Assembly (NCBI GenBank): GCA_021234155.1 | Contig: JAJEKV010000016.1 | Coordinates: forward strand, 18,470,698 to 18,534,697 | Source of the DNA: Isoetes taiwanensis | Taxonomy: Eukaryota; Streptophyta; Lycopodiopsida; Isoetales; Isoetaceae | DNA length: 64,000 nucleotides | Reading direction: 5' to 3' | Part shown: one piece after another, positions 1 through 64,000 of the stretch | Numbering within the stretch: the stretch's first letter is position 1 | How the letters are laid out: each line of letters begins with the position of its first letter | Position numbers and translations under genes: made by a program | The notes under the pieces: model-generated | What the model saw: only the letters and a program-made list of their open reading frames with translations | What the model was told of the DNA's origin: nothing | Databases searched by the model: none

Positions 1-430
1 GAAGGGAAACATTGTTACCTTTTTTTTTTTTTGGGAGATAAGTCCCACCCATATTCATTGCACATTGCATGCCATTTTAAGTAGGCTCAAAGTAACCAAT
101 ATCAAACAAGACACGGACATCGATGGTAAACTGATGATTGAATAATGTCATGGTGTTGTGGAAGGTCAAAAAATGACAAAAACAATGTATACCAAATGGC
201 AAAACACGACAAACTCAGGATACGACAACTCAAGTTTAGGCGTGATCTGCCTCCAACAAGATTGACATATTAGGTGACGTAGAAAGCACAATAATTTTTA
301 GCACGAGAGTTTATTACTAATGCACTGATGCAATAGACAAGGTTGAAGCATTAACCCAAACAAAGATGTTATTTGGCCATCTTAGGGCCAAGTTCATGGC
401 AGCATTCTTAAGTTGAAATTTGAGTTAAAG
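1..430. other. No gene recognised; short poly-T
   Basis: AT-rich sequence with a 12-base T run near position 20 followed by GGGAGATAAGTCCCACC. This resembles the B-box end of the minus-strand SINE at 47.3 kb, but only a few bases match and I do not claim an element. No ORF of note and no recognisable protein similarity. Confidence 0.4.
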
Positions 431-720
431 ATTGTTATTATGGTATATGATGTTATAGTAGTGTGCAACAAGCCAAGTTGAGGTGGTCTTATCACAGTAG
501 TGATATAGTAGTGTAGAATATGATATAGTAGTGTACAATAAGGCCAAGTTGAGATGGTCTTGTCACAGAGGTTGGGATAGCCTGAACATTGACAGAGAGT
601 TGGAGGTTAAGAGGATGAGTTGGAATAAGGCCATAGTAGGGAACTATGACAGAGGGTTGGAGGTTAAGAGGATGAGTTGGAATAAGGTCACAGTAGGGAC
701 AGATAGGAGGGTCAAAATAC
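431..720. repeat. Two adjacent tandem duplications
   Basis: The first is an imperfect duplication of about 50 bases built on ATAGTAGTGT and CCAAGTTGAGRTGGTCTT (about 449-498 and 521-568). The second has a period of 57 bases built on GTTGGAGGTTAAGAGGATG, starting near 600 and again near 657. The short ORF across it simply repeats the peptide LEVKRMSWNK and is not a credible gene. Confidence 0.7.
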
Positions 721-789
721 TAGAAACAAAAAAAAAAAAAACTAGAAACAAACTGGAGTGGGTCCTCATCAATTCATCAAGGGAATAGA

Positions 790-1800
790 ATAGACATGGC
801 ATACACATGGGACAAGCACTAGCAACTCATTGTTAGGAGGAACTATGAGACAAAAAAATTTGGAAAAAAACAAAGAACTAGATGTTAAAAGGGACCAATT
901 CAATCAGCACAGAGCTCCAAAAAGTACATGACTAGAAACCAACAAAGACATATAATAGAAAACTGGAAAGCTCCTGCATGCTCCCTGCCAGAGTTAGGTT
1001 ATGGCTTCAAAGGAACCATCACACAGCATGCCTTCTGCATGAATTTTGCCATTATTATATCTGTGTACCATATTGCACTTAACCATATTTTTTTTTCACC
1101 TTTTATATGTAGAAAAAACTTGCATTCTTTTGTCCTTACCTTAGCCCTTGCTAAAAACAAAAAGGCATTAAGTAGGCTGGAGGCTTCCAGGAATCTTAAG
1201 AATTTGGTTTATCAGAAATCAGATGGGAAATCTGTTTTGATTTGTTCTGATTGGATCATTGGATACTTTTTTTTTTTAAACTGTAGCTTATCTTGGATGG
1301 AGCAAAAGCAGCTTGCTTTGATTGGATTTTTAAAAGGTCCAAAATGGCCATTTATTCTTTGGCGGGACTTAGTTTATTTGTGTCAGATCAGAAGCAAAAT
1401 GCAAGATTTCTTCTTGCCACAGCTCATACATTATTACAGGAATGTAAAGACAAGAACAAGCACGAGAAATGGCGCTGCAATGTTACTGCTGAATTCAAAT
1501 CCATGGAAAAAAACTCTTATGCTGGAAAACAAACTCAGAAATATTCAACTCTGATTTTCTGTCATGTTTGAAGAGTAACAGCCTCTTCTTTCTTGATATG
1601 TTCTCTTCTCAAAAACCCATTTAGTTTAGGGAACAAAACCGGTCACTTAGTACAGAAAATGACCAAAAGAATTGGTTTGGTTCGTGAATACCAATATATA
1701 GAAGAACCAAATTGGATGAAACATTCCCAGCCCAAAATGATCTGATTTCAATTTAATCTAACAGTCTGATCCAACTGGCCAAAAAAAAGTCCTCTGTTTT
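790..1800. other. Intergenic, nothing recognised
   Basis: Contains plus-strand ORFs of 208 and 92 codons in overlapping frames (928-1571). They have skewed composition, no recognisable motif and no similarity I know, so I treat them as chance. The segment lies immediately 3' of the minus-strand F-box gene and probably includes its 3' untranslated region. Confidence 0.4.
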
Positions 1801-1809
1801 CACACCATA

Positions 1810-2382
1810 CTACCTAACGCTTGGAGATGAATTCATCAATGAAAGTCCTTCGGACAAAGAAATGCACGGACCTGTATGAAGCTTACAGAGGCCCTGGAAA
1901 GGAGATTTACTGCAAAAATGGCGTCTTCCAAGCCTTTCGTAGCAATCTATAGAAAAAAGCGAAAGGGAAAGATGAATCTCTTCTTTACTCCACGTCTGTT
2001 TATTCTCAGAAAATTTTCGATTCGAAAAAGGCCTTAAGCAGAGGACATAGAGCCTCCGGAAGCCTCCAAGAGCTAAAACCACAGTTCTAAGCTGTTTATC
2101 CCTGTTATTAGACAGATTGGCCGGCCAGCTTTGTGTGCAAATGCCTTCCCATAGATTTTCATCAGACACAGCTTTTTTCCAACGATTATTCACACAGGCT
2201 GCCCTAGCCAGACTCTTTGGATCCAAAAAAGCCAGAATCTTGAAAAGCAAATCGTCATTTTCTTCCACTGCCGAACTTCCCCAATTTCTGCACCGCTTCA
2301 AACTTCCATATCTCTGCCTACACTGTTCTTCCGAGTCGGATTTGAGGCGAAAACTGCCGGATTTGGGGCAAGGAAGCGGCAT
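1810..2382 (-). CDS. GID2: F-box protein of the GID2/SLEEPY1 type
   Basis: Predicted 190-residue substrate receptor of an SCF E3 ubiquitin ligase. In the known family (rice GID2, Arabidopsis SLY1) it binds DELLA repressors after gibberellin perception and directs their degradation in the nucleus. Seen here: an F-box at about residues 37-77 (DDLLFKILAFLDPKSLARAA, then W-KK and ENLWEGIC), the GGF motif (VVLALGGFRRLYVL) and the LSL motif (IHLSLSLFSIDCYERL), in the family order and spacing. The ATG at 2382 is preferred because the ORF extension upstream begins only at a TTG. The frame is uninterrupted and intronless, as in known family members, and the length lies between SLY1 (about 151) and GID2 (about 212). 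A C-terminal extension of about 35 residues after the LSL motif is less conserved. Promoter elements are not evident. The family assignment is strong; DELLA specificity is inferred from the family. Confidence 0.85.
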   Translation of the reverse strand: MPLPCPKSGSFRLKSDSEEQCRQRYGSLKRCRNWGSSAVEENDDLLFKILAFLDPKSLARAACVNNRWKKAVSDENLWEGICTQSWPANLSNNRDKQLRTVVLALGGFRRLYVLCLRPFSNRKFSENKQTWSKEEIHLSLSLFSIDCYERLGRRHFCSKSPFQGLCKLHTGPCISLSEGLSLMNSSPSVR

Positions 2383-2660
2383 TTTGATCCAAAAAAACCG
2401 CAAAGATCTGGAGCGAATTTAATTCAGAAGAAAAAATGGTGGAGATCAAAGAGAACGTTTTAAAAGGAAGGGGAGAAATGAAGGCCGGAATAAGGTGCAG
2501 CTATGGCGCCTAAGGGTGGATCGGCCGGAGAGGGGAACAAGGGGGAGGAAATAAAACACCATAGCCAAATCCGTTATTAAAGCCCTAACTGCGGATATTT
2601 CGTTAATCGTGCAGATTTAAAGGGATTTATTTAGGCCCAAACCGTTTGTCCATTTTTTTA
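2383..2660 (-). other. Probable 5' leader and proximal upstream region of the F-box gene
   Basis: Moderately GC-rich stretch directly upstream of the GID2-like ATG, with no upstream in-frame ATG in the last 20 bases. No convincing TATA box was placed. The assignment rests on position only. Confidence 0.35.
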
Positions 2661-3810
2661 TTTTTGTATTTCAGCTAGGGCGGCCATATCTGAAGGGTGG
2701 GCCATTTTTTATGAATATGCAAAATTTGTCCCATTTATTGACCATCCAAAAACATCCAAAAGCACGCATTTGGTTTGAAATGTTGCCCCTATGTTATGAA
2801 TATAAAAAAGCAGTTCCCTTTCTTAAAAAAAAAAAAAGGGGTTCCCCTCCAGGGGCATGACGTTCAAAATACTATCTATCTATTTCATGTTACTGCAACC
2901 AACGTTCCACTGGCATGAGAGGCCCCTAAGATCTTTAATCCCCGAACTTTTCAACCTTGCATCAGATTTGGTGCAGGCCTGCGAGAGAGCCGTGCTCTTT
3001 CAACTCTCACATGTTGCTATATGAAGATCATCTGGTCTTCACGTCAGTGTTCCCCTGATTTTATATATCAATCGTCAGCTTTGACAACCATCCTCTTGCT
3101 ATATGAAGACCACCTCGTCTTCACATCACGGTCCCCTAGTTTTTTATATCAATCGTCATCTATGACAACCCATCCTCTGGCTTTACTGAACGATTATGAA
3201 AGGGCCCAACTTGTAGTTATGATGTGGTTTACACTCGTATGTTTTTGCAAATGGTAAGGATCATATCTGAGTATTAATATTCATTATCTATATCACTTGG
3301 TAGAGATCAAGGGACAAAGGTTATGGGAAAATTAGGTGATCCTTTCCGACAGCAAGACAAATTGCCTTGGGTAGAGATATGGTAGAATTTTGTGTTTCAT
3401 TTAATTTATCAAAGGCATGGTTTCTTGTATGTAAATCTCGTCTTGAAATAACCACTAAGTTGTGGCATTATCCTATCAAATAAAAAAACAAAAGGTCCCT
3501 AGTAGCATAGTTGTTAGAAAAGGTTTTTTAATGTATACTTAGAGCATATGCACTTAAAATAGCGTACAAACATATGTCAAGAAAAAGTACATATATTAAA
3601 CATTCACGACCTTTTACTCCTTTCACGTTTCCAACACTTTATACCTTAAACAAAGAAAACATTCCCTTCCAATCTTAATACTGCCTATTATGTCTAATCT
3701 ACGAATATAGTGACGATTAGGGTATGGATGTTTTGTTGTGGTGTGAAAGGGTTGTGATGAGAGCTATAGGACAAAATTTATTACAAAATTAGATGATTTT
3801 TTTACGAGTA
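2661..3810. repeat. Intergenic with an 82-bp tandem duplication
   Basis: Two imperfect copies of an 82-base unit beginning TTGCTATATGAAGA (near 3014 and 3096) and containing TATATCAATCGTCA. The rest of the interval is AT-rich with no recognisable gene. Confidence 0.6.
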
Positions 3811-4900
3811 AATAATAGAATAGAATAGATTTTATAACATCCACGAAGACCAAGAGATCATGGGACCCATACAATGGCCTAGTACAACCATTACTACTAG
3901 GATTAAAAAACCGATGCCTCGAAAGGTTTTCAAGGGAAAAACCTTTGCACTGCTGAAAAAGCAAGAAGAAAATAAGTAGGCAATGATGACTACTGAGGGC
4001 TCAATAATTGAAGACGCTCATCGAGAACCTCAAGTATGTATAATGCCAAGTCATGCACAGATGGGGCTCTGAGAAATTGTGGAAGCATGGAATGGAATGT
4101 GAAAGTCAAATAACGATTCCTAACCATCTCAAAAGCAGGACATCTTAGCATAGTATGGCTTTTATCTTCAATAACCTGTAATTGACAACATGCACATAAT
4201 CTCGCTTCTCGTGGCAATCGCGGCTGTTCCCATCTATCTGTCTCAATTCGTAGCTTGTGGGACCCTATGCGAATTGATGCAATAGCTACAAGCTTTTTCC
4301 TGGACGAGGAAGCAAGAAAATAAGCTTGTGGTCCTGGTGCCAAAGTGGGATTTATATGTGCATGATAATGACCAGTTTTAGCTTGGGCTAAGGTGATTGC
4401 ATTCCACATCTTTTGAGAAAAACAACCATCGAGATATTGTTGCGAAAGCTCATGGTCAGGACTAGCAAGCACCATGCAGTGTTCTGATTGCACAGACTAG
4501 CGGGTAAACCATGCATTACAATTCTCTTTCCAACATCATTTCAAACACTGGGGAGATTCAGCCATGGCAAGCACGAGAAGAGGATATCTATCATCATCCA
4601 TGTGATGCACCTTGCTGATATAGTGGAGATGGCACTTCATGGCAGAATATTAAAGAGGCCAAAAACTTGTCTCTTGTAAAAGAATAGCATAGGGCACCAT
4701 AGTTTTGACTCCTAGGCTATTAGTGAGAAAGGACTTTTGCACCCGTTCCAAGCTCTCCCAAACACTAGTACTAATGGCATTAGCTTCCGACTACTGTTTG
4801 TTGAGAGATGCCATAGGATTTTGTGTTTTAGGTAAATGCATGGGAAACGAGTAGCTAACATTTTGTTGGTGAATCTGAGGTTGATATATAGATATTGCCA
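3811..4900 (-). mobile_element. LINE 3' fragment, C-terminal reverse-transcriptase region
   Basis: The minus-strand ORF 3990-4493 (167 codons) ends in a cysteine/histidine module: LRIETDRWEQPRLPREARLC, then ACC, then DKSHTMLRCPAF. This matches the C-terminal zinc-binding region of a class of non-LTR retrotransposon polyproteins. Upstream on the same strand (to about 4860), broken frames show SLGVKTMVPYAILLQE, another region typical of that class. Downstream, a short 3' UTR ends in an AATAG-type tail (3811-3826 on the plus strand) next to a CCACGAAGACC motif shared with other tails in this window. It is 5'-truncated and frameshifted, so not functional. Confidence 0.6.
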
Positions 4901-5096
4901 TTGTATAGTTGTCCCATCAATTTTGGAGGAGAAGAAAACGAACAACTTTTACGTCATGCTACATTGCAGCATCCGATTGGGCATATAACATGCAAACCAC
5001 ATTAACATTATTTATTGTAGAAAGGGAGGGAGGGGGGAGGGAGGGAGATTTTATTTTTCCATCTATGACATTATCAAGTCCATGAGATACAGCAGT

Positions 5097-5145
5097 ATAT
5101 AATAGAATAGATTAGAATAGAATGGTTTTTATCGTCCACGAAAAG
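5097..5145 (-). mobile_element. LINE/retroposon 3' end with pentanucleotide tail
   Basis: AATAG-type repeats followed by GGTTTTTATCGTCCACGAAAA. The same junction (pentanucleotide tail, T run, CGTCCACG) occurs at 3811, 6141 and, inverted, at 53.99 kb. Severely 5'-truncated copy. Confidence 0.5.
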
Positions 5146-6103
5146 ACCCAATGAAAAAGTGCAAAGAGACTTCTGTTATCCGAAAGTTACCCCTCCCTTC
5201 CCACCCCCCAAAAAAAGGGTTTCTGAGGGAACAATCATGGCAGTAATAAGAGTGTTGTAGCTTGTTAGATTGTAGTTATCATCTCCACAGCTTTTGCTTG
5301 CAGATGTGGCGTATTCGCCTTAATCTCTTTTTTAAAGCACTCCCTGTCGTGTGAAAGTCTGTCTATTCTAGTTGACATCGTATCTAGATTAGCCAAAATG
5401 TCAGCGATGGCCAAACCTATCATGTTGTCCTTCAAACTGCAGTAGTTGAAGATGATTATCTAATTATTGCATGCATGTGTTCGTGCCAGAAATGCTTTGC
5501 TTTTTGTGACCAGTTGCTTTTTGTGACCTGCAAGCTTAACTTTCTTTGCCCCAACAGTTGCCTAAATCTATTTCCAATTTCCTTCTGATGTCTGATTTGT
5601 TGTTGCTTGTGAACAACTTCTAGTTAGATTGTGTAGCCAAGTGTGTTGCGCATTCCTTTGCCCTTGCTTTCTTTTTCAAGGTATTGTCCACCAAGGCATG
5701 ACTACTAGCTGAAGCATAGGCAAGACAATCGGTTAAATTTGCTAAGAGCATTTCTATGAGGTAATGGAACTTGGAAATCATGAAGGTCTCACTTTGAAAA
5801 TTGTGCTATGGTTTACCATCCACATTTCAACTTATTCTGATACAATTTAAGTAAACTAACAAGTTAAGCCTAGCTAGTGATTTTGCTTCAATATATATGA
5901 TTAAAACAAGTATAAAAACATCAATCTTTATATTACAAAATTACCCCATAAGTATGTAGGTCATGTATCAAATCCTAGATTAGACGGGCGAGATTGGCCA
6001 TCCAATTAGACAGCCATGATTGTTCGTGGTTGGTCATTATCAGATGGCTTATATTGGCCTTCAAGATCGATGGCCAAGAATCAAGAACAATTCAAGGGAA
6101 AGG

Positions 6104-6105
<2 letters not shown>
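5146..6105. other. Intergenic, nothing recognised
   Basis: AT-rich sequence without long ORFs or motifs. A G-rich run just before it (5020-5046, repeated GGGAGGGAG) is the only compositional feature nearby. Confidence 0.4.
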
Positions 6106-6107
<2 letters not shown>

Positions 6108-6142
<35 letters not shown>

Positions 6143-6300
6143 GATAAGATAAGATAAGATAAGATAAGATAAGATAAGGATTTTTACGTCCACGGAACCC
6201 AAGGGTTATGGGACGGCACATGCAAGGGCAACAGCCCATCTAAAACCCGGGGACTAGGCCCCATCACCAAATACAATAACCAAACATTAAAAGGCTACCA
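6108..6300 (-). mobile_element. LINE/retroposon 3' end with (GATAA)n tail
   Basis: A 30-base A run, then seven to eight GATAA units, then GGATTTTTACGTCCACGGAA and a GC-richer 3' UTR-like segment. Read on the minus strand this is a 3' UTR, CCGTGGACGTAAAAATCC, ending in a (TTATC)n tail. It is the best-preserved member of the tail family in this window. No coding part remains. Confidence 0.55.
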
Positions 6301-6321
6301 AGAATAAGAGAAGATAATGCT

Positions 6322-6600
6322 AATGCTAGTGGTAAATTTATGCTTCTAAAATTATCTATCTATCCTGATGCTTGGCCCAAACTATGGAAACGAGCTTTTC
6401 ATCTCGCATGTGGCTGGCTTTTATGGTCAATCTGGAAGAGAAGGAGGTTGTTTATCTTTAAGGGCGTGGATACTGCAGATGAGATTGTTCTTCAGTGGGC
6501 GCAAAATAAAATTGTTATGGCTTACAATTGTTCTTCTCTTGATCAAGAGAAGAAAGTACTGATCTGGCATACTTACCTTCAGATTCATTCTTTTGCATAG
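6322..6600 (+). pseudogene. LINE C-terminal fragment
   Basis: The 86-codon ORF 6340-6600 contains RAFHLACGWLLWSIWKRRRL followed by FIF. It aligns by eye with the C-terminus of the LINE at 20.4 kb (ALHLCVAWLVWLIWKRRRLW), and the following residues also correspond (KVLIWHTYL versus KFSIWRDFL). In the family this segment follows the RT zinc-binding domain. It is an isolated relic with no RT domain beside it. Confidence 0.6.
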
Positions 6601-7480
6601 GTAGGTGGTAGATTCATTCTTTTATTTTAGACATAGCCAGTCCAAGGATTGGAAGGCCATTGATCTAGAATAATTGCTTAGCTCCCCGTAGACATTGCCC
6701 ATTTCTTTTCGCAGGTGGCTGCCCTCACCTTGCAGAGCTCCTCCTTACGGTTACACAATTGAAGAGGGGAGAGGTCCTCCTGTACTGAGAAACTAGTCCC
6801 TCTGAGATGGTTTCCATGCTGAAGAACATGTAAGTGGCTAAGAGTGCCTTGAAACCGAACCAAAAGATGGTGGGGATGATCGTCTTGCCGCCCCCAATTC
6901 TAGTAGCGAGACAACTCCACCAAATTTCTTCACATGCATGACATCGATTGAAAAAATGCAAAGCAAAGATCCATATCGAAAAGGGCATCATCTTCACGCC
7001 TCAACCCCTATAATACGCAAGTTCAGCTCCTAGTAAATGTAAGATACCGAGGTAGCCTCGCCCCTGTCTGCTAAGCGCCAAGATCAAGACTCGGTCCCCT
7101 TTGGGATTGTGGAGATGTCCGATGACCACCTCAACATGTTCCCTTTCCAATGTCTCCGCACTTCCGCTTCAACACAATGTTTCTTCCGTGGTCAGAATTT
7201 CAGATCTAGTGTCTGTACTGAGGCATCACTTGTGCACACATACTGGGCTTTAGGGTCTGGAACGAAGGCAGAAAAGAGAGGAAAAAAAAGAAAAGGGTAA
7301 AATGGAAAAAGAAGAAAAGAAAAAGCGGAAAAGGAAAAAATGATGGAGGGAAAACAGGGGAAGAGTGTGCACAAAGCTCTTATTGACGCTGGGCTTGGTT
7401 TCTATAACTAGTATATATGTTCAGATCCCCTCCTTTTTGGGGAGGGGGTTATTTATCTTTATAACTTTGAATATTAAAGT
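6601..7480. other. Intergenic, nothing recognised
   Basis: Contains overlapping minus-strand ORFs of 61-90 codons (6678-6997) without recognisable motifs and a purine-rich tract at 7262-7360 (mixed A/G with few pyrimidines). No gene is supported. Confidence 0.4.
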
Positions 7481-7487
7481 TGCTAAG

Positions 7488-7552
7488 ATTTCCATTTGAA
7501 TCAATGGTTGAGATATGATGTTCCATTTGAATCAATGGTTGAGATATGATGT
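7488..7552. repeat. 31-bp tandem duplication
   Basis: Two identical copies of a unit containing TCCATTTGAATCAATGGTTG and AGATATGATG in direct tandem. The perfect identity suggests a recent duplication. Confidence 0.8.
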
Positions 7553-8460
7553 AGTGTCATTTCTTGCAGCAAGAAATGAGTTCGTTCCTGTGAGATGATT
7601 AAAAATTGTGGAACCTTGAGAGAATGTAATGTATCTGCTTCTCATTCCTTTACGACGGATCTCTTTCCACATTTACATTGGAATTGATGTTGAGCTCATG
7701 AACACTATGACATAATCCAGGTTCATCATCATTGTACACAACATTCCAACATTAAATTCCTTTCACTTCCCAACATTTGCCTTGAAATTATGTTGGGTGA
7801 AAAGCCCAGCAAGTTTGGACAAAGAATAACTACCACGTGCCATCATCATCTTTATCGACTGCATCTGCTATTCGTGCATTCTACTTATATCTCTAATAAT
7901 GTATTAAAAATATGTGGGTGGTTTGAATAGTCAACACCCATTAAAAGTCCAGCTGGCACGCTTAAAAATGTAGCAAAAAGTCCGTGGCATGTAATGCCAC
8001 ATTCCCCTAAAATACATGGTATAAATACATATATTTCTAGGCCATGTCAGCATAGAAGCCTACCTTAGTAGCCTTGTATAGCGTAGAGTGTGGATAAGGG
8101 AGCATGGCTAAGTTATTTACATAACTTAGCCAACCTTAGGGATGGAACCATTTCTACATGGCCCCATCCTATTGGGCACCTGCCACACGGACGTACCCTA
8201 ACCTATAAATGGCCAAACCCTAACCCTAGGCCATTTTTCTCGTTCCAACAATCTTGGAATCTTGCTCGCGCTCAAAACTCCATTTCGAGAACCATCTGCT
8301 ATGGCATAGCATAGCACAGCAGCCCCAGGAGCATGCGCGCGTCAGAATGAGTGGGAGCTACTCCAAATCACTTGCAAAGTTGTGGAGACGCCGGGAGTGA
8401 ATGGAAGTCCTCCCGAGCAGGTATTTGGAGTAGATTCCTTGGTAGATCATCTGGAAATTA
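7553..8460. other. Intergenic, nothing recognised
   Basis: No recognisable gene. The 74-codon ORF at 8090-8314 has no motif I know. Sequence becomes GC-richer toward 8.3 kb, where the LTR-like block begins. Confidence 0.35.
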
Positions 8461-9400
8461 GGATTCCAGATGAGTTAGGATATCATATCTCTAGTAGAGC
8501 CATTCTAGAACCCTCCGTTTGGATCTCGAACCCTAATCAATGAATAACTGTTTAGATGCATGTGATTAGGATTCGATGTTATTCTCATTATTTATCATGT
8601 TATGTGGATATATGATGTTGATTGATCATGTTTGCTCCTCTTATATTGGGAAGGGGGGTAGAGACCTAGTAGCTATTCTTTAGATGATGCTCCTAGTTTA
8701 GACCCCTTAGTTCCTATTAGATGCGGCCTGTGCATAGAGCCCACCAGGCTACGGAGGTTACGGAGTGACTAAGCACCACATAATGGGGTTAGTGGCAAAG
8801 TGGAGGGAGGTCCCTGCTAAGCGTGGTTATTAGGGCCCATAGCGGGCTAGGCATATAGTCAGTCACTTTTTGCGGGCCGAGTATGGGTCCGACACTTCCT
8901 GGATCAATGGTGCTGCCCTGACTCTCAAGAGTTATATGTGTCGGCTTGGCTCTTGTTTTGGGGAGTTCAGTCGGGTACAGACATGTGTCCCCACGACCCT
9001 CTAGCCGTATTCCCCAAGAAGGGGGGATGCAACCCTTCCTACCTCATCGGACCGGGGAGATGCAACCCAGAGTAGCCTTGTTGGGTGATACCATGAGACT
9101 GCGTCTCCGGCAGGTTACAGTCACATCAAAGCCTGATTTAGCCTATCTGCAAAGTATGCAAAGGAGGGGCGGATGGAGTGGTCAACCCTATCCATTGTCT
9201 ATAGTTAGCCCCGCCATTGTTATATCTCGGTCTGCTCTATCTTGAGGCCCAACCATCAGTCTACCTCCCTTATGAGTCTGAGCCTGGGTAGGAGCTATTC
9301 TGCTTCATGATGTATTGATATCTATGATAGATCTATGGATCGATAGATGGTACTACCCTTCGAGGTAGCTGATTGTATTGTTATTACTAGTGCTGATTAG
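8461..9400 (+). mobile_element. LTR-like block related to the LTR at 52.3-52.7 kb
   Basis: The part 9131-9400 aligns by eye over roughly 270 bases with 52255-52550. Both contain AGCCTATCTGCAAAR or AGCTTATCTGCAAAA, then GGCGGATGGAGTGG or GAGCGGATGGAGTGG, then the string GAGTCTGAGCC and a CCCTTCKAGGT segment. The 52-kb copy is followed by a tRNA-iMet-type primer binding site, so this is probably a partial LTR/leader of the same family. The 99-codon ORF inside (8946-9245) has no recognisable domain. The block ends abruptly at the MITE starting at 9400. Confidence 0.5.
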
Positions 9401-10003
9401 GGAATAAATTACTAATCGCATATTTCTTATTAGCCATAATTACTTTAGCTAAAATTGCTCGATATTAATCCCAAAACTTTCTGTAGTTTAGCTAAACTCT
9501 AGACATTTTTTCTCTCATACTTTGTAGCGTTTAGCTAAACTAACCCAAATATCATCCCAAAAATTTCTCTGGTGTGGCCAACGAAAAATATTAAGCCAAA
9601 TTACTATACTTTTTTTCAATTGTTTCCACTTATTTTAGTCATTTTCTTTGTGAAAACATTTTAAAATAATGCTAATTAGCAAGTCTAGGCCTCAAATTAA
9701 TTTATAATGCTAAAAACTAAACTAATAGTCATATATTTCTTATAAACTAGAATGATATTAGCTAAACTAGCCCGAAATTCATTCTAAAAGTTTCTGTGGT
9801 TTAGCTAAACAATACAAAATTTGACTCTTTTACTTTCAAGCGTTTGGCTAAAGAACTCTAGGATTGGTGCAGTCCCGAAAAAAATTAATCTAAATTTATT
9901 AACTTTTTCAACATTTTTGTCATTTACATTAGCCATTTCTTTTTGAAAATGTGCTAAAAAATCGCCAAATAGCTAAGCTTAGCCTTAAATCATTCCATGA
10001 TGT
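9400..10003. mobile_element. MITE-like repeat, copy 1 (about 600 bp)
   Basis: Aligns over its whole length with 60150-60697. Both begin GGGAATAAATTACTAATCGC and end at a segment whose reverse complement begins GGAATRATTTAAGG, giving imperfect terminal inverted repeats. TTTAGCTAAAC recurs several times. Internally the element is two diverged tandem halves of about 280 bases, each starting with CATATTTCTTATWARC and ending with a GTGAAAAYATTTTA-like or TGAAAATGTGCTAAA segment. There is no coding capacity. Confidence 0.65.
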
Positions 10004-10156
10004 TTATGTTTATGCTTCCACTGTTATAGGAGCCCATAGGGAGGGGCGCGCAAGATACCTTCGTGTCCCCTTCCTGCACCATGGCCATCCCAGTTGCGGA
10101 TAGACGGAGGGCCCATGCGGCATGGGTGCTGGATGGGGGATTTTCCGCGAGATGTA

Positions 10157-12345
10157 TGAACAAAGTTTAAAATGAAACGCACTAATTTGCTCAAAACGCA
10201 CTTCAAAAGGAATCTTTGAAAGATTCCCTAAAATCCCCCCAAAAAGGTCCCTTTTCATGGTATATTTGTGACAAGTGTGACAATTTGAAAATTTTAGGCA
10301 TCATTTTTGAGGGGGGGTGTGAACTTAGCTTCCATTCAAAATTGTTTGACATCCCTTTTTGGCCCCCCTAGTTTGGTTTGAGAAATAGTAATATTTTCAA
10401 AAACTAAACAAAATAGACATTGAAAAAAACAGCAAGCACACTAAAGTGCCAAAAAGGTATTTTATTCAAAGTTTTCAAAATCAAGACAAAACTATGAATA
10501 AAACCAGAAAAAATGCAACATTTTGACATTGCCTCATTGAAGCAAACATTTTCACATGAAAGTATGCCTCATTGAACAAACTTACACTTTGAAGCACAAG
10601 TTGGAGTCAAGACGCCGCTTCTTCGCCTTATATACTTGCTCTTATTTGCTCATCCGCCTTGCTATAGACTTATGTATACCGCGAGGACAATGCGTGGACA
10701 TAACATCTTCAAAATAAATTTCGGTGGTATAAATTTATACCATAATAGGTAGTCTTTGTCGGATATAACATGCCGAGTTCGCATGGTATAAATTTATACC
10801 GCAAATGGACTCGAAATTATAAATTTATACCGCTAAGAGACTTCAGCGGTATAAATTTATACCGCAGAGCTCTCGATTCATCGCTGAGAGCTTCCACGGT
10901 ATAAATTTATACCGTGAGAGCTCCCTCATTATACCATGAGAGCTCTCTCGGTATAAATTTATACCATGACAACTCTCTCTGATAAATTTATACCGCAGAT
11001 AACCTTCGCACAATCAATTTATACACATATATGTGTATATATATATAATAATATATATACATACTTACATATATATATCCGAAGAAAAGAGAACTCTTGC
11101 GGTATAAATCTATACGGAGAAACGGTATAAATTTATACCGAATTGCATATATATATAAAACATTTATATATATATGTATATATATATGCAAAATCGAGGT
11201 AAAGTATATATCGTAAAATCTTTTGGGGTCTTTCTTACTTTCGCCAAAGGGTTTGGCAACCTAAAACCCGCTAAAGTAACACACATAAGGGATAATTTTA
11301 CACACTTTTCTTAGTTTTTTAGTCTAAAAAGTTCTAAAACGGTTCTAAAATTTCTGAGCTTGTAATGCAATGTTAGAGCATAAAGTAGTCGAATCATGTT
11401 GTTATTTCTACTTTTTTTTCTCTACATACATGCGAACTTCACTTTAGGCATCTAAAAAATTGCTACTAAAGGCAAAGAACTCCAAAATATTATGGTGACA
11501 CAGGTGTTTGACTAGAAGGAAACCACGTGGTTTATCCAGAGGGGAGCGAGGAGTAGCAACCCCTCAGAAGTTTACCTATTTATTTACAAAATATTTAGGA
11601 AAGGGTAAGGCAGACGAATACTTCACTGCCAGAGAAATGTGCATGGTGCCCACTGCTACAGATGACGTAATTGTGATGAATATGCTCAACATTGCTAAGG
11701 AGATTGACTATCTCCTGAGCATCACCATGTTGTAGATTGGTATGTGCGTTCAAAAATACATCTCCGAGAATAAAAAAGGAGGGCATGTAATCACATGGCT
11801 TCATTACTTCAATTTTTGTATCCTCGGTATAAATTTATACTGCATCATCAACTAAAACTTCAGCTTAACTACAAAATATCGTGGATGTATTGGTAATTGT
11901 AATACTATGTGATGCAAAAACAATGGTTTGTCATTCAAGAAGTTTGTTCAACTGATCCCAATGTGTTTTAAGGTCCATTAGGATGTTCAGCCAAAATGGT
12001 TGTGAAATAACAAATTTCCTGTCTTCTAAAACAACTAATATAAAAATTTTCAGGGACAAGGTACAAAAGCATCTAATTTCTTCATACGAATTTGCCCCAT
12101 AGTAAATCTTTGAGTTTCATTGTAGTTCTTTCCCCCTCTACAATGGGAATTTTTTGTGTGTGTGTGTTTTTCCTTAATACTAAGTCTTCTTAAAATGTCT
12201 GTTTTCACGAGCAATTTTATAAATCTTTGGACTAAAGATAATAAAAAGGCCCTTTTTAGAGGGATTTCAGAATTTTATAAATTTTCAGAAGGAATCTTTC
12301 AAACGCACTTCTTAAATAAGTGCGTTTCATTTTAAACCTTGTTTA
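10157..12345. mobile_element. Element with about 100-bp inverted-repeat arms
   Basis: The left arm (10157-10256) and the reverse complement of the right arm (12240-12345) share GTTTAAAATGAAACGCACT, a second CGCACTT, then GGAATCTTTGAAAGATTCC in the left arm (GAAAGATTCC in the right) and a CCCTTTT end. About 2 kb lies between them, including the palindromic array (10725-11140), an AT microsatellite stretch (about 11025-11190) and a 75-codon ORF (11508-11735) without recognisable domains. Arm divergence prevents firm placement of target duplications. I infer a non-autonomous foldback-type DNA element. Confidence 0.55.
10725..11140. repeat. Array of the 16-bp palindrome GGTATAAATTTATACC
   Basis: Complete or near-complete copies of the self-complementary motif occur near 10728, 10779, 10816, 10849, 10897, 10951, 10981, 11099 and 11124, with an outlier near 11823. 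Most are flanked by G/C to give CGGTATAAATTTATACCG. Spacers in the 10860-10980 part repeat GAGAGCTCTC-like blocks, themselves palindromic. Spacing is irregular (about 30-110 bases). It could be a protein-binding array or a by-product of element amplification. Confidence 0.8.
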
Positions 12346-12349
12346 TGAT

Positions 12350-13300
12350 GGAGCATCGTATATTTGGAAGGAAGCGTCACATGTAAAAAGGCCACCTGTA
12401 CATCAACTGCGTGCAGCTCCATGCATGCAAGGAGCCTGCTGGAGGAAATAGTCACGGAGAAGATGTTTATGGTTTTCGAGTTAGCTTAGATGGTGTTTTT
12501 GTATTTATGGAAGCAAGAACCCTCTGTAATACTGAACAAAAGGGCGGATCCTTGGGCAGACAAATTCATTGAAATCCCATCGCGCTTATATATTGCAACC
12601 CATTTACCAGATCCCCTTCTCTTCCAAACTAAAGATAATAGAGATTTCCTGCAGGAAAATTTCCACAAATCTCCTGACCCTAGCCATAGAGCCGGTGATT
12701 TAGGCCGAATGTTTGCATCTGGAATGCTGTTAGAAGAACAAAAGACCTGATTTGAATCAAGTTTATTGATCTTTATGAAATGAAAAGATGTTGAAGTGAT
12801 TGCCAAGGAATATCTACGAGTGAATCGAGTAATCTGTCCGAAAATTGAGCTAGATTGCAAGGTACTAGCAAATTCGTTTCTTCACTGGCACTGGGCACTG
12901 GCAAATTCACGAGCACTGGTAAATTCATGTGTTCGCTCTTACCTTCTTGCTATTCAAGGATCTTTTGAGCCTTCTTGACTTGCTGCTTTAGGTGGACCTT
13001 TAAACTCCATGAGCATAAAACCTAATCTGGTAATAAATGTTGGAGCTTTTTCTCATTGTTCTTTCCTAGTGTAGCTTTACATGATTTCACGGTATAAAAT
13101 GCTCCAACACCCAGTGTGCATGGATCGTCAAATCTTCAATCGACGATGGATACTTCGCATTCAGCTAATTTCATATTGAAATTTGTTTTGATATAATCAA
13201 ATTTCATAATTCTATAATGATATTTTAGATGACCACCACATCATCGATCTTCTTCATCCATCCATCCACATGCTGACATCATGCCATAGATGAAACTCGA
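12350..13300. other. Intergenic, no supported gene
   Basis: Opposing ORFs of 124 codons (12486-12860, minus) and 86 codons (12490-12750, plus) overlap each other almost completely. Neither has a domain I recognise. GCAAATTC and GCACTGG recur at 12867-12930. Confidence 0.35.
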
Positions 13301-13880
13301 TCCATTCCTTAGAAAGAGTTGCAGGCTGTTGTTAAAACAGAGTAAGAGTGGCGAGTAAGAATGGCTAACGTCAGTTTAGCATTGACACCATCAGAAGATC
13401 CCTTAGGAATTTCCTAATGCCCTCGATTTCCTGATTTTGATGGATATCCATTTAACTTTGAACAAAACATGTCTAAGCATGTATAATAGGATTTCCATTC
13501 CTTAGAGAGAGTTGCAGGCTGTTATTCAAACAAAGTGAGAGTGGATGTAACATGGAGCATTTCCTATTGACTCTAAGCAAAAATTTATATTCAAAATAGT
13601 GCTCAAAATTTGTGGTGTCGAGGAAGAACTCTAAGAGTGCATCTTTGGCAACTTGCCATAGAGTGCATCTACTGTTGCAATATAGCTTGTTATCAATTTA
13701 TACTTAAGCGGATGTACATTCATACTGCTTTGGATCAGCATCACTGGAAATAATACAAGCACATAAGCCCATGGCACATGGTGAATGGCAACTTGCCATA
13801 GAGTTCATTTACTATGGAGTTCTAACGTAGCTTGCTATCAATTTATTATAGTATTCAAGTATATGTATAGTCATGCTACT
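13300..13880. repeat. Diverged direct repeats
   Basis: A block containing CCATTCCTTAGARAGAGTTG and CAGGCTGTT occurs near 13305 and 13494. A second block containing TGGCAACTTGCCATAGAGT and TATCAATTTAT occurs near 13647 and 13787. The copies differ by substitutions and small indels, so these are old duplications. No coding signal. Confidence 0.6.
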
Positions 13881-14036
13881 TTGGATAGTGAACAAAAGGA
13901 GTTGCATTCGCTCACAAGACTATCGTATATAACTTAGTGATGGTAAAGTTTCTAATTTACTTATGCCGCACTCTTTTTATTCACTTAGAGAATGAAAAGA
14001 GAATGCTATATTTATGATTAAATGCAGGCATGTTAG

Positions 14037-14480
14037 GAATATGTAGCAAAATAACAGGGGTTCCAGAGAGATTTGATATGGATAAAAAAATAACAATTCC
14101 TGAAACCGTACACCATATATCCCTAAAACAATTGAATGGGTTGTTATTAAAAAAAAAAAAAACATAGATTCAAGATAAAAAATAATCACATTAGCTCACT
14201 AGGTACATTGGTAAAAGTAGTCTTATTAGGACATTGAGTTATTTTGGTAGAGGTTCGAGCCCCCGTCTTTCATATTCCAAAATCTTGGGCAAAGTCGTAT
14301 AGAGGTTCGATATTCCCTCAAAACCTTAGGTGAAATCGTATTTCGCCTCCAATCATAAATGACTATAAGCGAAACGAGAGGTGCCCAGAGGCCTCAGCAT
14401 ATGATCTGAGTCGTAGGATCGACGAATCTGACGATTGTGGTAGTCCAGGTGCACCTCGTTTAGAATATGTAGCAAAATAA
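14037..14480 (+). mobile_element. Insertion flanked by an 18-bp direct repeat, with a SINE-like part
   Basis: GAATATGTAGCAAAATAA is present exactly at 14037-14054 and 14463-14480, as expected for a target-site duplication. Inside, 14193-14275 looks tRNA-derived: an A-box-like TTAGCTCACTAGGTACATTG and a B-box-like GGTTCGAGCCC about 65 bases apart. A second GAGGTTCGA lies downstream. An internal A run (about 14150-14163) precedes the tRNA-like part, so the structure is not a simple SINE; a composite insertion is possible. Confidence 0.5.
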
Positions 14481-15064
14481 AAGGATGTTACAAAAAGGCA
14501 ACAGAAGTATAAGTATTTGCTGGCATCAGATGCTTGGAGAGTTGTAAATTATGTAAAAAGGAGAGGGCATTTGTTCAACCATTGGGTGCCTAGTTTCATA
14601 CCTGCTTCTCAGCTCCAACACCGAGCCTAAATGTAGTTTGCTATTAGTATACACTTGCTTATTCCATTCTTGAATGTTTATACGCCCTTTAGCCTCACTC
14701 AGGAGATTAGATCGTATGGAAATAAATCGACATCTTGGCCTCTGTACAACTTTAATAGCAAGCATTTCTGCAAGAAGCTGGAATTGGCTTAGCCCATTTG
14801 AGCTGAAGTTTTGTATAGGGAGGAATGTGAGCAAAAGCAGTCCAGAAATATTGATTAAGGATTTGAGATTTGGTTGCCAACCTTGCATAAAATAGCTATA
14901 ACTGTCTATCTTCATGACCTTTTCTTCTATATCTTGGATCTGCTAGTTATGGCCGAAGTCTGTGATTGTCCAACAGTTAGGCCAGGCTTGCATGACCTTG
15001 GCCTGGAGTTAGGCCCAGGCTTGCATGACCTTGGCCTGGAATCATTGAGTTTGGACTCTGCATA

Positions 15065-15066
<2 letters not shown>
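14481..15066. other. Intergenic, no supported gene
   Basis: Minus-strand ORF 14526-14915 (129 codons) and overlapping plus-strand ORFs have no recognised domain. A short tandem duplication built on AGGCTTGCATGACCTTGGCC lies at about 14981-15041. Confidence 0.35.
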
Positions 15067-15121
<55 letters not shown>

Positions 15122-15320
15122 TTAGCACGCCAGCCTAACCAAGCGTGCAACCCTCCTTGCAATTCTAGGCTATCCACGTGGAGCCTCCACCTCACCAAAT
15201 ACTGACGTGGCATTGACTACCACCATTAGATCTCTATTTTATAAGATCTAGGGCTATGAAAATTAGAAAAAGGCAAAAAAAAAATACACGGAGATGTGAA
15301 TGGGTTTAGCAACTTCCTAT
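15067..15320 (-). repeat. Dispersed repeat with long poly-T (poly-A tail on the minus strand)
   Basis: Fifty T residues (15067-15116) are followed by TTTAGCACGCCAGCC, TGCAATTCTAGGCTATCCAC, CACCTCACCAAATACTGACG, TTAGATCT and GAAAATTAGAAAA. The same order of blocks is found at 28210-28420 and, in part, at 46270-46400. This suggests a retroposed family read on the minus strand, with the T run being its poly-A tail. No coding capacity or tRNA-like promoter is seen. Confidence 0.5.
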
Positions 15321-15493
15321 GCCGTTTCTCTCCCCTGCTTCGCTTCCTTTACCAGAAAGAAATCCTGGCTTTCATGAAATATATTTCCAACGTTTGCTCC
15401 CTCTTCTCATCGAATGAAAGACCTCGTTTCTTCTACTGAAAATCTCAGCTACAAGCTCGTTTTAATCAGAATTCGGGGGACATTTTTTTTGTT

Positions 15494-15868
15494 ATCGAAA
15501 GGGGAGGGCTGTATTATCCGCCCCCGACCAAGAAACCGGGCCGACGACCTCATCAGAGCATCCGGCCCCCTCTTTGGTGGTTTACGCCCCCTTTGGAAGA
15601 AACCGGCCCCCCTTCCATGCATCCGCACCTGTTTCGATCTGCTCTGCCGCTCAAAACAGGCAGTTTTGTCCACAACATACCTAATTGGTGTTAATAATTT
15701 GATTTAATTTAGAATAATGGTATTTTTGACGATGTAGAAGAGGGGGCCGGATTCTTCCAAAGGGGGGGGCCAGAAAGTACCAAAGGGGGGGGCCGGATAC
15801 TACTATAGGTGTCTAGGCCGGATAATACAGTAGGGGGGGGCCGGATAATACAAACTAGCCATCGAAAG
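15494..15868. mobile_element. G/C-rich MITE with 8-bp target duplication
   Basis: Target duplication ATCGAAAG at 15494-15501 and 15861-15868 flanks a 359-bp element. Its ends pair as inverted repeats of about 120 bases: left GGGCTGTATTATCCGCCCCC, right (reverse complement) GTTTGTATTATCCGGCCCCC. Each arm repeats a TATCCGGCCCCC module and shares CCCCCTTTGGAAGAA. The 8-bp duplication is consistent with a hAT or Mutator-type origin, and the GGG end leans to Mutator. The middle (about 15625-15735) is AT-rich and non-coding. Confidence 0.75.
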
Positions 15869-15869
15869 C

Positions 15870-17450
15870 AAGTTTAAGCGGGAATGCTATATCTGTTATT
15901 CATTCTATAGTGCTGAAACAAAATCCACGGCGAAGCTCCGGCTATTGCCATTCTTACTTCGTAACATTTCTTGCATGCGCTGCATGTGTATTGTTGTTGC
16001 ATGTGGGGAGGTGTGCATGCCCCCTCCCTGTTTAAAAGCTCGATTCTTCCACTTTTTGAAGCTCCAGCTATGGCGTTTGGCACAGGATATTGCGGCTATG
16101 GCAGATAAGGTCATTTTTGGATTAGCTTTATTTATCCGACACTCTTTTTAAGGCCCTATACTGATATTTTCTCTTGCAGGATCAGAAATTTGCCATCCGT
16201 GATTTGTTCTGGAGGATATCATGTTTTCCTGATTCGCATTGTACAATGACGTTTCCCAGTATTATCAGTAAGGTAGACTCATTTTTATCATTCAAAGGCA
16301 GTTTATTTCTTCAGGATAATCCGTATTCCCTATTTTAAGCAGCATCTTGCTTCAATCCTTCGCCAGCATATGATTTACACTTGAAGTAGGATTTAGGGTT
16401 CGAGAAAGTAAAGCTTCAGAAGCAGAACATAAGCTGGTGATGGCAGATAAGAAACATATGCTTTGTTTCATTTGACTTTCCCCCCCTTGAAATAATTTCC
16501 AGTCTAACTTTTTTGTAAGCAGCTATGGCAAATGCTTGCCCTCTCCAGCTACGTGAGATAAGGTGACAAGAGAAAAGGTAAGGATCGTGAGAAACATTCT
16601 ATTGAACTCTTCCTTTGTTTAATTGTTACAGTGAGCAACACAATGCCATAGCATAATTTGCTATTATCAACCTCCACATAATTTTACTTGTTGGCCTTCA
16701 TTAACAGCATGTTCTTCATTTGGACTTTCCAAATTCAAGGCAAGACGAGTTTGCTGGAGATGGAGAATCGGATGCCATGACCATGCTCACTGCCTATAAA
16801 AGGTGTCTCATGTATGTATCCTAGATGCCCCGCATGTGAGAGCAACGTCCTGCTCCATTTTCGTACTTTTAAAAAATGCAAAGTCGAGCGCGATCTTTGA
16901 TTCCAGATTTTGGAGACATGCTCTATGTTTGTTAGATGAACATTCCTTACCCTAAGTTGAACATTGGATGTCTATGGAGATGTAAAGAACAACGCAAGAA
17001 AAGAACTCAAATAGTGATGTTGGACTTATCTTTTACTATCTTATTATGGCGGCACCTCAGATCCTGTACATGTAGTCATGCAGAATTATTTCATCAGTTT
17101 TCCCTTTGACATCAGAATCTGATAGTCCTTTGCCAACATGATGTTTAGAGAAATGGAAATTGTAGATCATATTGGCAATAGCCTGTCGATGTTACGCTGG
17201 TCCAAATGTAACAGAGATTTATATTATCAGAAGGCTGTGTAGGCCAACCAACATGCAGGAGATCTGTACATGATAATGGTATGGTCAGATAGAGCATATG
17301 AATGCATTGGATAATCTCCACACATTAGAGCTTGAGTTGATAAAATAAGAAAATCTGATGCAAAGTCTAGGATCTGGTTATTGATAAAAAATCATTGTTC
17401 ATGCTCGTTGGATCGTAATTGTATTGTGTTTATCTTTATTTTGTGTCGTG
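15870..17450. other. Mostly unannotated; possible decayed exon near 16740
   Basis: No intact gene. A plus-strand reading of 16740-16810 gives FAGDGESDAMTMLTAYKRC, and a shifted frame shortly after gives LLHFRTFKKCKVERDL. These faintly recall the C-terminal helical region of DEAH-box RNA helicases (a D-x-E-x-DA-x-T-x-L segment, then an NALHxxTMxExxxLR segment). The frames are broken and the match is by memory only. Confidence 0.2.
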
Positions 17451-17452
17451 CA

Positions 17453-17660
17453 ATTTGTTGGAAGCCATTTAACACCAAACAAATTCACTGAATGAGCCTT
17501 GACATTGGCTTAACCAAGGATTCTCATTACTTAGCTAAATGGTTCTGTTCCCATACTTCACCAAGGATTTGTTGGAAGCCATTTAACACCAAACAAATTC
17601 ACTGAATGAGCCTTGACATTGGCTTAACCAAGGATTCTCATTACTTAGCTAAATGGTTCA
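17453..17660. repeat. 114-bp tandem duplication
   Basis: A unit beginning TTTGTTGGAAGCCATTTAAC and ending TTACTTAGCTAAATGGTTC is duplicated with a period of 114 bases and near-perfect identity over about 94 bases. Confidence 0.85.
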
Positions 17661-17833
17661 GTCCACTTGGACACGAAGCAGCATCAATATACATGATATG
17701 AAGATCTGTAGAAATAAAGTGTTCAATGGGTCGCCTGCTTCTAGGTCTACAACTAGATTGCTTTAGAAACCCTTGTTTGTTCTCCACTTCAATTTCTTAA
17801 CTTTGCTAAGTTAACAGTTCAGAACAGAGTCTA

Positions 17834-17975
17834 ACTATTGCGTCGCCCGACCAACTACCATATACTATGAAATACAAGACAACTACTACAAAACAAGATC
17901 TATCACTATTGCGCCGCCCGACCAACTACCATATAGTATGAAATACAAGACAACTACTACAAAACAAGATCTATC
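17834..17975. repeat. 71-bp tandem duplication
   Basis: Two copies of a 71-base unit beginning ACTATTGCGYCGCCCGACC and ending AAACAAGATCTATC, differing at two positions. Adjacent to the 114-bp duplication, so this is a local hotspot of tandem duplication. Confidence 0.85.
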
Positions 17976-19400
17976 GACTGTAGTCCTTAAGTCGACAGAC
18001 AAAATATAATTACTTTGGCAATTTGTATCAGTTTAATCTGGTGTGTATTCCATCCTGAATTTGTAACTTTTGTTGGAAAAAAAGGCAATTAGGAAACATG
18101 GCCCATGCAAGGCCATAGAGCAGGAAATTATAGTGAAGAGAGATGTATGGAAATTCAAACGTTTCTAGCTTCTGCATACTGACACCAAATATAACTCAGA
18201 TTAATTACTGACTCCAAATGTGGCCTCCAGTATGAAAATGGCCAGTGTGTGCCGAGTTCCTAAAAACATTAGCATTTTACATGTTGAAATTAAGAAGAAA
18301 AAAATTCCAAGAAGTGTTCCAGTCAAAATCTGTAGGTTTCTTTATATTTGTCCAAACGAAATCTAGATTTTCATAGGCCCCTTCTGCCTAGCTTAAACTA
18401 TACAGGAAATATACGTGTTAGGTTTTTAGAGATTGTCCTATGAAAGTGACTAAATTGGGTTCCGAAAATGGGTAAAAACATGTGCATGGACTTATTTTTT
18501 TGCTTGTCCCTGCTCTGCACAAGCTTGGTAGTGCATGGACTTATTTTTTTGATGACCCTCTGCAATTTATTCACCCTTCTCTCAAATCTAGACATAATAA
18601 TTCCCTATCTCATCTTCCATTCTCCAAATAGCCAAGAGCTCGTTACTGAAAAACATTTAACTAGAACGTCGATCAAAATGCTCAAGAAAACGCTTGTTTG
18701 CTTACTATTATGAATTTTTTGCTTAGGTATTTAACTGATTTTTTCATTTGTTTTAACCACCATAATTCACAATAACAGCACAGTTCAGCAGATAGTATAT
18801 AAATGCTGCGTGTATCCTATCATATGGTGTTCAATTACAATTATGTTTTTCCTAAAATATTCCATTCATGCACTAATATTGAAATTGAAAAAGACGTAAA
18901 TGACATTTCACCATCTTTTAGTATCCAATTTAATTCAGTGTATATTATTTTGCTCTTATTTTCCTACGCCTTTATTTTCTATGAAGCCAAGAAGTGGAAA
19001 CTCTAGCCGAAATGGTTTTGTCTCTGTCTGTCTCCATTTGTGGAGCCGTATTTCAAGCAAACTCTGAAAATTATGAGGCAATGATGGAACAAGCTACAAC
19101 TGTATGCATGAATAGAACTCAAGTGCCAATGTTTACCTACGCGCCTTGCCAGAATTGCCTTCTCTCAGCGACACCGGCTTGGAGTTTTTTCTCTCCTTCT
19201 GTGCATAGCCAGGTTTTTTCTCTAAGGATTTTTCTTTAAGCATTTTGTCATTTGTAATGCATGCCCGATGTCACCATGCTTGCTTTTTTGCTTCAACCAG
19301 GGTTATATGCTTCAGGGATTTCATCTAGCACTTTGCCAGATGTGTCAATCTTTTATTTCTTCCATTATATGTTTTCCATTACATCTCTTCCGACAGAAGA
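17976..19400. other. Intergenic or intronic, no supported gene
   Basis: AT-rich. ORFs of 60-81 codons (18398-19239) show no recognised motif. A 20-base duplication around GTGCATGGACTTATTTTTTT occurs at 18481 and 18532. Confidence 0.35.
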
Positions 19401-19429
19401 CCCTTATAGAACCTTGAGGCCGTTCTGTT

Positions 19430-19577
19430 GAAATGGATCACTGAACAGATGGAAAGAGCTCCTGTGCCTGTTTATGAACATCAGGGTTCTGAATCTATGA
19501 ATCCAGTTGTGATCCGAAAATTATTGAGTGCGATGCGAGACCTTCAGATGCACTCAATTTTGCAGTCAAAAGCAAGG
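19430..19577 (+). pseudogene. Exon-like open segment of unknown family
   Basis: The reading KWITEQMERAPVPVYEHQGS continues as ESMNPVVIRKLLSAMRDLQM and ends just before AGGTATGT, a good 5' splice-site match. Composition looks protein-like and differs from the surroundings. However, an in-frame stop lies a few codons upstream, no matching neighbouring exon was found, and I do not recognise the family. It may be an exon relic. Confidence 0.3.
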
Positions 19578-19917
19578 TATGTTCAGTTCATGTAGTAGTT
19601 AGATTAAGAGATTGTTTGCAATTGGGATTATGGTCATATATATTAGAAATTCTGGACTATTAAAATGATATTTGGCATTCTCTAGATTGTCCTCCACACT
19701 GCATGTATGGTTCAAATCCATTGGCAAGCTTGATGTCTTCCACCCATTTGCATTTATACAAAAGATACTTGGTTTATTTAAGTCTTGGGGCTTTGTTCTT
19801 TTCTCAGAATTGTTTTGATGGAGGTTAATCCCAGTTTTAACATGTATTTATATCTTTCACATTTGTCAACTTTATTAGAGTAGCTAGGGTAATGCGGTGC
19901 TATTAAAGTGAGCAGCA

Positions 19918-20268
19918 TCATACTTGGTCTGGTGAGTTGCAGGCTTTTTCTGGAAACTGTGTGCTACATGTCTGGGCATTAACGATGCTCGAACAACATA
20001 TTGAAAATAATTCTTCTATGGGATGAAATGTGGCAACCCATATATGCAGAACACCACTATTTTTTAATACAATTACATCACTGTCCAAGTAAATTCCCCC
20101 GTACTTGTAAAGAGCAGCAAGACGAAGAATGTTTGACAGGTTTTGGCTAAAAGATATTTCACCAGGATCAACCTTTCCTTTCTTAAGCTCTTTCAGCCAC
20201 GGTCGTGCAGGCATGCCATTTAAGAGAAATGGCACATCAGGTGATGCTGCAATTACTTGAAATCCAAG
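19918..20268 (-). pseudogene. Alpha-1,4-glycosyltransferase (A4GALT-like) pseudogene, 3' half
   Basis: The minus-strand frame reads QVIAASPDVPFLLNGMPARP, then WLKELKKGKVDPGEISFSQN, then LSNILRLAALYKYGGIYLDS and DVIVLK. This is the catalytic core of the plant DXD-type (Gb3 synthase-like) family; DSD is the nucleotide-sugar/metal-binding DxD motif. In the family these are type II Golgi membrane enzymes. After VLKN the homology stops and the frame becomes unrelated. The 5' side is cut by a LINE at LG/FQV, and the upstream half resumes at 22786 beyond the insertion. Decayed and not functional. Confidence 0.8.
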
Positions 20269-20395
20269 TTTTTTTTTTTGAAGAACTGTGTCAGCAATAT
20301 ATTAAAAGAATGGTAATGTTACAAAGCACGTGAGGAGGAAGGAGAACTGCCCCAAAGAGACAGTGATACCTCGACACTCCACAACAACTGCAACT

Positions 20396-21936
20396 CTACT
20401 GCTGTACAAACTGACCATCACCATCTACCACACCCAAGAAGTCCCGCCAAATGGAAAACTTCCGCTCTACTCCCGGGAACACCAAAAAGCTTTGAAATAG
20501 CTTGTACCTGAGTCGAGGAATCAGAGAGGCTGCAGGCTGCTGAATCCCCTGAAAGATCCACAACCGCCGCCGCTTCCAAATCAACCACACCAACCAAGCC
20601 ACGCACAGATGCAAGGCTTGCTGCCGTACGAGCGGCCAAACACCAGGATACACATGAAGCAGCAATTGTTGGCTATTCAATCTCACCTGAAACAGAGCCC
20701 TGACCCAATCCCAGGCAACCTGCAAATGAGGGCATAAAACCAGACAATGCTCCACAGTCTCACGATGAAGGCCACAACAAGGGCAAAGAGGGCTCACACC
20801 CGGCCTAAACTGACTCACAAGGACATTCACCCTGATACAGCGGTGCACCACCTGCCACATAAGCACCCGAACCTTCGGTGGGGGAAGTGAGCTCCATGTC
20901 CACGTCCAAACCGAGCGCCATCGAGAACCCGGAAGCTGCAGAGACCACTTGCCTGAAGGGGGCAGAGTGTCATGAATAGCCAACACCCGGTAACAAGACC
21001 GCACAAAACAAGAAGATACAACATCTGGATGAACCTTCCAAACCTGCACCACCACATCACCCTGAGGGACTATAGGTATGTGTAGCGGAATACTCCCCGC
21101 CACTTGTTCCCAGATAGCCCGGTCACTGTCCTTCAGGCGAAAGCGAGCTCGAAAGAACTCCCACGAAGCTAGCTGACCATCCCAATACCAATCCTCCAAG
21201 GTGAGCACAGCAGCTCGCCTCCAACGGGCCTGCGTCCGAGCATGCATGAAAACAGCAAGGGCAAGTACGCAGGAGGTAGAGGAACCCACAAGAAAGGAGA
21301 AGAGTGGTGATAAACTGAGGCATAATCTAGCTGGAAGAGCACACGCACGTGATCCCAAGCCCGCAACACCCCCGTGAGAAAAGGGGATGCATGTGGGAAA
21401 GGCCGGAGACCATACAACAGTGCCCAGGGCAACTCTACATGCACAGACGACTTTCCAAATGCCACACAATGGCGAAGAGATTGCCACAATAGTGCCGCAC
21501 CAGGAGAAGATGCTCCATCCTGCAGAATGCTCCAAATAAACTTAGAGACCAACACCTTACTATGCAGTGCCAAATCCAGAATGGCCAAGCCCCCATCCTC
21601 CCGGGGGCGGAGACACTTCCACCAAGCCACTTTAACAACCGCCCCTTCATCATCCCCGCCCCACACAAAATTTCGAACAATCTTATCCAAAGCCTGTATC
21701 TTACCCTCAGGAGCAGTGCTACAAAGTACTGACTTGGCAATAGTGATCCTACCTGCCATGGACAACTTGCTACCCTTCCACCAATTGAGGTGTTTCTGCA
21801 ATCCCAGCAAAATCTCATCCCACACCCTCCCCATGGAAACATCCCTCCAAAGGGAATACCCAAATGACTTAGTACACACATTACACGGAAGCACCTTCCA
21901 AGGGAATAGAGCCAAACAAGGGGGGAGGCGAGTCAA
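20396..21936 (-). pseudogene. LINE reverse transcriptase thumb and zinc-binding C-terminus
   Basis: Two overlapping minus-strand frames (21169-21936 and 20396-21535) form one protein split by a frameshift. The first reads WWKGSKLSMAGRITIAKSVL and later RNFVWGG and LRPREDGGLAILDL, typical of the region after the RT palm. The second has WTWSSLPPPKVRVLMWQVVH and LCPCCGLHRETVEHCLVLCP, the zf-RVT module (CxxC, then HC and C), then WLVWLIWKRRRLW near the end. Family role: RT of a non-LTR retrotransposon. Confidence 0.75.
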
Positions 21937-22087
21937 TCCGGGCCCATAATGCGGAGCATTTACCTCAATTCAAAAGAATGCACGAGGCCAAGGAGAAAGT
22001 ATCCAAAGAAACCCTTCACATTCCGCAAATTCCTCTCTTACGCCACCAAGAAGAGAAAAGTGTCATTGGCGAACCGGTTAATAATGT

Positions 22088-22775
22088 CTAATGACTACCA
22101 TCCCGCATCCGCCCATCCACCACCCCCTCCTCCCACCGCGGCCAAAAACAATCGAGGCAAAGGCCTCCGCCCTGTCGTAAACAAAAATGGTGCCAAAGGG
22201 CACCCCCGACGCACCCTCTGCCTAAGGAGAAAAAGGCGGGGGGTTCACCCAGCACACCACCGTAGCCCGTGGCTGACCTATGCGGCTTCACTTCATGATC
22301 ATTTGGCCAGAAAGCGTGGACCACAGCCCAACGCTAACATCATGGCGCAAAGAACTCCCCAGCGGACACTATCATAAGCTTTGGCAAAGTCAAGCTTAAG
22401 ATAGGCAATGCCTTGACCTGTTCTCTGCCCAATAAAGGCCCTCATAAGCTGCGGCAACATTAGTCAAAATGTTCCTCCCAGAACAAACCCGGTCGCACCT
22501 TACTAATGGAAGAAGTCAACACCGGCTTCAACTTCTCGGCCAGGGCTTTCGCAATAATCTTGTACACAGAGGACAACAAGGATATAGGCCTCCAATCATT
22601 AATAGTAGAAGGCTGCTTAACCTTAGGAATCAAGGAAATGCATGCGGTATTCAAGATCCTATCCATGTGAGAAGACTGCAGCAACTCAAGATACACCTGG
22701 TACACAGACTCACCAGCCCACTCCCAATAAGTCTGAAAGAACTCCACAGGGATGCCATCCAGCCCAGGACATTTG
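22088..22775 (-). pseudogene. LINE reverse transcriptase, N-terminal motifs
   Basis: Minus-strand reading gives PGLDGIPVEFF, NDWRPISLLSSVYKIIAKAL, then in shifted frames KLDFAKAYDSVRW, RRGCPLAPFLF and FANDTFLF. These are successive RT motifs of plant L1-type LINEs. The catalytic FADD box reads FAND, a loss of one of the metal-binding aspartates. Several stops and frameshifts interrupt the frame, so the enzyme is dead. Confidence 0.75.
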
Positions 22776-23226
22776 TCCAAGTTTTAAGAATGGCTTCAGA
22801 AGCTTTTGCCCTTCATTTGTATCAAGTGTCCTAGACAAGATGACTACACATGCCTTGGGATGGGATTTAAAAATGCTTTCAAGGCAGAGACGCTCTCTAG
22901 GCCCAAACATTTGCAAAGGAGAGATCCATGTTAGAAACATTTGCAAAGGAGAGATCCATGTTAGAAACAAACGTGTTGAGCTCACCCACATTTGCATCTG
23001 TTGTTGAAGAGTCTACTTCGGTAATGCTCAAAGCTGAAGCATTATAATTTGCATGTTCTGTTGCTGTTGAGGAGCTTACTTTTTTAAAGCCCAAATTTGA
23101 AGCATTATAACTTGTATGTCTTGCCAGTGCATTTTTAGTATTAGAAGGGGTTATTTTGGTCTCTTCCTGAATAGGATGAATAGGATGGGCCTGCAGCAGG
23201 TGGTTTATCATCTGCACTTGATACAA
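22776..23226 (-). pseudogene. Alpha-1,4-glycosyltransferase pseudogene, 5' half
   Basis: Beyond the LINE the host frame reads LFLTWISPLQMF, GPRERLCLESIFKSHPKACV, VILSRTLDTNEGQKLLKPFL and KLG. This is the family segment that directly precedes the FQV segment at 20.26 kb. A perfect 30-bp tandem duplication (22906-22935 and 22936-22965) inserts ten residues (LTWISPLQMF twice) without a frameshift. Further upstream a Ser/Thr-rich stretch (VSSSTATEHANYNASALSIT) lies in another frame, so at least one frameshift separates the stem-like region from the catalytic part. No transmembrane anchor was identified. Confidence 0.75.
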
Positions 23227-26200
23227 GAAAACTATGAAGTGGTCGTTTGGTGCTTTGGTTTTCTACATCTCTTTGAAATGGGTTTCATGTTGGAATACGC
23301 AACAGAAAAGCCATTGCTTGCATCCTCTACGTTGTTTTGTGCGAGTCTCACCAGCTACATAGGCTACATCAATCAGAGGCATCTCTTAAGCATCCAACCC
23401 ATTGTGTTGTTATGTTTTCCTGCTGTTCTCTCTTTATGTGATCCTTTTGCACCTCATCAAAGTATTTCAATGCTTCATCATGCATATATTTGATCTACAT
23501 CATGTGATCCAAGACATAACATCATGAACTAGGAGGTCATCTAAAACTTGCCTTGCCTCCTTAGCAAGCACCATGTACTTTTCTATAGCTTGCATGCCAC
23601 CACTGAAGTGCTAGAAATTATAGTAGTTGCCTATAAATTTGGTCTGATCTGCCCTATTGCCAACTATATTGTGCAAAGTACTTAATTAAAAAAGGACTGA
23701 AAAGGCTGTTTTGTGACTGATGACATAGAGATTGAAATGTTCCTTTTATGGCTATGCAAGGATCGATGGTCGCCATGCTAAGAACATACTACATAATGTT
23801 GTAAAGTGTAAATATTCAACAACCTTCTCCACTTACATTATGCCAAACAACATAATCAAAGAGTTGACACATGTAGGCACTGCTTGCATTTTTCAATATC
23901 ATGGCATGTTGAACAATTAGCTCATGAAGCCAATCCCATGCAATTGGATTTCTAATTGCTATTAGTTTATTTCCATTCACATATTAACTCACTTAATGTC
24001 ACACATGTTGTGATATAAACTATTGCATGGGCTCATCCCAAACAAACACCATCAAATCCAAAGTAGAACTATTAATATGTAGCATAATAACGGGGGGTTG
24101 TTTTTGTATTTTTGTACATTTTTCCCTATGGTTTTTATATGATTTGGTGGCCGTATTTTGCAAGGTGTACTAATGCGTACATCTAGAGTGCGCACTGTAT
24201 TTTCACTTCCTAATTTTATATTTGTAATGGTTTAGACCCATGTTTGTGCCATCATGTTATGTTAATGGCCAAGATGGAGTCGTGAGTCCTTAATCAAGGG
24301 CTCACAATAAACACCCTATTTCCATAGCCCATGTAATTGTTTTTTAAAATCAAAAGCCAACATGCAGATGACGAGCTCATGTATTCTAGGGTTTCCATTC
24401 TTTTGCTCTTCCAGCTTGCCGATCTTTGCACTCGGCCAACACGGGAACAAATTAGTCCCCATGCATTTACAAGGGGAAACAAGAGTCAAACTTCGGTTTG
24501 TGGTGCAGTTACGGTGATAAATCCGTATGGGCCCCTTTTCTTTTGGTTGCTTGGTCGGTAGGGGTAAAAGCAGAATAAAGAGGCTTCTCTTGTTGGGTCT
24601 TCCAGCTCCAGCTCTTCCAGGTTGCTGCTCTCGGCGGTTACGGCCACATTTCGTCTCCTATAGCAGCCTGTTCAAGCTCCGGATCATCGTTGCCCTTGTT
24701 GCACTCTCTTCGTGGCCTCAGCAGCTGTCACCTCAGTTGCTCCATTTGCATCAGGTAGGCCGGATCTGACATTCTACTTGGCTGTTTAAAGCCTCCTTTC
24801 TGCAATGCATTTGTGTTAACAGCTGAGAAATTTATATCGAGCTCCATATGAACTTGAACCCGAGCTATCCCACATATGGGCATGTGGGGTTTTTCTCATT
24901 TTCCTAATGCAGATCGCTTTTTATTTCGGTTATTTTGTGTGGGCATTATTATTGATTGGTAGGTCTGGTATGAGAGCATGGCGGTGATATTGCAAGGGGG
25001 TAAATCTCGACTTGCCGCCAGTTAGTATTCGAATGAATCTACACAGAGAAAATCCTACTAAGTAGATATGGCTTCCCTTACGGCCCGCCAGAGACAACCT
25101 CTTAAGTCCTAGCTTCTCAAAACGACCTTAATTTGATTCACGATTTACGCCAGAAACACTTGTGCAATGCAGCATGTCTGATATTAAAAAATTGGATGAA
25201 TTATTCTGCAGCCGCGGTACCGAGCTCTTACGCTTCTTCTACCTCAAAATGTTGGCCTCTTTTGGGCAAATCACGGGGGCATCGGCTCCCATCGGTTTGA
25301 TTTGGCTTCTTGGTAATTAATTTCTATTGCTTCCTAAACCCTACAGTGCCCTCCGCCTCGTGGAGGCCTTATGGCACTTTCCAGCCTCATGATGGGGCTT
25401 CGAACTGAGAGCAAAAGGTAAACCTGTGATGCAAGAGGCCAGGGATTTATGTACTAGCGTCAAATGAGAAGGCTTTTACATAAGTAGAAAAACTCTCATT
25501 TTTCCTTTGCTTCTATGCGGGGCCCAGACGATTTACAACTCGGTTTGCGGGATATTCTTAATGCAAATGTACTATATTGTTGAGGTGCGGCATTCTAGAA
25601 GTCTACGAAATTCATGGGTTATGCTAGATATTGCGATCGTGAAGTAAGCATTTGTTTGCATTGAGTTTTTATTTTCACCATGCATACGCCCTTATTACCG
25701 TTTTTCGGTATGCCTTGAGTTTTATTAGTGTTCTTGTCATACTTGCAAGCTTGTTTCTCCCATTCCTCATGTGCAATGCCATATTAAAAAGCTTTTTGTT
25801 TCTAGAAAAAATGAAAGAATACTTTTAATTTCTCAATCAATCTCATGATGCAGAAGCAAAAAAAAAAGCCGAGGAGGAAGAAGAAAGAAAGTTTACAAGG
25901 AGGAAGAAAGAAAGTTTACACGCTCCTTGTTAGAAATTCAATTCACCACAAGGTTGTAAAATAAGGAATACCTTTTGCTGGTTATATATACATGTGCTTC
26001 AACTTTCTCATTTTTAAAATCTTGTGTGCTAGTTTCATAGTTGGAGTTTTAAGATCTCATATGCTAGTTTGTTAGTTGGGACCGGTATAGAAGAGAGGAA
26101 CTCCACATGAATCCTATTCTTAAAAATAGAAATCTAGCCTAGCAATAACCAAAGTGGTGAAAGTGATGTCATGTCCTTTATCCAGATGTTATGTTCTTTA

Positions 26201-26660
26201 TAAAGAATGTTAGATATTCCTTCCTCAGCATTTCCAGTGTTGTGCATGACTTCATAAAAAGAACTCCAAATCCATACCAACATTTTTTGTAGCATAGAAT
26301 GTGGATTATAGAATTTATTTTTCATTGCAAATATCTTGCCACATGACTACATAAGAACATTATTTATAGCGCGGAATGTGGAATTATGGCATATGATGTT
26401 CATTTGTGGCAATATGTGTATATCCGAGTTTTATCTGCCTTAGGATATGGTCCAACCACTATCCTTTCCTTTTTTATGCAATAGAAAACCTTAAGAATGT
26501 GATTATAGCACAAAATTTATGTTCTTATTATATGTCGATCTTTTTCTTTTAGAAATATGAATAATTTTTTCCAAGGCCCCGAAGGGGCCAAAAAAAATTT
26601 CATAATACAAACCATAACCTTCACAATTATAATTAAATTCCCCCTGAAAACCCCCTTTGG
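23227..26660. other. Long stretch without a supported gene
   Basis: Contains several 60-125-codon ORFs on both strands (for example 23116-23493, 24337-24769), none with recognised motifs. The part at 24540-25400 is GC-richer with exon-like composition, but no consistent exon chain could be read. A GGAGGAAGAAAGAAAGTTTACA duplication lies at about 25875-25920. Confidence 0.35.
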
Positions 26661-26663
26661 TTT

Positions 26664-26940
26664 GGGTGCATATTCACACGGGGGGTGACGTAGGGCAGCG
26701 AGAGCCCCTAAAATTATGTTTCACATGTACAAAATGAACACCATATAGTACATTACCTTAAATCTTATAGTATTTTGCAAATCTTCTTATACAGTATGGC
26801 AAATTTTGTACATGCATACCCCACAAACGAGGAACTTTATGTGCGGTGTAGATCAAGGAATAAAGGGTGCATATGCCTATCCAACAGCTCTCGATGCCCG
26901 GAGTCACCCCCCGTGTGAATATGCCCGTGTGAATATGCCC
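26664..26940. mobile_element. Small MITE with about 38-bp terminal inverted repeats
   Basis: Left end (26664-26703) reads GCATATTCACACGGGGGGTG, then AC and a GGGCAGCGAGAG part. The right end (26888-26926) is its reverse complement with few mismatches. Immediately outside the right end, GTGTGAATATGCCC is duplicated once more plus a partial copy (26927-26950), a local tandem expansion of the terminus. The interior is AT-rich and non-coding. Target duplication not resolved because of that expansion. Confidence 0.65.
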
Positions 26941-26950
26941 CCGTGTGAAT

Positions 26951-28205
26951 ATTAAATATTATTATAACTTGGACAATGTTAGGGTGCCCAGTAGAACTTT
27001 TAGGGTGCCCTGGAGTATTCTGATGTTGTAAGAAGTTGAGAAGATTATTTACGGTGAATAATATGTGTCATCCCATAAATCTTTCTTGCCGCTTATATTC
27101 AAGATGCCTCCTCAAAGTAGTTGAAGCAACAGCAAGCAGCTTCATCAATATCAAAATTTTTGTGCTCCAATAGCAAGCACACATACGTTTACTAGTGGTC
27201 CACTGAAATTATTCTCATTTGTACATGAATGCAGCAGTGGAGATGAGTTTGAACATATGGTGGTAGGATATAGCAAAGTCATGGTCACAAATATTTAACA
27301 TAATGAAAACAAGGTCACCCCCTTGTCCTATATGAAAATTGAAATAAGGCATGCCCGGACCTAAAATTTAATGTCTCTTCCAATGAAATACAAATGCAAC
27401 ATGAAAAAAGACATGCCAAGCAAAACCAAGGAACAATGTCTATAAAATAAAAAGGAAAAAGCTTAGCCAACAACCACAAGTCCAATTACCCCAAACCTAC
27501 ATATCTAACAAACATTACCTTGTTAAAGTCCTAGAGCAAACAAGCCATATGAAGAAAGCTTCGAAATGAAAATCTTAGACATGCTCCAAGGAATAAGCAA
27601 ATGCAACCGACGCCTTGATTTTATAAGCGTAAAGCATACAGATTTGAATTAAATGCGAAGAAAGACAAAGAGCATGAATTTGACCATGTGTAACTGTGCT
27701 TTTGCGGGCCAATCAAGAACGGGTACATGATGGAACAAGGGAACAACAAAATACTGAAGATGAAGACATTAGTTTTTACAAGAAACATGTGCATTTTTAT
27801 CCTATATGGTTTTTTTTTTGACAAATGCACCAAATTCTAGATCAAGAGACTTCTTCTGATGGATCATGGTGCTTCCTGCTGCTCTACAATTGCAGTGACC
27901 AGCTCTGCCTCTTCTTTCAGGCGAAACTAGTTAATTTGATTTCTTTTTTGCACATGACTTCTCTTTTTTGGATGCCCTATAGATTGCTTACCCTCGTTCT
28001 TCTTTGTAACACAATAACCATTACAAATGCCTACAACAACCTATGCTCTTGCCCATCAAAATAAATAAAGTAATGGTACCATCTAAAATTCATGTTTACA
28101 ATAGAAAGACCTTTCATTGCACAAGCAAGATATGAAATTTTAAAATGCATTTTGTTTGGCCCTTGTAATGGTTTTTAACTTGGTCTTGCTCAGCCACAGC
28201 CTCTG
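26951..28205. other. Intergenic, nothing recognised
   Basis: AT-rich, with no ORF showing a known motif. Minus-strand 27621-27833 and plus-strand 27825-28064 ORFs have hydrophobic composition typical of AT-rich random sequence. Confidence 0.35.
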
Positions 28206-28209
28206 GCGT

Positions 28210-28420
28210 GCCTTTTTGCTAGTTTTTTTTATTAGCACACCAGCCCTTCTGGGCCTACAGCCTTTTGTGCAATTCTAGCCTATCTACGTGTAATTTCCAT
28301 GTCATCAAAATCTGATGTGCCTTATTTTGCACCGTCGGATCTTTGCTTTCAAAAATCTAAGGCCAGGAAAATTAGAAAATACGCCAGAAAATAGCAACGG
28401 AGATGGGAGAAGGCGCTTCA
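28210..28420 (-). repeat. Dispersed repeat, second copy of the family at 15.07 kb
   Basis: Shares with 15067-15320 the ordered blocks TAGCACRCCAGCC, TGCAATTCTAG-CTATC-ACG, a tract like CATCAAAATCTGATGTG (CACCTCACCAAATACTGACGTG in the 15-kb copy), GGATCT, and AGGAAAATTAGAAAA, then AACGGAGATG versus CACGGAGATG. The poly-T end here is only eight bases. Confidence 0.5.
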
Positions 28421-29028
28421 ATGGGATCCTCGTCTTAGCTTATCTTGTGTTTGCACAGTGTTTGCAACCGGAGAGTGTTGGGCAGAGTGATTTTTTTCCA
28501 GTACTTTCTAGTTATCTCTCCTTCTAGTCTTATCTCTCCGTAGCCTTTTTCTTCAACGCATTTTATCCGCTTCTGCGCAAAAGCTATGCCTTTTTTATTT
28601 CTTCGTGTCTCTGTAATGGTGGCGATGGTGAAACTCACTGTGCTTCCAAGTATGGCGATTCGTTTGGAATGAATAGTTGGCGCTCCTGTGGCAATGGTCT
28701 GGGCGGATTAATTTCCCTATCTTTGCTGGACGAAGTTTGTAGCAGAGTTGTGATATTTGAATGGTTTCTATCTTGGTGGTTAATCGGATCCAAATAGAAA
28801 ATGAATGCCGATTTCCAAACCCGCCACAGTTTCCTTCAGCATTTCTTCAGCTTTTTGCTTAGTTTCTTTCTGCTGGTAAGTGTGTTTATAGAGGATGAGC
28901 ACCTGATAAAGCTGACGGCAAATTGATTCATAAGGAGGACTTTTTCGGAGTCATTGTCTTCCATCCGGTCACAAGGCATAGTTTCCATTCAGTTGGTTTG
29001 TGGCAAACATTGACTTGGTTCTGTTTGA
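28421..29028. other. Left flank of the nested LINE insertion
   Basis: Sequence immediately next to the 16-bp target duplication. It has GC-richer exon-like composition and a GGTAAGTG splice-donor-like site near 28875, so the LINE may have landed in a transcribed unit. Joining this flank to 43249 gave no recognisable protein. Confidence 0.3.
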
Positions 29029-29041
29029 TCTTGTGGCCATT

Positions 29042-29072
<31 letters not shown>

Positions 29073-29260
29073 GAAGGCAAGGATTTTTTATATTCATGTT
29101 AACATAAATACATCAGAAAAAGGTATATCCATTGGAAAATGATATACCAAATAAAGGCATGCAGAGATATATCTTCTCCTATGTCCAAAAAAAGAACTCC
29201 AATCATGGAGTAAATACAACTTTTAGAGTTTAAACTTATAAAGATAGTTGTATCAGAAAT

Positions 29261-29668
29261 TTAGTTTGGAACTTGAAAACCCTCTTGTGCTGCAATCAAA
29301 TCCTGTATGGTCAGGTTTTCCACCCTGTGTCTACCAAAGATATTCAGCATTGAATCAAGCTCCTCACATGGGAAATTGGTGAAATCCAACAAAAGGAGCA
29401 CATGTGCTTCCCTTTTTTGCTGCCATGTATGAAAAAGATTCAAGAAAAAGGGCCTCAGCCCGTTATTCCTCCAAACCTCTTTCCTCTTCAATAACTTTTT
29501 GATGGCCAGTGCGTGGATCATTTCTTGCTTCAGCTGTATAAAAATGTTCTCCAATTCAGCATGAGATAGCATGGCGTCCTCCTCATCCGAATTTTCTGCC
29601 TGCCCCATTCCTCTGGTAGAACCTCCTACCCTATTGAGTCTCCTCATGGCATCTGTGCAAAACATCAT
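29261..29668 (-). CDS. C-terminal open frame of the LINE
   Basis: An uninterrupted 135-codon frame overlapping the end of the zinc-binding ORF by about 38 bases in another frame. It is polar and probably helical (HAELENIFIQLKQEMIHALA, then KRKEVWRNNGLRPFFLNLFH). Either a frameshift has detached the natural C-terminus of the polyprotein or the element has a separate small ORF. I recognise no domain. The absence of stops over 135 codons in an otherwise damaged copy suggests it was coding when the element inserted. Confidence 0.45.
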   Translation of the reverse strand: MMFCTDAMRRLNRVGGSTRGMGQAENSDEEDAMLSHAELENIFIQLKQEMIHALAIKKLLKRKEVWRNNGLRPFFLNLFHTWQQKREAHVLLLLDFTNFPCEELDSMLNIFGRHRVENLTIQDLIAAQEGFQVPN

Positions 29669-30590
29669 CAGATAATGTTAGTTTAAGTACAAAGAATTCA
29701 AAAGGTCCCTTAAAAGAACCAATACTGTCCCATTCTCTGTCATAGTTTTTCCCCTTTAGTGTTTTGTGGGCAATAGCTGAGATTTGAATAAGGTCCAGAA
29801 GGGTTCCTTTCAGCCAAATCATAGATGGTGCATGACCTCCAATCATAACTCTGTTTCTGTGTAACCATATAGCCCAGCAGGTCAGGGTTCTCATAGTATT
29901 GACTAATCTGCTACCATTGTCCCAAAAGGAAAGTAGGTCATTAGTAGTTGGCACTCCCTTATTTAGTTGTGCTGTCCAGCTCCAAAAATCCAGTAGCCAA
30001 TTGCATATAAAGACATGGTTTGAATTCTCTGTTTCCCCACATAAATTGCACTGGCTTGATACAGTGTGGTCATATTTGGCTCGATTCTGATTGGTGGCTA
30101 GGCTCTGATGCAAGGCTATCCATTTAAATGTTTTGATCCTAGCAGCAGTATAAACCTTCCATCCCTTTGCACAAACCGAGTTTAGTTTATCTTCCTCACA
30201 ATTCCATAATAGAGTAGCTTTGGATGGTTTCCTTTCAAGTAAGGCCTTGTAGATCTCTTTGACTGAATAAATTTCTTTCTTATTCAACTGCCATTGATTA
30301 CTGTTCTGGCTGAGCTCCTGATATCCTCCCACATGCTCCATAATGAGGTGGTAGATCTTTTTATCTATTTCAGAACCTTTAGTTCTGTTCTTAACTTCCT
30401 CCCAAGTGAGCCATCTGTTTGAAGGGTCCCTGAGATCCTCAATTTTATTAATACCTGCATTGAACCATTGCATGTACTTCTGTGGATGTTGAAGGGCTAA
30501 GCAACCAATGCCTTCAGAAGCTAGCTCAGGGTGCCAAAAAAAATTTGTATCTTTGCTCCTAGCATCCAAAACAGGTGGCCTATAACATAA
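29631..30590 (-). pseudogene. LINE polyprotein, zinc-binding (zf-RVT) region
   Basis: Minus-strand frame with FKWIALHQSLATNQNRAKYD, then CNLCGETENSNHVFICNWLL and WAIWLHRNRVMIGGHAPSM. This is the zf-RVT module (CxxC, then H and C) that follows the RT in plant LINEs, with the WxIWxxRN signature after it. The frame runs up to the foldback element at 30597, beyond which the RT continues. Confidence 0.75.
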
Positions 30591-30596
30591 TCATTA

Positions 30597-31136
30597 GGGA
30601 TTTTTTGAGATCATAAAAGGGCCTTCTAAGAATTGCTGACTAAGCTATATGAACTACCAATCAGAAAACAGAACTAGTAATCCAGTCAGCAAAACAGTTA
30701 TAACTAACTCACTGGATCACATTTTCTAGCATAAGTGTTGATAGAAAAGTCCAAATGAGCTCTTGTTTGGTGCAATAGATAGATCTCATTGAGATCTTTC
30801 CAATCTTGGGTAGTTTGCATATCTTTTAGCCCTGTAGGATAGTAAAAAATGGTAAAAACCATATTGTTTGTAGTTTTGACAATCATAAGTGGTTGAAATA
30901 TGTGCAAAGCACCTAAGATTGGAAAGATCTCAACGAGATCTATCTATTGCACTAAACGAGAGCTCATTTGGACTTTTCTATCAATAGTTATGCTAGAAAA
31001 TGTGATCCAGTGAGTTAGTTATAACAGTTTTGCTGACTGGACCCGTCAGGCTCTGATTTCTGATTGGTAGTTCATTTATCTTCATTTAGCTTAGTTGGCA
31101 TGTTTTGAAGGCCCTTTTTTAATCTCAAAAAAACCC
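30597..31136. mobile_element. 540-bp foldback MITE inside the LINE
   Basis: Nearly the whole element is two inverted arms of about 230 bases around a short AT-rich loop. The left arm begins GGGATTTTTTGAGAT, the right arm (reverse complement) GGGTTTTTTTGAGAT; both contain AAAAGGGCCTTC, ACTAAGCT, TGAACTACCAATCAGAAA and GGAAAGATCTC. TA lies on each outer edge. It interrupts the LINE ORF after AWNNAAI. TA flanks and GGG ends do not settle the superfamily (Tourist-like or Stowaway-like). Confidence 0.75.
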
Positions 31137-31138
31137 TA

Positions 31139-32212
31139 ATGGCAGCATTATTCCAAGCATCCAGGATTCTGGATATTCCAGAGCCAGGAGTCAGCTGAAA
31201 GAAGGCTGAATCAGGTAGGCAATGCTTGAGAGTGGCACTGCCAACAGGGTGAGAACATTGCAGCCAATATCTTATTAGCTTGAGTGCCGGGGATGGTCTG
31301 TTGAGATATAGAGCTCTCCACACCATCTTGGCAGCTAAGGCTTGAGCTTGTACAAATAAGTCCTTACAGCCGAGACCTCCTTCTTTCCTTGGTTTGACCA
31401 GGTCTGACCATGCTACTTTATGTGACCCTTGCCATATGAATTTCCTAATAATCCTTTCAATTTGGTTGTAAGAGGCCTTATCTCCTACCAGAACTGAGGA
31501 GAAGAAGACATGTGTACTACAAATCACAGAATTAGCAATTTCAACTCTCCCAGCCAGAGATAGGGTGGATGGATACCTGTGAAGTTTTTCTTTAATTCTG
31601 GAAACTATAGGTTCCCACAGTCCATGTAAAGAGTGATTAAGAGCCAGAGGAATCCCCAAGATCTTTGTAGCTGCCCTATTATCCAGAACCTTAATGCCAT
31701 GGATAGTTGTCTCTTTGGTGTCAAAAATTATTGCACTTTTGGCTTTGTTTAGCATAACCCCTGCTGCAGCCCCAAATTTTTCTATTGCCTCCAGGAAGTT
31801 AGGTAAACTGTTATCTCCAAATTTAAGGAACACAAATGTGTCATCAGCATATTGCATTATTGTGAAGTCTTCATCCCCTTGTGGCATTTTAAGGCTATTA
31901 ATTAGTTTCCTTTCCTGTAAACTAACTGCCATCCTAGTGACCATCTCAGCAATAATCAAGAATAGATATGGGGCCAGTGGGCATCCTTGCCTCACTCCTC
32001 TTTGGCATTGAAAAGGCTTTGATGGAGTACCATTAATAATTATGGCAGATGAGGCATTAGCATTAAAGCTCCAAATTTTGTTGTATATGGTTTCTGGAAA
32101 CCCAAGGTGTGCCATGGCCTTTTATAAAAACCTTCAATCAATAGTGTCATATGCTCTCTGAAAGTCAAGCTTTAGGAGCATGCATTGTTGGCCTGACATT
32201 TTGTTCCAATGC
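31139..32212 (-). pseudogene. LINE reverse transcriptase, palm and thumb
   Basis: Uninterrupted frame of more than 340 codons: AHLGFPETIYNKIW, NGTPSKPFQCQRGVRQGCPL, APYLFLIIAEM, QYADDTFVFLKFGD (catalytic YADD), LNKAKSAIIF, LSLAGRVEIANSVI and VKPRKEGGLGCKDL. These are RT motifs 4-7 and the conserved post-RT region of L1-type plant LINEs. It begins at the edge of the TIR transposon; the preceding RT residues are found at 41876 onward. Confidence 0.85.
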
Positions 32213-32441
32213 GGGTAAAAGCACGGTGTGGTGTATCAAAAACGTGCATTTTGACGCCACATTTTGGCACCACCTTTGTGGTAGAATCGGGTGGTGCATA
32301 CCGAAGCGGAGATTGCGGGAGTGCGAATTAATGAGCGTCGGTTATTTTGAATTTTATGCCACGTCATTGTCCACCTTTTTGAATTAAGAAAGAATCACCT
32401 CTTCCTCTGTTTTTTTGCCGCTTCTTGCCGATTGAACCCTA

Positions 32442-33010
32442 ATGGAGTCGGAATTGAAGGCCACTGGTTACATGATGAAATCTCTCCTCAAACAAGAGAT
32501 TGTGCCCCACGAAGATCTAAAGAAGCTTTGGGGTGACAGAGTTCCAAATAAATCTGGCTACAGTATTTTCCCCGAATGTTTTGTTCAAACCGAAAAATTA
32601 AGGCATATGTTTTTTCTTGTACAGTTGAAGAATCGAGGCAATGAACAATACAAAGAGTTCATGCAAATTTACAAAAGAATTACAGGGGAAGCCACATACA
32701 TGGGGTGGAATGGCTCTGGAACTTTGGCGGTGGCTTATTATCCGCATATAAAGGGGAGGTCAAGATTGGAAGAGCTTCTCGGATTATTATAAAACTCCCG
32801 ATGAGAAAGCCGAGGCCAGTTCTTCTAGACCCAAGAGAAAGCATAGGCAAATCCAACCTGACGAGGAGGAAAATAGTAAAAGTGACAGGGATGATGAAGA
32901 TGATAGGGAAATAACCAAATCAGGTTCCTCTAGACCACACATTCAATCCGAACTTACAATCAAAGCAAAAAGCGAGCAATGTTACGAGACCAAAACATGC
33001 CATTGCGGTA
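32442..33010 (+). pseudogene. Transposon gene 1, 5' part (unknown protein)
   Basis: First ATG after the left terminal repeat, in the context CCCTAATGG. It encodes about 110 codons (MESELKATGYMMKSLLKQEI, later FPECFVQTEKLRHMFFLVQL and YMGWNGSG), then a frameshift near 32745. The alternate frame continues with a basic then acidic low-complexity part (KAEASSSRPKRKHRQ; PDEEENSKSDRDDEDDREIT) and KTCHCG. I recognise no domain. Position and strand suggest it is the start of the gene that carries the Ulp1-like protease further downstream. Confidence 0.4.
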
Positions 33011-33201
33011 TGTTCAATTATTAGTTGTCTTACAACAAAAAAAATCTCAAGCTTGATCTAGATTGTTTCTATCAACACAGAAAAGGTAACATCAAATCCA
33101 CTTCAAGAATCAGGTATGTCTACTACCATTTTGCATCATGTTGGCTGTATTGTCATGTTGTGTCTCTATGATGCGCAATGGATGCCAGAACGATAGATGA
33201 G

Positions 33202-33836
33202 GTATGTGTGGTGGTGGTGAGTTGTTGGCATCCACCATGTCCCACACCACACCCCACGATCTCCCACCACTACACTCTACCATCTCCCACACTCCCACAC
33301 CACACACCACCACCACACTCCACCACCACCACCACACTCCTCCACCACCACCACACTCCACCACCACCACACCACACCACCACGGACTCCACCATGTCCC
33401 ACACCACACTCCACCACCACCACACTCCACCACCACCACACACCCCACCACCACCACCACCACCCTCACCACCACCACACACACCACCACCACCACCACA
33501 CCCCACACTCCACCACCACCACACCACACCCCCACCACCACCCCCCATCACCACACTCCACCATGTCCCACACCACACTCCACCACCACCACACACCCCA
33601 CCACCACCACCACCACACCTCACCACCACACCACCACCACCACCACCACCACAGACACCACCACCACCTGTGTGGTGTGTACTGTGCAGCGTATGTTGTG
33701 TGGTGTGTGGTATGTGGTGGTGTGTAGAGACTACCTTGTGTTGTGTGGTGTGTGATTGTGGTTTTCCATCGTCACGGCTTTACTATGTTAGGAGGCCGAC
33801 ATATCACGTAGTGTTTTGTTTTGCGCACTATGGCAG
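33202..33836 (+). repeat. CCA-rich tract, probably within an intron
   Basis: From about 33231 to 33668 the plus strand is almost purely CCA/CAC/ACC, with interspersed CACTCC and TCCCACACC units, followed by a TGTGTGG-rich part. It is bounded by GATGAG/GTATGT at 33202 (donor-like) and TATGGCAG/ACTT ending at 33836 (acceptor-like), so an intron is the simplest reading. Long His/Thr/Pro-type ORFs across it are composition artefacts. Confidence 0.6.
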
Positions 33837-35280
33837 ACTTGTGAAGGAATGGTTGGCTGCAACATCAGCTAGGTTTGACAGATGCAAGCAACGATTGCAA
33901 GCAAACGAGGATAGGAAAAATGATATCAAAAGAAAGATTGAGTTGATGGAGCATAAAGCATCAGAAATTAGAGCTGATTTGCACAGATGGCAATCAATCA
34001 TGACAAGAAATCCGGAAGCGGCGAGAGGGTGTTCGGGTTGTGTTTAACTAAAGGATGAAGAGCTAAATGGTACAGTGTTGCCTGGGCTGAAACGATTAAA
34101 TAAGGAATTAACAGAAACTGAAATTGAGCTAAAGGCATGTGAAGACTTACTGCTGGATCTGCTACCTCGAATGCAAAGATTTGAGATTTTTTCTGAGCGT
34201 AGTGGTCATGACACTCCTTTAGATCCTGCACTTCCAATGCTTCCCGAAAGGTAAGAAGAGGGTGATGAAGATTGTCCATTTTGTGGGCGTTATCCGAAAT
34301 GGGAGGGTAAAATGTTGCCGATTGTGATAGCGAGAATCACGTCCACCACCATATCACATTCCATGTCTATCACACCATTTGAGGTAAATATTATCATCTC
34401 TAACCCTCGTCTAAAGACTCTATTGATTTTGAATTTGTTTTGCAGACACTCTAGAACCTGCTGCAGCCCCAGTTGTGGCCACATTATGACTGAGACATGG
34501 CTTTTGGCTTTTGGTGTTCGAGTGGTACCACAAGAACCAATAGACACAAGTAAGTCCAAAGAGGGGTGAAAGCAAGGTTTGGGAAGTCTCGATGCTTGTA
34601 CTCAGGTCTCTTTCATCCTAGCTTAGTCTCTTCCATCCTGGCTGGCTTAGTCTCTTTTGCTTGTCTCTTTTGCAAACAATATAGATTCGCTGCAAACAAG
34701 TGCCTTAACTAATGTTTACTGATGTTGTCACAGGTCTACTGACTTAGTGTTTGCAGAATTGCAGAAATTTGAGACCAAGGATATCCAACAGTTATCCACG
34801 CCTCGATCAGTTATGAGATCGCAAGATACCTCCTATTGTACCTAGAATTCACCCCATTTGATACTCAAAGTCAATCCCAAATCGGCCGACGGCATGGAGA
34901 CTCCAAAACGAAATTTGGATAGTCAATGAATGCGATCATTATCAAGTAAGTACCGATGCCACATACATGATTTATTTTTTTGTATTTTTCTGTGGTCTTC
35001 CTCATTTCAATTATGTTGCAGAGATAAATGCTACTGCAACTGGAAGCCATGACGAAGAGATTCCTAGTGCATCTGATTTAGGGGGGAAAATTAATTCCCT
35101 TGAGATTCATTCTGTACGGGGTCCTTCACCAGAAAAAAGTTTTGGTGCTGAATATGAGCCAAATGCGGATGCAGGTGATGAAGTTGACAAAGAAACCCCG
35201 GATCCTGGACAAGATCTGAGACTGCTCCAACGAGTCCAATATAACCTCAACCAACAAAACCAAGAGGTTAACTGAAATTC
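33837..35280 (+). pseudogene. Transposon gene 1, middle part with coiled coil and Cys pair
   Basis: After the acceptor the plus-strand frame reads KEWLAATSARFDRCKQRLQA, NEDRKNDIKRKIELMEHKAS and EIRADLHRWQS, a clear heptad-type coiled coil. Shifted frames follow with LTETEIELKACEDLLLDLLP and GDEDCPFCGRYPKWEGK, a CxxC-type segment. A polar segment at 35025-35275 (GSHDEEIPSASDLGGKIN) lies in another frame. Stops and frameshifts show decay. Function unknown. Confidence 0.35.
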
Positions 35281-35440
35281 TCCTTGTTCGGATTTTAATG
35301 GGGTTTTAGGCAAGTTTTATGACTTGAAAGAGAGGATCCTCGCATCGGGTAGAGCAGTGACCATCCGTAAATTGAACCATCAAAAGTTCGCGGTTTCTAG
35401 GCCCGGATTTCAGAGTTCTTAGAATGGTGTTTTTCAAAAT

Positions 35441-36830
35441 TTGAGATTGCATTGTGGTCCAAAGATGGCTAAGAGTAATGTTGACTTGTTGACGAAAAGT
35501 TCTTTCAGAGAATATAAGGGCGATTTTCTTTTTATTTGGAATCGGGATGACTACACCAACACAAAATTAAAAGTGGTTAATAAGCCAATTTTCCTTAAGG
35601 ATCTGTCCAAAGTGTACCAGAAATTTTGGAGATACCGGTGACAAACACATTGTTGATAGATGACAAAGATATAAAGGGTTACGCCAACCAATAGAACACA
35701 ATGATATGTCCAAATAGTTTTGCTCCCGGCAGGTTGGATTCCAATTTCCTTTTGGAGCAACTCAAACCATGGTCGGAGGGACTTAAGGCTGCGAAAAAGT
35801 GTGCCAACTTATGTGAAGGAACATCAAATGTGGAACATGTGGGATTAAGAGTCGGCGCAAGAACGCATGAAAATGCTCGACAAGTATTTTTATAAATGAA
35901 TCTTGTAAAACTCTTTGAAAGTCAATATAAGTAAAAAGAATTTCTATGATATGTGTTGTACTTTTTCAATTTAAAATATTTGAATGGATTGTGAGCAAAT
36001 GTTCTCGTGTGTTTAGAACTAGAGATGATAGAGCTTCGGCGGTCCCGACTATCTAAAGCCAAATACACATCCGGAAGTGGTGCCGAGTGGAACCTGAAAG
36101 CGTAAGTGATTAACTCCACCGACATCAAAATTTTGGAAGCCGATACGCAGTGATGGTTCAATGATCAATTGATCCTCCTCTTCTCAAGGTGATACTTTCA
36201 TCGATTTGTGATCATCGATTGTGCGGATGATATGCATATGTTTGCGGATACATGGAATACTACTTGATTCTCCAAGGAATGAGCCATCCCTTTCATTTCT
36301 TTGACCCTCTTTTCACTTCGACATTGTCCAAGGACACAAATAGTTACAAAACAATAAGGAAACATGTGAATCTGGATAAGTGCGGTACATGTTTTTGCCT
36401 CGCTTGTGATGGACATCAACGGACCTTTTTCGATTGTAAACCACGCGTGTCTCCGCCTGAGAGATATAAACCGGGGATATATCACTTTGATAGCTTCGGG
36501 CTTGCGCGGGCGAAGGCATATATTGAGAGGTTAGTGCTTGCTCATTGCATTTTTCTTTGTTGTGGCACAATGACAACAAACTTTGAGTGCGGGTTCACGG
36601 AATTGCTTGGACCGCGATAATTTTCAGCTTTACAACCTCGGATGTTGTGAAAATTTCCAGAACGCCTCTTCAAACCGATGGTCATTCATGTGGCCCTGCC
36701 GTATGTTCGTTTATGCACAAATTTGTGAGGGGGTACTTAAAAGGAGTGAATATATTGTTGCCTGATCTAGTAAGTCAACTTAAATGCAAAAGAGACAAAC
36801 CAAGCTCACATTATTGACAAAAACGTAGTT
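35441..36830 (+). pseudogene. Ulp1/C48-type cysteine protease relic
   Basis: Ulp1 proteases cleave SUMO-type conjugates, and C48 domains are known cargo of several plant DNA transposons. Seen here: a region resembling the N-terminal part (WNLKA-stop-VINSTDIKIL near 36090), the YHFDSFGLARAKAYIE segment at about 36478-36525 (the aspartate and DS-G context of the family), and PLQTDGHSCGPAVCSFMHKF at about 36667-36726. The last is the strongest: Gln and catalytic Cys in QxDxHSCGPAVC. The catalytic His was not confidently placed. At least three frames are needed, so it is a pseudogene. Confidence 0.65.
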
Positions 36831-37300
36831 AATCTGCAGTCGTGGACATTTCGGACCGGGATCTAGTTGATGTTAGAGTGTTCATGCTTGAAGTTTTAAG
36901 ATTAGAAGCAACAAAAGCTTGGGCCCGAGAGGAACATATGTATTGGGAAGTATGTAGGTGCATGAGTCACCTCGTTTTAAATAATCGTATATCTTTCTTA
37001 TGTACATAATTGTTATTGTAACCTCGATTCATTTCAATGAAAATTCATATTCAATTCATCTCACAAACAAAGGAATCAAGTGTTTCAGAAGAATTCAAAT
37101 CTTCAAAAGAAATCAAAACAAACTCATTTTCACAGCTGAAGCACAAAACTTCACATGAGTTAAAAAAACTTCTGAAATGGTTTTACATTTCATCATCATC
37201 GAAAAGAACTTGGGGTAAATTTCGTAAAATTTTCTCCTCATCTAAAGGATCCGACCTATATACAGTCTGTTTTTGGCGTTTAGTTGGTGGCATGTGAAGT
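36831..37300. other. Region between the convergent transposon genes
   Basis: Probable 3' regions of both genes. Plus-strand ORF 37037-37297 (KEFKSS..., Ser/Lys-rich) is on the antisense strand of gene 2 and shows no motif. Confidence 0.3.
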
Positions 37301-39150
37301 CCCGATTGCCTGGTCGTGTTGTGAATACTATGCCTAAAGCGTCCCTTCTTTGCAAAGATCATAGGCGACGGTTGATCTTAAGCCCTTCTTGTAATACATA
37401 CCTTCTATGACACTATCACCGGGTGAGGTACCATGTTCCATTGAGTTGGAAGTCTTTCTCCACTATCCATTTTGGTTTTGTGCACATCGAATCCAAAATT
37501 GAGAACCCTCATCATTCCCTTTTTGAACAACAACGACAAAATTATCACCAACTCTAAGTGCCTCTGCTAACATCGTGGGATTGGAGGAGAACAAGGACCT
37601 GCTTTGGATTTACGGTCCTCAATGTCGGCATGCACATTGGAGGATGGTACAATAACTTGAAGTTTCCAATCATCAACGTAGTGCTTGTTCACACAAGCGT
37701 CCCACATGCCATCCAAGCGGTAGGCTGCGAAGCATGAAAGTTCCCTCGTGCAAGCTGCAATGGAGATTCGAGGATTGAATGCATGTACACAATGGATCTG
37801 CCTAGTGTCCAAAATCCTTTCTACGCACCCCATGCTTTCTTTCTATCTATATCCTCCACCTTGACTTCCCAAAAGAACCTTTTTATATTCTTCCTCTTCT
37901 TGGTTTCGGATGTGTTCATCCACTTTCGGATGTTCCACAAGTAAACATCTCTTTGGCAACTTCTACCACTTCATGAGCATTACCCAATTTTATGTTTCTT
38001 TGTATTTTTTAATTGCGATTGTCTTAACCATCTCTTCAACTTCGGCGGCTTTGCCATCGTGTTCACCTTTCCGTGGTTAGAACCAAAAAATTCCACATCA
38101 TATAGACATCGATTAATGGTTTGTGTACCTAGCCACAAAGTAAAATGGTCTAGAAGCCTTGAATTGAGATCTTTGCACCATCCGAAAACACATAATGTCT
38201 CTTTGGAACCCTTCCTTTACGCTCCGGATATTTGTGGTGCTTCATGAAGCGGTGTTGCCGCGAACAAAGTATCGTGTTCCCTATCATCGATACATAGTAA
38301 TGTGTTTCCTTGATAATCTCATGCCAGCCCAGAGTCATCTTGGTATGTTATTTGAACCAAAATGGTAATCTGGTTATTGACCCGTAAGATCGATTGCACC
38401 TCCTCTTGTTCCTTGAATGTATAGTTCTCTGCAAAATCCACTGCCCGAGACATGCATCTGTTTGGAGATTCTCGGAAGCTCCTTAAAGCTGTTTTGCCCC
38501 GCCATTGGTACCTGAAATTATGCGATGGAAAGATTTTTTAGACGCTCTTTTCGGTTTATCCGGAAGCTCCTTGGGTTCTGTCTCATTGTCTTGATGAGTG
38601 GGTCTCCTACGGTAACTTCGAGGCGTTGTCTTTTTCATAGTCAATGTACTCCCATTTCACTTTCCTCTTGCCACTTCCTTCCATGGGGCCAGTGCGAAAC
38701 TTCTTGATTCCACCACGACTCACAATTTCCAAGGATGCGCCTTCTTGTGAAACTCATCTAATTCACTCTTTGGACACAATATAGATCTCCACAAGCTTCA
38801 CGTACTTTGCAATTTTATGCTTGGTGTGTGCCTGCATTGACCAAGTTCATGTGATCTACAAACATCGCGAGGTGCAAGTGCAATTCTTCGGATGTTTGGT
38901 TCTCATCCCATTGAGTCCATCCACTAGCATTTGCATCCTCCGCGTCTTTGAATGCAACAGCAACTATTGAAGTCCTTCAATTTCACAACAAACCAGGGTT
39001 TTAGCTTCTCAAAAGCTCGAAGATCGAATCTTAATTTCACGGATGTTGGTCCGAAACCTCTTGAACAATAGCATCCGCATGAAATGAACACTAAAACTGT
39101 TAGGATGTGTATACCACACCAAACCATGCACCATACCATGCCCCACACTC
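37300..39150 (-). pseudogene. Transposon gene 2: candidate transposase with DFAENY and HGK motifs
   Basis: Minus-strand readings in order: KLKPWFVVKLKDFNSCCC (about 38953-39010), RAVDFAENYTFKEQEEVQSI (DFAENY at 38421-38438), NNQITILVQITYQDDSG, KRHYVFSDGA (about 38174-38205), QFKASRPFYFVARYTN one frame over, WNFFGSNHGK then GEHDG (38053-38076), and KKYKET. I recall this motif series from uncharacterised proteins scattered in plants and animals that look transposon-borne. Conserved Asp/Glu in DFAENY...E, SDG and EHDG suggest a DDE-like nuclease, but this is inference. Single-base frameshifts and stops divide it into at least five frames, so it is inactive. Confidence 0.55.
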
Positions 39151-39179
39151 ATCATATTTCACGAGCGAGCACCTTAATA

Positions 39180-39935
39180 GTGCTGTGGTGCATTACCACA
39201 CCACACCTCACCCCACCACACACCATACCATTCACCACACACCATGTGGTGGTGGAGTGTGGTGGTGAGGAGGTGGTGGTGGTGGATTGTGGTGGTGGGG
39301 GGTGGTGGTGGAGTGGGTGGTGGATTGTGGTGGTGGGGGGTGGTGGAGTGGTGTGTGGTGGTGGTGGGATGTGGTGGTGGGGGTGGTGGTGGATTGTGGT
39401 GGAGTGGTGTGTGGTGTGGTGGTGGGGCGTGGTGGTGGGGGGGTGGTGGTGGAGGAGGTGTGTGGTGTGGTGGTGGGGGGGGTGGTGGTGGTGGTGTGTG
39501 TAGTGGTGTGTGGTGCTATGATGTGGTGTGGTGGAGTGTGGTGGTGGGGTGTGGTGGTGGGGTGGTGTGTGGTGGAGTGTGGGTGGTGGTGGAGTGTGGT
39601 GGGGGGGTGTAGTGGTGGTGGTGTGGTGTGGTGTTTGTGGATTGTGGTGTGATGTGGTGGTGGTGGAGTGTGGTGGTGGTGGTGGAGGGGTGTGGCGTGG
39701 GATGTGGTGGGATGTGTGTGCATGTGGTGGTAATGTGGTGGTCGCAAAGATGTGGTGGTAGTCTATGGTGGTGGGATAGATGGGGTGTGGTGGGGTGAGG
39801 GGGGAGATTCTCCAGATCATACATTAACATGCACACACCCACATGACACCATGGACATAACGCAACCCACACCACACCACACCACAAACCACACCACACC
39901 ACACCACACCACACCACACCACACATCACATCACA
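39180..39935 (-). repeat. GTG-rich tract (CCA-rich on the sense strand of gene 2)
   Basis: From about 39238 to 39790 the plus strand is almost purely GTGGTGG/GGGGTGG repeats; 39866-39935 then switches to ACACC repeats on the plus strand. On the minus (coding) strand of gene 2 the main tract is CCA-rich, like the tract in gene 1. The switch creates an inverted pair (GGTGT versus ACACC) that could fold. Long ORFs here are composition artefacts. Confidence 0.7.
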
Positions 39936-40139
39936 TCACTTTTATCCTATTTCGTCTGACATAAAAAATCTGCCTAGCCTGCTCTCATAAACACTTCTGA
40001 AATTCGTACACCTTAATAATAATTACATTCCTCTTCTAATCATTAGAAAAGGATCTGGGTCCTAAATCCTGTTCCTACGTCTAATTTTTGGCGTTTCATT
40101 CCCAATTCGCGCCAAATCGAAGAAGTTCATTCCGGCAAC

Positions 40140-40550
40140 ATGGTAGGAGGGATGTTCAGAGATCACTACGGCTATTGTAGGGTGAGCGAGGAGGGCATTC
40201 AGCACATGTTAAACAGGGCTCGTGATAAATCTCTGAAGGTGGATATGCCTAAATCCACCTTCTTTGCTGATTTCGAATCCAACCTAAAGGCATACAACAA
40301 ACTGGATGTTGGGCCTTCAATGGCTATGCTTGGAGTCAGATTGACAGGAAGAGAGCTCTTAGACAGAGTTCATGAGCTTATGTTACATGCTGCTGCAAGG
40401 GTAGCTGGTATATTTGTTCTCTGTCACTTGTCCGCTCTGATTCTGCAACAGCGGACTTTACTGGCAGAATTGCGTACTTATCACCAGGGGATGCAGGAAG
40501 CACTGGCAAACCTCATCCTGTTAAATTCAAAGATGACTGCAGAAAGCTAA
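40140..40550 (+). CDS. Intact 136-codon ORF inside the transposon, unknown
   Basis: Begins MVGGMFRDHYGYCRVSEEGI with an ATG in context CAACATGG and ends at a TAA followed by an AT-rich tail. It has balanced composition and a C-terminal hydrophobic/helical part (RVAGIFVLCHLSALILQQRT). I recognise no family. It is on the strand opposite to gene 2, in what may be gene 2's intron, so it could be an independent small gene, captured sequence, or chance. It is the only uninterrupted ORF of good composition in the transposon. Confidence 0.4.
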   Translation: MVGGMFRDHYGYCRVSEEGIQHMLNRARDKSLKVDMPKSTFFADFESNLKAYNKLDVGPSMAMLGVRLTGRELLDRVHELMLHAAARVAGIFVLCHLSALILQQRTLLAELRTYHQGMQEALANLILLNSKMTAES

Positions 40551-40829
40551 ATCATGCATGTAAATTTAGTTCTCGGGTACAGAGCTTTCAATGGAAAGCC
40601 AAATTTTGTAAAGCCAAATTTTGTAAGATCCTTTTTTTAATATATCATACTTTCCAACAGTTGTCTTTATTCAACAAAAAATTGTATCTCAGGATCAGTT
40701 AGTTATAGCTACACACAATTCACATGCTGCATACAGTACAACAATCACTGTACAACACAATAACCACCACATGCACCACCATACTAAGCACCATAACTAA
40801 GAAAACATGATTAATGAAATAAACTAACT

Positions 40830-41606
40830 TTTGTGATTCCTCCGGATAGTGGGCACATGTTCTTCTCTTACATTTCTCTCCAATCTTCTAGTTCTAACAT
40901 CCTTTGTGTTAGGAGACACTCACGGTGTTCTCAATCCAAAATTTTTGAATCTTTTCTATATGTTCATCCGAAATTGCATCGAATCTTTTTTAGCCCTCTT
41001 GTAAGAAACCCATTTCCCACCATTGTAATCGATCTCTTCCCTCTTTTTTCTTTTGCTTTTTGCAGGTTTCTTGGGTGAACACCTAATACCTTTCAAGATC
41101 TCGTTTTGCTGATTTTGTCACTTGTTTCAGAATCTGCACGCGTGTAGTCTACGTATTACATTGCAAGGCAGCTATTCTTGGCTGCTAGGCGGATCATTCT
41201 TCTTCGGTAGAGAGTTTGGCGATCCGCATGGAGTCCCGTGAGGCTCCTTATAACGATGCTCTTGGCTTCCAAATCCTTTAATTCTTCACCTATGAATTTT
41301 TTCCAATGTTTTATCCCTCAAAAATCAAGTAAAATTTCTTTCTTCGTGCCATCCTCCATTCTTTTGGTCTGTTTTATGGAAAGACGCGTTAGCAAACTAA
41401 GGACAATACGGCGTTCTTCGCTTGCACTTCTTGATGAACCGGATCCTTCTACGCCAATTCTACAGCTCCAATTTTTTCTTCTCTTCTTCTTTTCCTCTGG
41501 CGTCTTTTCTTCAACATTTCTTGTTCCTTGGTTCTTCTTCGTTTTCTCCTCATCCGAAATGCCCGGTTTGTATCTGATTACCTCATTAACATCCATATCC
41601 ACAATG
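40830..41606 (-). pseudogene. Transposon gene 2, 5' part (charged N-terminus)
   Basis: From the probable ATG at 41606 the minus strand reads MDVNEVIRYKPGISDEEKTK, EKTPEEKKKRRKNWSCRI and later RMEDGTKKEILLDF, then broken frames with NTKDVRTRRLERNVREEHVP. It is a highly basic/acidic start with a nuclear-localisation-like KKKRRK. It lies about 265 bases inside the right terminal repeat and is colinear with the DFAENY...HGK part downstream, which suggests one multi-exon gene. The start is chosen because upstream in-frame sequence contains GC-rich subterminal repeat. Confidence 0.35.
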
Positions 41607-41875
41607 GATTGGAGCTCGCAGCAGGGAGGGAGCCAAAGAACAGGACGTAGGCAAAGAACAGGAAGGGGCCAAAGAATAGGAATTTGAATTTGAATTTTAG
41701 TTTTTGAAATTGGAATTTCCCCCACAGCTGAGCGGGACTCTATTCTTAAATACCGGCAGCTGAGCGGTGCCATAATTATACTTTCATACCACAAAAGTGG
41801 TGGATGCAACGCCACATTTTGGGGAGACAGGGGGGACAGCCGAATTGGAACACCACAGCGTGCTTTTACCCATGC

Positions 41876-42750
41876 AAGCCTTCAGTTGCTCCTATATAAT
41901 TGTCCAATATATTTCTTTGAGGCAAGAAAGCAGATTGACAGGGACTGATCAGCTTATATAGAACACATTTCAGCCTGTTAGCCATCATTTTGGCTAGGAT
42001 CTTATAGCTTGTATTGGTCAGTGTGATGGGTCTCCAGTCTCCTAGAACCTGAGGAGTGTCCACCTTGGGGATCATGGTGATATGCCCAGCATTGATTGCA
42101 GGATGTAACTTTGAGGCACACCATGCCCCTTGAAAGAAGGTAATCAAATCCTCTTTCATTATATCCCAGAACTCCAAATAGAATTCTGGTTGCAGACCAT
42201 CTGGACCAGGGCTCTTTCCTTTGGCCATGGACTTCAGAGTTTCCAAAATCTCTCTCTCTTTTGGGACAGACAATAATTCTTCCTCACTGATCTCTCCAGA
42301 GCTTTGTGGAATATCCTGGAAGAATTCTGTCAGGGTCTGCTCATCTGCTTGTTTATTCTCAAAGAGCTTGGAGTATTCCCTTTGAAAATAGTCTTCTATC
42401 TCTTTTTGTTCCTCTATGTTTTTCTGACCATCACTGATTCTTGTGATCCCATTATTCACCAGTCTATTTTTAGCTGTTCTAAAAAAGAAAGCCGAGCTGC
42501 CATTATCCATATTGTTAAGATATTTTGTTCTGCTTCTCACAGACTTTGCTTCTTTCTCCTCAATGATTTTAACCTTTTTTTCCAAATCTTCCTCTTCATC
42601 CTGTAAACTTTTATTATTCTTGTCATTGAATAACTTATTCCTGATTTGTTTTATAGCCCCATAAATAGACTGTTTTTCCTTCCTCTTCTCCAAGTTCCAG
42701 CTTTTCCCCCATTGTTTAATCCAATTCTTTATGTTTTGACCCTTTGACAA
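41876..42750 (-). pseudogene. LINE reverse transcriptase, N-terminal part
   Basis: Open frame of about 290 codons: NRLVNNGITRISDGQKNIEE, KGKSPGPDGLQPEFYLEFWD, HITMIPKVDTPQVLGDWRPI, TLTNTSYKILAKMMANRLK and SPCQSAFLPQRNILDNYIGA. These are RT motifs 0-2 of L1-type LINEs. The frame continues without loss into 32208 once the nested transposon is removed. A one-base frameshift near 42740 separates it from the endonuclease frame. Confidence 0.85.
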
Positions 42751-43232
42751 AAAGCATTCATAGATCCTTGTCTTGGGATTGCCCCTAACTTGGAATAAAA
42801 CTCCTTGTATTCATCACAAAACCTTTTCATATTGAGTAAGTCTGTGTTGAACTTAAATGGGACATTTGTTCCACCTTTTCTTGGGACAGTTTTATTCTCA
42901 AGGGATTGGGGAAAGTGATCTGAGATTGAATTTGCTAAGTCACCAGTAACAATAGCCGAATCCCATGCTGTTATGGACTTGTTGTACAAATAAAACCTGT
43001 CCAGTAGGCAGTAGGTCCTTTGCTCCCCTTTTCTTTTATTACTCCATGAGTACATATTCGATGATGAGGGGGGAACATAAGAGAAGTGTAGCATGAGATT
43101 CTGCCATGTTTCCCTTTCTTTTTTGGTCATGTTCATCTTTTTTCCCAGCTTCTGATCCCAACTAGGAGTGTTGTTGAAATCTCCAGCCATAAGAATATTA
43201 TCCTCCTTGCTGTTTTGGATCCAAAGGTTAAT
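42729..43232 (-). pseudogene. LINE apurinic-type endonuclease, truncated
   Basis: Starts within the domain at RINLWIQNSKEDNILMAGDF (GDFN catalytic-site motif), then NTPSWDQKLGKK, RTYCLLDRFYL and SISDHFP (the SDH motif). These are the C-terminal half of the APE-type endonuclease that nicks target DNA in L1-type LINEs. The N-terminal half is missing through 5' truncation at insertion; the ORF upstream of 43232 is flanking host sequence that happens to stay open. Confidence 0.8.
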
Positions 43233-43248
43233 TCTTGTGGCCATTTCT

Positions 43249-45540
43249 ATCTTTGTGCTTCTGCAAATATTGGCAGGTGCCTGTTGATGAGTTAAAGTGG
43301 GTCGAGTCATGCCGCTAAGCAAGACATGGTATCCATTGCGTCTCAACAAGGAATGGTTGTGCAAATTTCTTATAGCAACAAAAAGGTAACTGTTCTACTT
43401 GATCTGTTTCAAGACCAAAGATATTGATGAGATATCTTTCTTATTTACATGCGATAATACAGTTCCGGTCATTTGGGAGAGCAGCAAAAAGAGTCAAAGC
43501 CATGAAATTGAAAGATGGTAGTAAAGCTGACAGTTCCAAACAGGAGACCAGCTTGATTCTTTGTTTGCTGTATTTTTGACAATCCCAGGTAACATACATA
43601 CATCTGTGGTTGGATTTCCAATTTAACTTCCAGTTTGAGTTTATTCCTTTTGCCAAGTATATACAACATTCGTAAGTAAGGAGGCCTTGGATTTAGAAAC
43701 ATTTTGGTTTATTTGACATGCTTACACAATGAATTTGAAAAATATGTACCTAGCGACTTTTGTAGATCATTCATTGAGCTTTCCAATGCATGCTCATGCT
43801 TGAGAAACGGAGTTTGTGTGCTGAAGTTATGGCCCTCTTTCTACACTGCTGTAAAATTAGAACAGCAAATGCATTTTGCCATATTTGGGCCATTTATAGT
43901 AGGAATATGAAAATCGTGTGCCTAGCAATATTCTTAGGCCTTTCCTTGATCTTTTCAATGGATATTCTTGCTGCAAGGATAGAGCTTGCATTTGAAAGTT
44001 ATGTTAAAATTCTTACGGCCAGCCAACAAGCTTCACAAAGGTTCAGTTGTTATTTGGAGTATATTGATGCCCAGTGTTCTCATGGATCCATGGCGAGAGG
44101 CTGCATGTAAGACTTGGTTGTTTACCTTATTATGTCCATGCTTCCCATGTTTTAGATGCAAATCTATTCCAGGTGTAAGAGATAATGTTATTTCTTTAAA
44201 ACTTGAGAGCAATTAATTTTTTTCTGTTGTACGTATAGAGGGAAATAAGGGACATGGAAGATAGTTGCTTGCCTCGTCGTACTCTTAACATTGTTGTTAC
44301 TGCATGGAGCTTTTTGGGCCGCTGGGCACCTTCAACTGATCACTTGCAGGTTAGCTTGTGCATTTTGATAACTAGTTTCTTGCTTATAATAAGTAAATCC
44401 TTAATGTTGAGTTGATTTTATTGCGTCTACCATGTGATTACAGTTTGCATCTTAGAATAAAAAAATCGGTTGTATTGGCGTTGTAAAATGTCCCACAAGC
44501 AAGATGCCAATATAGTGTTAGAAAGAAAATGATTAGAGGGTATATAAGGAGGTTTGTGAAATTGAATGGAAACCTGCCACAAAGGAACATGGCATTAGAC
44601 AGTCTGACACCATATGCCCAACTGCAGGCTTTAGAATTGAATCTTGAATTGACTAATGGATGCGAGAAAGTCTTTATTGTGATATCTATGGAAGGAACTA
44701 AAACAAATTATTGAAGCAAATTCAAGGTCTACATCCAAGCATCTTTGCGACCATGCAGTCGGGTGTGAGACAACTGTGCATTACATTTTCTCTGAAGTAT
44801 GTCCTTTGCTTATCTTTATTTCCAAACTTATGATGGTGAATTGGAGCAGAAATTTGACTGTGGGTAAAGATGAAGCTCTATTGTTGTTGTATACATGGCT
44901 CTTGCTAGATAAGAGTTGTGGGGCTCGCTGGAAAAGTCTCCAAGAAAGTGTGGAATTGAATATCGTTTGACTGTAAATACGAATCTGTTATGGATCATTA
45001 GTGCACTTAACAAAAGATTTGGCTCAACTCATAGAATCTTTGCTCAACTCAAGGAAGTTGCAAAGCTCTTAATCACGAGTATGCAAGCATCTATTCTTTA
45101 AGCTTTATCATCTTGCTATGGCGGTCTTTGCGAGAGCGAGAATATCTCTTGTTGCATCTTACGGTTTTTAAGATTGGGTATTGTCATCCAATTACCATGA
45201 CCATTTTAAATGTAATAGGTTACATCATGACCTTTACTTAGTTCTAAACGCTCCTTATCAAGGGGAAACAATCAATTCTTGTGTTGTCCCCTGCTATTCA
45301 CATTTATGGTATTTCTGTTTTTGGTGGCGATTCATTACAAGCACTCTGAGACTTGCAGAAGAAGCTTAAGCACAAACCTTTAGGATTCAAGAAGCCACTT
45401 TAGAGCTTTATGGCAATCTTCACTTCTAAAATTCAGGATAGTGACACAGCCATGAGTAGAGCGTCCTTTCAAACAAGCGATTCATGGAAAAAGTAACTTG
45501 CTTTTCTGGTCCCTCTAATGCACCTAAAGTGGTTTTTCAA
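43249..45540. other. Right flank of the LINE, no supported gene
   Basis: Some exon-like fragments on the plus strand: MVSIASQQGMVVQISYSNKK followed by GTAACT (near 43325-43385), and MEDSCLPRRTLNIVVTAWSF with LGRWAPSTDHLQ followed by GTTAGC (44252-44351). Each ends at a donor-like site, but I recognise neither and could not chain them. The rest consists of short ORFs of random type. Confidence 0.25.
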
Positions 45541-46265
45541 GTACGTAGAACATCATCTGCTTGCTTGTTGAATGTCATGATGTTTGGAGATGGCAAGCTA
45601 GATAGGGATGTGACTTCCCTAAAATTACACATCAAAATACCAAGTGCATGAAAAGCATCTTTGCACCATGATGTAATATGGATAGTTATATTTGTCCATG
45701 AACTTCCTTTTAACAGAAACAAGGAGGTAATATTTAAGTTAAAAAGTCTTTTACATTGGTTGTATAAGAAGTTTTGTGTTTATCGACCATGCATTCCTAG
45801 AAATGTATTCGCCTTAAGATGGTAGTGGTAGATGCTTCTATAAATGTTTACATGGCTTTCAGTAACGTAATGGAATATATAGAGAGTATGCATGTATCTA
45901 GCAATTAAAGGCAAGTTTTAAATATTTGGCCTTTATTGGACCCGAGGATTCCAAGTCTTTTAAGTATGGAATTGTTGTTGCTTTGGAAGCCTTCAAGCAA
46001 CAAAACACAAGATGTAATGTTAGTTTTCATTATTTTAGTAGCACATCTGTTTGCTACTTTAGCACCATGAACAAACTCATTTCACCATTTTTTTCACTTT
46101 TCTTGGACAAGAATCTGCATTGTTTGATACAATAAATCTTGAGCAATTGATAAGCGACAACTTTAATTGCAGAGTGTCAAAGCTTAAAATAAGGAAATCA
46201 AAACCCCACAAAACCAAATCTACTTCCAAATAACCACAGTTGAATGACATTAAGTCCATAAATGC
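45541..46265. other. Intergenic, nothing recognised
   Basis: AT-rich without motifs. ORFs are at most 69 codons. Confidence 0.35.
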
Positions 46266-46400
46266 CTAATCTATAGCCTTTCTCGCAATTAAAGCATATC
46301 TACGTCACACCTCCACCTCACCAAAATCTGAGATGCAACACCTCAACAAAATCCGAGGTGGTATAGTATAAACTGTAAGATTTTCAATTTTAAAATTCAA
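46266..46400 (-). repeat. Partial third copy of the dispersed repeat (15.07 and 28.21 kb)
   Basis: Contains GCAATTAAAGCATATCTACG and CTCCACCTCACCAAAATCTGA in the same order as the other copies, plus an extra diverged CACCTCAACAAAATCCGAGG. The ends are eroded and there is no poly-T. Confidence 0.45.
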
Positions 46401-47281
46401 TGGCAGTTTAATGACATCAACTTTGAATGAGGAATTCATGTGTTGATCTTGTAATATTATCCGTTCGGTGAAGACTATCTAAAGCTTCTTGCTATATAAT
46501 TCATCTAACTTCCATGCTTAATACTGCAAGTTTTGTTACAAAACAATCAAGCAAAAATTTGGAAAATATCTTGGAATCATGTGCTTTGAGAGCACAAATA
46601 AACATATGGGCTTCACTAAACCCACTAGGGTCTAGAATTTAGTCCTCCTCTCTCTGGTCAAATAGTTTTGTGGGCCTAAGAATTTGGATAAGCCAACCCA
46701 ATCATCTTATGTATACCTAACAATGGAGAATCCTCACATGTGCTTTGATGGCGGCTCAAAGGAAGCAACCTAAACATAGTGTCCATAGGTCATGGAGGAA
46801 TTGAACAACATGCCAATAGTCTAAAGTTGTAACCATATACCTTCAATTTACTATCAATGTTCTATTCTATTTGAGCATATTGTTTCTAGTCGCAATTCAT
46901 TTCATGTATCATAGTTGCAAATGCTATTGTTTGATAAACAACCGAAACAAAACTCGAAACGTTCAATTAGGCACATGCCAAAAAGAACACAAATGTCTTG
47001 AGGCGTCTGCAGGACCAGCGTCTTGGAACTTGGGACCAAAGCCAAACATGCAAACCAACTATGAAGAAGTATATAGGCCAAATGAGAAACTTAGGGCAAA
47101 GTATTTACCAACGCAAAATAAATCCAAACATCAAAAGCACCAAGCCATCCAACATGTCTACAACAACCTCAACTCAACTTCTAGCAAGTCTAAGAAATAC
47201 TGGTTCCTTTTGCGAATGGAAGTCAAAATAAAAACCTAACAAGCCTTACCTTGCTAAAGCCTTCTGGTTGTGCTTTTTGCT

Positions 47282-47283
<2 letters not shown>
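46401..47283. other. Intergenic, nothing recognised
   Basis: Plus-strand ORFs of 122 and 77 codons (46871-47239) overlap in different frames and carry no known motif. The end (GTGCTTTTTGCTAGTTTT) resembles the start of the dispersed repeat at 28.2 kb. Confidence 0.35.
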
Positions 47284-47323
<40 letters not shown>

Positions 47324-47446
47324 TTGAAGGCATGGTTGGTGGGACTTGCACCCGCCAATATCTCCCACCCGATGGTAGCCAGTGAGTTATGAACCCTAGT
47401 GAAGATCACCCCAATCTAAGGCCTTACCACTAGACCACCGCATACA
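47284..47446 (-). mobile_element. tRNA-derived SINE
   Basis: On the minus strand: GGTGGTCTAGTGGTAAGGCC (A box), then about 80 bases later GGGTGCAAGTCCCACC (B box, one or two changes from GGTTCGAATCC), then ATGCCTTCAAC and a poly-A tail (T run 47284-47322 on the plus strand). Total length is about 120 bases plus tail, usual for plant SINEs. The A-box to B-box distance is longer than in a tRNA, so it is not a functional tRNA gene. Target duplication not resolved. Confidence 0.7.
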
Positions 47447-47454
47447 TTTTAAGC

Positions 47455-48094
47455 CGACTCTTATGGTTCCAACATTTGTAATACTCAATGTGTTGGTGGG
47501 GTTTTTTTATTTAGATAATGTGATGGTTCCAACATTTGTAATACTCAAACGTTATGGTTCCAACATTTTCAATACTCAACGTGTTGGTTCCTACGACATA
47601 TTATCGTAATATAGCATGCAAAAAGCTTTCCTCCTTTCTCTAGTCACCTTTGTGCAGCAGACATTAACACGTGTAGCATGTTTCCATCTACCATACTGAT
47701 GAGAAATTAGCACAGCAAAATATGGCACCAGAGCAAGGAGCACTTTGATACTCATCATTTTCTGGACCATAGCATGCAAGTAAAAAAGAATAGGCCCTGG
47801 AAAAACAAAAACTAGAAAACAAACATAACAAAATGTGAGGTGCATGTGGCACTTCACTATCGTCTTGTATACATTAATAATTTGATATACATTAATTTGG
47901 TCCGTGTGCAATAACAATTGGTATGCAATGTCTCAAATAATTTTCCCTTTCTTGGCTAGATTTCGTATTAATGAGAATATTGGAATAACCCTAAGGGCCA
48001 AATTGGAGTATTATAATAGTAGTGGCTCCCGAGAGCTAGATACCAACAAATGAAGCACAAATGGTCAAGGGCATCCTCAACCTTTTACTTATTG
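47455..48094. repeat. Short tandem repeats then intergenic
   Basis: ATGGTTCCAACATTTGTAAT and ACTCAA recur three times between 47463 and 47590 with varying spacers including GTGTTGG. No gene is recognised to 48.09 kb. Confidence 0.5.
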
Positions 48095-48130
48095 GAAGAT
48101 AAAAACATATTCTATTCTATTCTTATTACT
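48095..48130 (+). mobile_element. Possible pentanucleotide retroposon tail
   Basis: GATAAAAACATATTCTATTC followed by TATTCTTATT resembles, in inverted orientation, the tails at 3.8 and 5.1 kb, but the GGACGT core is absent. Weak. Confidence 0.25.
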
Positions 48131-48548
48131 GCCAGAAGATACAAGAAGATATAACCTCCTAGTCCGCCTAGTAGGCATATCTCTCTTCAAGCCCATTGCA
48201 AGTACTATGGAAGCCAACAACATTTTGTGAAATATTGTCCCCCCTAGACCTTGAAGTGCCCCTCAGATTATATCCCTAAAAGAGGCAAGATTTTATTGCA
48301 GTAGAAATGCTAAAAGCTGAATGAGAGCTATGAAACACCGTACCACTTGAAAAGATAGCCATCACTTTTATTGACTTCACCTTGGATCTTGGAAAAATGC
48401 ATCATAACCACATGCTATTCTCTTTTTCTACTCATGTACATGTATAATGGCTCATATGCAACAGCCATTGGTAAGACAGTGACTCAAATAATTGGACTAT
48501 AAACATATTCCCTCTTATATATTACGTGCCAAGCAACCTTCATGTACC

Positions 48549-48632
48549 TCAGGCTGGAATTCCATAGCTTGGCTGACTCCATTGCTTAGGATCAACCACT
48601 AAACAAGGGTCTGACTTTTTAAATTCTGCCAC
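48549..48632 (-). CDS. LITAF-domain protein, exon 3
   Basis: Preceded on the minus strand by AATACCAG (acceptor) and encoding VAEFKKSDPCLVVDPKQWSQ followed by PSYGIPA and TGA. This is the conserved C-terminal tail of plant LITAF proteins (family form DFEKSDPC...D...W). It joins exon 2 in phase 0 after RQK. Confidence 0.85.
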   Translation of the reverse strand: MAEFKKSDPCLVVDPKQWSQPSYGIPA

Positions 48633-49306
48633 CTGGTATTGAACAGAAAGAAATCAGAACAATCTCGATCATTTTAACAAATACATAAAAAGTACAGCTG
48701 TTAATAACAGAAGATTAGCATGAGTAACGTAGCTGAATATTGCACTATTGCTGTAAATAATTGTATTGCCCTAGAAAAGTTAACAGCCACAATCAACATG
48801 GTTGGCAACATTTCACATAGCAGATGTAATTCCTAAATAAAGACTTAACAGCGTTTTGGTTTTCTGGCATGATTCTATTGCAGGAATATTCATGTCAACC
48901 TTTTAAAAAAAGGAATTTTTTGTAAACATACCCCAAACCAGAAATAATCCTAAATGAGACCAAAGCTGGCAGATAATGCTCGACTTTACATTCATCCTTA
49001 AATTGTTCCATAATAACATGCTTGCACCGAAAGCTTCTGCATATATGGTTGGGCAGGGTAGCCGCGAGAGAGAGGGGGAGGGGAGGGAGAGGACGAGAGA
49101 GTTTAATAATGTAAAAGTGCTATTAGACACTATATATTCCTAGTTCAACATCCTTAAAACTGTTCCCATTATCCACCAAATGATCTATGAGAGAGTAGAA
49201 CACTTCTTACTAAACTAAGCCACCAGCAAAACCAAAATTTAATTGCAGCATAGTTGTTTAAACTATAGAGAGAAAAAAAGAGAGACGGATAGAGACCGAG
49301 GGATAC

Positions 49307-49430
49307 CTTTTGTCGACATTGTGGACAATAATGCTTCTTGTCCCATAGACAATCAAATGCAGGGCAAAGAAAACAAACGCCCACCAGGGACACCATGCAT
49401 GCCACACAAGCTGCCAAGCTTGGTGTTGAC
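49307..49430 (-). CDS. LITAF-domain protein, exon 2
   Basis: Bounded by TGTTTTGCAG (acceptor) and AAAAG/GTATCC (donor). Reads STPSLAACVACMVSLVGVCF, LCPAFDCLWDKKHYCPQC and RQK. It holds the membrane-inserting hydrophobic helix and the second half of the zinc knuckle, HYCPQC. The first codon (K) is split with exon 1. Exon lengths 317+124+84 give an open frame of 525 bases, 174 residues. Confidence 0.9.
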
Positions 49431-49573
49431 CTGCAAAACAGGTTATACCGTATTAATAATTAGTCAAAGCCAACAGTGAGGTTTATTGAAGTAATCAGAA
49501 TAAATTGAATGCGCAGATGTTACTTCTATTTAACCAGAAAACTCAACTAGTTATAAAGTAAATATTTACTTAC

Positions 49574-49890
49574 TTCACATTGGTCATGCCAGAAGTTCCA
49601 CAATGAGGGCAAACAAAGGGTGCCGGTGTATCGCCCCATACTGTATCCAGCAGAGCTATGCCGCCCGGGTTGTCTAGTATGGCATTTGCTGGCACTGAAG
49701 AAGCAACATAATTCACTTGATGAAAAGGATCCTGATGAACTGGGGCAGCCATTTGGGAATTGTGGACATAACCATATGCATTATGTGCCGGAGGAGGATA
49801 AGCATACGGTATTCCTATCACGGGTTCTGTCTGAGCACTTCCCAAGTTGGTGCCCTTCATTTCTGTTTCATTCTGATAACCCATAGCCAT
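49574..49890 (-). CDS. LITAF-domain protein, exon 1 (GILP-like)
   Basis: The ATG at 49890 opens a Pro/Tyr-rich N-terminus (MAMGYQNETEMKGTNLGSAQ, IPYAYPPPAHNAYGYV) and then APFVCPHCGTSGMTNVK, the first CxxC of the LITAF zinc-binding domain. It ends at AA/GTAAGT. In the full protein the two CxxC pairs coordinate one zinc ion and flank a hydrophobic segment that anchors the protein as a monotopic membrane protein. The Arabidopsis relative GILP acts at the plasma membrane as a negative regulator of hypersensitive cell death through LSD1. The extended N-terminus makes this protein longer (174) than GILP (about 137). Intact and likely expressed; that function is transferred from the family. Confidence 0.9.
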
Positions 49891-50142
49891 GAATTACAAA
49901 AGAAATAAAACTCTGCTTCCAAATTAGAATGATGCACTGGGCTTCAAGATCCAGGAACCCTAAAAGCAAACAAAGATGATGTGCCGCGAGATCAGCAATA
50001 CCTTAAAACGTGGAACAAGCTAACCCTTCAAAACAAGGAAGCCGACGGACTTGCCCTTCCCAAAAGTCGTGCCATGCCTTCTTTCGAAGCAATCCCCCGA
50101 CCTTGCTTCTTCTTTCGTGGAATGTGGCGGTACGAATGTTTT

Positions 50143-50186
50143 GTATTTGTATTCGTATTCGTATTCGTATTTGTATTTGTATTGTA
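50143..50186. repeat. Hexanucleotide microsatellite (GTATTY)n
   Basis: Seven to eight units alternating GTATTC and GTATTT about 250 bases upstream of the LITAF start codon. Confidence 0.85.
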
Positions 50187-50299
50187 TTTATATATACATA
50201 CAATAGTATATGTATGCATTGTGTGTTTTGGAATTTTAAATATCCTTGATAGGAGAGGGTGTCCATTGGCTGTGCAATTAAGCGCATAATAAATCCGCA

Positions 50300-51310
50300 G
50301 CCACATAGTGGGATGGTCTACAAGGTAAGAAGGTAAGTCATGTCAATTGCCAACTTGGCATCGACACCTCGACGTATAAGATGTTAAACTAGTGGGGATA
50401 CTGGTACCGCCAAGGCTGTGGAGCAGTCCCATATGAAATCAGGGTCATTCCGTACTTACCCCTTACCTGTAGAATATTGAAAGTATCTATAATGTATTGA
50501 CCTCGTACCTCTGAGTTTTTAATGTACCAAAGCATATAGACGTTAAAAGTGTTATTATCCTACCTATAAATACGTACTATATCTATAAAATACTTACTTG
50601 TACGTATAAAATACTTGTAAAATGTGTACCGCACCAATAAAATACTTATCATACTTGGATTGAAAACTACCAAAATTGGATACAAAAACGATGCATTTTT
50701 ATTCTGTATGTACAAACCTTCGGTACAGTATGCTAAACCTTGAAAGGTACCTCACCTATACGAAACTAATACCCTTGCAACCAAAATACATACCACAATA
50801 AAAGATCGAGCCAGCTTCTATTAAGTGTTGCAAAAATATGTAAATCCAATAATGTAGAATTTTCATAATATTTCTTTGAGAAGGTATTATTTATACAAGA
50901 AATTTATTGTGGCGGCCTTGCTATGTGGGCATATCTGCTATTAATGTCCAACATTTCATAATGGTTTTTGCTTAGTAATGAATTTGTATCAATTTGAAAC
51001 ATAATGAAATATGTTCTTTAAACATGCGAGATTGAACTGTGATTTTCCACAAAAATGTTTTTTCAATTAAGTACTGCGATCTTTGTTTTAGATATGTGTC
51101 TAGCAACTTTGTCCATACATGTTGCAACTTAGCAATAGGGAGAACAATTCTACACTGAAAAATTATTGTCAATATTAGAAGAGAATTTCTACGTTCTGGG
51201 TTGTGCTATGGACATGGATCTACGAGATCAATAAATGGTACTATGGCTAGAAGCCCTCAAACATGTCAAGCCTAAATTAGCATATTGGAAGCAACAAGAC
51301 CCTAGATGAT
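50300..51310. other. Intergenic, nothing recognised
   Basis: AT-rich with repeated TACCT/TACTTA words (50440-50640) but no clear period. No gene. Confidence 0.35.
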
Positions 51311-51319
51311 AGATATCTA

Positions 51320-52255
51320 GCAACTATATTAGAAAATGGGGAACAATATGCAGTTGGAACTTGAGCTGCCACACAAGTTACAACCGAAGTATTCGACTTG
51401 CTTCAATAAAAATTGAATGCTTTGCTGGTCTGTTTTAACATAAATATCACTATCCAAAAGATAATATTTCCAAGTTTTTAAAGCATGCACAATAGCCAAT
51501 ACTTCTTTCTCATATACAATATACTTTAATTCCGCAGAATTAAGCTTGCAGCTCTCAAAAGCAATAGGATACTCATCCTGTTCTAATACTGCCCCTATAG
51601 AAGAACCACTGGCATCAGTACAGCTAACAAAGTATTGCTTAGAAAAATCTGGCAATTGTAAAATGGGTGTGGTAATAAGGCATTGCTTCAAAGATTGAAG
51701 CTTGTACTTGAGAATGTCCCCAATGAACGTACCTCAGTGACATTTTGTGGAACTGGCCAATTTTCCACCACTTGGACTTTTGCAGGATCAACCTGCATAC
51801 CTTTTCTAGAAACGATATGCCCAAGATAATCAATGTGAGTTTGAAAGAAAAAACTTTTCTCACGGTTTAACTGAAATTTTGATCACGCAATGTGTTCAAT
51901 ACCTGGTGCAAATGATCCATGTGCTCGGCCTCATTTCTGCTATAAACCAAAATATCATGCAAAAAGACCATAATAAACTTGCCCAAAAAGAGTCTCGAAA
52001 CTCTACTCATCATGCGACAAAAGGTTGCAGGTGCATTAGTTAGTCCAAAGGACATAACCAAAAAGTCATAATGACCATAAGGTGTGCGAAAAGCTGTTTT
52101 ATGAATATCTGATGCATGCACATGAACCTGATGATATCTAGATTTTAAATCTATCTTACTAAAGATGGTGGCGCCCTTCATTCGATCCAACAAGTGATCC
52201 ACTCGAGGAATATGATAAATGAGTTTGCATCTCTGAAAGGCTACATTCATGCCAT
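51320..52255 (-). pseudogene. Ty3/gypsy reverse transcriptase and RNase H relic
   Basis: Minus-strand frames read [79 protein letters not shown], then CTDASGSSIGAVLEQDEYPI and ALKTWKYYLLDSDIYVKTDQ. The RT fingers/palm and the RNase H N-terminal half are present; 5' (gag, protease) and 3' (integrase) parts are absent. The catalytic FxDD reads FLHD, so the second-last Asp is lost. A frameshift near 51865 and another near 51690 break the frame. Confidence 0.8.
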
Positions 52256-52738
52256 AGCCTATTTCAGCTTATCTGCAAAATGTGCACAAGAGGAGCGGAT
52301 GGAGTGGACTACCCTAGCCATTGTTCTATGCCAACCAATGCCATTGTCATGATTCCATTTATTGTTATCTGGAGGCCTTGACTATCAGTTGGCCCCCTTG
52401 GAGTCTGAGCCCAGGGTAGAACCCATATTTATGATGCATTTCATATGTCATATTGGTACTATGTTGAGGTTGCCTTGATGATGGATGGGCCACCCTTCTA
52501 GGTGGTGTATTAATATGTGTATTGTTGCTAGGTGCTAACATGTATGTATGCTTCCGCTATATAGGATTCCCATAGAAGGCGTGAGACGAATGACTCCATG
52601 TTCTTCACCCAGATCCTTGCCCATCACAAGTGGTCCGAGTAAGACAGAAGGCCTTTTCAAGGTGATGGAGTTGCCATGGGAGGGGAATTTCCTACATTTA
52701 TACGATGGGAGCATCATATACATTCGGGGAGCATCGCA
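52255..52738 (+). mobile_element. LTR-type sequence followed by a primer binding site
   Basis: Ends GGGGAGCATCGCA just before the primer binding site at 52740. It aligns with the block at 9131-9400. The 5' boundary is unclear because it abuts the oppositely oriented gypsy RT relic, so either the LTR is truncated or two elements are nested. Confidence 0.5.
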
Positions 52739-52739
52739 A

Positions 52740-52752
52740 TGGTATCAGAGCC
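52740..52752 (+). promoter_or_regulatory. LTR retrotransposon primer binding site
   Basis: TGGTATCAGAGCC is complementary to the 3' end of plant initiator-Met tRNA, the usual primer of plant LTR retrotransposons. Confidence 0.75.
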
Positions 52753-53235
52753 ATGATCTTGGTAGACTCGGATTATAGCCCTGGCAACGTTCTAATCCGT
52801 TAGCTCGATTAGGATAGAGATTATTTAATGTAACATAATTATCCTAAATCCATAGGTATTGAGCCCATTAACTTATGTGAGGGATGAAGGATTTAGGACT
52901 TAGATTGTCGAATGTAAATGTGAGTCTGTTTTGGTAGAGTAAGGTCCCTTGTTCTCGAAGGCCATAACTTCTCATAGAAAGATCGGATGGAGGCAATTCT
53001 TATCCATTGCGAAAGGAACACTTCAATTGACTAGAACCCCTAGAAGCCCCGTCGTAAGATGCACGAACAAGAAGATTTTTAGGGTTTCTCTGAGTGCGGC
53101 GCTAACCGGGAAAAGGATGCTCCAAATCAAATTTTAAAACCTCAAAATCACCTCGGCGCCGCATATGGTCGCGTATAAAAGTTTTCCACCGTATAATTTT
53201 ATTTTACTTTCAATATATCTCAAAAATAATAGGGA
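52753..53235 (+). other. Leader-like sequence downstream of the primer binding site
   Basis: No gag frame is recognisable. It is probably retroelement leader up to the Helitron-like end at 53236. Confidence 0.3.
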
Positions 53236-53270
53236 CTAGTAACGGGTGCCCGGCATTGCCGGGCATAGTT
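53236..53270 (-). mobile_element. Helitron-like 3' terminus
   Basis: Read on the minus strand: TGCCCGGCAATGCCGGGCA (stem-loop), CCCGTTA, CTAG, then host T. Helitrons end with a short GC hairpin about 5-12 bases before CTRR and insert before T, all of which fit. A 5' TC end at higher coordinates was not found, so the element's extent is unknown. Confidence 0.5.
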
Positions 53271-53289
53271 ACGGGCTTGTTGTAGGCAA

Positions 53290-53990
53290 TGACGAAGTTG
53301 TATAGTTAAATATGTATAGACAAAAATCTTGATGTATGTCTATTGTATTCATCTAGACAGGTTGTAGAAGAGTTAAAGAACTCTTTGCGATAAGAAAATA
53401 TATTGATCCTATTGGTTGTTGGGTTTGAGTGGTATTGTAGAGAAGCTTGAAGTAGCATATGTAGATTACCTTTGCCTAATTGAAGGGGAAGCCAAAAATG
53501 GGAGAACTGAAGTGGGGTTAAGTATAGGTTTATTATAGGAAAGCATATCTATTGTTTAGATATAGATTAAGTTGGTAAGTGTAAATGGGCACAAAAATAC
53601 TATTCTTTTGTAGGAATTGAAGTTATTGCATTTGAAGGTTTTGCCCAACATTGTCAAGCTTTGGCAACAAAGTCTTACATTGGAGTTGGGATATTGGGAA
53701 GGGGATGGAGCGACATCAGTTTAAAATCGTGTTGAATGGTCTCTAGAGTCTCCAACAATAACTCACAATGCACAATGGACCAAAAGATCATGTAATTGAT
53801 GAATCCAAATGATAATGAATTTGCATTTGGGTCAATGGTCTAATCCTATATCATCAAGAGATGGCATCAATTTTTTGTGTGCAATTGTTCATATTATATA
53901 TTTAAACATGTACAAAGTCATGGAGACCCATCTAGTCTATTTGCTTCATGACGTGGACCATATAAATGGACTGCAAGTCACTTTGAACTG
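53290..53990. other. Intergenic, nothing recognised
   Basis: AT-rich, no long ORF. It could be the body of the Helitron-like element. No Rep/helicase motifs are seen. Confidence 0.3.
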
Positions 53991-54038
53991 CCATTGTCCG
54001 TGGACGTTAAAAAAACTATTCTATTCTATTCTATTCAT
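53991..54038 (+). mobile_element. Retroposon 3' end with (TATTC)n tail
   Basis: CCGTGGACGTTAAAAAAACTATTCTATTC is the inverse counterpart of the ends at 5.1 and 6.1 kb. The GTGGACGT core followed by an A run and pentanucleotide tail is conserved, here on the plus strand. Confidence 0.5.
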
Positions 54039-54415
54039 AGTTAAACATGTATTTACTAATGGAGATCCACTCTACTCTATTTGCTTCGGATATATATTTG
54101 AACATGTACATGACTAATGGAGACTCATATACTCTATTTGCTTCATGATAGACCATATGAATGGACTATAATATGGCTGCTACAGCGGATGGATTTGAAT
54201 ATGCCATTTATATTTTTAGAAATTCAAACTAAGGTGCAGTGCATTTACTTTGGTCAACCCTATGAACTCTTAAACATCACAAAGTATGCTCACTTGCTTT
54301 GTAACATTACCATTCTTTTAATATATTGCTGACACAGTTCTTCAAAAAAAAAAGTATGCTATAGTGAAATCTAGTGCGATAATTAACTTAGCCTTGTCCA
54401 CATCTTGAAAATTGC
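54039..54415. other. Intergenic with diverged repeats
   Basis: TTAAACATGT or TGAACATGTAC with ATGGAGAYYCAY and TCTATTTGCTTC recurs near 53900, 54040 and 54100, an old low-copy tandem repeat. No gene. Confidence 0.45.
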
Positions 54416-54600
54416 ACATTGCATAGCTACTACATTGAATTGCATTGTTGGTTCTATAGCAATTATGCACAACTACTACATTGAATTGCATTGTTGGTTC
54501 TATAGCAAGTTTGAATTGCATTGTTGGTTTTATAGCGAGTTAGGGACTATTTCATCCATTCAATTCCAATGTTGGTTCTATAGGAAGTTAAGGGGCTATT
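54416..54600. repeat. Irregular tandem repeat GAATTGCATTGTTGGTTCTA
   Basis: The core occurs near 54435, 54484, 54512 and (diverged) 54563, with TATAGCRAGTT spacers. Unit size varies from about 30 to 50 bases. Confidence 0.65.
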
Positions 54601-56620
54601 TTATCCGTGTCTCGCGGCTGCAAGCCTTGTTTCTTATTAATGTGGATTTCCACCCGCCATTGCAAATCAGGCCGTTGCTCCTGCACCATTGCAAATTAGG
54701 CCCTTGCTCCTCGATGAGTCCGTGCCAAAGGTGAGGAGTCGCTCTTTTCGAGAAATGCTGCGTCTGGGGAAAGGCATTAAGTGCAAAGGTGAAAAATGTA
54801 AAGAAAATGTAACAAAATGTTAATTTTTTGGTTGTGATGTGTATGCATTGTCTTCAAAATCTAAAGAGCACGTGAAGGTGAGTAGATGAATTAAAATTTT
54901 AACAAAAGTCTGTGTTACATTTTTTAGGGCTATCAAAGTGACCAATTTGATAGAACGAATCAATCTGTATACATTAAAATTTTTCTGAGAATACATCCCC
55001 TTTAAGGGATTCCTGTTACATGGACAAAAACCTTGTGAGGCCTGTTGCTTCAATAAATGCCATTTCAGCTAAAGCTTACCATGATTTGCCACATAAAACT
55101 CAAAGTCATTGAGACTTTATACATTGATCTGGAGGATCCTGATTTTTCTGTGCAGGGTTGAGCTGGATCAGGAGCTCAGTGCAGTTGAGAAAGGAAGACT
55201 GCTTAGACTCAAGAATAAAAGACCAAGCATTCCAAGCTGTAAACACGACAAAATATTAGAGGCACATCATCATCACTGAAATAGATTTTCAAAATTCTAG
55301 ATTCTGAGGACACCTGCAGGATAGGAAACAAAATAACCTACATTAACCTGCATTTGATGAACTTGGCATAAATCTTATCATGTACCTTTGCATATCTGCA
55401 TATTCCTAAGATTGCCACTAACAGCATATTACTAAGATTGTCACTAACATAATTAATTGATGAGGAGCTTTTAGAGCAATTTAAGCCATTGCGAGCTCAA
55501 ATATCCTGATTATTCATTTCCAAATGCATCCATAAGAATGATCACAGATCTTCTGCTTCCTCAGCCTGATTAACTCTGAAGGTTTCTCATATTTTAACAA
55601 AGTTGGAGAAAAATACATAATAGGTATTGCCGTACATGTGGAAAGGATGAAGAAAAGGGACAAATAACTCAAGTGATACCTCAATAAATAGCTCCAGACT
55701 GCTGACCCCCCAGAAAGATCATTTTGTTTTCTTCGTCTACTTTCCCTCAACAAAAATATCTGGAAAAAGAACATATATCAAATGAGATGGCTCCAAATCT
55801 GTTGAACAGTGGCAAGAAAAGTCGATGTGCTTGCTGATCTAATGGCCAAAAGGATACATTTACACTGGGTTGTTAGAAAAATGCATTATGGTTTCGAATA
55901 CTTAGAATGAACAGGATAACATGGTGTCTTCTTCTTTTGCGTTGGAGGGATAAATGGAGCAGAATTCAAGAACACAGGCTATCAAGCAGAGCTAGAAAGA
56001 AAGGCAGAAGCACAGAGCACAAAGTTCATGGGATTTGACACGCTAAACCTGCAGCAGCAACCATATTTTCGCCATACAATTCCAACATTCTATGCAGCAG
56101 AGAAGAATTGGGAGCAAAACAGTGCAGAAATGGAACCATGAGGTTCAATACTGCTCGTTGTTAAAGCCGAACCCTGTGACATTGCACAAACCATACACAT
56201 AGGATTATCAAAACGACCAAGTGGCTTCCATGCATCGATTCTCAGGCAAAATTTGAACCTGGAGATGCAATTTCTAGACCCCACCTTAGACATATAGCCA
56301 TTTTAGGTGCCCAATTTGCTGTTCCAATGCGCGTTGTCTCTAGGCAACAATCTGAGGGCATATCACTTCAGTAACACTTGCATCAACTCAAATCTTTATG
56401 TCGCCAACCTGCGCATTACAGAGCAATCAAACCTTTTATTTTAGACTACAAATCAAAGTTGTTAAGCTTCACTTTGTAAACCAACTGTTTGGATACCTTT
56501 GCTTGCATACCTCTGAAGCCTTAGAATCCCAATAATCCAGGGTAAAACTTGACCTCCTTGCCCCAAAACGTGTTACACTTCTTGCGCTAAAACATGCCAC
56601 AATTTGATAAGTGTCATGTA
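54601..56620. other. Intergenic, no supported gene
   Basis: Minus-strand ORFs (54820-55053, 55514-55774, 56090-56293) lack known motifs. Composition is more even than in flanking repeats, so unrecognised introns/exons of a minus-strand gene cannot be excluded. Confidence 0.3.
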
Positions 56621-56623
56621 TGC

Positions 56624-57330
56624 AGGAACAGATCTTAGCACACCTCAAGCTGTTGGACATCATCAGATATAGCCATTGCATTGGGTAATTCCTCTGAAGA
56701 AATCATATTACACATAAGGCTATGGGATATACCACCAATAAGGCCATAAGCAATGGAGTATATCAAACGCATAAGGATCATGATTGAAAAGCCAGGAATG
56801 CACAGAGATTGATAAAGTAGTTAAAATACATTTGCAACTTTTGATCTTCCTGATGCAGCAGAGAGATGGAGATTTGCCAAAAGGATCAGTGATTAAGGCT
56901 TTACCGGATGTCCAAAGTAGAAACACTTTTTTGAACGTATGCAGGAACAGATCTTAGCACACCTCAAGATGTTGGACATCATCAGATATAGCCATTGCAT
57001 TGGGTAATTCCTCCACAGAAATCATATCACACATAAGGCTAGGGGATATACCACCAATAAGGCCATAAGCAATGGAGTATATCAAACGCATAAGGATCAT
57101 GATTAAAAAGCCAGGAATGCACAGAGATTGATAAAGTAGTTAAAATACATTTGCAACTTTTGATCTTCCTGATGCAGCAGAGAGATGGAGCTTTGCCAGA
57201 AGGATCAGTGATTAAGGCTTTACTGGATGTCCAAATATATGTTTGAATGGGGTATCTATCTTTGCCAGAAGGATCAGTGATTAAGGCTTTACTGGATGTC
57301 CAAAGTAGAAACACTTTTTTGCCAAAGATA
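56624..57330. repeat. 317-bp tandem duplication with a partial third unit
   Basis: Unit 1 (about 56624-56940) and unit 2 (56941-57257) share CAGGAACAGATCTTAGCACA and more than 95% of positions. An 84-base part ending TTTACTGGATGTCCAAA is repeated again to 57330. In both units the minus strand has the same small open frame (MILMRLIYSIAYGLIGGIS, then EELPNAMAISDDVQ). The few differences between copies keep it open, but I recognise no family and no acceptor precedes it. Confidence 0.8.
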
Positions 57331-58926
57331 TATTTGAATGGGGTATCTATCGTACAACAGCAAGAAAACTTGCAAAAATTCGTTAGCCACATATACCTTC
57401 TTGGATAAGCGTCTGCCATGAATCTCTAGAGGCAGTAGCAAAGAACACAATGATGCCAAATCAAAGAAGGCATTACAATCAAGTCCACGTCAAAAACAAC
57501 CCAAAGCAGAAGTAAAATAAGCACAAAAAATGGGTGCAGCAATGACGATGAGAACAATAACAGGGTTATCTTTTTGATACTCTGCGATGACACATTTTTG
57601 TTATATGTTTTTGCCTATAAACTGTCACCTCAATATAAACCCTTTCAAAAATGGTCTTTTCCTTTGAGGTTTTTTCTTTGTAGAACATGATCTTAACGAA
57701 GAGAACAGCCTTTGGAAACTGAGAACGAAAGGCAGGATGTAATTTAGAGGCACTTTGAGGAAGAGCAAACACAAAGAAAAAACATTTCCTCTAAAAAATC
57801 AACTAAAGTAGTCAAATAAATTATCTTGTAACTCTTACACGTTCGCTATAGAACCTAACAAAAGGATCTTCAAACTCTAGCATTCCTGGAGTATAGCATC
57901 AAGACTGAAACAAAGAAGATGTTACCTGATATTTGGACCACAAATTTTACCATACAAAGTTTGACCACAATCTGATACCATCACCATGCCGCTAGATGTG
58001 CAAAACGCTTGCTGGACCTTGTTTAAGCCCTGAACATGGAAATGGATTGAAGAGTTGGTTGGATTCAGGTGTTATCCAACTTGCGACCTAACCCTGCTCC
58101 ACCATAGTTGCTCCACCAAGTACCTGATGTTAAAGACACCATACGAATGAGCATGGTCATTTTGAACTTCAAAAAAAGAAAGCAAAAATACCTGTTATTT
58201 GCCACAACGACCATGTTGAAAAGCCAGTTGTTAAGACTGGAGCCAGAACTGCTACTGATTTGCAATGGCCGGAATCGCAACCTCAAGGCAGATCCGTCGA
58301 CTCTAAAATGCAAAATATCATCTGAATGAATTGCTGCATAGAACCCTGGCTATGCAGAGCCAAGACTGGAAGCGAACCTGTTCAAACACACGTTCAGAAA
58401 CCCCGAAGCTACCTGTAAAGCAAGTTAGTGGCCGAAATTGCAGCCTAAAGGCCGATTCATCCACTCCAAATTACAAAATGCCATCTATTGCACATAAATT
58501 TACAAAGCACCTGATGAATAAAGCATGCCAATCCAATTGGCGAACATGCATGGGGCGACAGCTGCAAGAAGGGATATGGGCATCTGCTGAAGTCTCGGAA
58601 TCGATACCCCAAAACCTAGAATTTAGTAATCAAACGCAAAAACCACAAACTCGATTTTTGGAATACCTGGAAAGTTTCCCGGCAGCTAAAAGCTTCTAGA
58701 CCTTAGAAAACTAACCTGAAAAAAAAATCAAAAAAGTTTTCGGCATGCCGGAAAAACCAAATTTAAACAATAGATTTGCAAGTTCTAGGGTAAGTTTTCT
58801 TCCCGACCTCCTTGTGTCTTTTCCTGCCTCCTCCAGTCACCATAGCTGCCGGATTTGAATTGCTTCTGCCATAGCCAGATTTCTGCCTTTGTTCATCAGT
58901 TCCTCTCTCCTCTACTTCCATAAGCC
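57331..58926. other. Intergenic, no supported gene
   Basis: No ORF with known motifs. 58330-58690 contains a 122-codon plus-strand ORF rich in Ser/Lys/Gln with repeated GGCCGRAATYGCARCCTMAA blocks (58269 and 58432), best explained as a diverged duplication. Confidence 0.3.
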
Positions 58927-59337
58927 ATGTCTCGTACCATGCAATCCCAGACTTATAACACGCTTGACATCACACAGCTATTTGCCGAAATCGGAAACAA
59001 CCTTGCCAAAGACCCCCAGAAGGTTGAGCTCCTTCTCGACCAATTAGTCCATAATTTCCTAGTGGGAGGACGGATACCTTACCCTGTCTTCCATCTGATA
59101 GAGAGGTTTTTGCTCAAACTCAGCGCTACCCGTGAAGCATACACACTGGTGGAGCAGCCAGATCAAGTCCTGACACTCATCAAGTACTATCCCCCTGAGT
59201 CGGCGACCATTAGTGATGAGGAAGCCGCGAGGGTGGAAGCACGGAAAGTTATGAACTTGGCCAAAGGGGCAGATCCACAAGAAGTGGCCAGTGGGGACCC
59301 AGGAGACAGGGGTGCCTCCCTTGTACTTTTACGATGA
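58927..59337 (+). CDS. Degenerate-looking ORF of unknown family
   Basis: 136 codons starting MSRTMQSQTYNTLDITQLFA, with IPYPVFHLIERFLLKLSATR and a helical C-terminal part. The GC-richer, codon-like composition matches the retroelement-related ORFs at 60.8-62.3 kb, and it may be an N-terminal piece of the same decayed polyprotein. Downstream it runs into frameshifted sequence. Confidence 0.3.
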   Translation: MSRTMQSQTYNTLDITQLFAEIGNNLAKDPQKVELLLDQLVHNFLVGGRIPYPVFHLIERFLLKLSATREAYTLVEQPDQVLTLIKYYPPESATISDEEAARVEARKVMNLAKGADPQEVASGDPGDRGASLVLLR

Positions 59338-59423
59338 GGAGACTGAGATTTCCTATGGGATAATTTCCCTGACAATATTACTTCTGATCTCCAGTAAGTT
59401 AGAAAGAGCTAGAAATCACTGAG

Positions 59424-59700
59424 ATGCATAGAAGGACTGAAGTCTGCCAAGCCCTGGAGAGACATGCCCAGAGGGATGCAGAGCGAGCAATTGAGAATAA
59501 GCTAAGAAGAATGCCGACCAACTCGAGCCACGTACAATTAAACGAAGATGAAAAAGGTACGTCGCACAAGCTGGGAGGTAACTATAAGGAACGCCTCCAA
59601 GCTATGGGCGGGGTAGGCAAGGCCACATCTTGTAGTCGATGCCAAGATCGGGTCAATGTGGCTGGTCATCGTTCCACGGCCGATAAGACCCTCCCTAAGC
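59424..59700 (+). other. Short open segment upstream of the H3-like pseudogene
   Basis: Encodes a basic segment (EVCQALERHAQRDAERAIEN, later [17 protein letters not shown]). The last part may correspond to an H3 N-terminal tail, since it runs directly into the KKPHRW segment, but the ARTKQTA start is not recognisable. Confidence 0.3.
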
Positions 59701-59713
59701 CGTCAGCTCCAAG

Positions 59714-60015
59714 AAGAAGCCTCATAGGTGGAAACCTAGCACCGTAGCTCTGTGGGAGATTCGGAAGTATCAAAAGTCCATCGAGCTCCTGTTATGCAAG
59801 TTATCGTTCCAATGACGGTTCGAGAAATTGTCCAAGAATTTAAGACCGACCTCATATTCCAGACCCATGCCAACCTTGCCTTGCAGGAGGCCACGAAGGA
59901 CTATTTAGTGGCTCTTTTTAGTGATGCCAACCTTTGCGCTATCCATGTTAAGTGCATTACAATAATGCCAAAGGATTTGCACCTCGCCCGAAGGATTAGA
60001 AGGGATCACCGATAG
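59714..60015 (+). pseudogene. Histone H3-like pseudogene
   Basis: Frame 1 reads [20 protein letters not shown] and [13 protein letters not shown] then TGA. One base over, frame 2 reads [40 protein letters not shown] and [20 protein letters not shown], then RRDHR and a stop at 60013-60015. This is the complete histone fold of H3 (alpha-N to alpha-3), with one frameshift at 59813. Differences from canonical H3 include LFSD for LFED and VKC for AKR. It has no introns. The order matches canonical H3, not CENH3, because loop 1 has no insertion. Probably a processed pseudogene or a decayed divergent H3. Confidence 0.85.
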
Positions 60016-60149
60016 TATGATCATCACACTTTTGTTTTGTGCCTTGTTTGGCTATAAATGTAAATCTTTTTGTCGTGTATATTGTATGCGCATTTGTGGA
60101 AATTGGCTCACCTATTCAGAGGAAAAAGAAGAAAGAGGGATTACGAAAC

Positions 60150-60697
60150 AGGGAATAAATTACTAATCGCATATTTCTTATTAGCCAGAATGACTTTAGC
60201 TAAACTTGCTCGATATTAATCCCAAAACTTTCTATGGTTTAGCTAAACTCTAAATATTTTTCCTCTCATACTTTCTAGCGTTAGGCTAAACTAACCCAAA
60301 CATCATCCCAAAAATTTCCACTTATTTTTGTCATTTTCATTGTGAAAATATTTTAAAATAATGGTAATTAGCAAAATCTATGATTCAAATTAATTTATAA
60401 TGCTAGAAACTAAAGTACTAATCATATATTTCTTATAAACTAGAATGATATTAGCTAAACTAGCCCGAATTTCATTCTAAAAGTTTCTATAGTTTAGCTA
60501 AACAATACAAAATTTCACTCTCTTACTTTCTAGCATTTGGCTAAAGAGCTCCAGGGTTGGTGCAATCCAGAAAAAAGTTAAGCGAAAATTATTATTTTTT
60601 TCCCAATTTTTTCCATTTACTTTAGCCAATTTTTTTAAAAAATGTGCTAAAAAAATCGCCAAATAGCTAAGTTTAGCCCTTAAATTATTCCATGTTA
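60150..60697. mobile_element. MITE-like repeat, copy 2
   Basis: Counterpart of 9400-10003. Begins GGGAATAAATTACTAATCGC and ends with the reverse complement of GGAATAATTTAAGG. It is missing about 50 bases present in copy 1 after CATCCCAAAAATTTC. The two tandem halves and TTTAGCTAAAC motifs are conserved. Confidence 0.65.
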
Positions 60698-60717
60698 CGA
60701 AATGAATAAATAAAATA

Positions 60718-60782
60718 AATAATAGAGAAAACATAAATGATAATAAATAATAATAATAATAATAACAATAATAATAATAAAT
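60718..60782. repeat. AT-rich microsatellite (AATAAT)n
   Basis: AATAAA/AATAAT units, best as TAATAATAATAATAATAAC. Directly follows the MITE. Confidence 0.8.
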
Positions 60783-60902
60783 AGCCAACAATGAGTTGAC
60801 TGGAAGTTACTCTATTTGAAATTCACTTTTGTTTTAGGGTTCCTACTTCCTCTTCATCTTCCTCAAGCGCCTTCTCTCCGTCTGTTTCTTTGGTCCTGCT
60901 TC

Positions 60903-61800
60903 ATGGATTTCTCTGCACGCCAACAGTGGTACCTGGATGGGAAACATTGGGATCTGCAGGTTCCCTTTGAGCTTCTCCGTCTCTATCTACTTCAGGATAT
61001 AGATCTTATTAGCAACATGCAAGCCCACCCCGACTACGTTGGGTTTTTCGAGTTCTACATCCAAGACATGGTTCCCCAGTATATTCAACACGGAGATCCT
61101 CCACAGCTATACCTTAGCCAAGAAATCTTACTGCAGATAATGGGGGACGACCGACACACCTCCAACATCCTCAGGGGCATTATTAGATGGGCTAAGCATC
61201 CCCCCGTTATATGCTTGGATGACCAAACTTATTTTGAGGTCCACTATGTCCCTAGCCATTTTAATAGACCAGTACGTCGAAGATGAGGATATCCCCGCCG
61301 AGAAAGGGAAGATGCAGATTTCCTCGCCTGAAGAGGAGGATGAGTGCATCAGCCAGGCCAATTTTGTCCGATGGAAGCAATTGGTAGAAGAAATGCCAAT
61401 ACCCAGGAGGTAGGAATCCAAGCTTACTGGCCTGAATACCATACCTATAGTTTATGTCAATGGGCAGGAGTATCTTCTGCTTGATGACATTATGTGGACC
61501 TACTATGTTATTGCTAACTTTAAGCACAAATGAAAGACTGAGATCCTCTACGAGTTTGCTGAGTATTGCATGAGCGACTTCCTTGATTTTTTCCCAGTTG
61601 AGTTTCTGCCACTATTAAACTTCTAGCCAGAGGATATTGAGCCCATGGACACCCTCCTAAGACTTCGATACTTGATGTTGCAGGGTGCCCCATCAGAACT
61701 GCCTGCAGAAGCTTTCGTAGCTATGGGACCTCACGTTCCCGATATCAATAATGTTGAGGTCACCATGGAACCCGATGAGGAAGGGGAGGACTCATTGGAA
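60903..61800 (+). pseudogene. Decayed retroelement-type ORF
   Basis: The frame from the ATG at 60903 reads MDFSARQQWYLDGKHWDLQV, PFELLRLYLLQDIDLISNMQ and LQIMGDDRHTSNILRGIIRW, then a one-base shift continues with SLAILIDQYVEDEDIPAEKG and further shifts and stops (QEYLLLDDIMWTYYVIANFK). The composition is coding-like across 0.9 kb. I do not recognise the family; it resembles the long N-terminal ORFs that precede gag in some plant gypsy elements. Confidence 0.35.
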
Positions 61801-61848
61801 AATAAGGATCATGCTTGAGAAGAGAAACAGAAAGCCAAAGAAGAAGAA

Positions 61849-62349
61849 ATGTCTGTGGACATTGGCAAAGAAGTCGACACTGCCACTTCGGATGAAGCAA
61901 AGGCCCTCGGTAACCATATCTCGCGCTTCTTCCTATCTGCATTTCAGGAAGGGCAGGTCCTCTTTGTTGCATGGGACCTTGCTCCAGATGCTGAGGCATC
62001 ATGGGCGGCACTTCATGTTTTATCCGCATTGGCAGGTCATAAAAAGATAAATTACTGCACGTCTACTCTTGTGTTGGTACATCGGGACCTTGCCATTGCT
62101 GCCCTAGGCTAGGACATCACGGTGTGGATGAGTATAAAATTGCTCGTAGCAGCACCGTTGGCTACCGCCTTCCCCCCAGATGTTGCATCTGCAGCTGCTC
62201 TCACCATCAGCCTAGGCACGTCACCTTACTTTGGCACCCACGAGCACCTGAGCCTCCAACTCCCATGGAGGAATATGCAAGGCTTAGCTCTTGAGTATTC
62301 TTATATACAAATTGTTCACCTTCGAGCACTAGACCCTGTAAAGCCATAG
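61849..62349 (+). pseudogene. Continuation of decayed retroelement ORF
   Basis: Reads MSVDIGKEVDTATSDEAKAL, WDLAPDAEASWAALHVLSAL, then after a stop VASAAALTISLGTSPYFGTH. Ala-rich with heptad-like spacing. It lies between the preceding ORF and the gag-like region on the same strand. Family not recognised. Confidence 0.3.
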
Positions 62350-62540
62350 TTGGCATTTTCTAATATTATATAGTATAAATTTTAATGTTTTGTGAATTCC
62401 TTGATAACTCAATTATGGATGATCTTGGTATATATCAAATTATTCTTTTTCCATGCACACATTTCATCTACCATTTCCTTCTTTCTGACATAGATGGCAT
62501 AAGAAATCCACCATGGGCAACCCCACTAGACCCTGGCTGA

Positions 62541-63610
62541 TTGATGCTCGAGCAAGTGTTAGCCCTCATAAAGCATCAAATGGTCGAGCTTCAGGTCTAT
62601 GTCCTTCAGAGGCACCCTCTACCCGTAGTTCTAGAGTATGGCCCTGAAGTCCCCACGACTGAACTTAACCAAGTACCCCACCTACACCACCAAGAGCTGC
62701 CACTGGCCCAGCATGTTCTAAGCTCGTCCCTAGCTCTTCTACATCTGATTCCAGCTCAGAGTCTTCAGATTCAGAAATAGATCTTGTCAAATCCACTAAA
62801 AAGAATTATCAGAGGACAGTCGACTCTACCATTACTAGTATCTGAGAGAACTGCAAACTTGCTCAATTTTTGGGAAAGTCTAGGTCTGGTATGAGAGTCA
62901 TGGCTAGAAAGAATACATGAGTTTGGACAATCCTATGGCATGACCGAGAAGGATATCGGCAAAGTCGCAAGTACCAACCTTACAGGCCTCTGCACGTATA
63001 TGGTGAAAGGGCTATGTTAGGACTCATGGACTGATAAGGACCAAATTTAGGTTTAAAAAATTTGCAATAGATAAAACGAGCACATTGACGCCAATAGATA
63101 CAAACCTTTTACCGCCTGTAATAGATGAACATGTCAGTACAAGTCTATGCGGATGAATTTATGCAGTTACACCTCTATGTTTCCAACATTACTGAGCGCC
63201 GTGCAGTTGAAGGGTATATTGAAGGGTTATCTCCCACCCTAAAGAAACTAGTATGCATGATCGACCCCAGAACCATTATAAAAGCTGAGGATAAAGCTCT
63301 TAACCTAGAAGAAGAGGCCCCAAAATATTCATACCAACGTTCCTCAACTTTTGGGGGAACTAGAGCCCATACGCCTTACAAAGCACGTTCACCTAGTCCA
63401 GGACCCACACAACGGTCTTCCTACATGAAGAATGATAAGAAGGTGAGCTTTAATGTTCCAGACAAGCTAGCAAATTCTACCAGAGCTATGCAACAGATTC
63501 TCCAGTCTATTCCCAAGGAAGCCTGAGAACAATTAAAGAGGGACAAAGCGTGTTATCATTGTTTTCGACCAGGGCACCGCATGTAAGAATGTCCCTATGT
63601 GACCCAAGCA
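62541..63610 (+). pseudogene. Ty3/gypsy-type gag with zinc knuckle
   Basis: The best part is 63125-63595: MSVQVYADEFMQLHLYVSNI, RRAVEGYIEGLSPTLKKLVC and ALNLEEEAPKYSYQ, matching the gag segment with F-x-L-x-x-Y-V and F/Y-x-x-GL-P. After a stop comes KACYHCFRPGHRM-stop-ECP, the CCHC zinc knuckle (C-X2-C-X4-H-X4-C, one position being a stop codon). The frame upstream is broken many times. It is terminated by the TRIM insertion at 63611. Confidence 0.65.
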
Positions 63611-64000
63611 TGTAAACGGACCCATGGAGACCACTCGAGTGGATCTTGGTATCACAATTTTTGAGACACCAACATAAATGAATAGAAGCGACTGCTCATA
63701 AACGTCTAGACGGTTTTGCCCAGTTGGCTAAGGGCATGTCGGTTAGGAACGTTACATTTGGTATCAGATCAGGGCTCGAGTTCGAGTCTCCATGACCCGG
63801 AATACCGTTGGATGCTAGGCCATGACTTAGTCTTGAACATAGTGTGGTCTATGATCTTGTGATTCTCGAGGATGAGCATAGTTCTAGTGGGAGAGATTGT
63901 AACGGACCCACGGAGATCGCGCAAGTGGATCTTGGTGTCGCGTTCCCCAGACACCGGCATAAATGGGTAGAAGCGATTACTCATAAACGTTTAGACAGTT
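63611..64000 (+). mobile_element. TRIM element (miniature LTR retrotransposon), 3' end beyond the window
   Basis: The 5' LTR (63611-63756, 146 bases) starts TGTAAACGGACCC and ends GTTACA. It is followed by TT and a primer site TGGTATCAGA (63759-63768), a 141-base interior without ORF, a purine-rich AGTGGGAGAGAT polypurine tract, and a 3' LTR starting TGTAACGGACCC at 63898. The 3' LTR is cut by the window end after 103 bases. The LTRs differ by about 15%, so it is old. The size and layout are those of TRIMs. It sits inside the gag relic. Confidence 0.8.

Follow-up and report, generated by a model that had tools for sequence, protein, structure and literature searches.

A 9.7-kb terminal-inverted-repeat transposon of Isoetes taiwanensis with a putative DDD transposase and a multidomain partner gene

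Introduction

Within a window of 64,000 nucleotides of the Isoetes taiwanensis genome (the whole stretch of DNA analysed here), a LINE is interrupted by a 9.7-kb element with two convergent genes, which raises the questions of what kind of transposon it is, which of its genes moves it and whether these genes are as decayed as they look. With good confidence, we suggest that it is a cut-and-paste terminal inverted repeat (TIR) DNA transposon in which gene 2 would encode the transposase and gene 1 an accessory protein, that the family went through a recent burst, that many of the breaks in its genes are probably assembly errors and that its nearest known kind is Sola.

Results

The host defines the ends of the element

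The borders of the element are exact to the base, reading ...CCAATGC/GGGTAAAAGCACG on the left and CGTGCTTTTACCC/ATGCAAGCC on the right (slashes mark the borders; coordinates in Table 1). The terminal repeats, described as near-identical in a preliminary description of this locus, share 13 identical bases and agree at 21 of the first 22, beyond which they diverge, so that the TIR is short; within the window, GGGTAAAAGCACG occurs without mismatch solely at the two ends of the element. Once the element and one ATGC are taken out, the minus strand reads openly through 337 aa of LINE reverse transcriptase, with 26 codons beyond the junction; a 347-aa LINE ORF follows in the same frame after two in-frame stops. 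The host frame rejoins on removal of the element, yet the LINE itself is broken. The uninterrupted site exists elsewhere: a search of the genome with the joined 177-base site gave 564 first-look candidates, of which 40 were scored, 39 being matches at other places, all across the junction (best 98% over 1-177), and the fortieth the window itself. The proposal that the host proves the boundaries is therefore borne out both by the restored frame and by these 39 other LINE copies with an empty site.

Table 1. Features of the element and their positions in the window
Feature	Position	Strand	Basis and remarks
Target-site duplication ATGC, left copy	32209..32212	.	
Whole element	32213..41871	.	9659 bp; target-site duplication, TIR, rejoined LINE frame, empty sites elsewhere
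TIR, left, GGGTAAAAGCACG	32213..32225	+	
Gene 1, first open block, 116 aa, near left end	32442..32792	+	Frames; homologue in C1033 relative, E 4e-6
CCACCA-rich array inside gene 1	33231..33668	.	TRF
Gene 1, coiled coil then CPFC RING-like finger	33832..34340	+	tblastn with C928 relative, E 1.5e-10
Gene 1, NIF (CTD-phosphatase-like) domain	35285..35805	+	PF03031 on stitched protein; C928 homologue, E 3e-20
Region of the Ulp1 (C48) protease, either the end of gene 1 or a gene of its own	36150..36910 (limits approximate)	+	PF02902
Gene 2 exon 2: cysteine-rich region, putative DDD core (DFAENY, FSDGA, HGKGEHDG), C-terminal part	37186..39080	-	tblastn
Gene 2 intron (putative)	39081..40830	-	GT/AG borders in L038 relative; contains GGTGGT-rich array and 136-aa plus-strand ORF
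GGTGGT-rich array in putative intron	39245..39716	.	TRF; inverted relative to CCACCA-rich array of gene 1
Open 136-aa ORF in putative intron	40140..40550	+	Similar ORF in L035 190-927
Gene 2 exon 1, N-terminal part of putative transposase	40831..41600 (upper limit approximate)	-	tblastn with L038 exon 1; frames
TIR, right	41859..41871	-	
Target-site duplication ATGC, right copy	41872..41875	.	

The family is probably young and duplicates 4 bp of its target

The 1.66-Gb genome of this plant, searched with the ends of the element as had been proposed, contains many near-identical copies. The left end gave 755 first-look candidates and the right end 509; among the 40 scored in each case, identity is 99-100% over 201 bp and 98-100%, respectively. 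The 4-bp duplication is constant, being exact in 13 of 14 paired ends (11 identified by script, two more read by eye) and matching at three of four bases in the remaining pair, and duplications of 3 bp or 8-11 bp, which the preliminary description had named as evidence against its reading, occur in none of the 14. The C1033 relative, with a transposase that is ~55% identical, interrupts a retrotransposon gag frame, for which an empty site is shown as well; it is laid out alike and is flanked by a 4-bp duplication, AAAA. From the ends of the copies, we infer a recent burst of nearly identical elements.

Gene 2 is the likely transposase

Both gene regions are matched by relatives in tblastn, in agreement with the two convergent genes first described. 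For gene 2, exon 1 of the L038 relative matches 41482-40831 (E 3.5e-15), and L033 and L034 match 39080-37186 (E 2e-79 and 4e-48). The two-exon product of an intact relative has ~857 aa; the exon borders in L038 read CACAG/GTAATT and TGCAG/TCAG, and exon-2 frames are open over 622 codons in L038 and 616 in L039. Identity between families is 52-55% among open copies, dN/dS is 0.08-0.11 in all six pairs among L038-L041, indicating purifying selection, and Asp215, Asp300 and Asp341 are invariant in 11 of 11 aligned rows (D-x84-D-x40-D). Position, conservation and the three aspartates make gene 2 the likely transposase, as originally suspected.

Gene 2 has no credible match in Pfam, NCBIfam or PDB and, in the scope of these three, does not cluster inside a named superfamily, the outcome that had been put forward as speaking against a distinct element. 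A profile of the gene 2 alignment gave four weak matches in PDB (best E 0.07) and a plain PDB sequence search none; Pfam found nothing in the six-frame translation of the element, stops replaced by X, and nothing credible in a first set of hand-stitched gene pieces. The 136-aa ORF of the putative intron likewise has no Pfam match. A gene without known family could be cargo, the transposase being gene 1 or lying elsewhere; the three invariant aspartates and the purifying selection on gene 2 argue against this, as does the nature of the gene 1 domains (RING-like, NIF and Ulp1), and we regard it as very unlikely. Judged by identity to L038, which for the broken window copy is 28% in gene 2 and 24-26% in the pieces of gene 1, conservation does not decide which of the two is the transposase.

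Gene 1 combines several regulatory-type domains

Relatives match gene 1 by tblastn at 32451-32759 (E 4e-6), 33832-34332 (E 1.5e-10) and 35426-35784 (E 3e-20). The preliminary description had recognized a Ulp1-type protease: a protein stitched from copies matches PF02902 (Peptidase_C48) with 26.7 bits against a cut-off of 20.7 (E 6e-6), whereas its two pieces taken singly score 12.1 and 17.2 bits, below that cut-off. The protease is missing from the tblastn results for the C928 and C1033 relatives and from the Pfam results for the L044 minus strand.

Beyond Ulp1, gene 1 has three features that had been overlooked, namely a coiled coil, a finger of RING-like type and a phosphatase domain of the NIF family. 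A stitched protein matches PF03031 (NIF) with 44.9 bits against a cut-off of 21.8 (E 1.3e-11), and Pfam on a single open block of the C928 relative returned no family, NIF included. Several RING models match the same place in two relatives, all below cut-off (best zf-rbx1, 21.8 bits versus 31), and BRE1 matches in relatives also stay below cut-off; we call the finger RING-like because an exon ends inside it.

Assembly errors probably explain many of the frame breaks

The genes had been called decayed. Frame breaks are indeed present in the assembly; however, much of the apparent decay of the window copy is probably assembly error, since the positions at which copies differ are concentrated at CAG/CTG and become scarce close to unique flanks. 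Across 13 copies, mismatches or indels affect 38.5% at the centre of CAG/CTG versus 2-5% from six bases away onward. The altered fraction of CAG/CTG sites climbs from 0.1, 0.0 and 0.2 in the first 300 bp from the left terminus (one site each) to 0.46-0.51, a profile biased by the choice of fetched copies by their left ends, and from 0.05, 0.14 and 0.26 to 0.32-0.43 from the right terminus, a profile free of that bias except that an exact match of 12 bases served to find those ends. Four copies with intact ORFs have no CAG/CTG enrichment; a weaker CCG/CGG excess (1.8-fold in the 13 copies) is present in these four too (2.6-fold). Two other accounts, in which functional constraint keeps the ends identical while the body diverged during mobility, or in which copies recombine, were dropped, the differences being tied to CAG/CTG and to distance from unique flank.

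Alternatively, the breaks may be real: intact relatives would have mobilized the broken copies in trans, and CAG/CTG sites would be true mutation hotspots in methylated DNA. Open relatives do exist, and copies share stops (codon 166 in 10 of 13) and frameshifts: in an alignment of 16 sequences, 61 of 144 frame-breaking events recur in at least two of them, although one of these events reflects the end of the alignment, and inherited decay would give the same pattern. Moreover, a simple majority sequence of gene 2 exon 2, built from 13 copies, has the length of the intact relative (1359 bases) and is not open (frame 0 has seven stops, and the longest open stretch is 176 codons), which requires either systematic errors or real shared decay. 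Of 284 indels that break the frame, just 138 fall within four bases of CAG/CTG (23% of positions). Against real decay, the changes are indel-rich and mostly not of deamination type (125 of 150 element sites and 48 of 77 altered LINE sites are not), and they drop off within ~200 bp of unique flanks. The CAG/CTG indel excess also extends to the unrelated flanking LINE (3.2% versus 0.24% far away, nine copies), and variants are weakly linked beyond 50 bp (four-gamete conflict 0.71-0.80 versus 0.80 when shuffled, and 0.37 within 50 bp). We therefore consider real decay unlikely and prefer assembly error; passages of PMC7501810 describe nanopore errors caused by methylation and small indels remaining in unpolished assemblies.

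Discussion

A model for the element

Gene 2, starting near the right end, would encode a two-exon transposase of ~860 aa with a basic N-terminal part, a cysteine-rich, presumably zinc-binding region and a catalytic core with the three invariant aspartates. After binding to the GGGTAAAAGCACG termini, this protein would cut the element out and insert it at a target cleaved with a 4-bp stagger, a spacing suggested by the constant length of the duplications. The accessory protein would come from gene 1, which begins close to the left end, and would combine a coiled coil with a RING-like finger and a NIF-type phosphatase, together with a Ulp1-type protease in this family. Judging from these domains, the most likely role of the protein would be to alter how the transposase or chromatin is modified by SUMO, ubiquitin or phosphorylation. 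Many frame breaks of the window copy would be residual long-read errors at CHG-type (CAG/CTG) sites, which polishing could remove only where unique flanking DNA lies nearby.

The element pairs a putative transposase that escapes general profile libraries with a gene whose domains are of phosphatase, RING-like and SUMO-protease type. Such a pair in a young, apparently recently mobile family may help to show how transposons of plants might counter or exploit the modification systems of their hosts. Caution is also warranted: genes in near-identical, probably methylated repeats of this assembly look broken at CAG/CTG, most likely for technical reasons, and young transposons labelled as decayed may be mislabelled.

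Comparison with known superfamilies

Some MULE and CACTA elements carry a Ulp1 gene beside the transposase. piggyBac duplicates TTAA and is rejected on the duplications of the window family. Ginger1 and Ginger2 share a 4-bp (4-6) duplication, and the Ginger paper reportedly mentions a 'Ulp1 protease'; however, Ginger termini read TG..CA as opposed to GGG..CCC here, and Pfam found no integrase domain in the window element, so that Ginger does not fit.

The view that common plant superfamilies do not fit largely holds up. The passages on duplication length in PMC10741241 and PMC12730594 give 8 bp for hAT, 7-12 bp for plant Mutator, 3 bp for CACTA and TA for Tc1-mariner, versus 4 bp here, and for MULE and CACTA (plant values of 7-12 or 3 bp in PMC10741241) Pfam also finds no such transposase domain. 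Ranges quoted in part of PMC10045372 for PIF/Harbinger-ISL2EU (PHIS; 0-4 bp), MuDR/IS256 in the wide sense (4-10 bp) and IS481EU (~4, 15 or 25 bp) are compatible in length; the lack of a credible Pfam match for gene 2 argues against all three. The preliminary description had also pointed to a KDZ-type (Kyakuja-Dileera-Zisupton) element with Ulp1, and large elements with accessory genes are indeed a shared trait; the duplications given in the relevant passage of PMC12730594, 8 bp in Zisupton and Dileera and 7 bp in Kyakuja, contradict the link, and it is hardly credible.

A separate superfamily is a tentative possibility: its DDD transposase would lie outside the searched families, its conserved coiled-coil, RING-like and NIF-phosphatase partner (here with Ulp1) would modify chromatin or the transposase, and it would be young in this plant or still active there. 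Outside the host genome, peptide patterns gave no match in viral contigs, two further pattern searches gave 10 and 193 stretches with no relative by tblastn, 82 stretches in other genome contigs matched a pattern and none is a relative, another such search gave no match, and plasmids and phages gave none.

Sola, a known superfamily with 4-bp duplications, was missed in the preliminary description. As outlined in part of PMC10741241, Sola elements have 4-bp duplications, a DDD transposase, lengths of 2-9 kb, sometimes above 15 kb, and variable termini, and they occur in a moss; a passage of PMC12477816 reports a 21.5-kb Sola1 with an accessory gene in a brown alga. Membership in Sola1, 2 or 3, the accessory gene being specific to this lineage, is the reading that we slightly favour: the duplications agree in length (the 13 exact copies of 14 and AAAA in C1033), and the Sola2 transposase described in PMC3627910, with 4-bp duplications and 888 aa, is close to the ~857 aa here. 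The AWWT target site that the same description gives for slime-mould Sola2, in contrast, fits one of 14 left-hand duplications (ATAT, L006), setting the window family apart from those reported cases, and the Sola descriptions in PMC12477816, PMC10741241 and PMC3627910, as far as these passages go, contain no RING-NIF-Ulp1 partner gene. The choice concerns filing only, the proposed mechanism being compatible with it, and Sola is the nearest known kind, likened through published descriptions of its duplications and transposase: Sola1-3 share with the element 4-bp duplications and TIRs, have a reported DDD transposase similar in size to the putative one here and can be long and contain other genes.

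Boundaries, empty sites and target-site duplications

The element interrupts the reverse-transcriptase frame of a LINE, where removal of the element together with one ATGC rejoins the flanks into an open segment of 337 aa that continues 26 codons beyond the junction; past two in-frame stops, the LINE ORF that follows continues in this frame. The window occupies 18470698–18534697 of contig C974 in the host assembly (1.66 Gb, 1110 contigs). A search of that assembly with the joined 177-base site gave 564 first-look candidates, and 39 of the 40 that were scored lie elsewhere and cross the junction, the best with 98% identity over positions 1–177. Thus, the empty site is directly visible in sister LINE copies, and the boundaries that the preliminary description had placed from the LINE frame are borne out, as are the near-identical terminal repeats, with 13 perfect bases and 21 of the first 22 identical. 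A second empty site is provided by a relative on contig C1033 (9771 bp, positions 1682–11452 of the stretches L038+L043), which has the ends GGGTTAAAGC and GGGTCAAAGC and the target-site duplication (TSD) AAAA. Its host is an LTR retrotransposon, the gag frame of which rejoins once the element and one AAAA are taken out. The relative on contig C928 (L045) adjoins a retrotransposon pol frame.

Features of the element, by position in the window
Feature	Position	Strand	Basis
Whole element	32213–41871	n/a	Identical ATGC on both flanks; LINE frame rejoined
Gene 1, first block	32442–32792
Gene 1, coiled coil and CPFC RING-like finger	33832–34340
Gene 1, NIF domain	35285–35805		Pfam on stitched protein
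Gene 1, Ulp1	36150–36910		Pfam on stitched protein

Other copies were sought with the first 201 bases (755 first-look candidates; 40 scored, all at 99–100% identity) and the last 201 bases (509 candidates; 40 scored, 98–100%), and their flanking duplications were tabulated. For pairing, the first 20 left-end matches listed after the window copy were taken with 10 kb each, six of which contained the right end, and further end pairs came from 11 short flanks. Among the 14 pairs, window included, an exact 4-bp TSD was found by script in 11 and by eye in two more with an altered terminus (TACA and AGTT), giving 13 of 14, while the remaining pair, on contig C1046, matches at three of four bases (ATCA versus GTCA). 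No fixed motif is present among these TSDs. Three of the pairs are approximately 20, 23 and 40 kb apart, presumably as a result of nested insertions. Large, mirror-oriented CCACCA/GGTGGT arrays are located one inside each gene (window 33231–33668 and 39245–39716), and array-like matches are seen in other copies.

Gene 2, the candidate transposase

Searches of the host genome with the gene 2 protein and with a second gene 2 query gave 7550 and 11217 first-look candidates (113 and 108 scored), numbers that should not be taken as copy numbers. From several sub-families, 11 long open frames were examined. The two exons of L038, the first starting at 2178 and the second reaching to 5345, have standard splice borders and encode a product of ~857 aa (237 + 620). 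An alignment of the 11 proteins has invariant Cys and His in its first part, followed by the invariant blocks DFAEN, SDD..HDTLF, DG.ASQFK and GK.EHDGK, with the Ser preceding the putative second catalytic Asp substituted in three rows. As background, motifs in this arrangement occur widely among eukaryotes. Searches of Pfam, NCBIfam and PDB returned no credible match to gene 2, only weak ones below cut-off. The dN/dS is 0.08–0.11 in all six pairs among L038–L041, 0.16 and 0.19 for L033 with L032 and L034, 0.44 for L036–L037 and 0.49 for L032–L034, dS being saturated for more distant pairs. Within the inferred intron, on the opposite strand, lies an open 136-aa ORF (window 40140–40550) that resembles an ORF of the sister copy L035 (190–927) and has no match in Pfam.

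Gene 1, the convergent partner

The partner gene had been described as encoding a Ulp1-type protease. Ulp1 does pass the Pfam cut-off, as does NIF, in both cases on stitched proteins only, and gene 1 additionally contains a coiled coil, a RING-like finger and NIF. The coiled coil and finger recur in the C1033 and C928 relatives, which over this part are 66% identical to one another and ~25% identical to the corresponding piece of the window, the finger scoring under the cut-off for several RING families. C928 also carries a NIF-like block (E 3e-20, tblastn versus the window) that on its own has no Pfam match. Ulp1 was not found in either relative by tblastn, nor on the minus strand of L044 by Pfam. 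The coiled-coil/RING-like part is thus common to the families; two of them show NIF, and only the family of the window copy shows Ulp1.

Among side observations, the domain of LEAFY, a plant gene, has four matches (PF01698) in the host genome and none in 14 control genomes, which marks the host as a plant; L046 (C907:50542760) is a LEAFY-domain exon.

Apparent decay of the genes

Both genes had been called decayed. Frame breaks are indeed present in all 13 copies of exon 2 compared, with 8 to 35 frame-breaking indels per copy, yet the differences between the copies cluster at CAG/CTG, which points to a probable assembly error. CAG/CTG centres are altered in 38.5% of cases, falling to 2–5% from six bases away on; among four classes of control triplets only CCG/CGG has an excess, which is weaker, and the four copies with an intact ORF have none at CAG/CTG (x1.0). 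In the outermost ~200 bp at each end of the element, few CAG/CTG sites are altered and background mismatch is infrequent, and both are high in the interior (20 copies for the left end, 7 for the right). The left-end profile is biased because copies were chosen by their left ends, and the right-end profile is free of that bias except for an exact 12-base anchor. Variant–variant association is weak beyond 50 bp. The same indel excess at CAG/CTG is observed in nine copies of the unrelated flanking LINE (window 42001–42700, L047–L054), which, like the clustering and the fall-off near the termini, makes it rather unlikely that the frame breaks are real, even though the majority sequence of the 13 copies lacks an open frame, many breaks are common to several copies and about half lie away from CAG/CTG. 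Rather, the excess probably reflects long-read consensus errors at putatively CHG-methylated sites, with short-read polishing effective only near unique DNA. Such mismatches and indels, linked to CAG/CTG in repeats and rare near unique flanks, constitute a probable class of assembly error that could touch other repeats.

Comparison with known superfamilies

Among the titles listed by literature searches, none describes the element; as most subscription papers lay outside those searches, this suggests only weakly that it is unpublished. The view that a 4-bp duplication falls outside hAT, plant Mutator, CACTA and mariner agrees with the TSD lengths given in two sources (PMC10741241, PMC12730594), which differ from the constant 4 bp observed here; KDZ does not fit either (PMC12730594). 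For PHIS, MuDR/IS256 and IS481EU, the wider TSD ranges in PMC10045372 include 4 bp, so that the argument against them is the lack of a credible Pfam match for gene 2. The termini of the element argue against Ginger. Sola, compared by its published description (PMC10741241, PMC3627910, PMC12477816), remains as the candidate.
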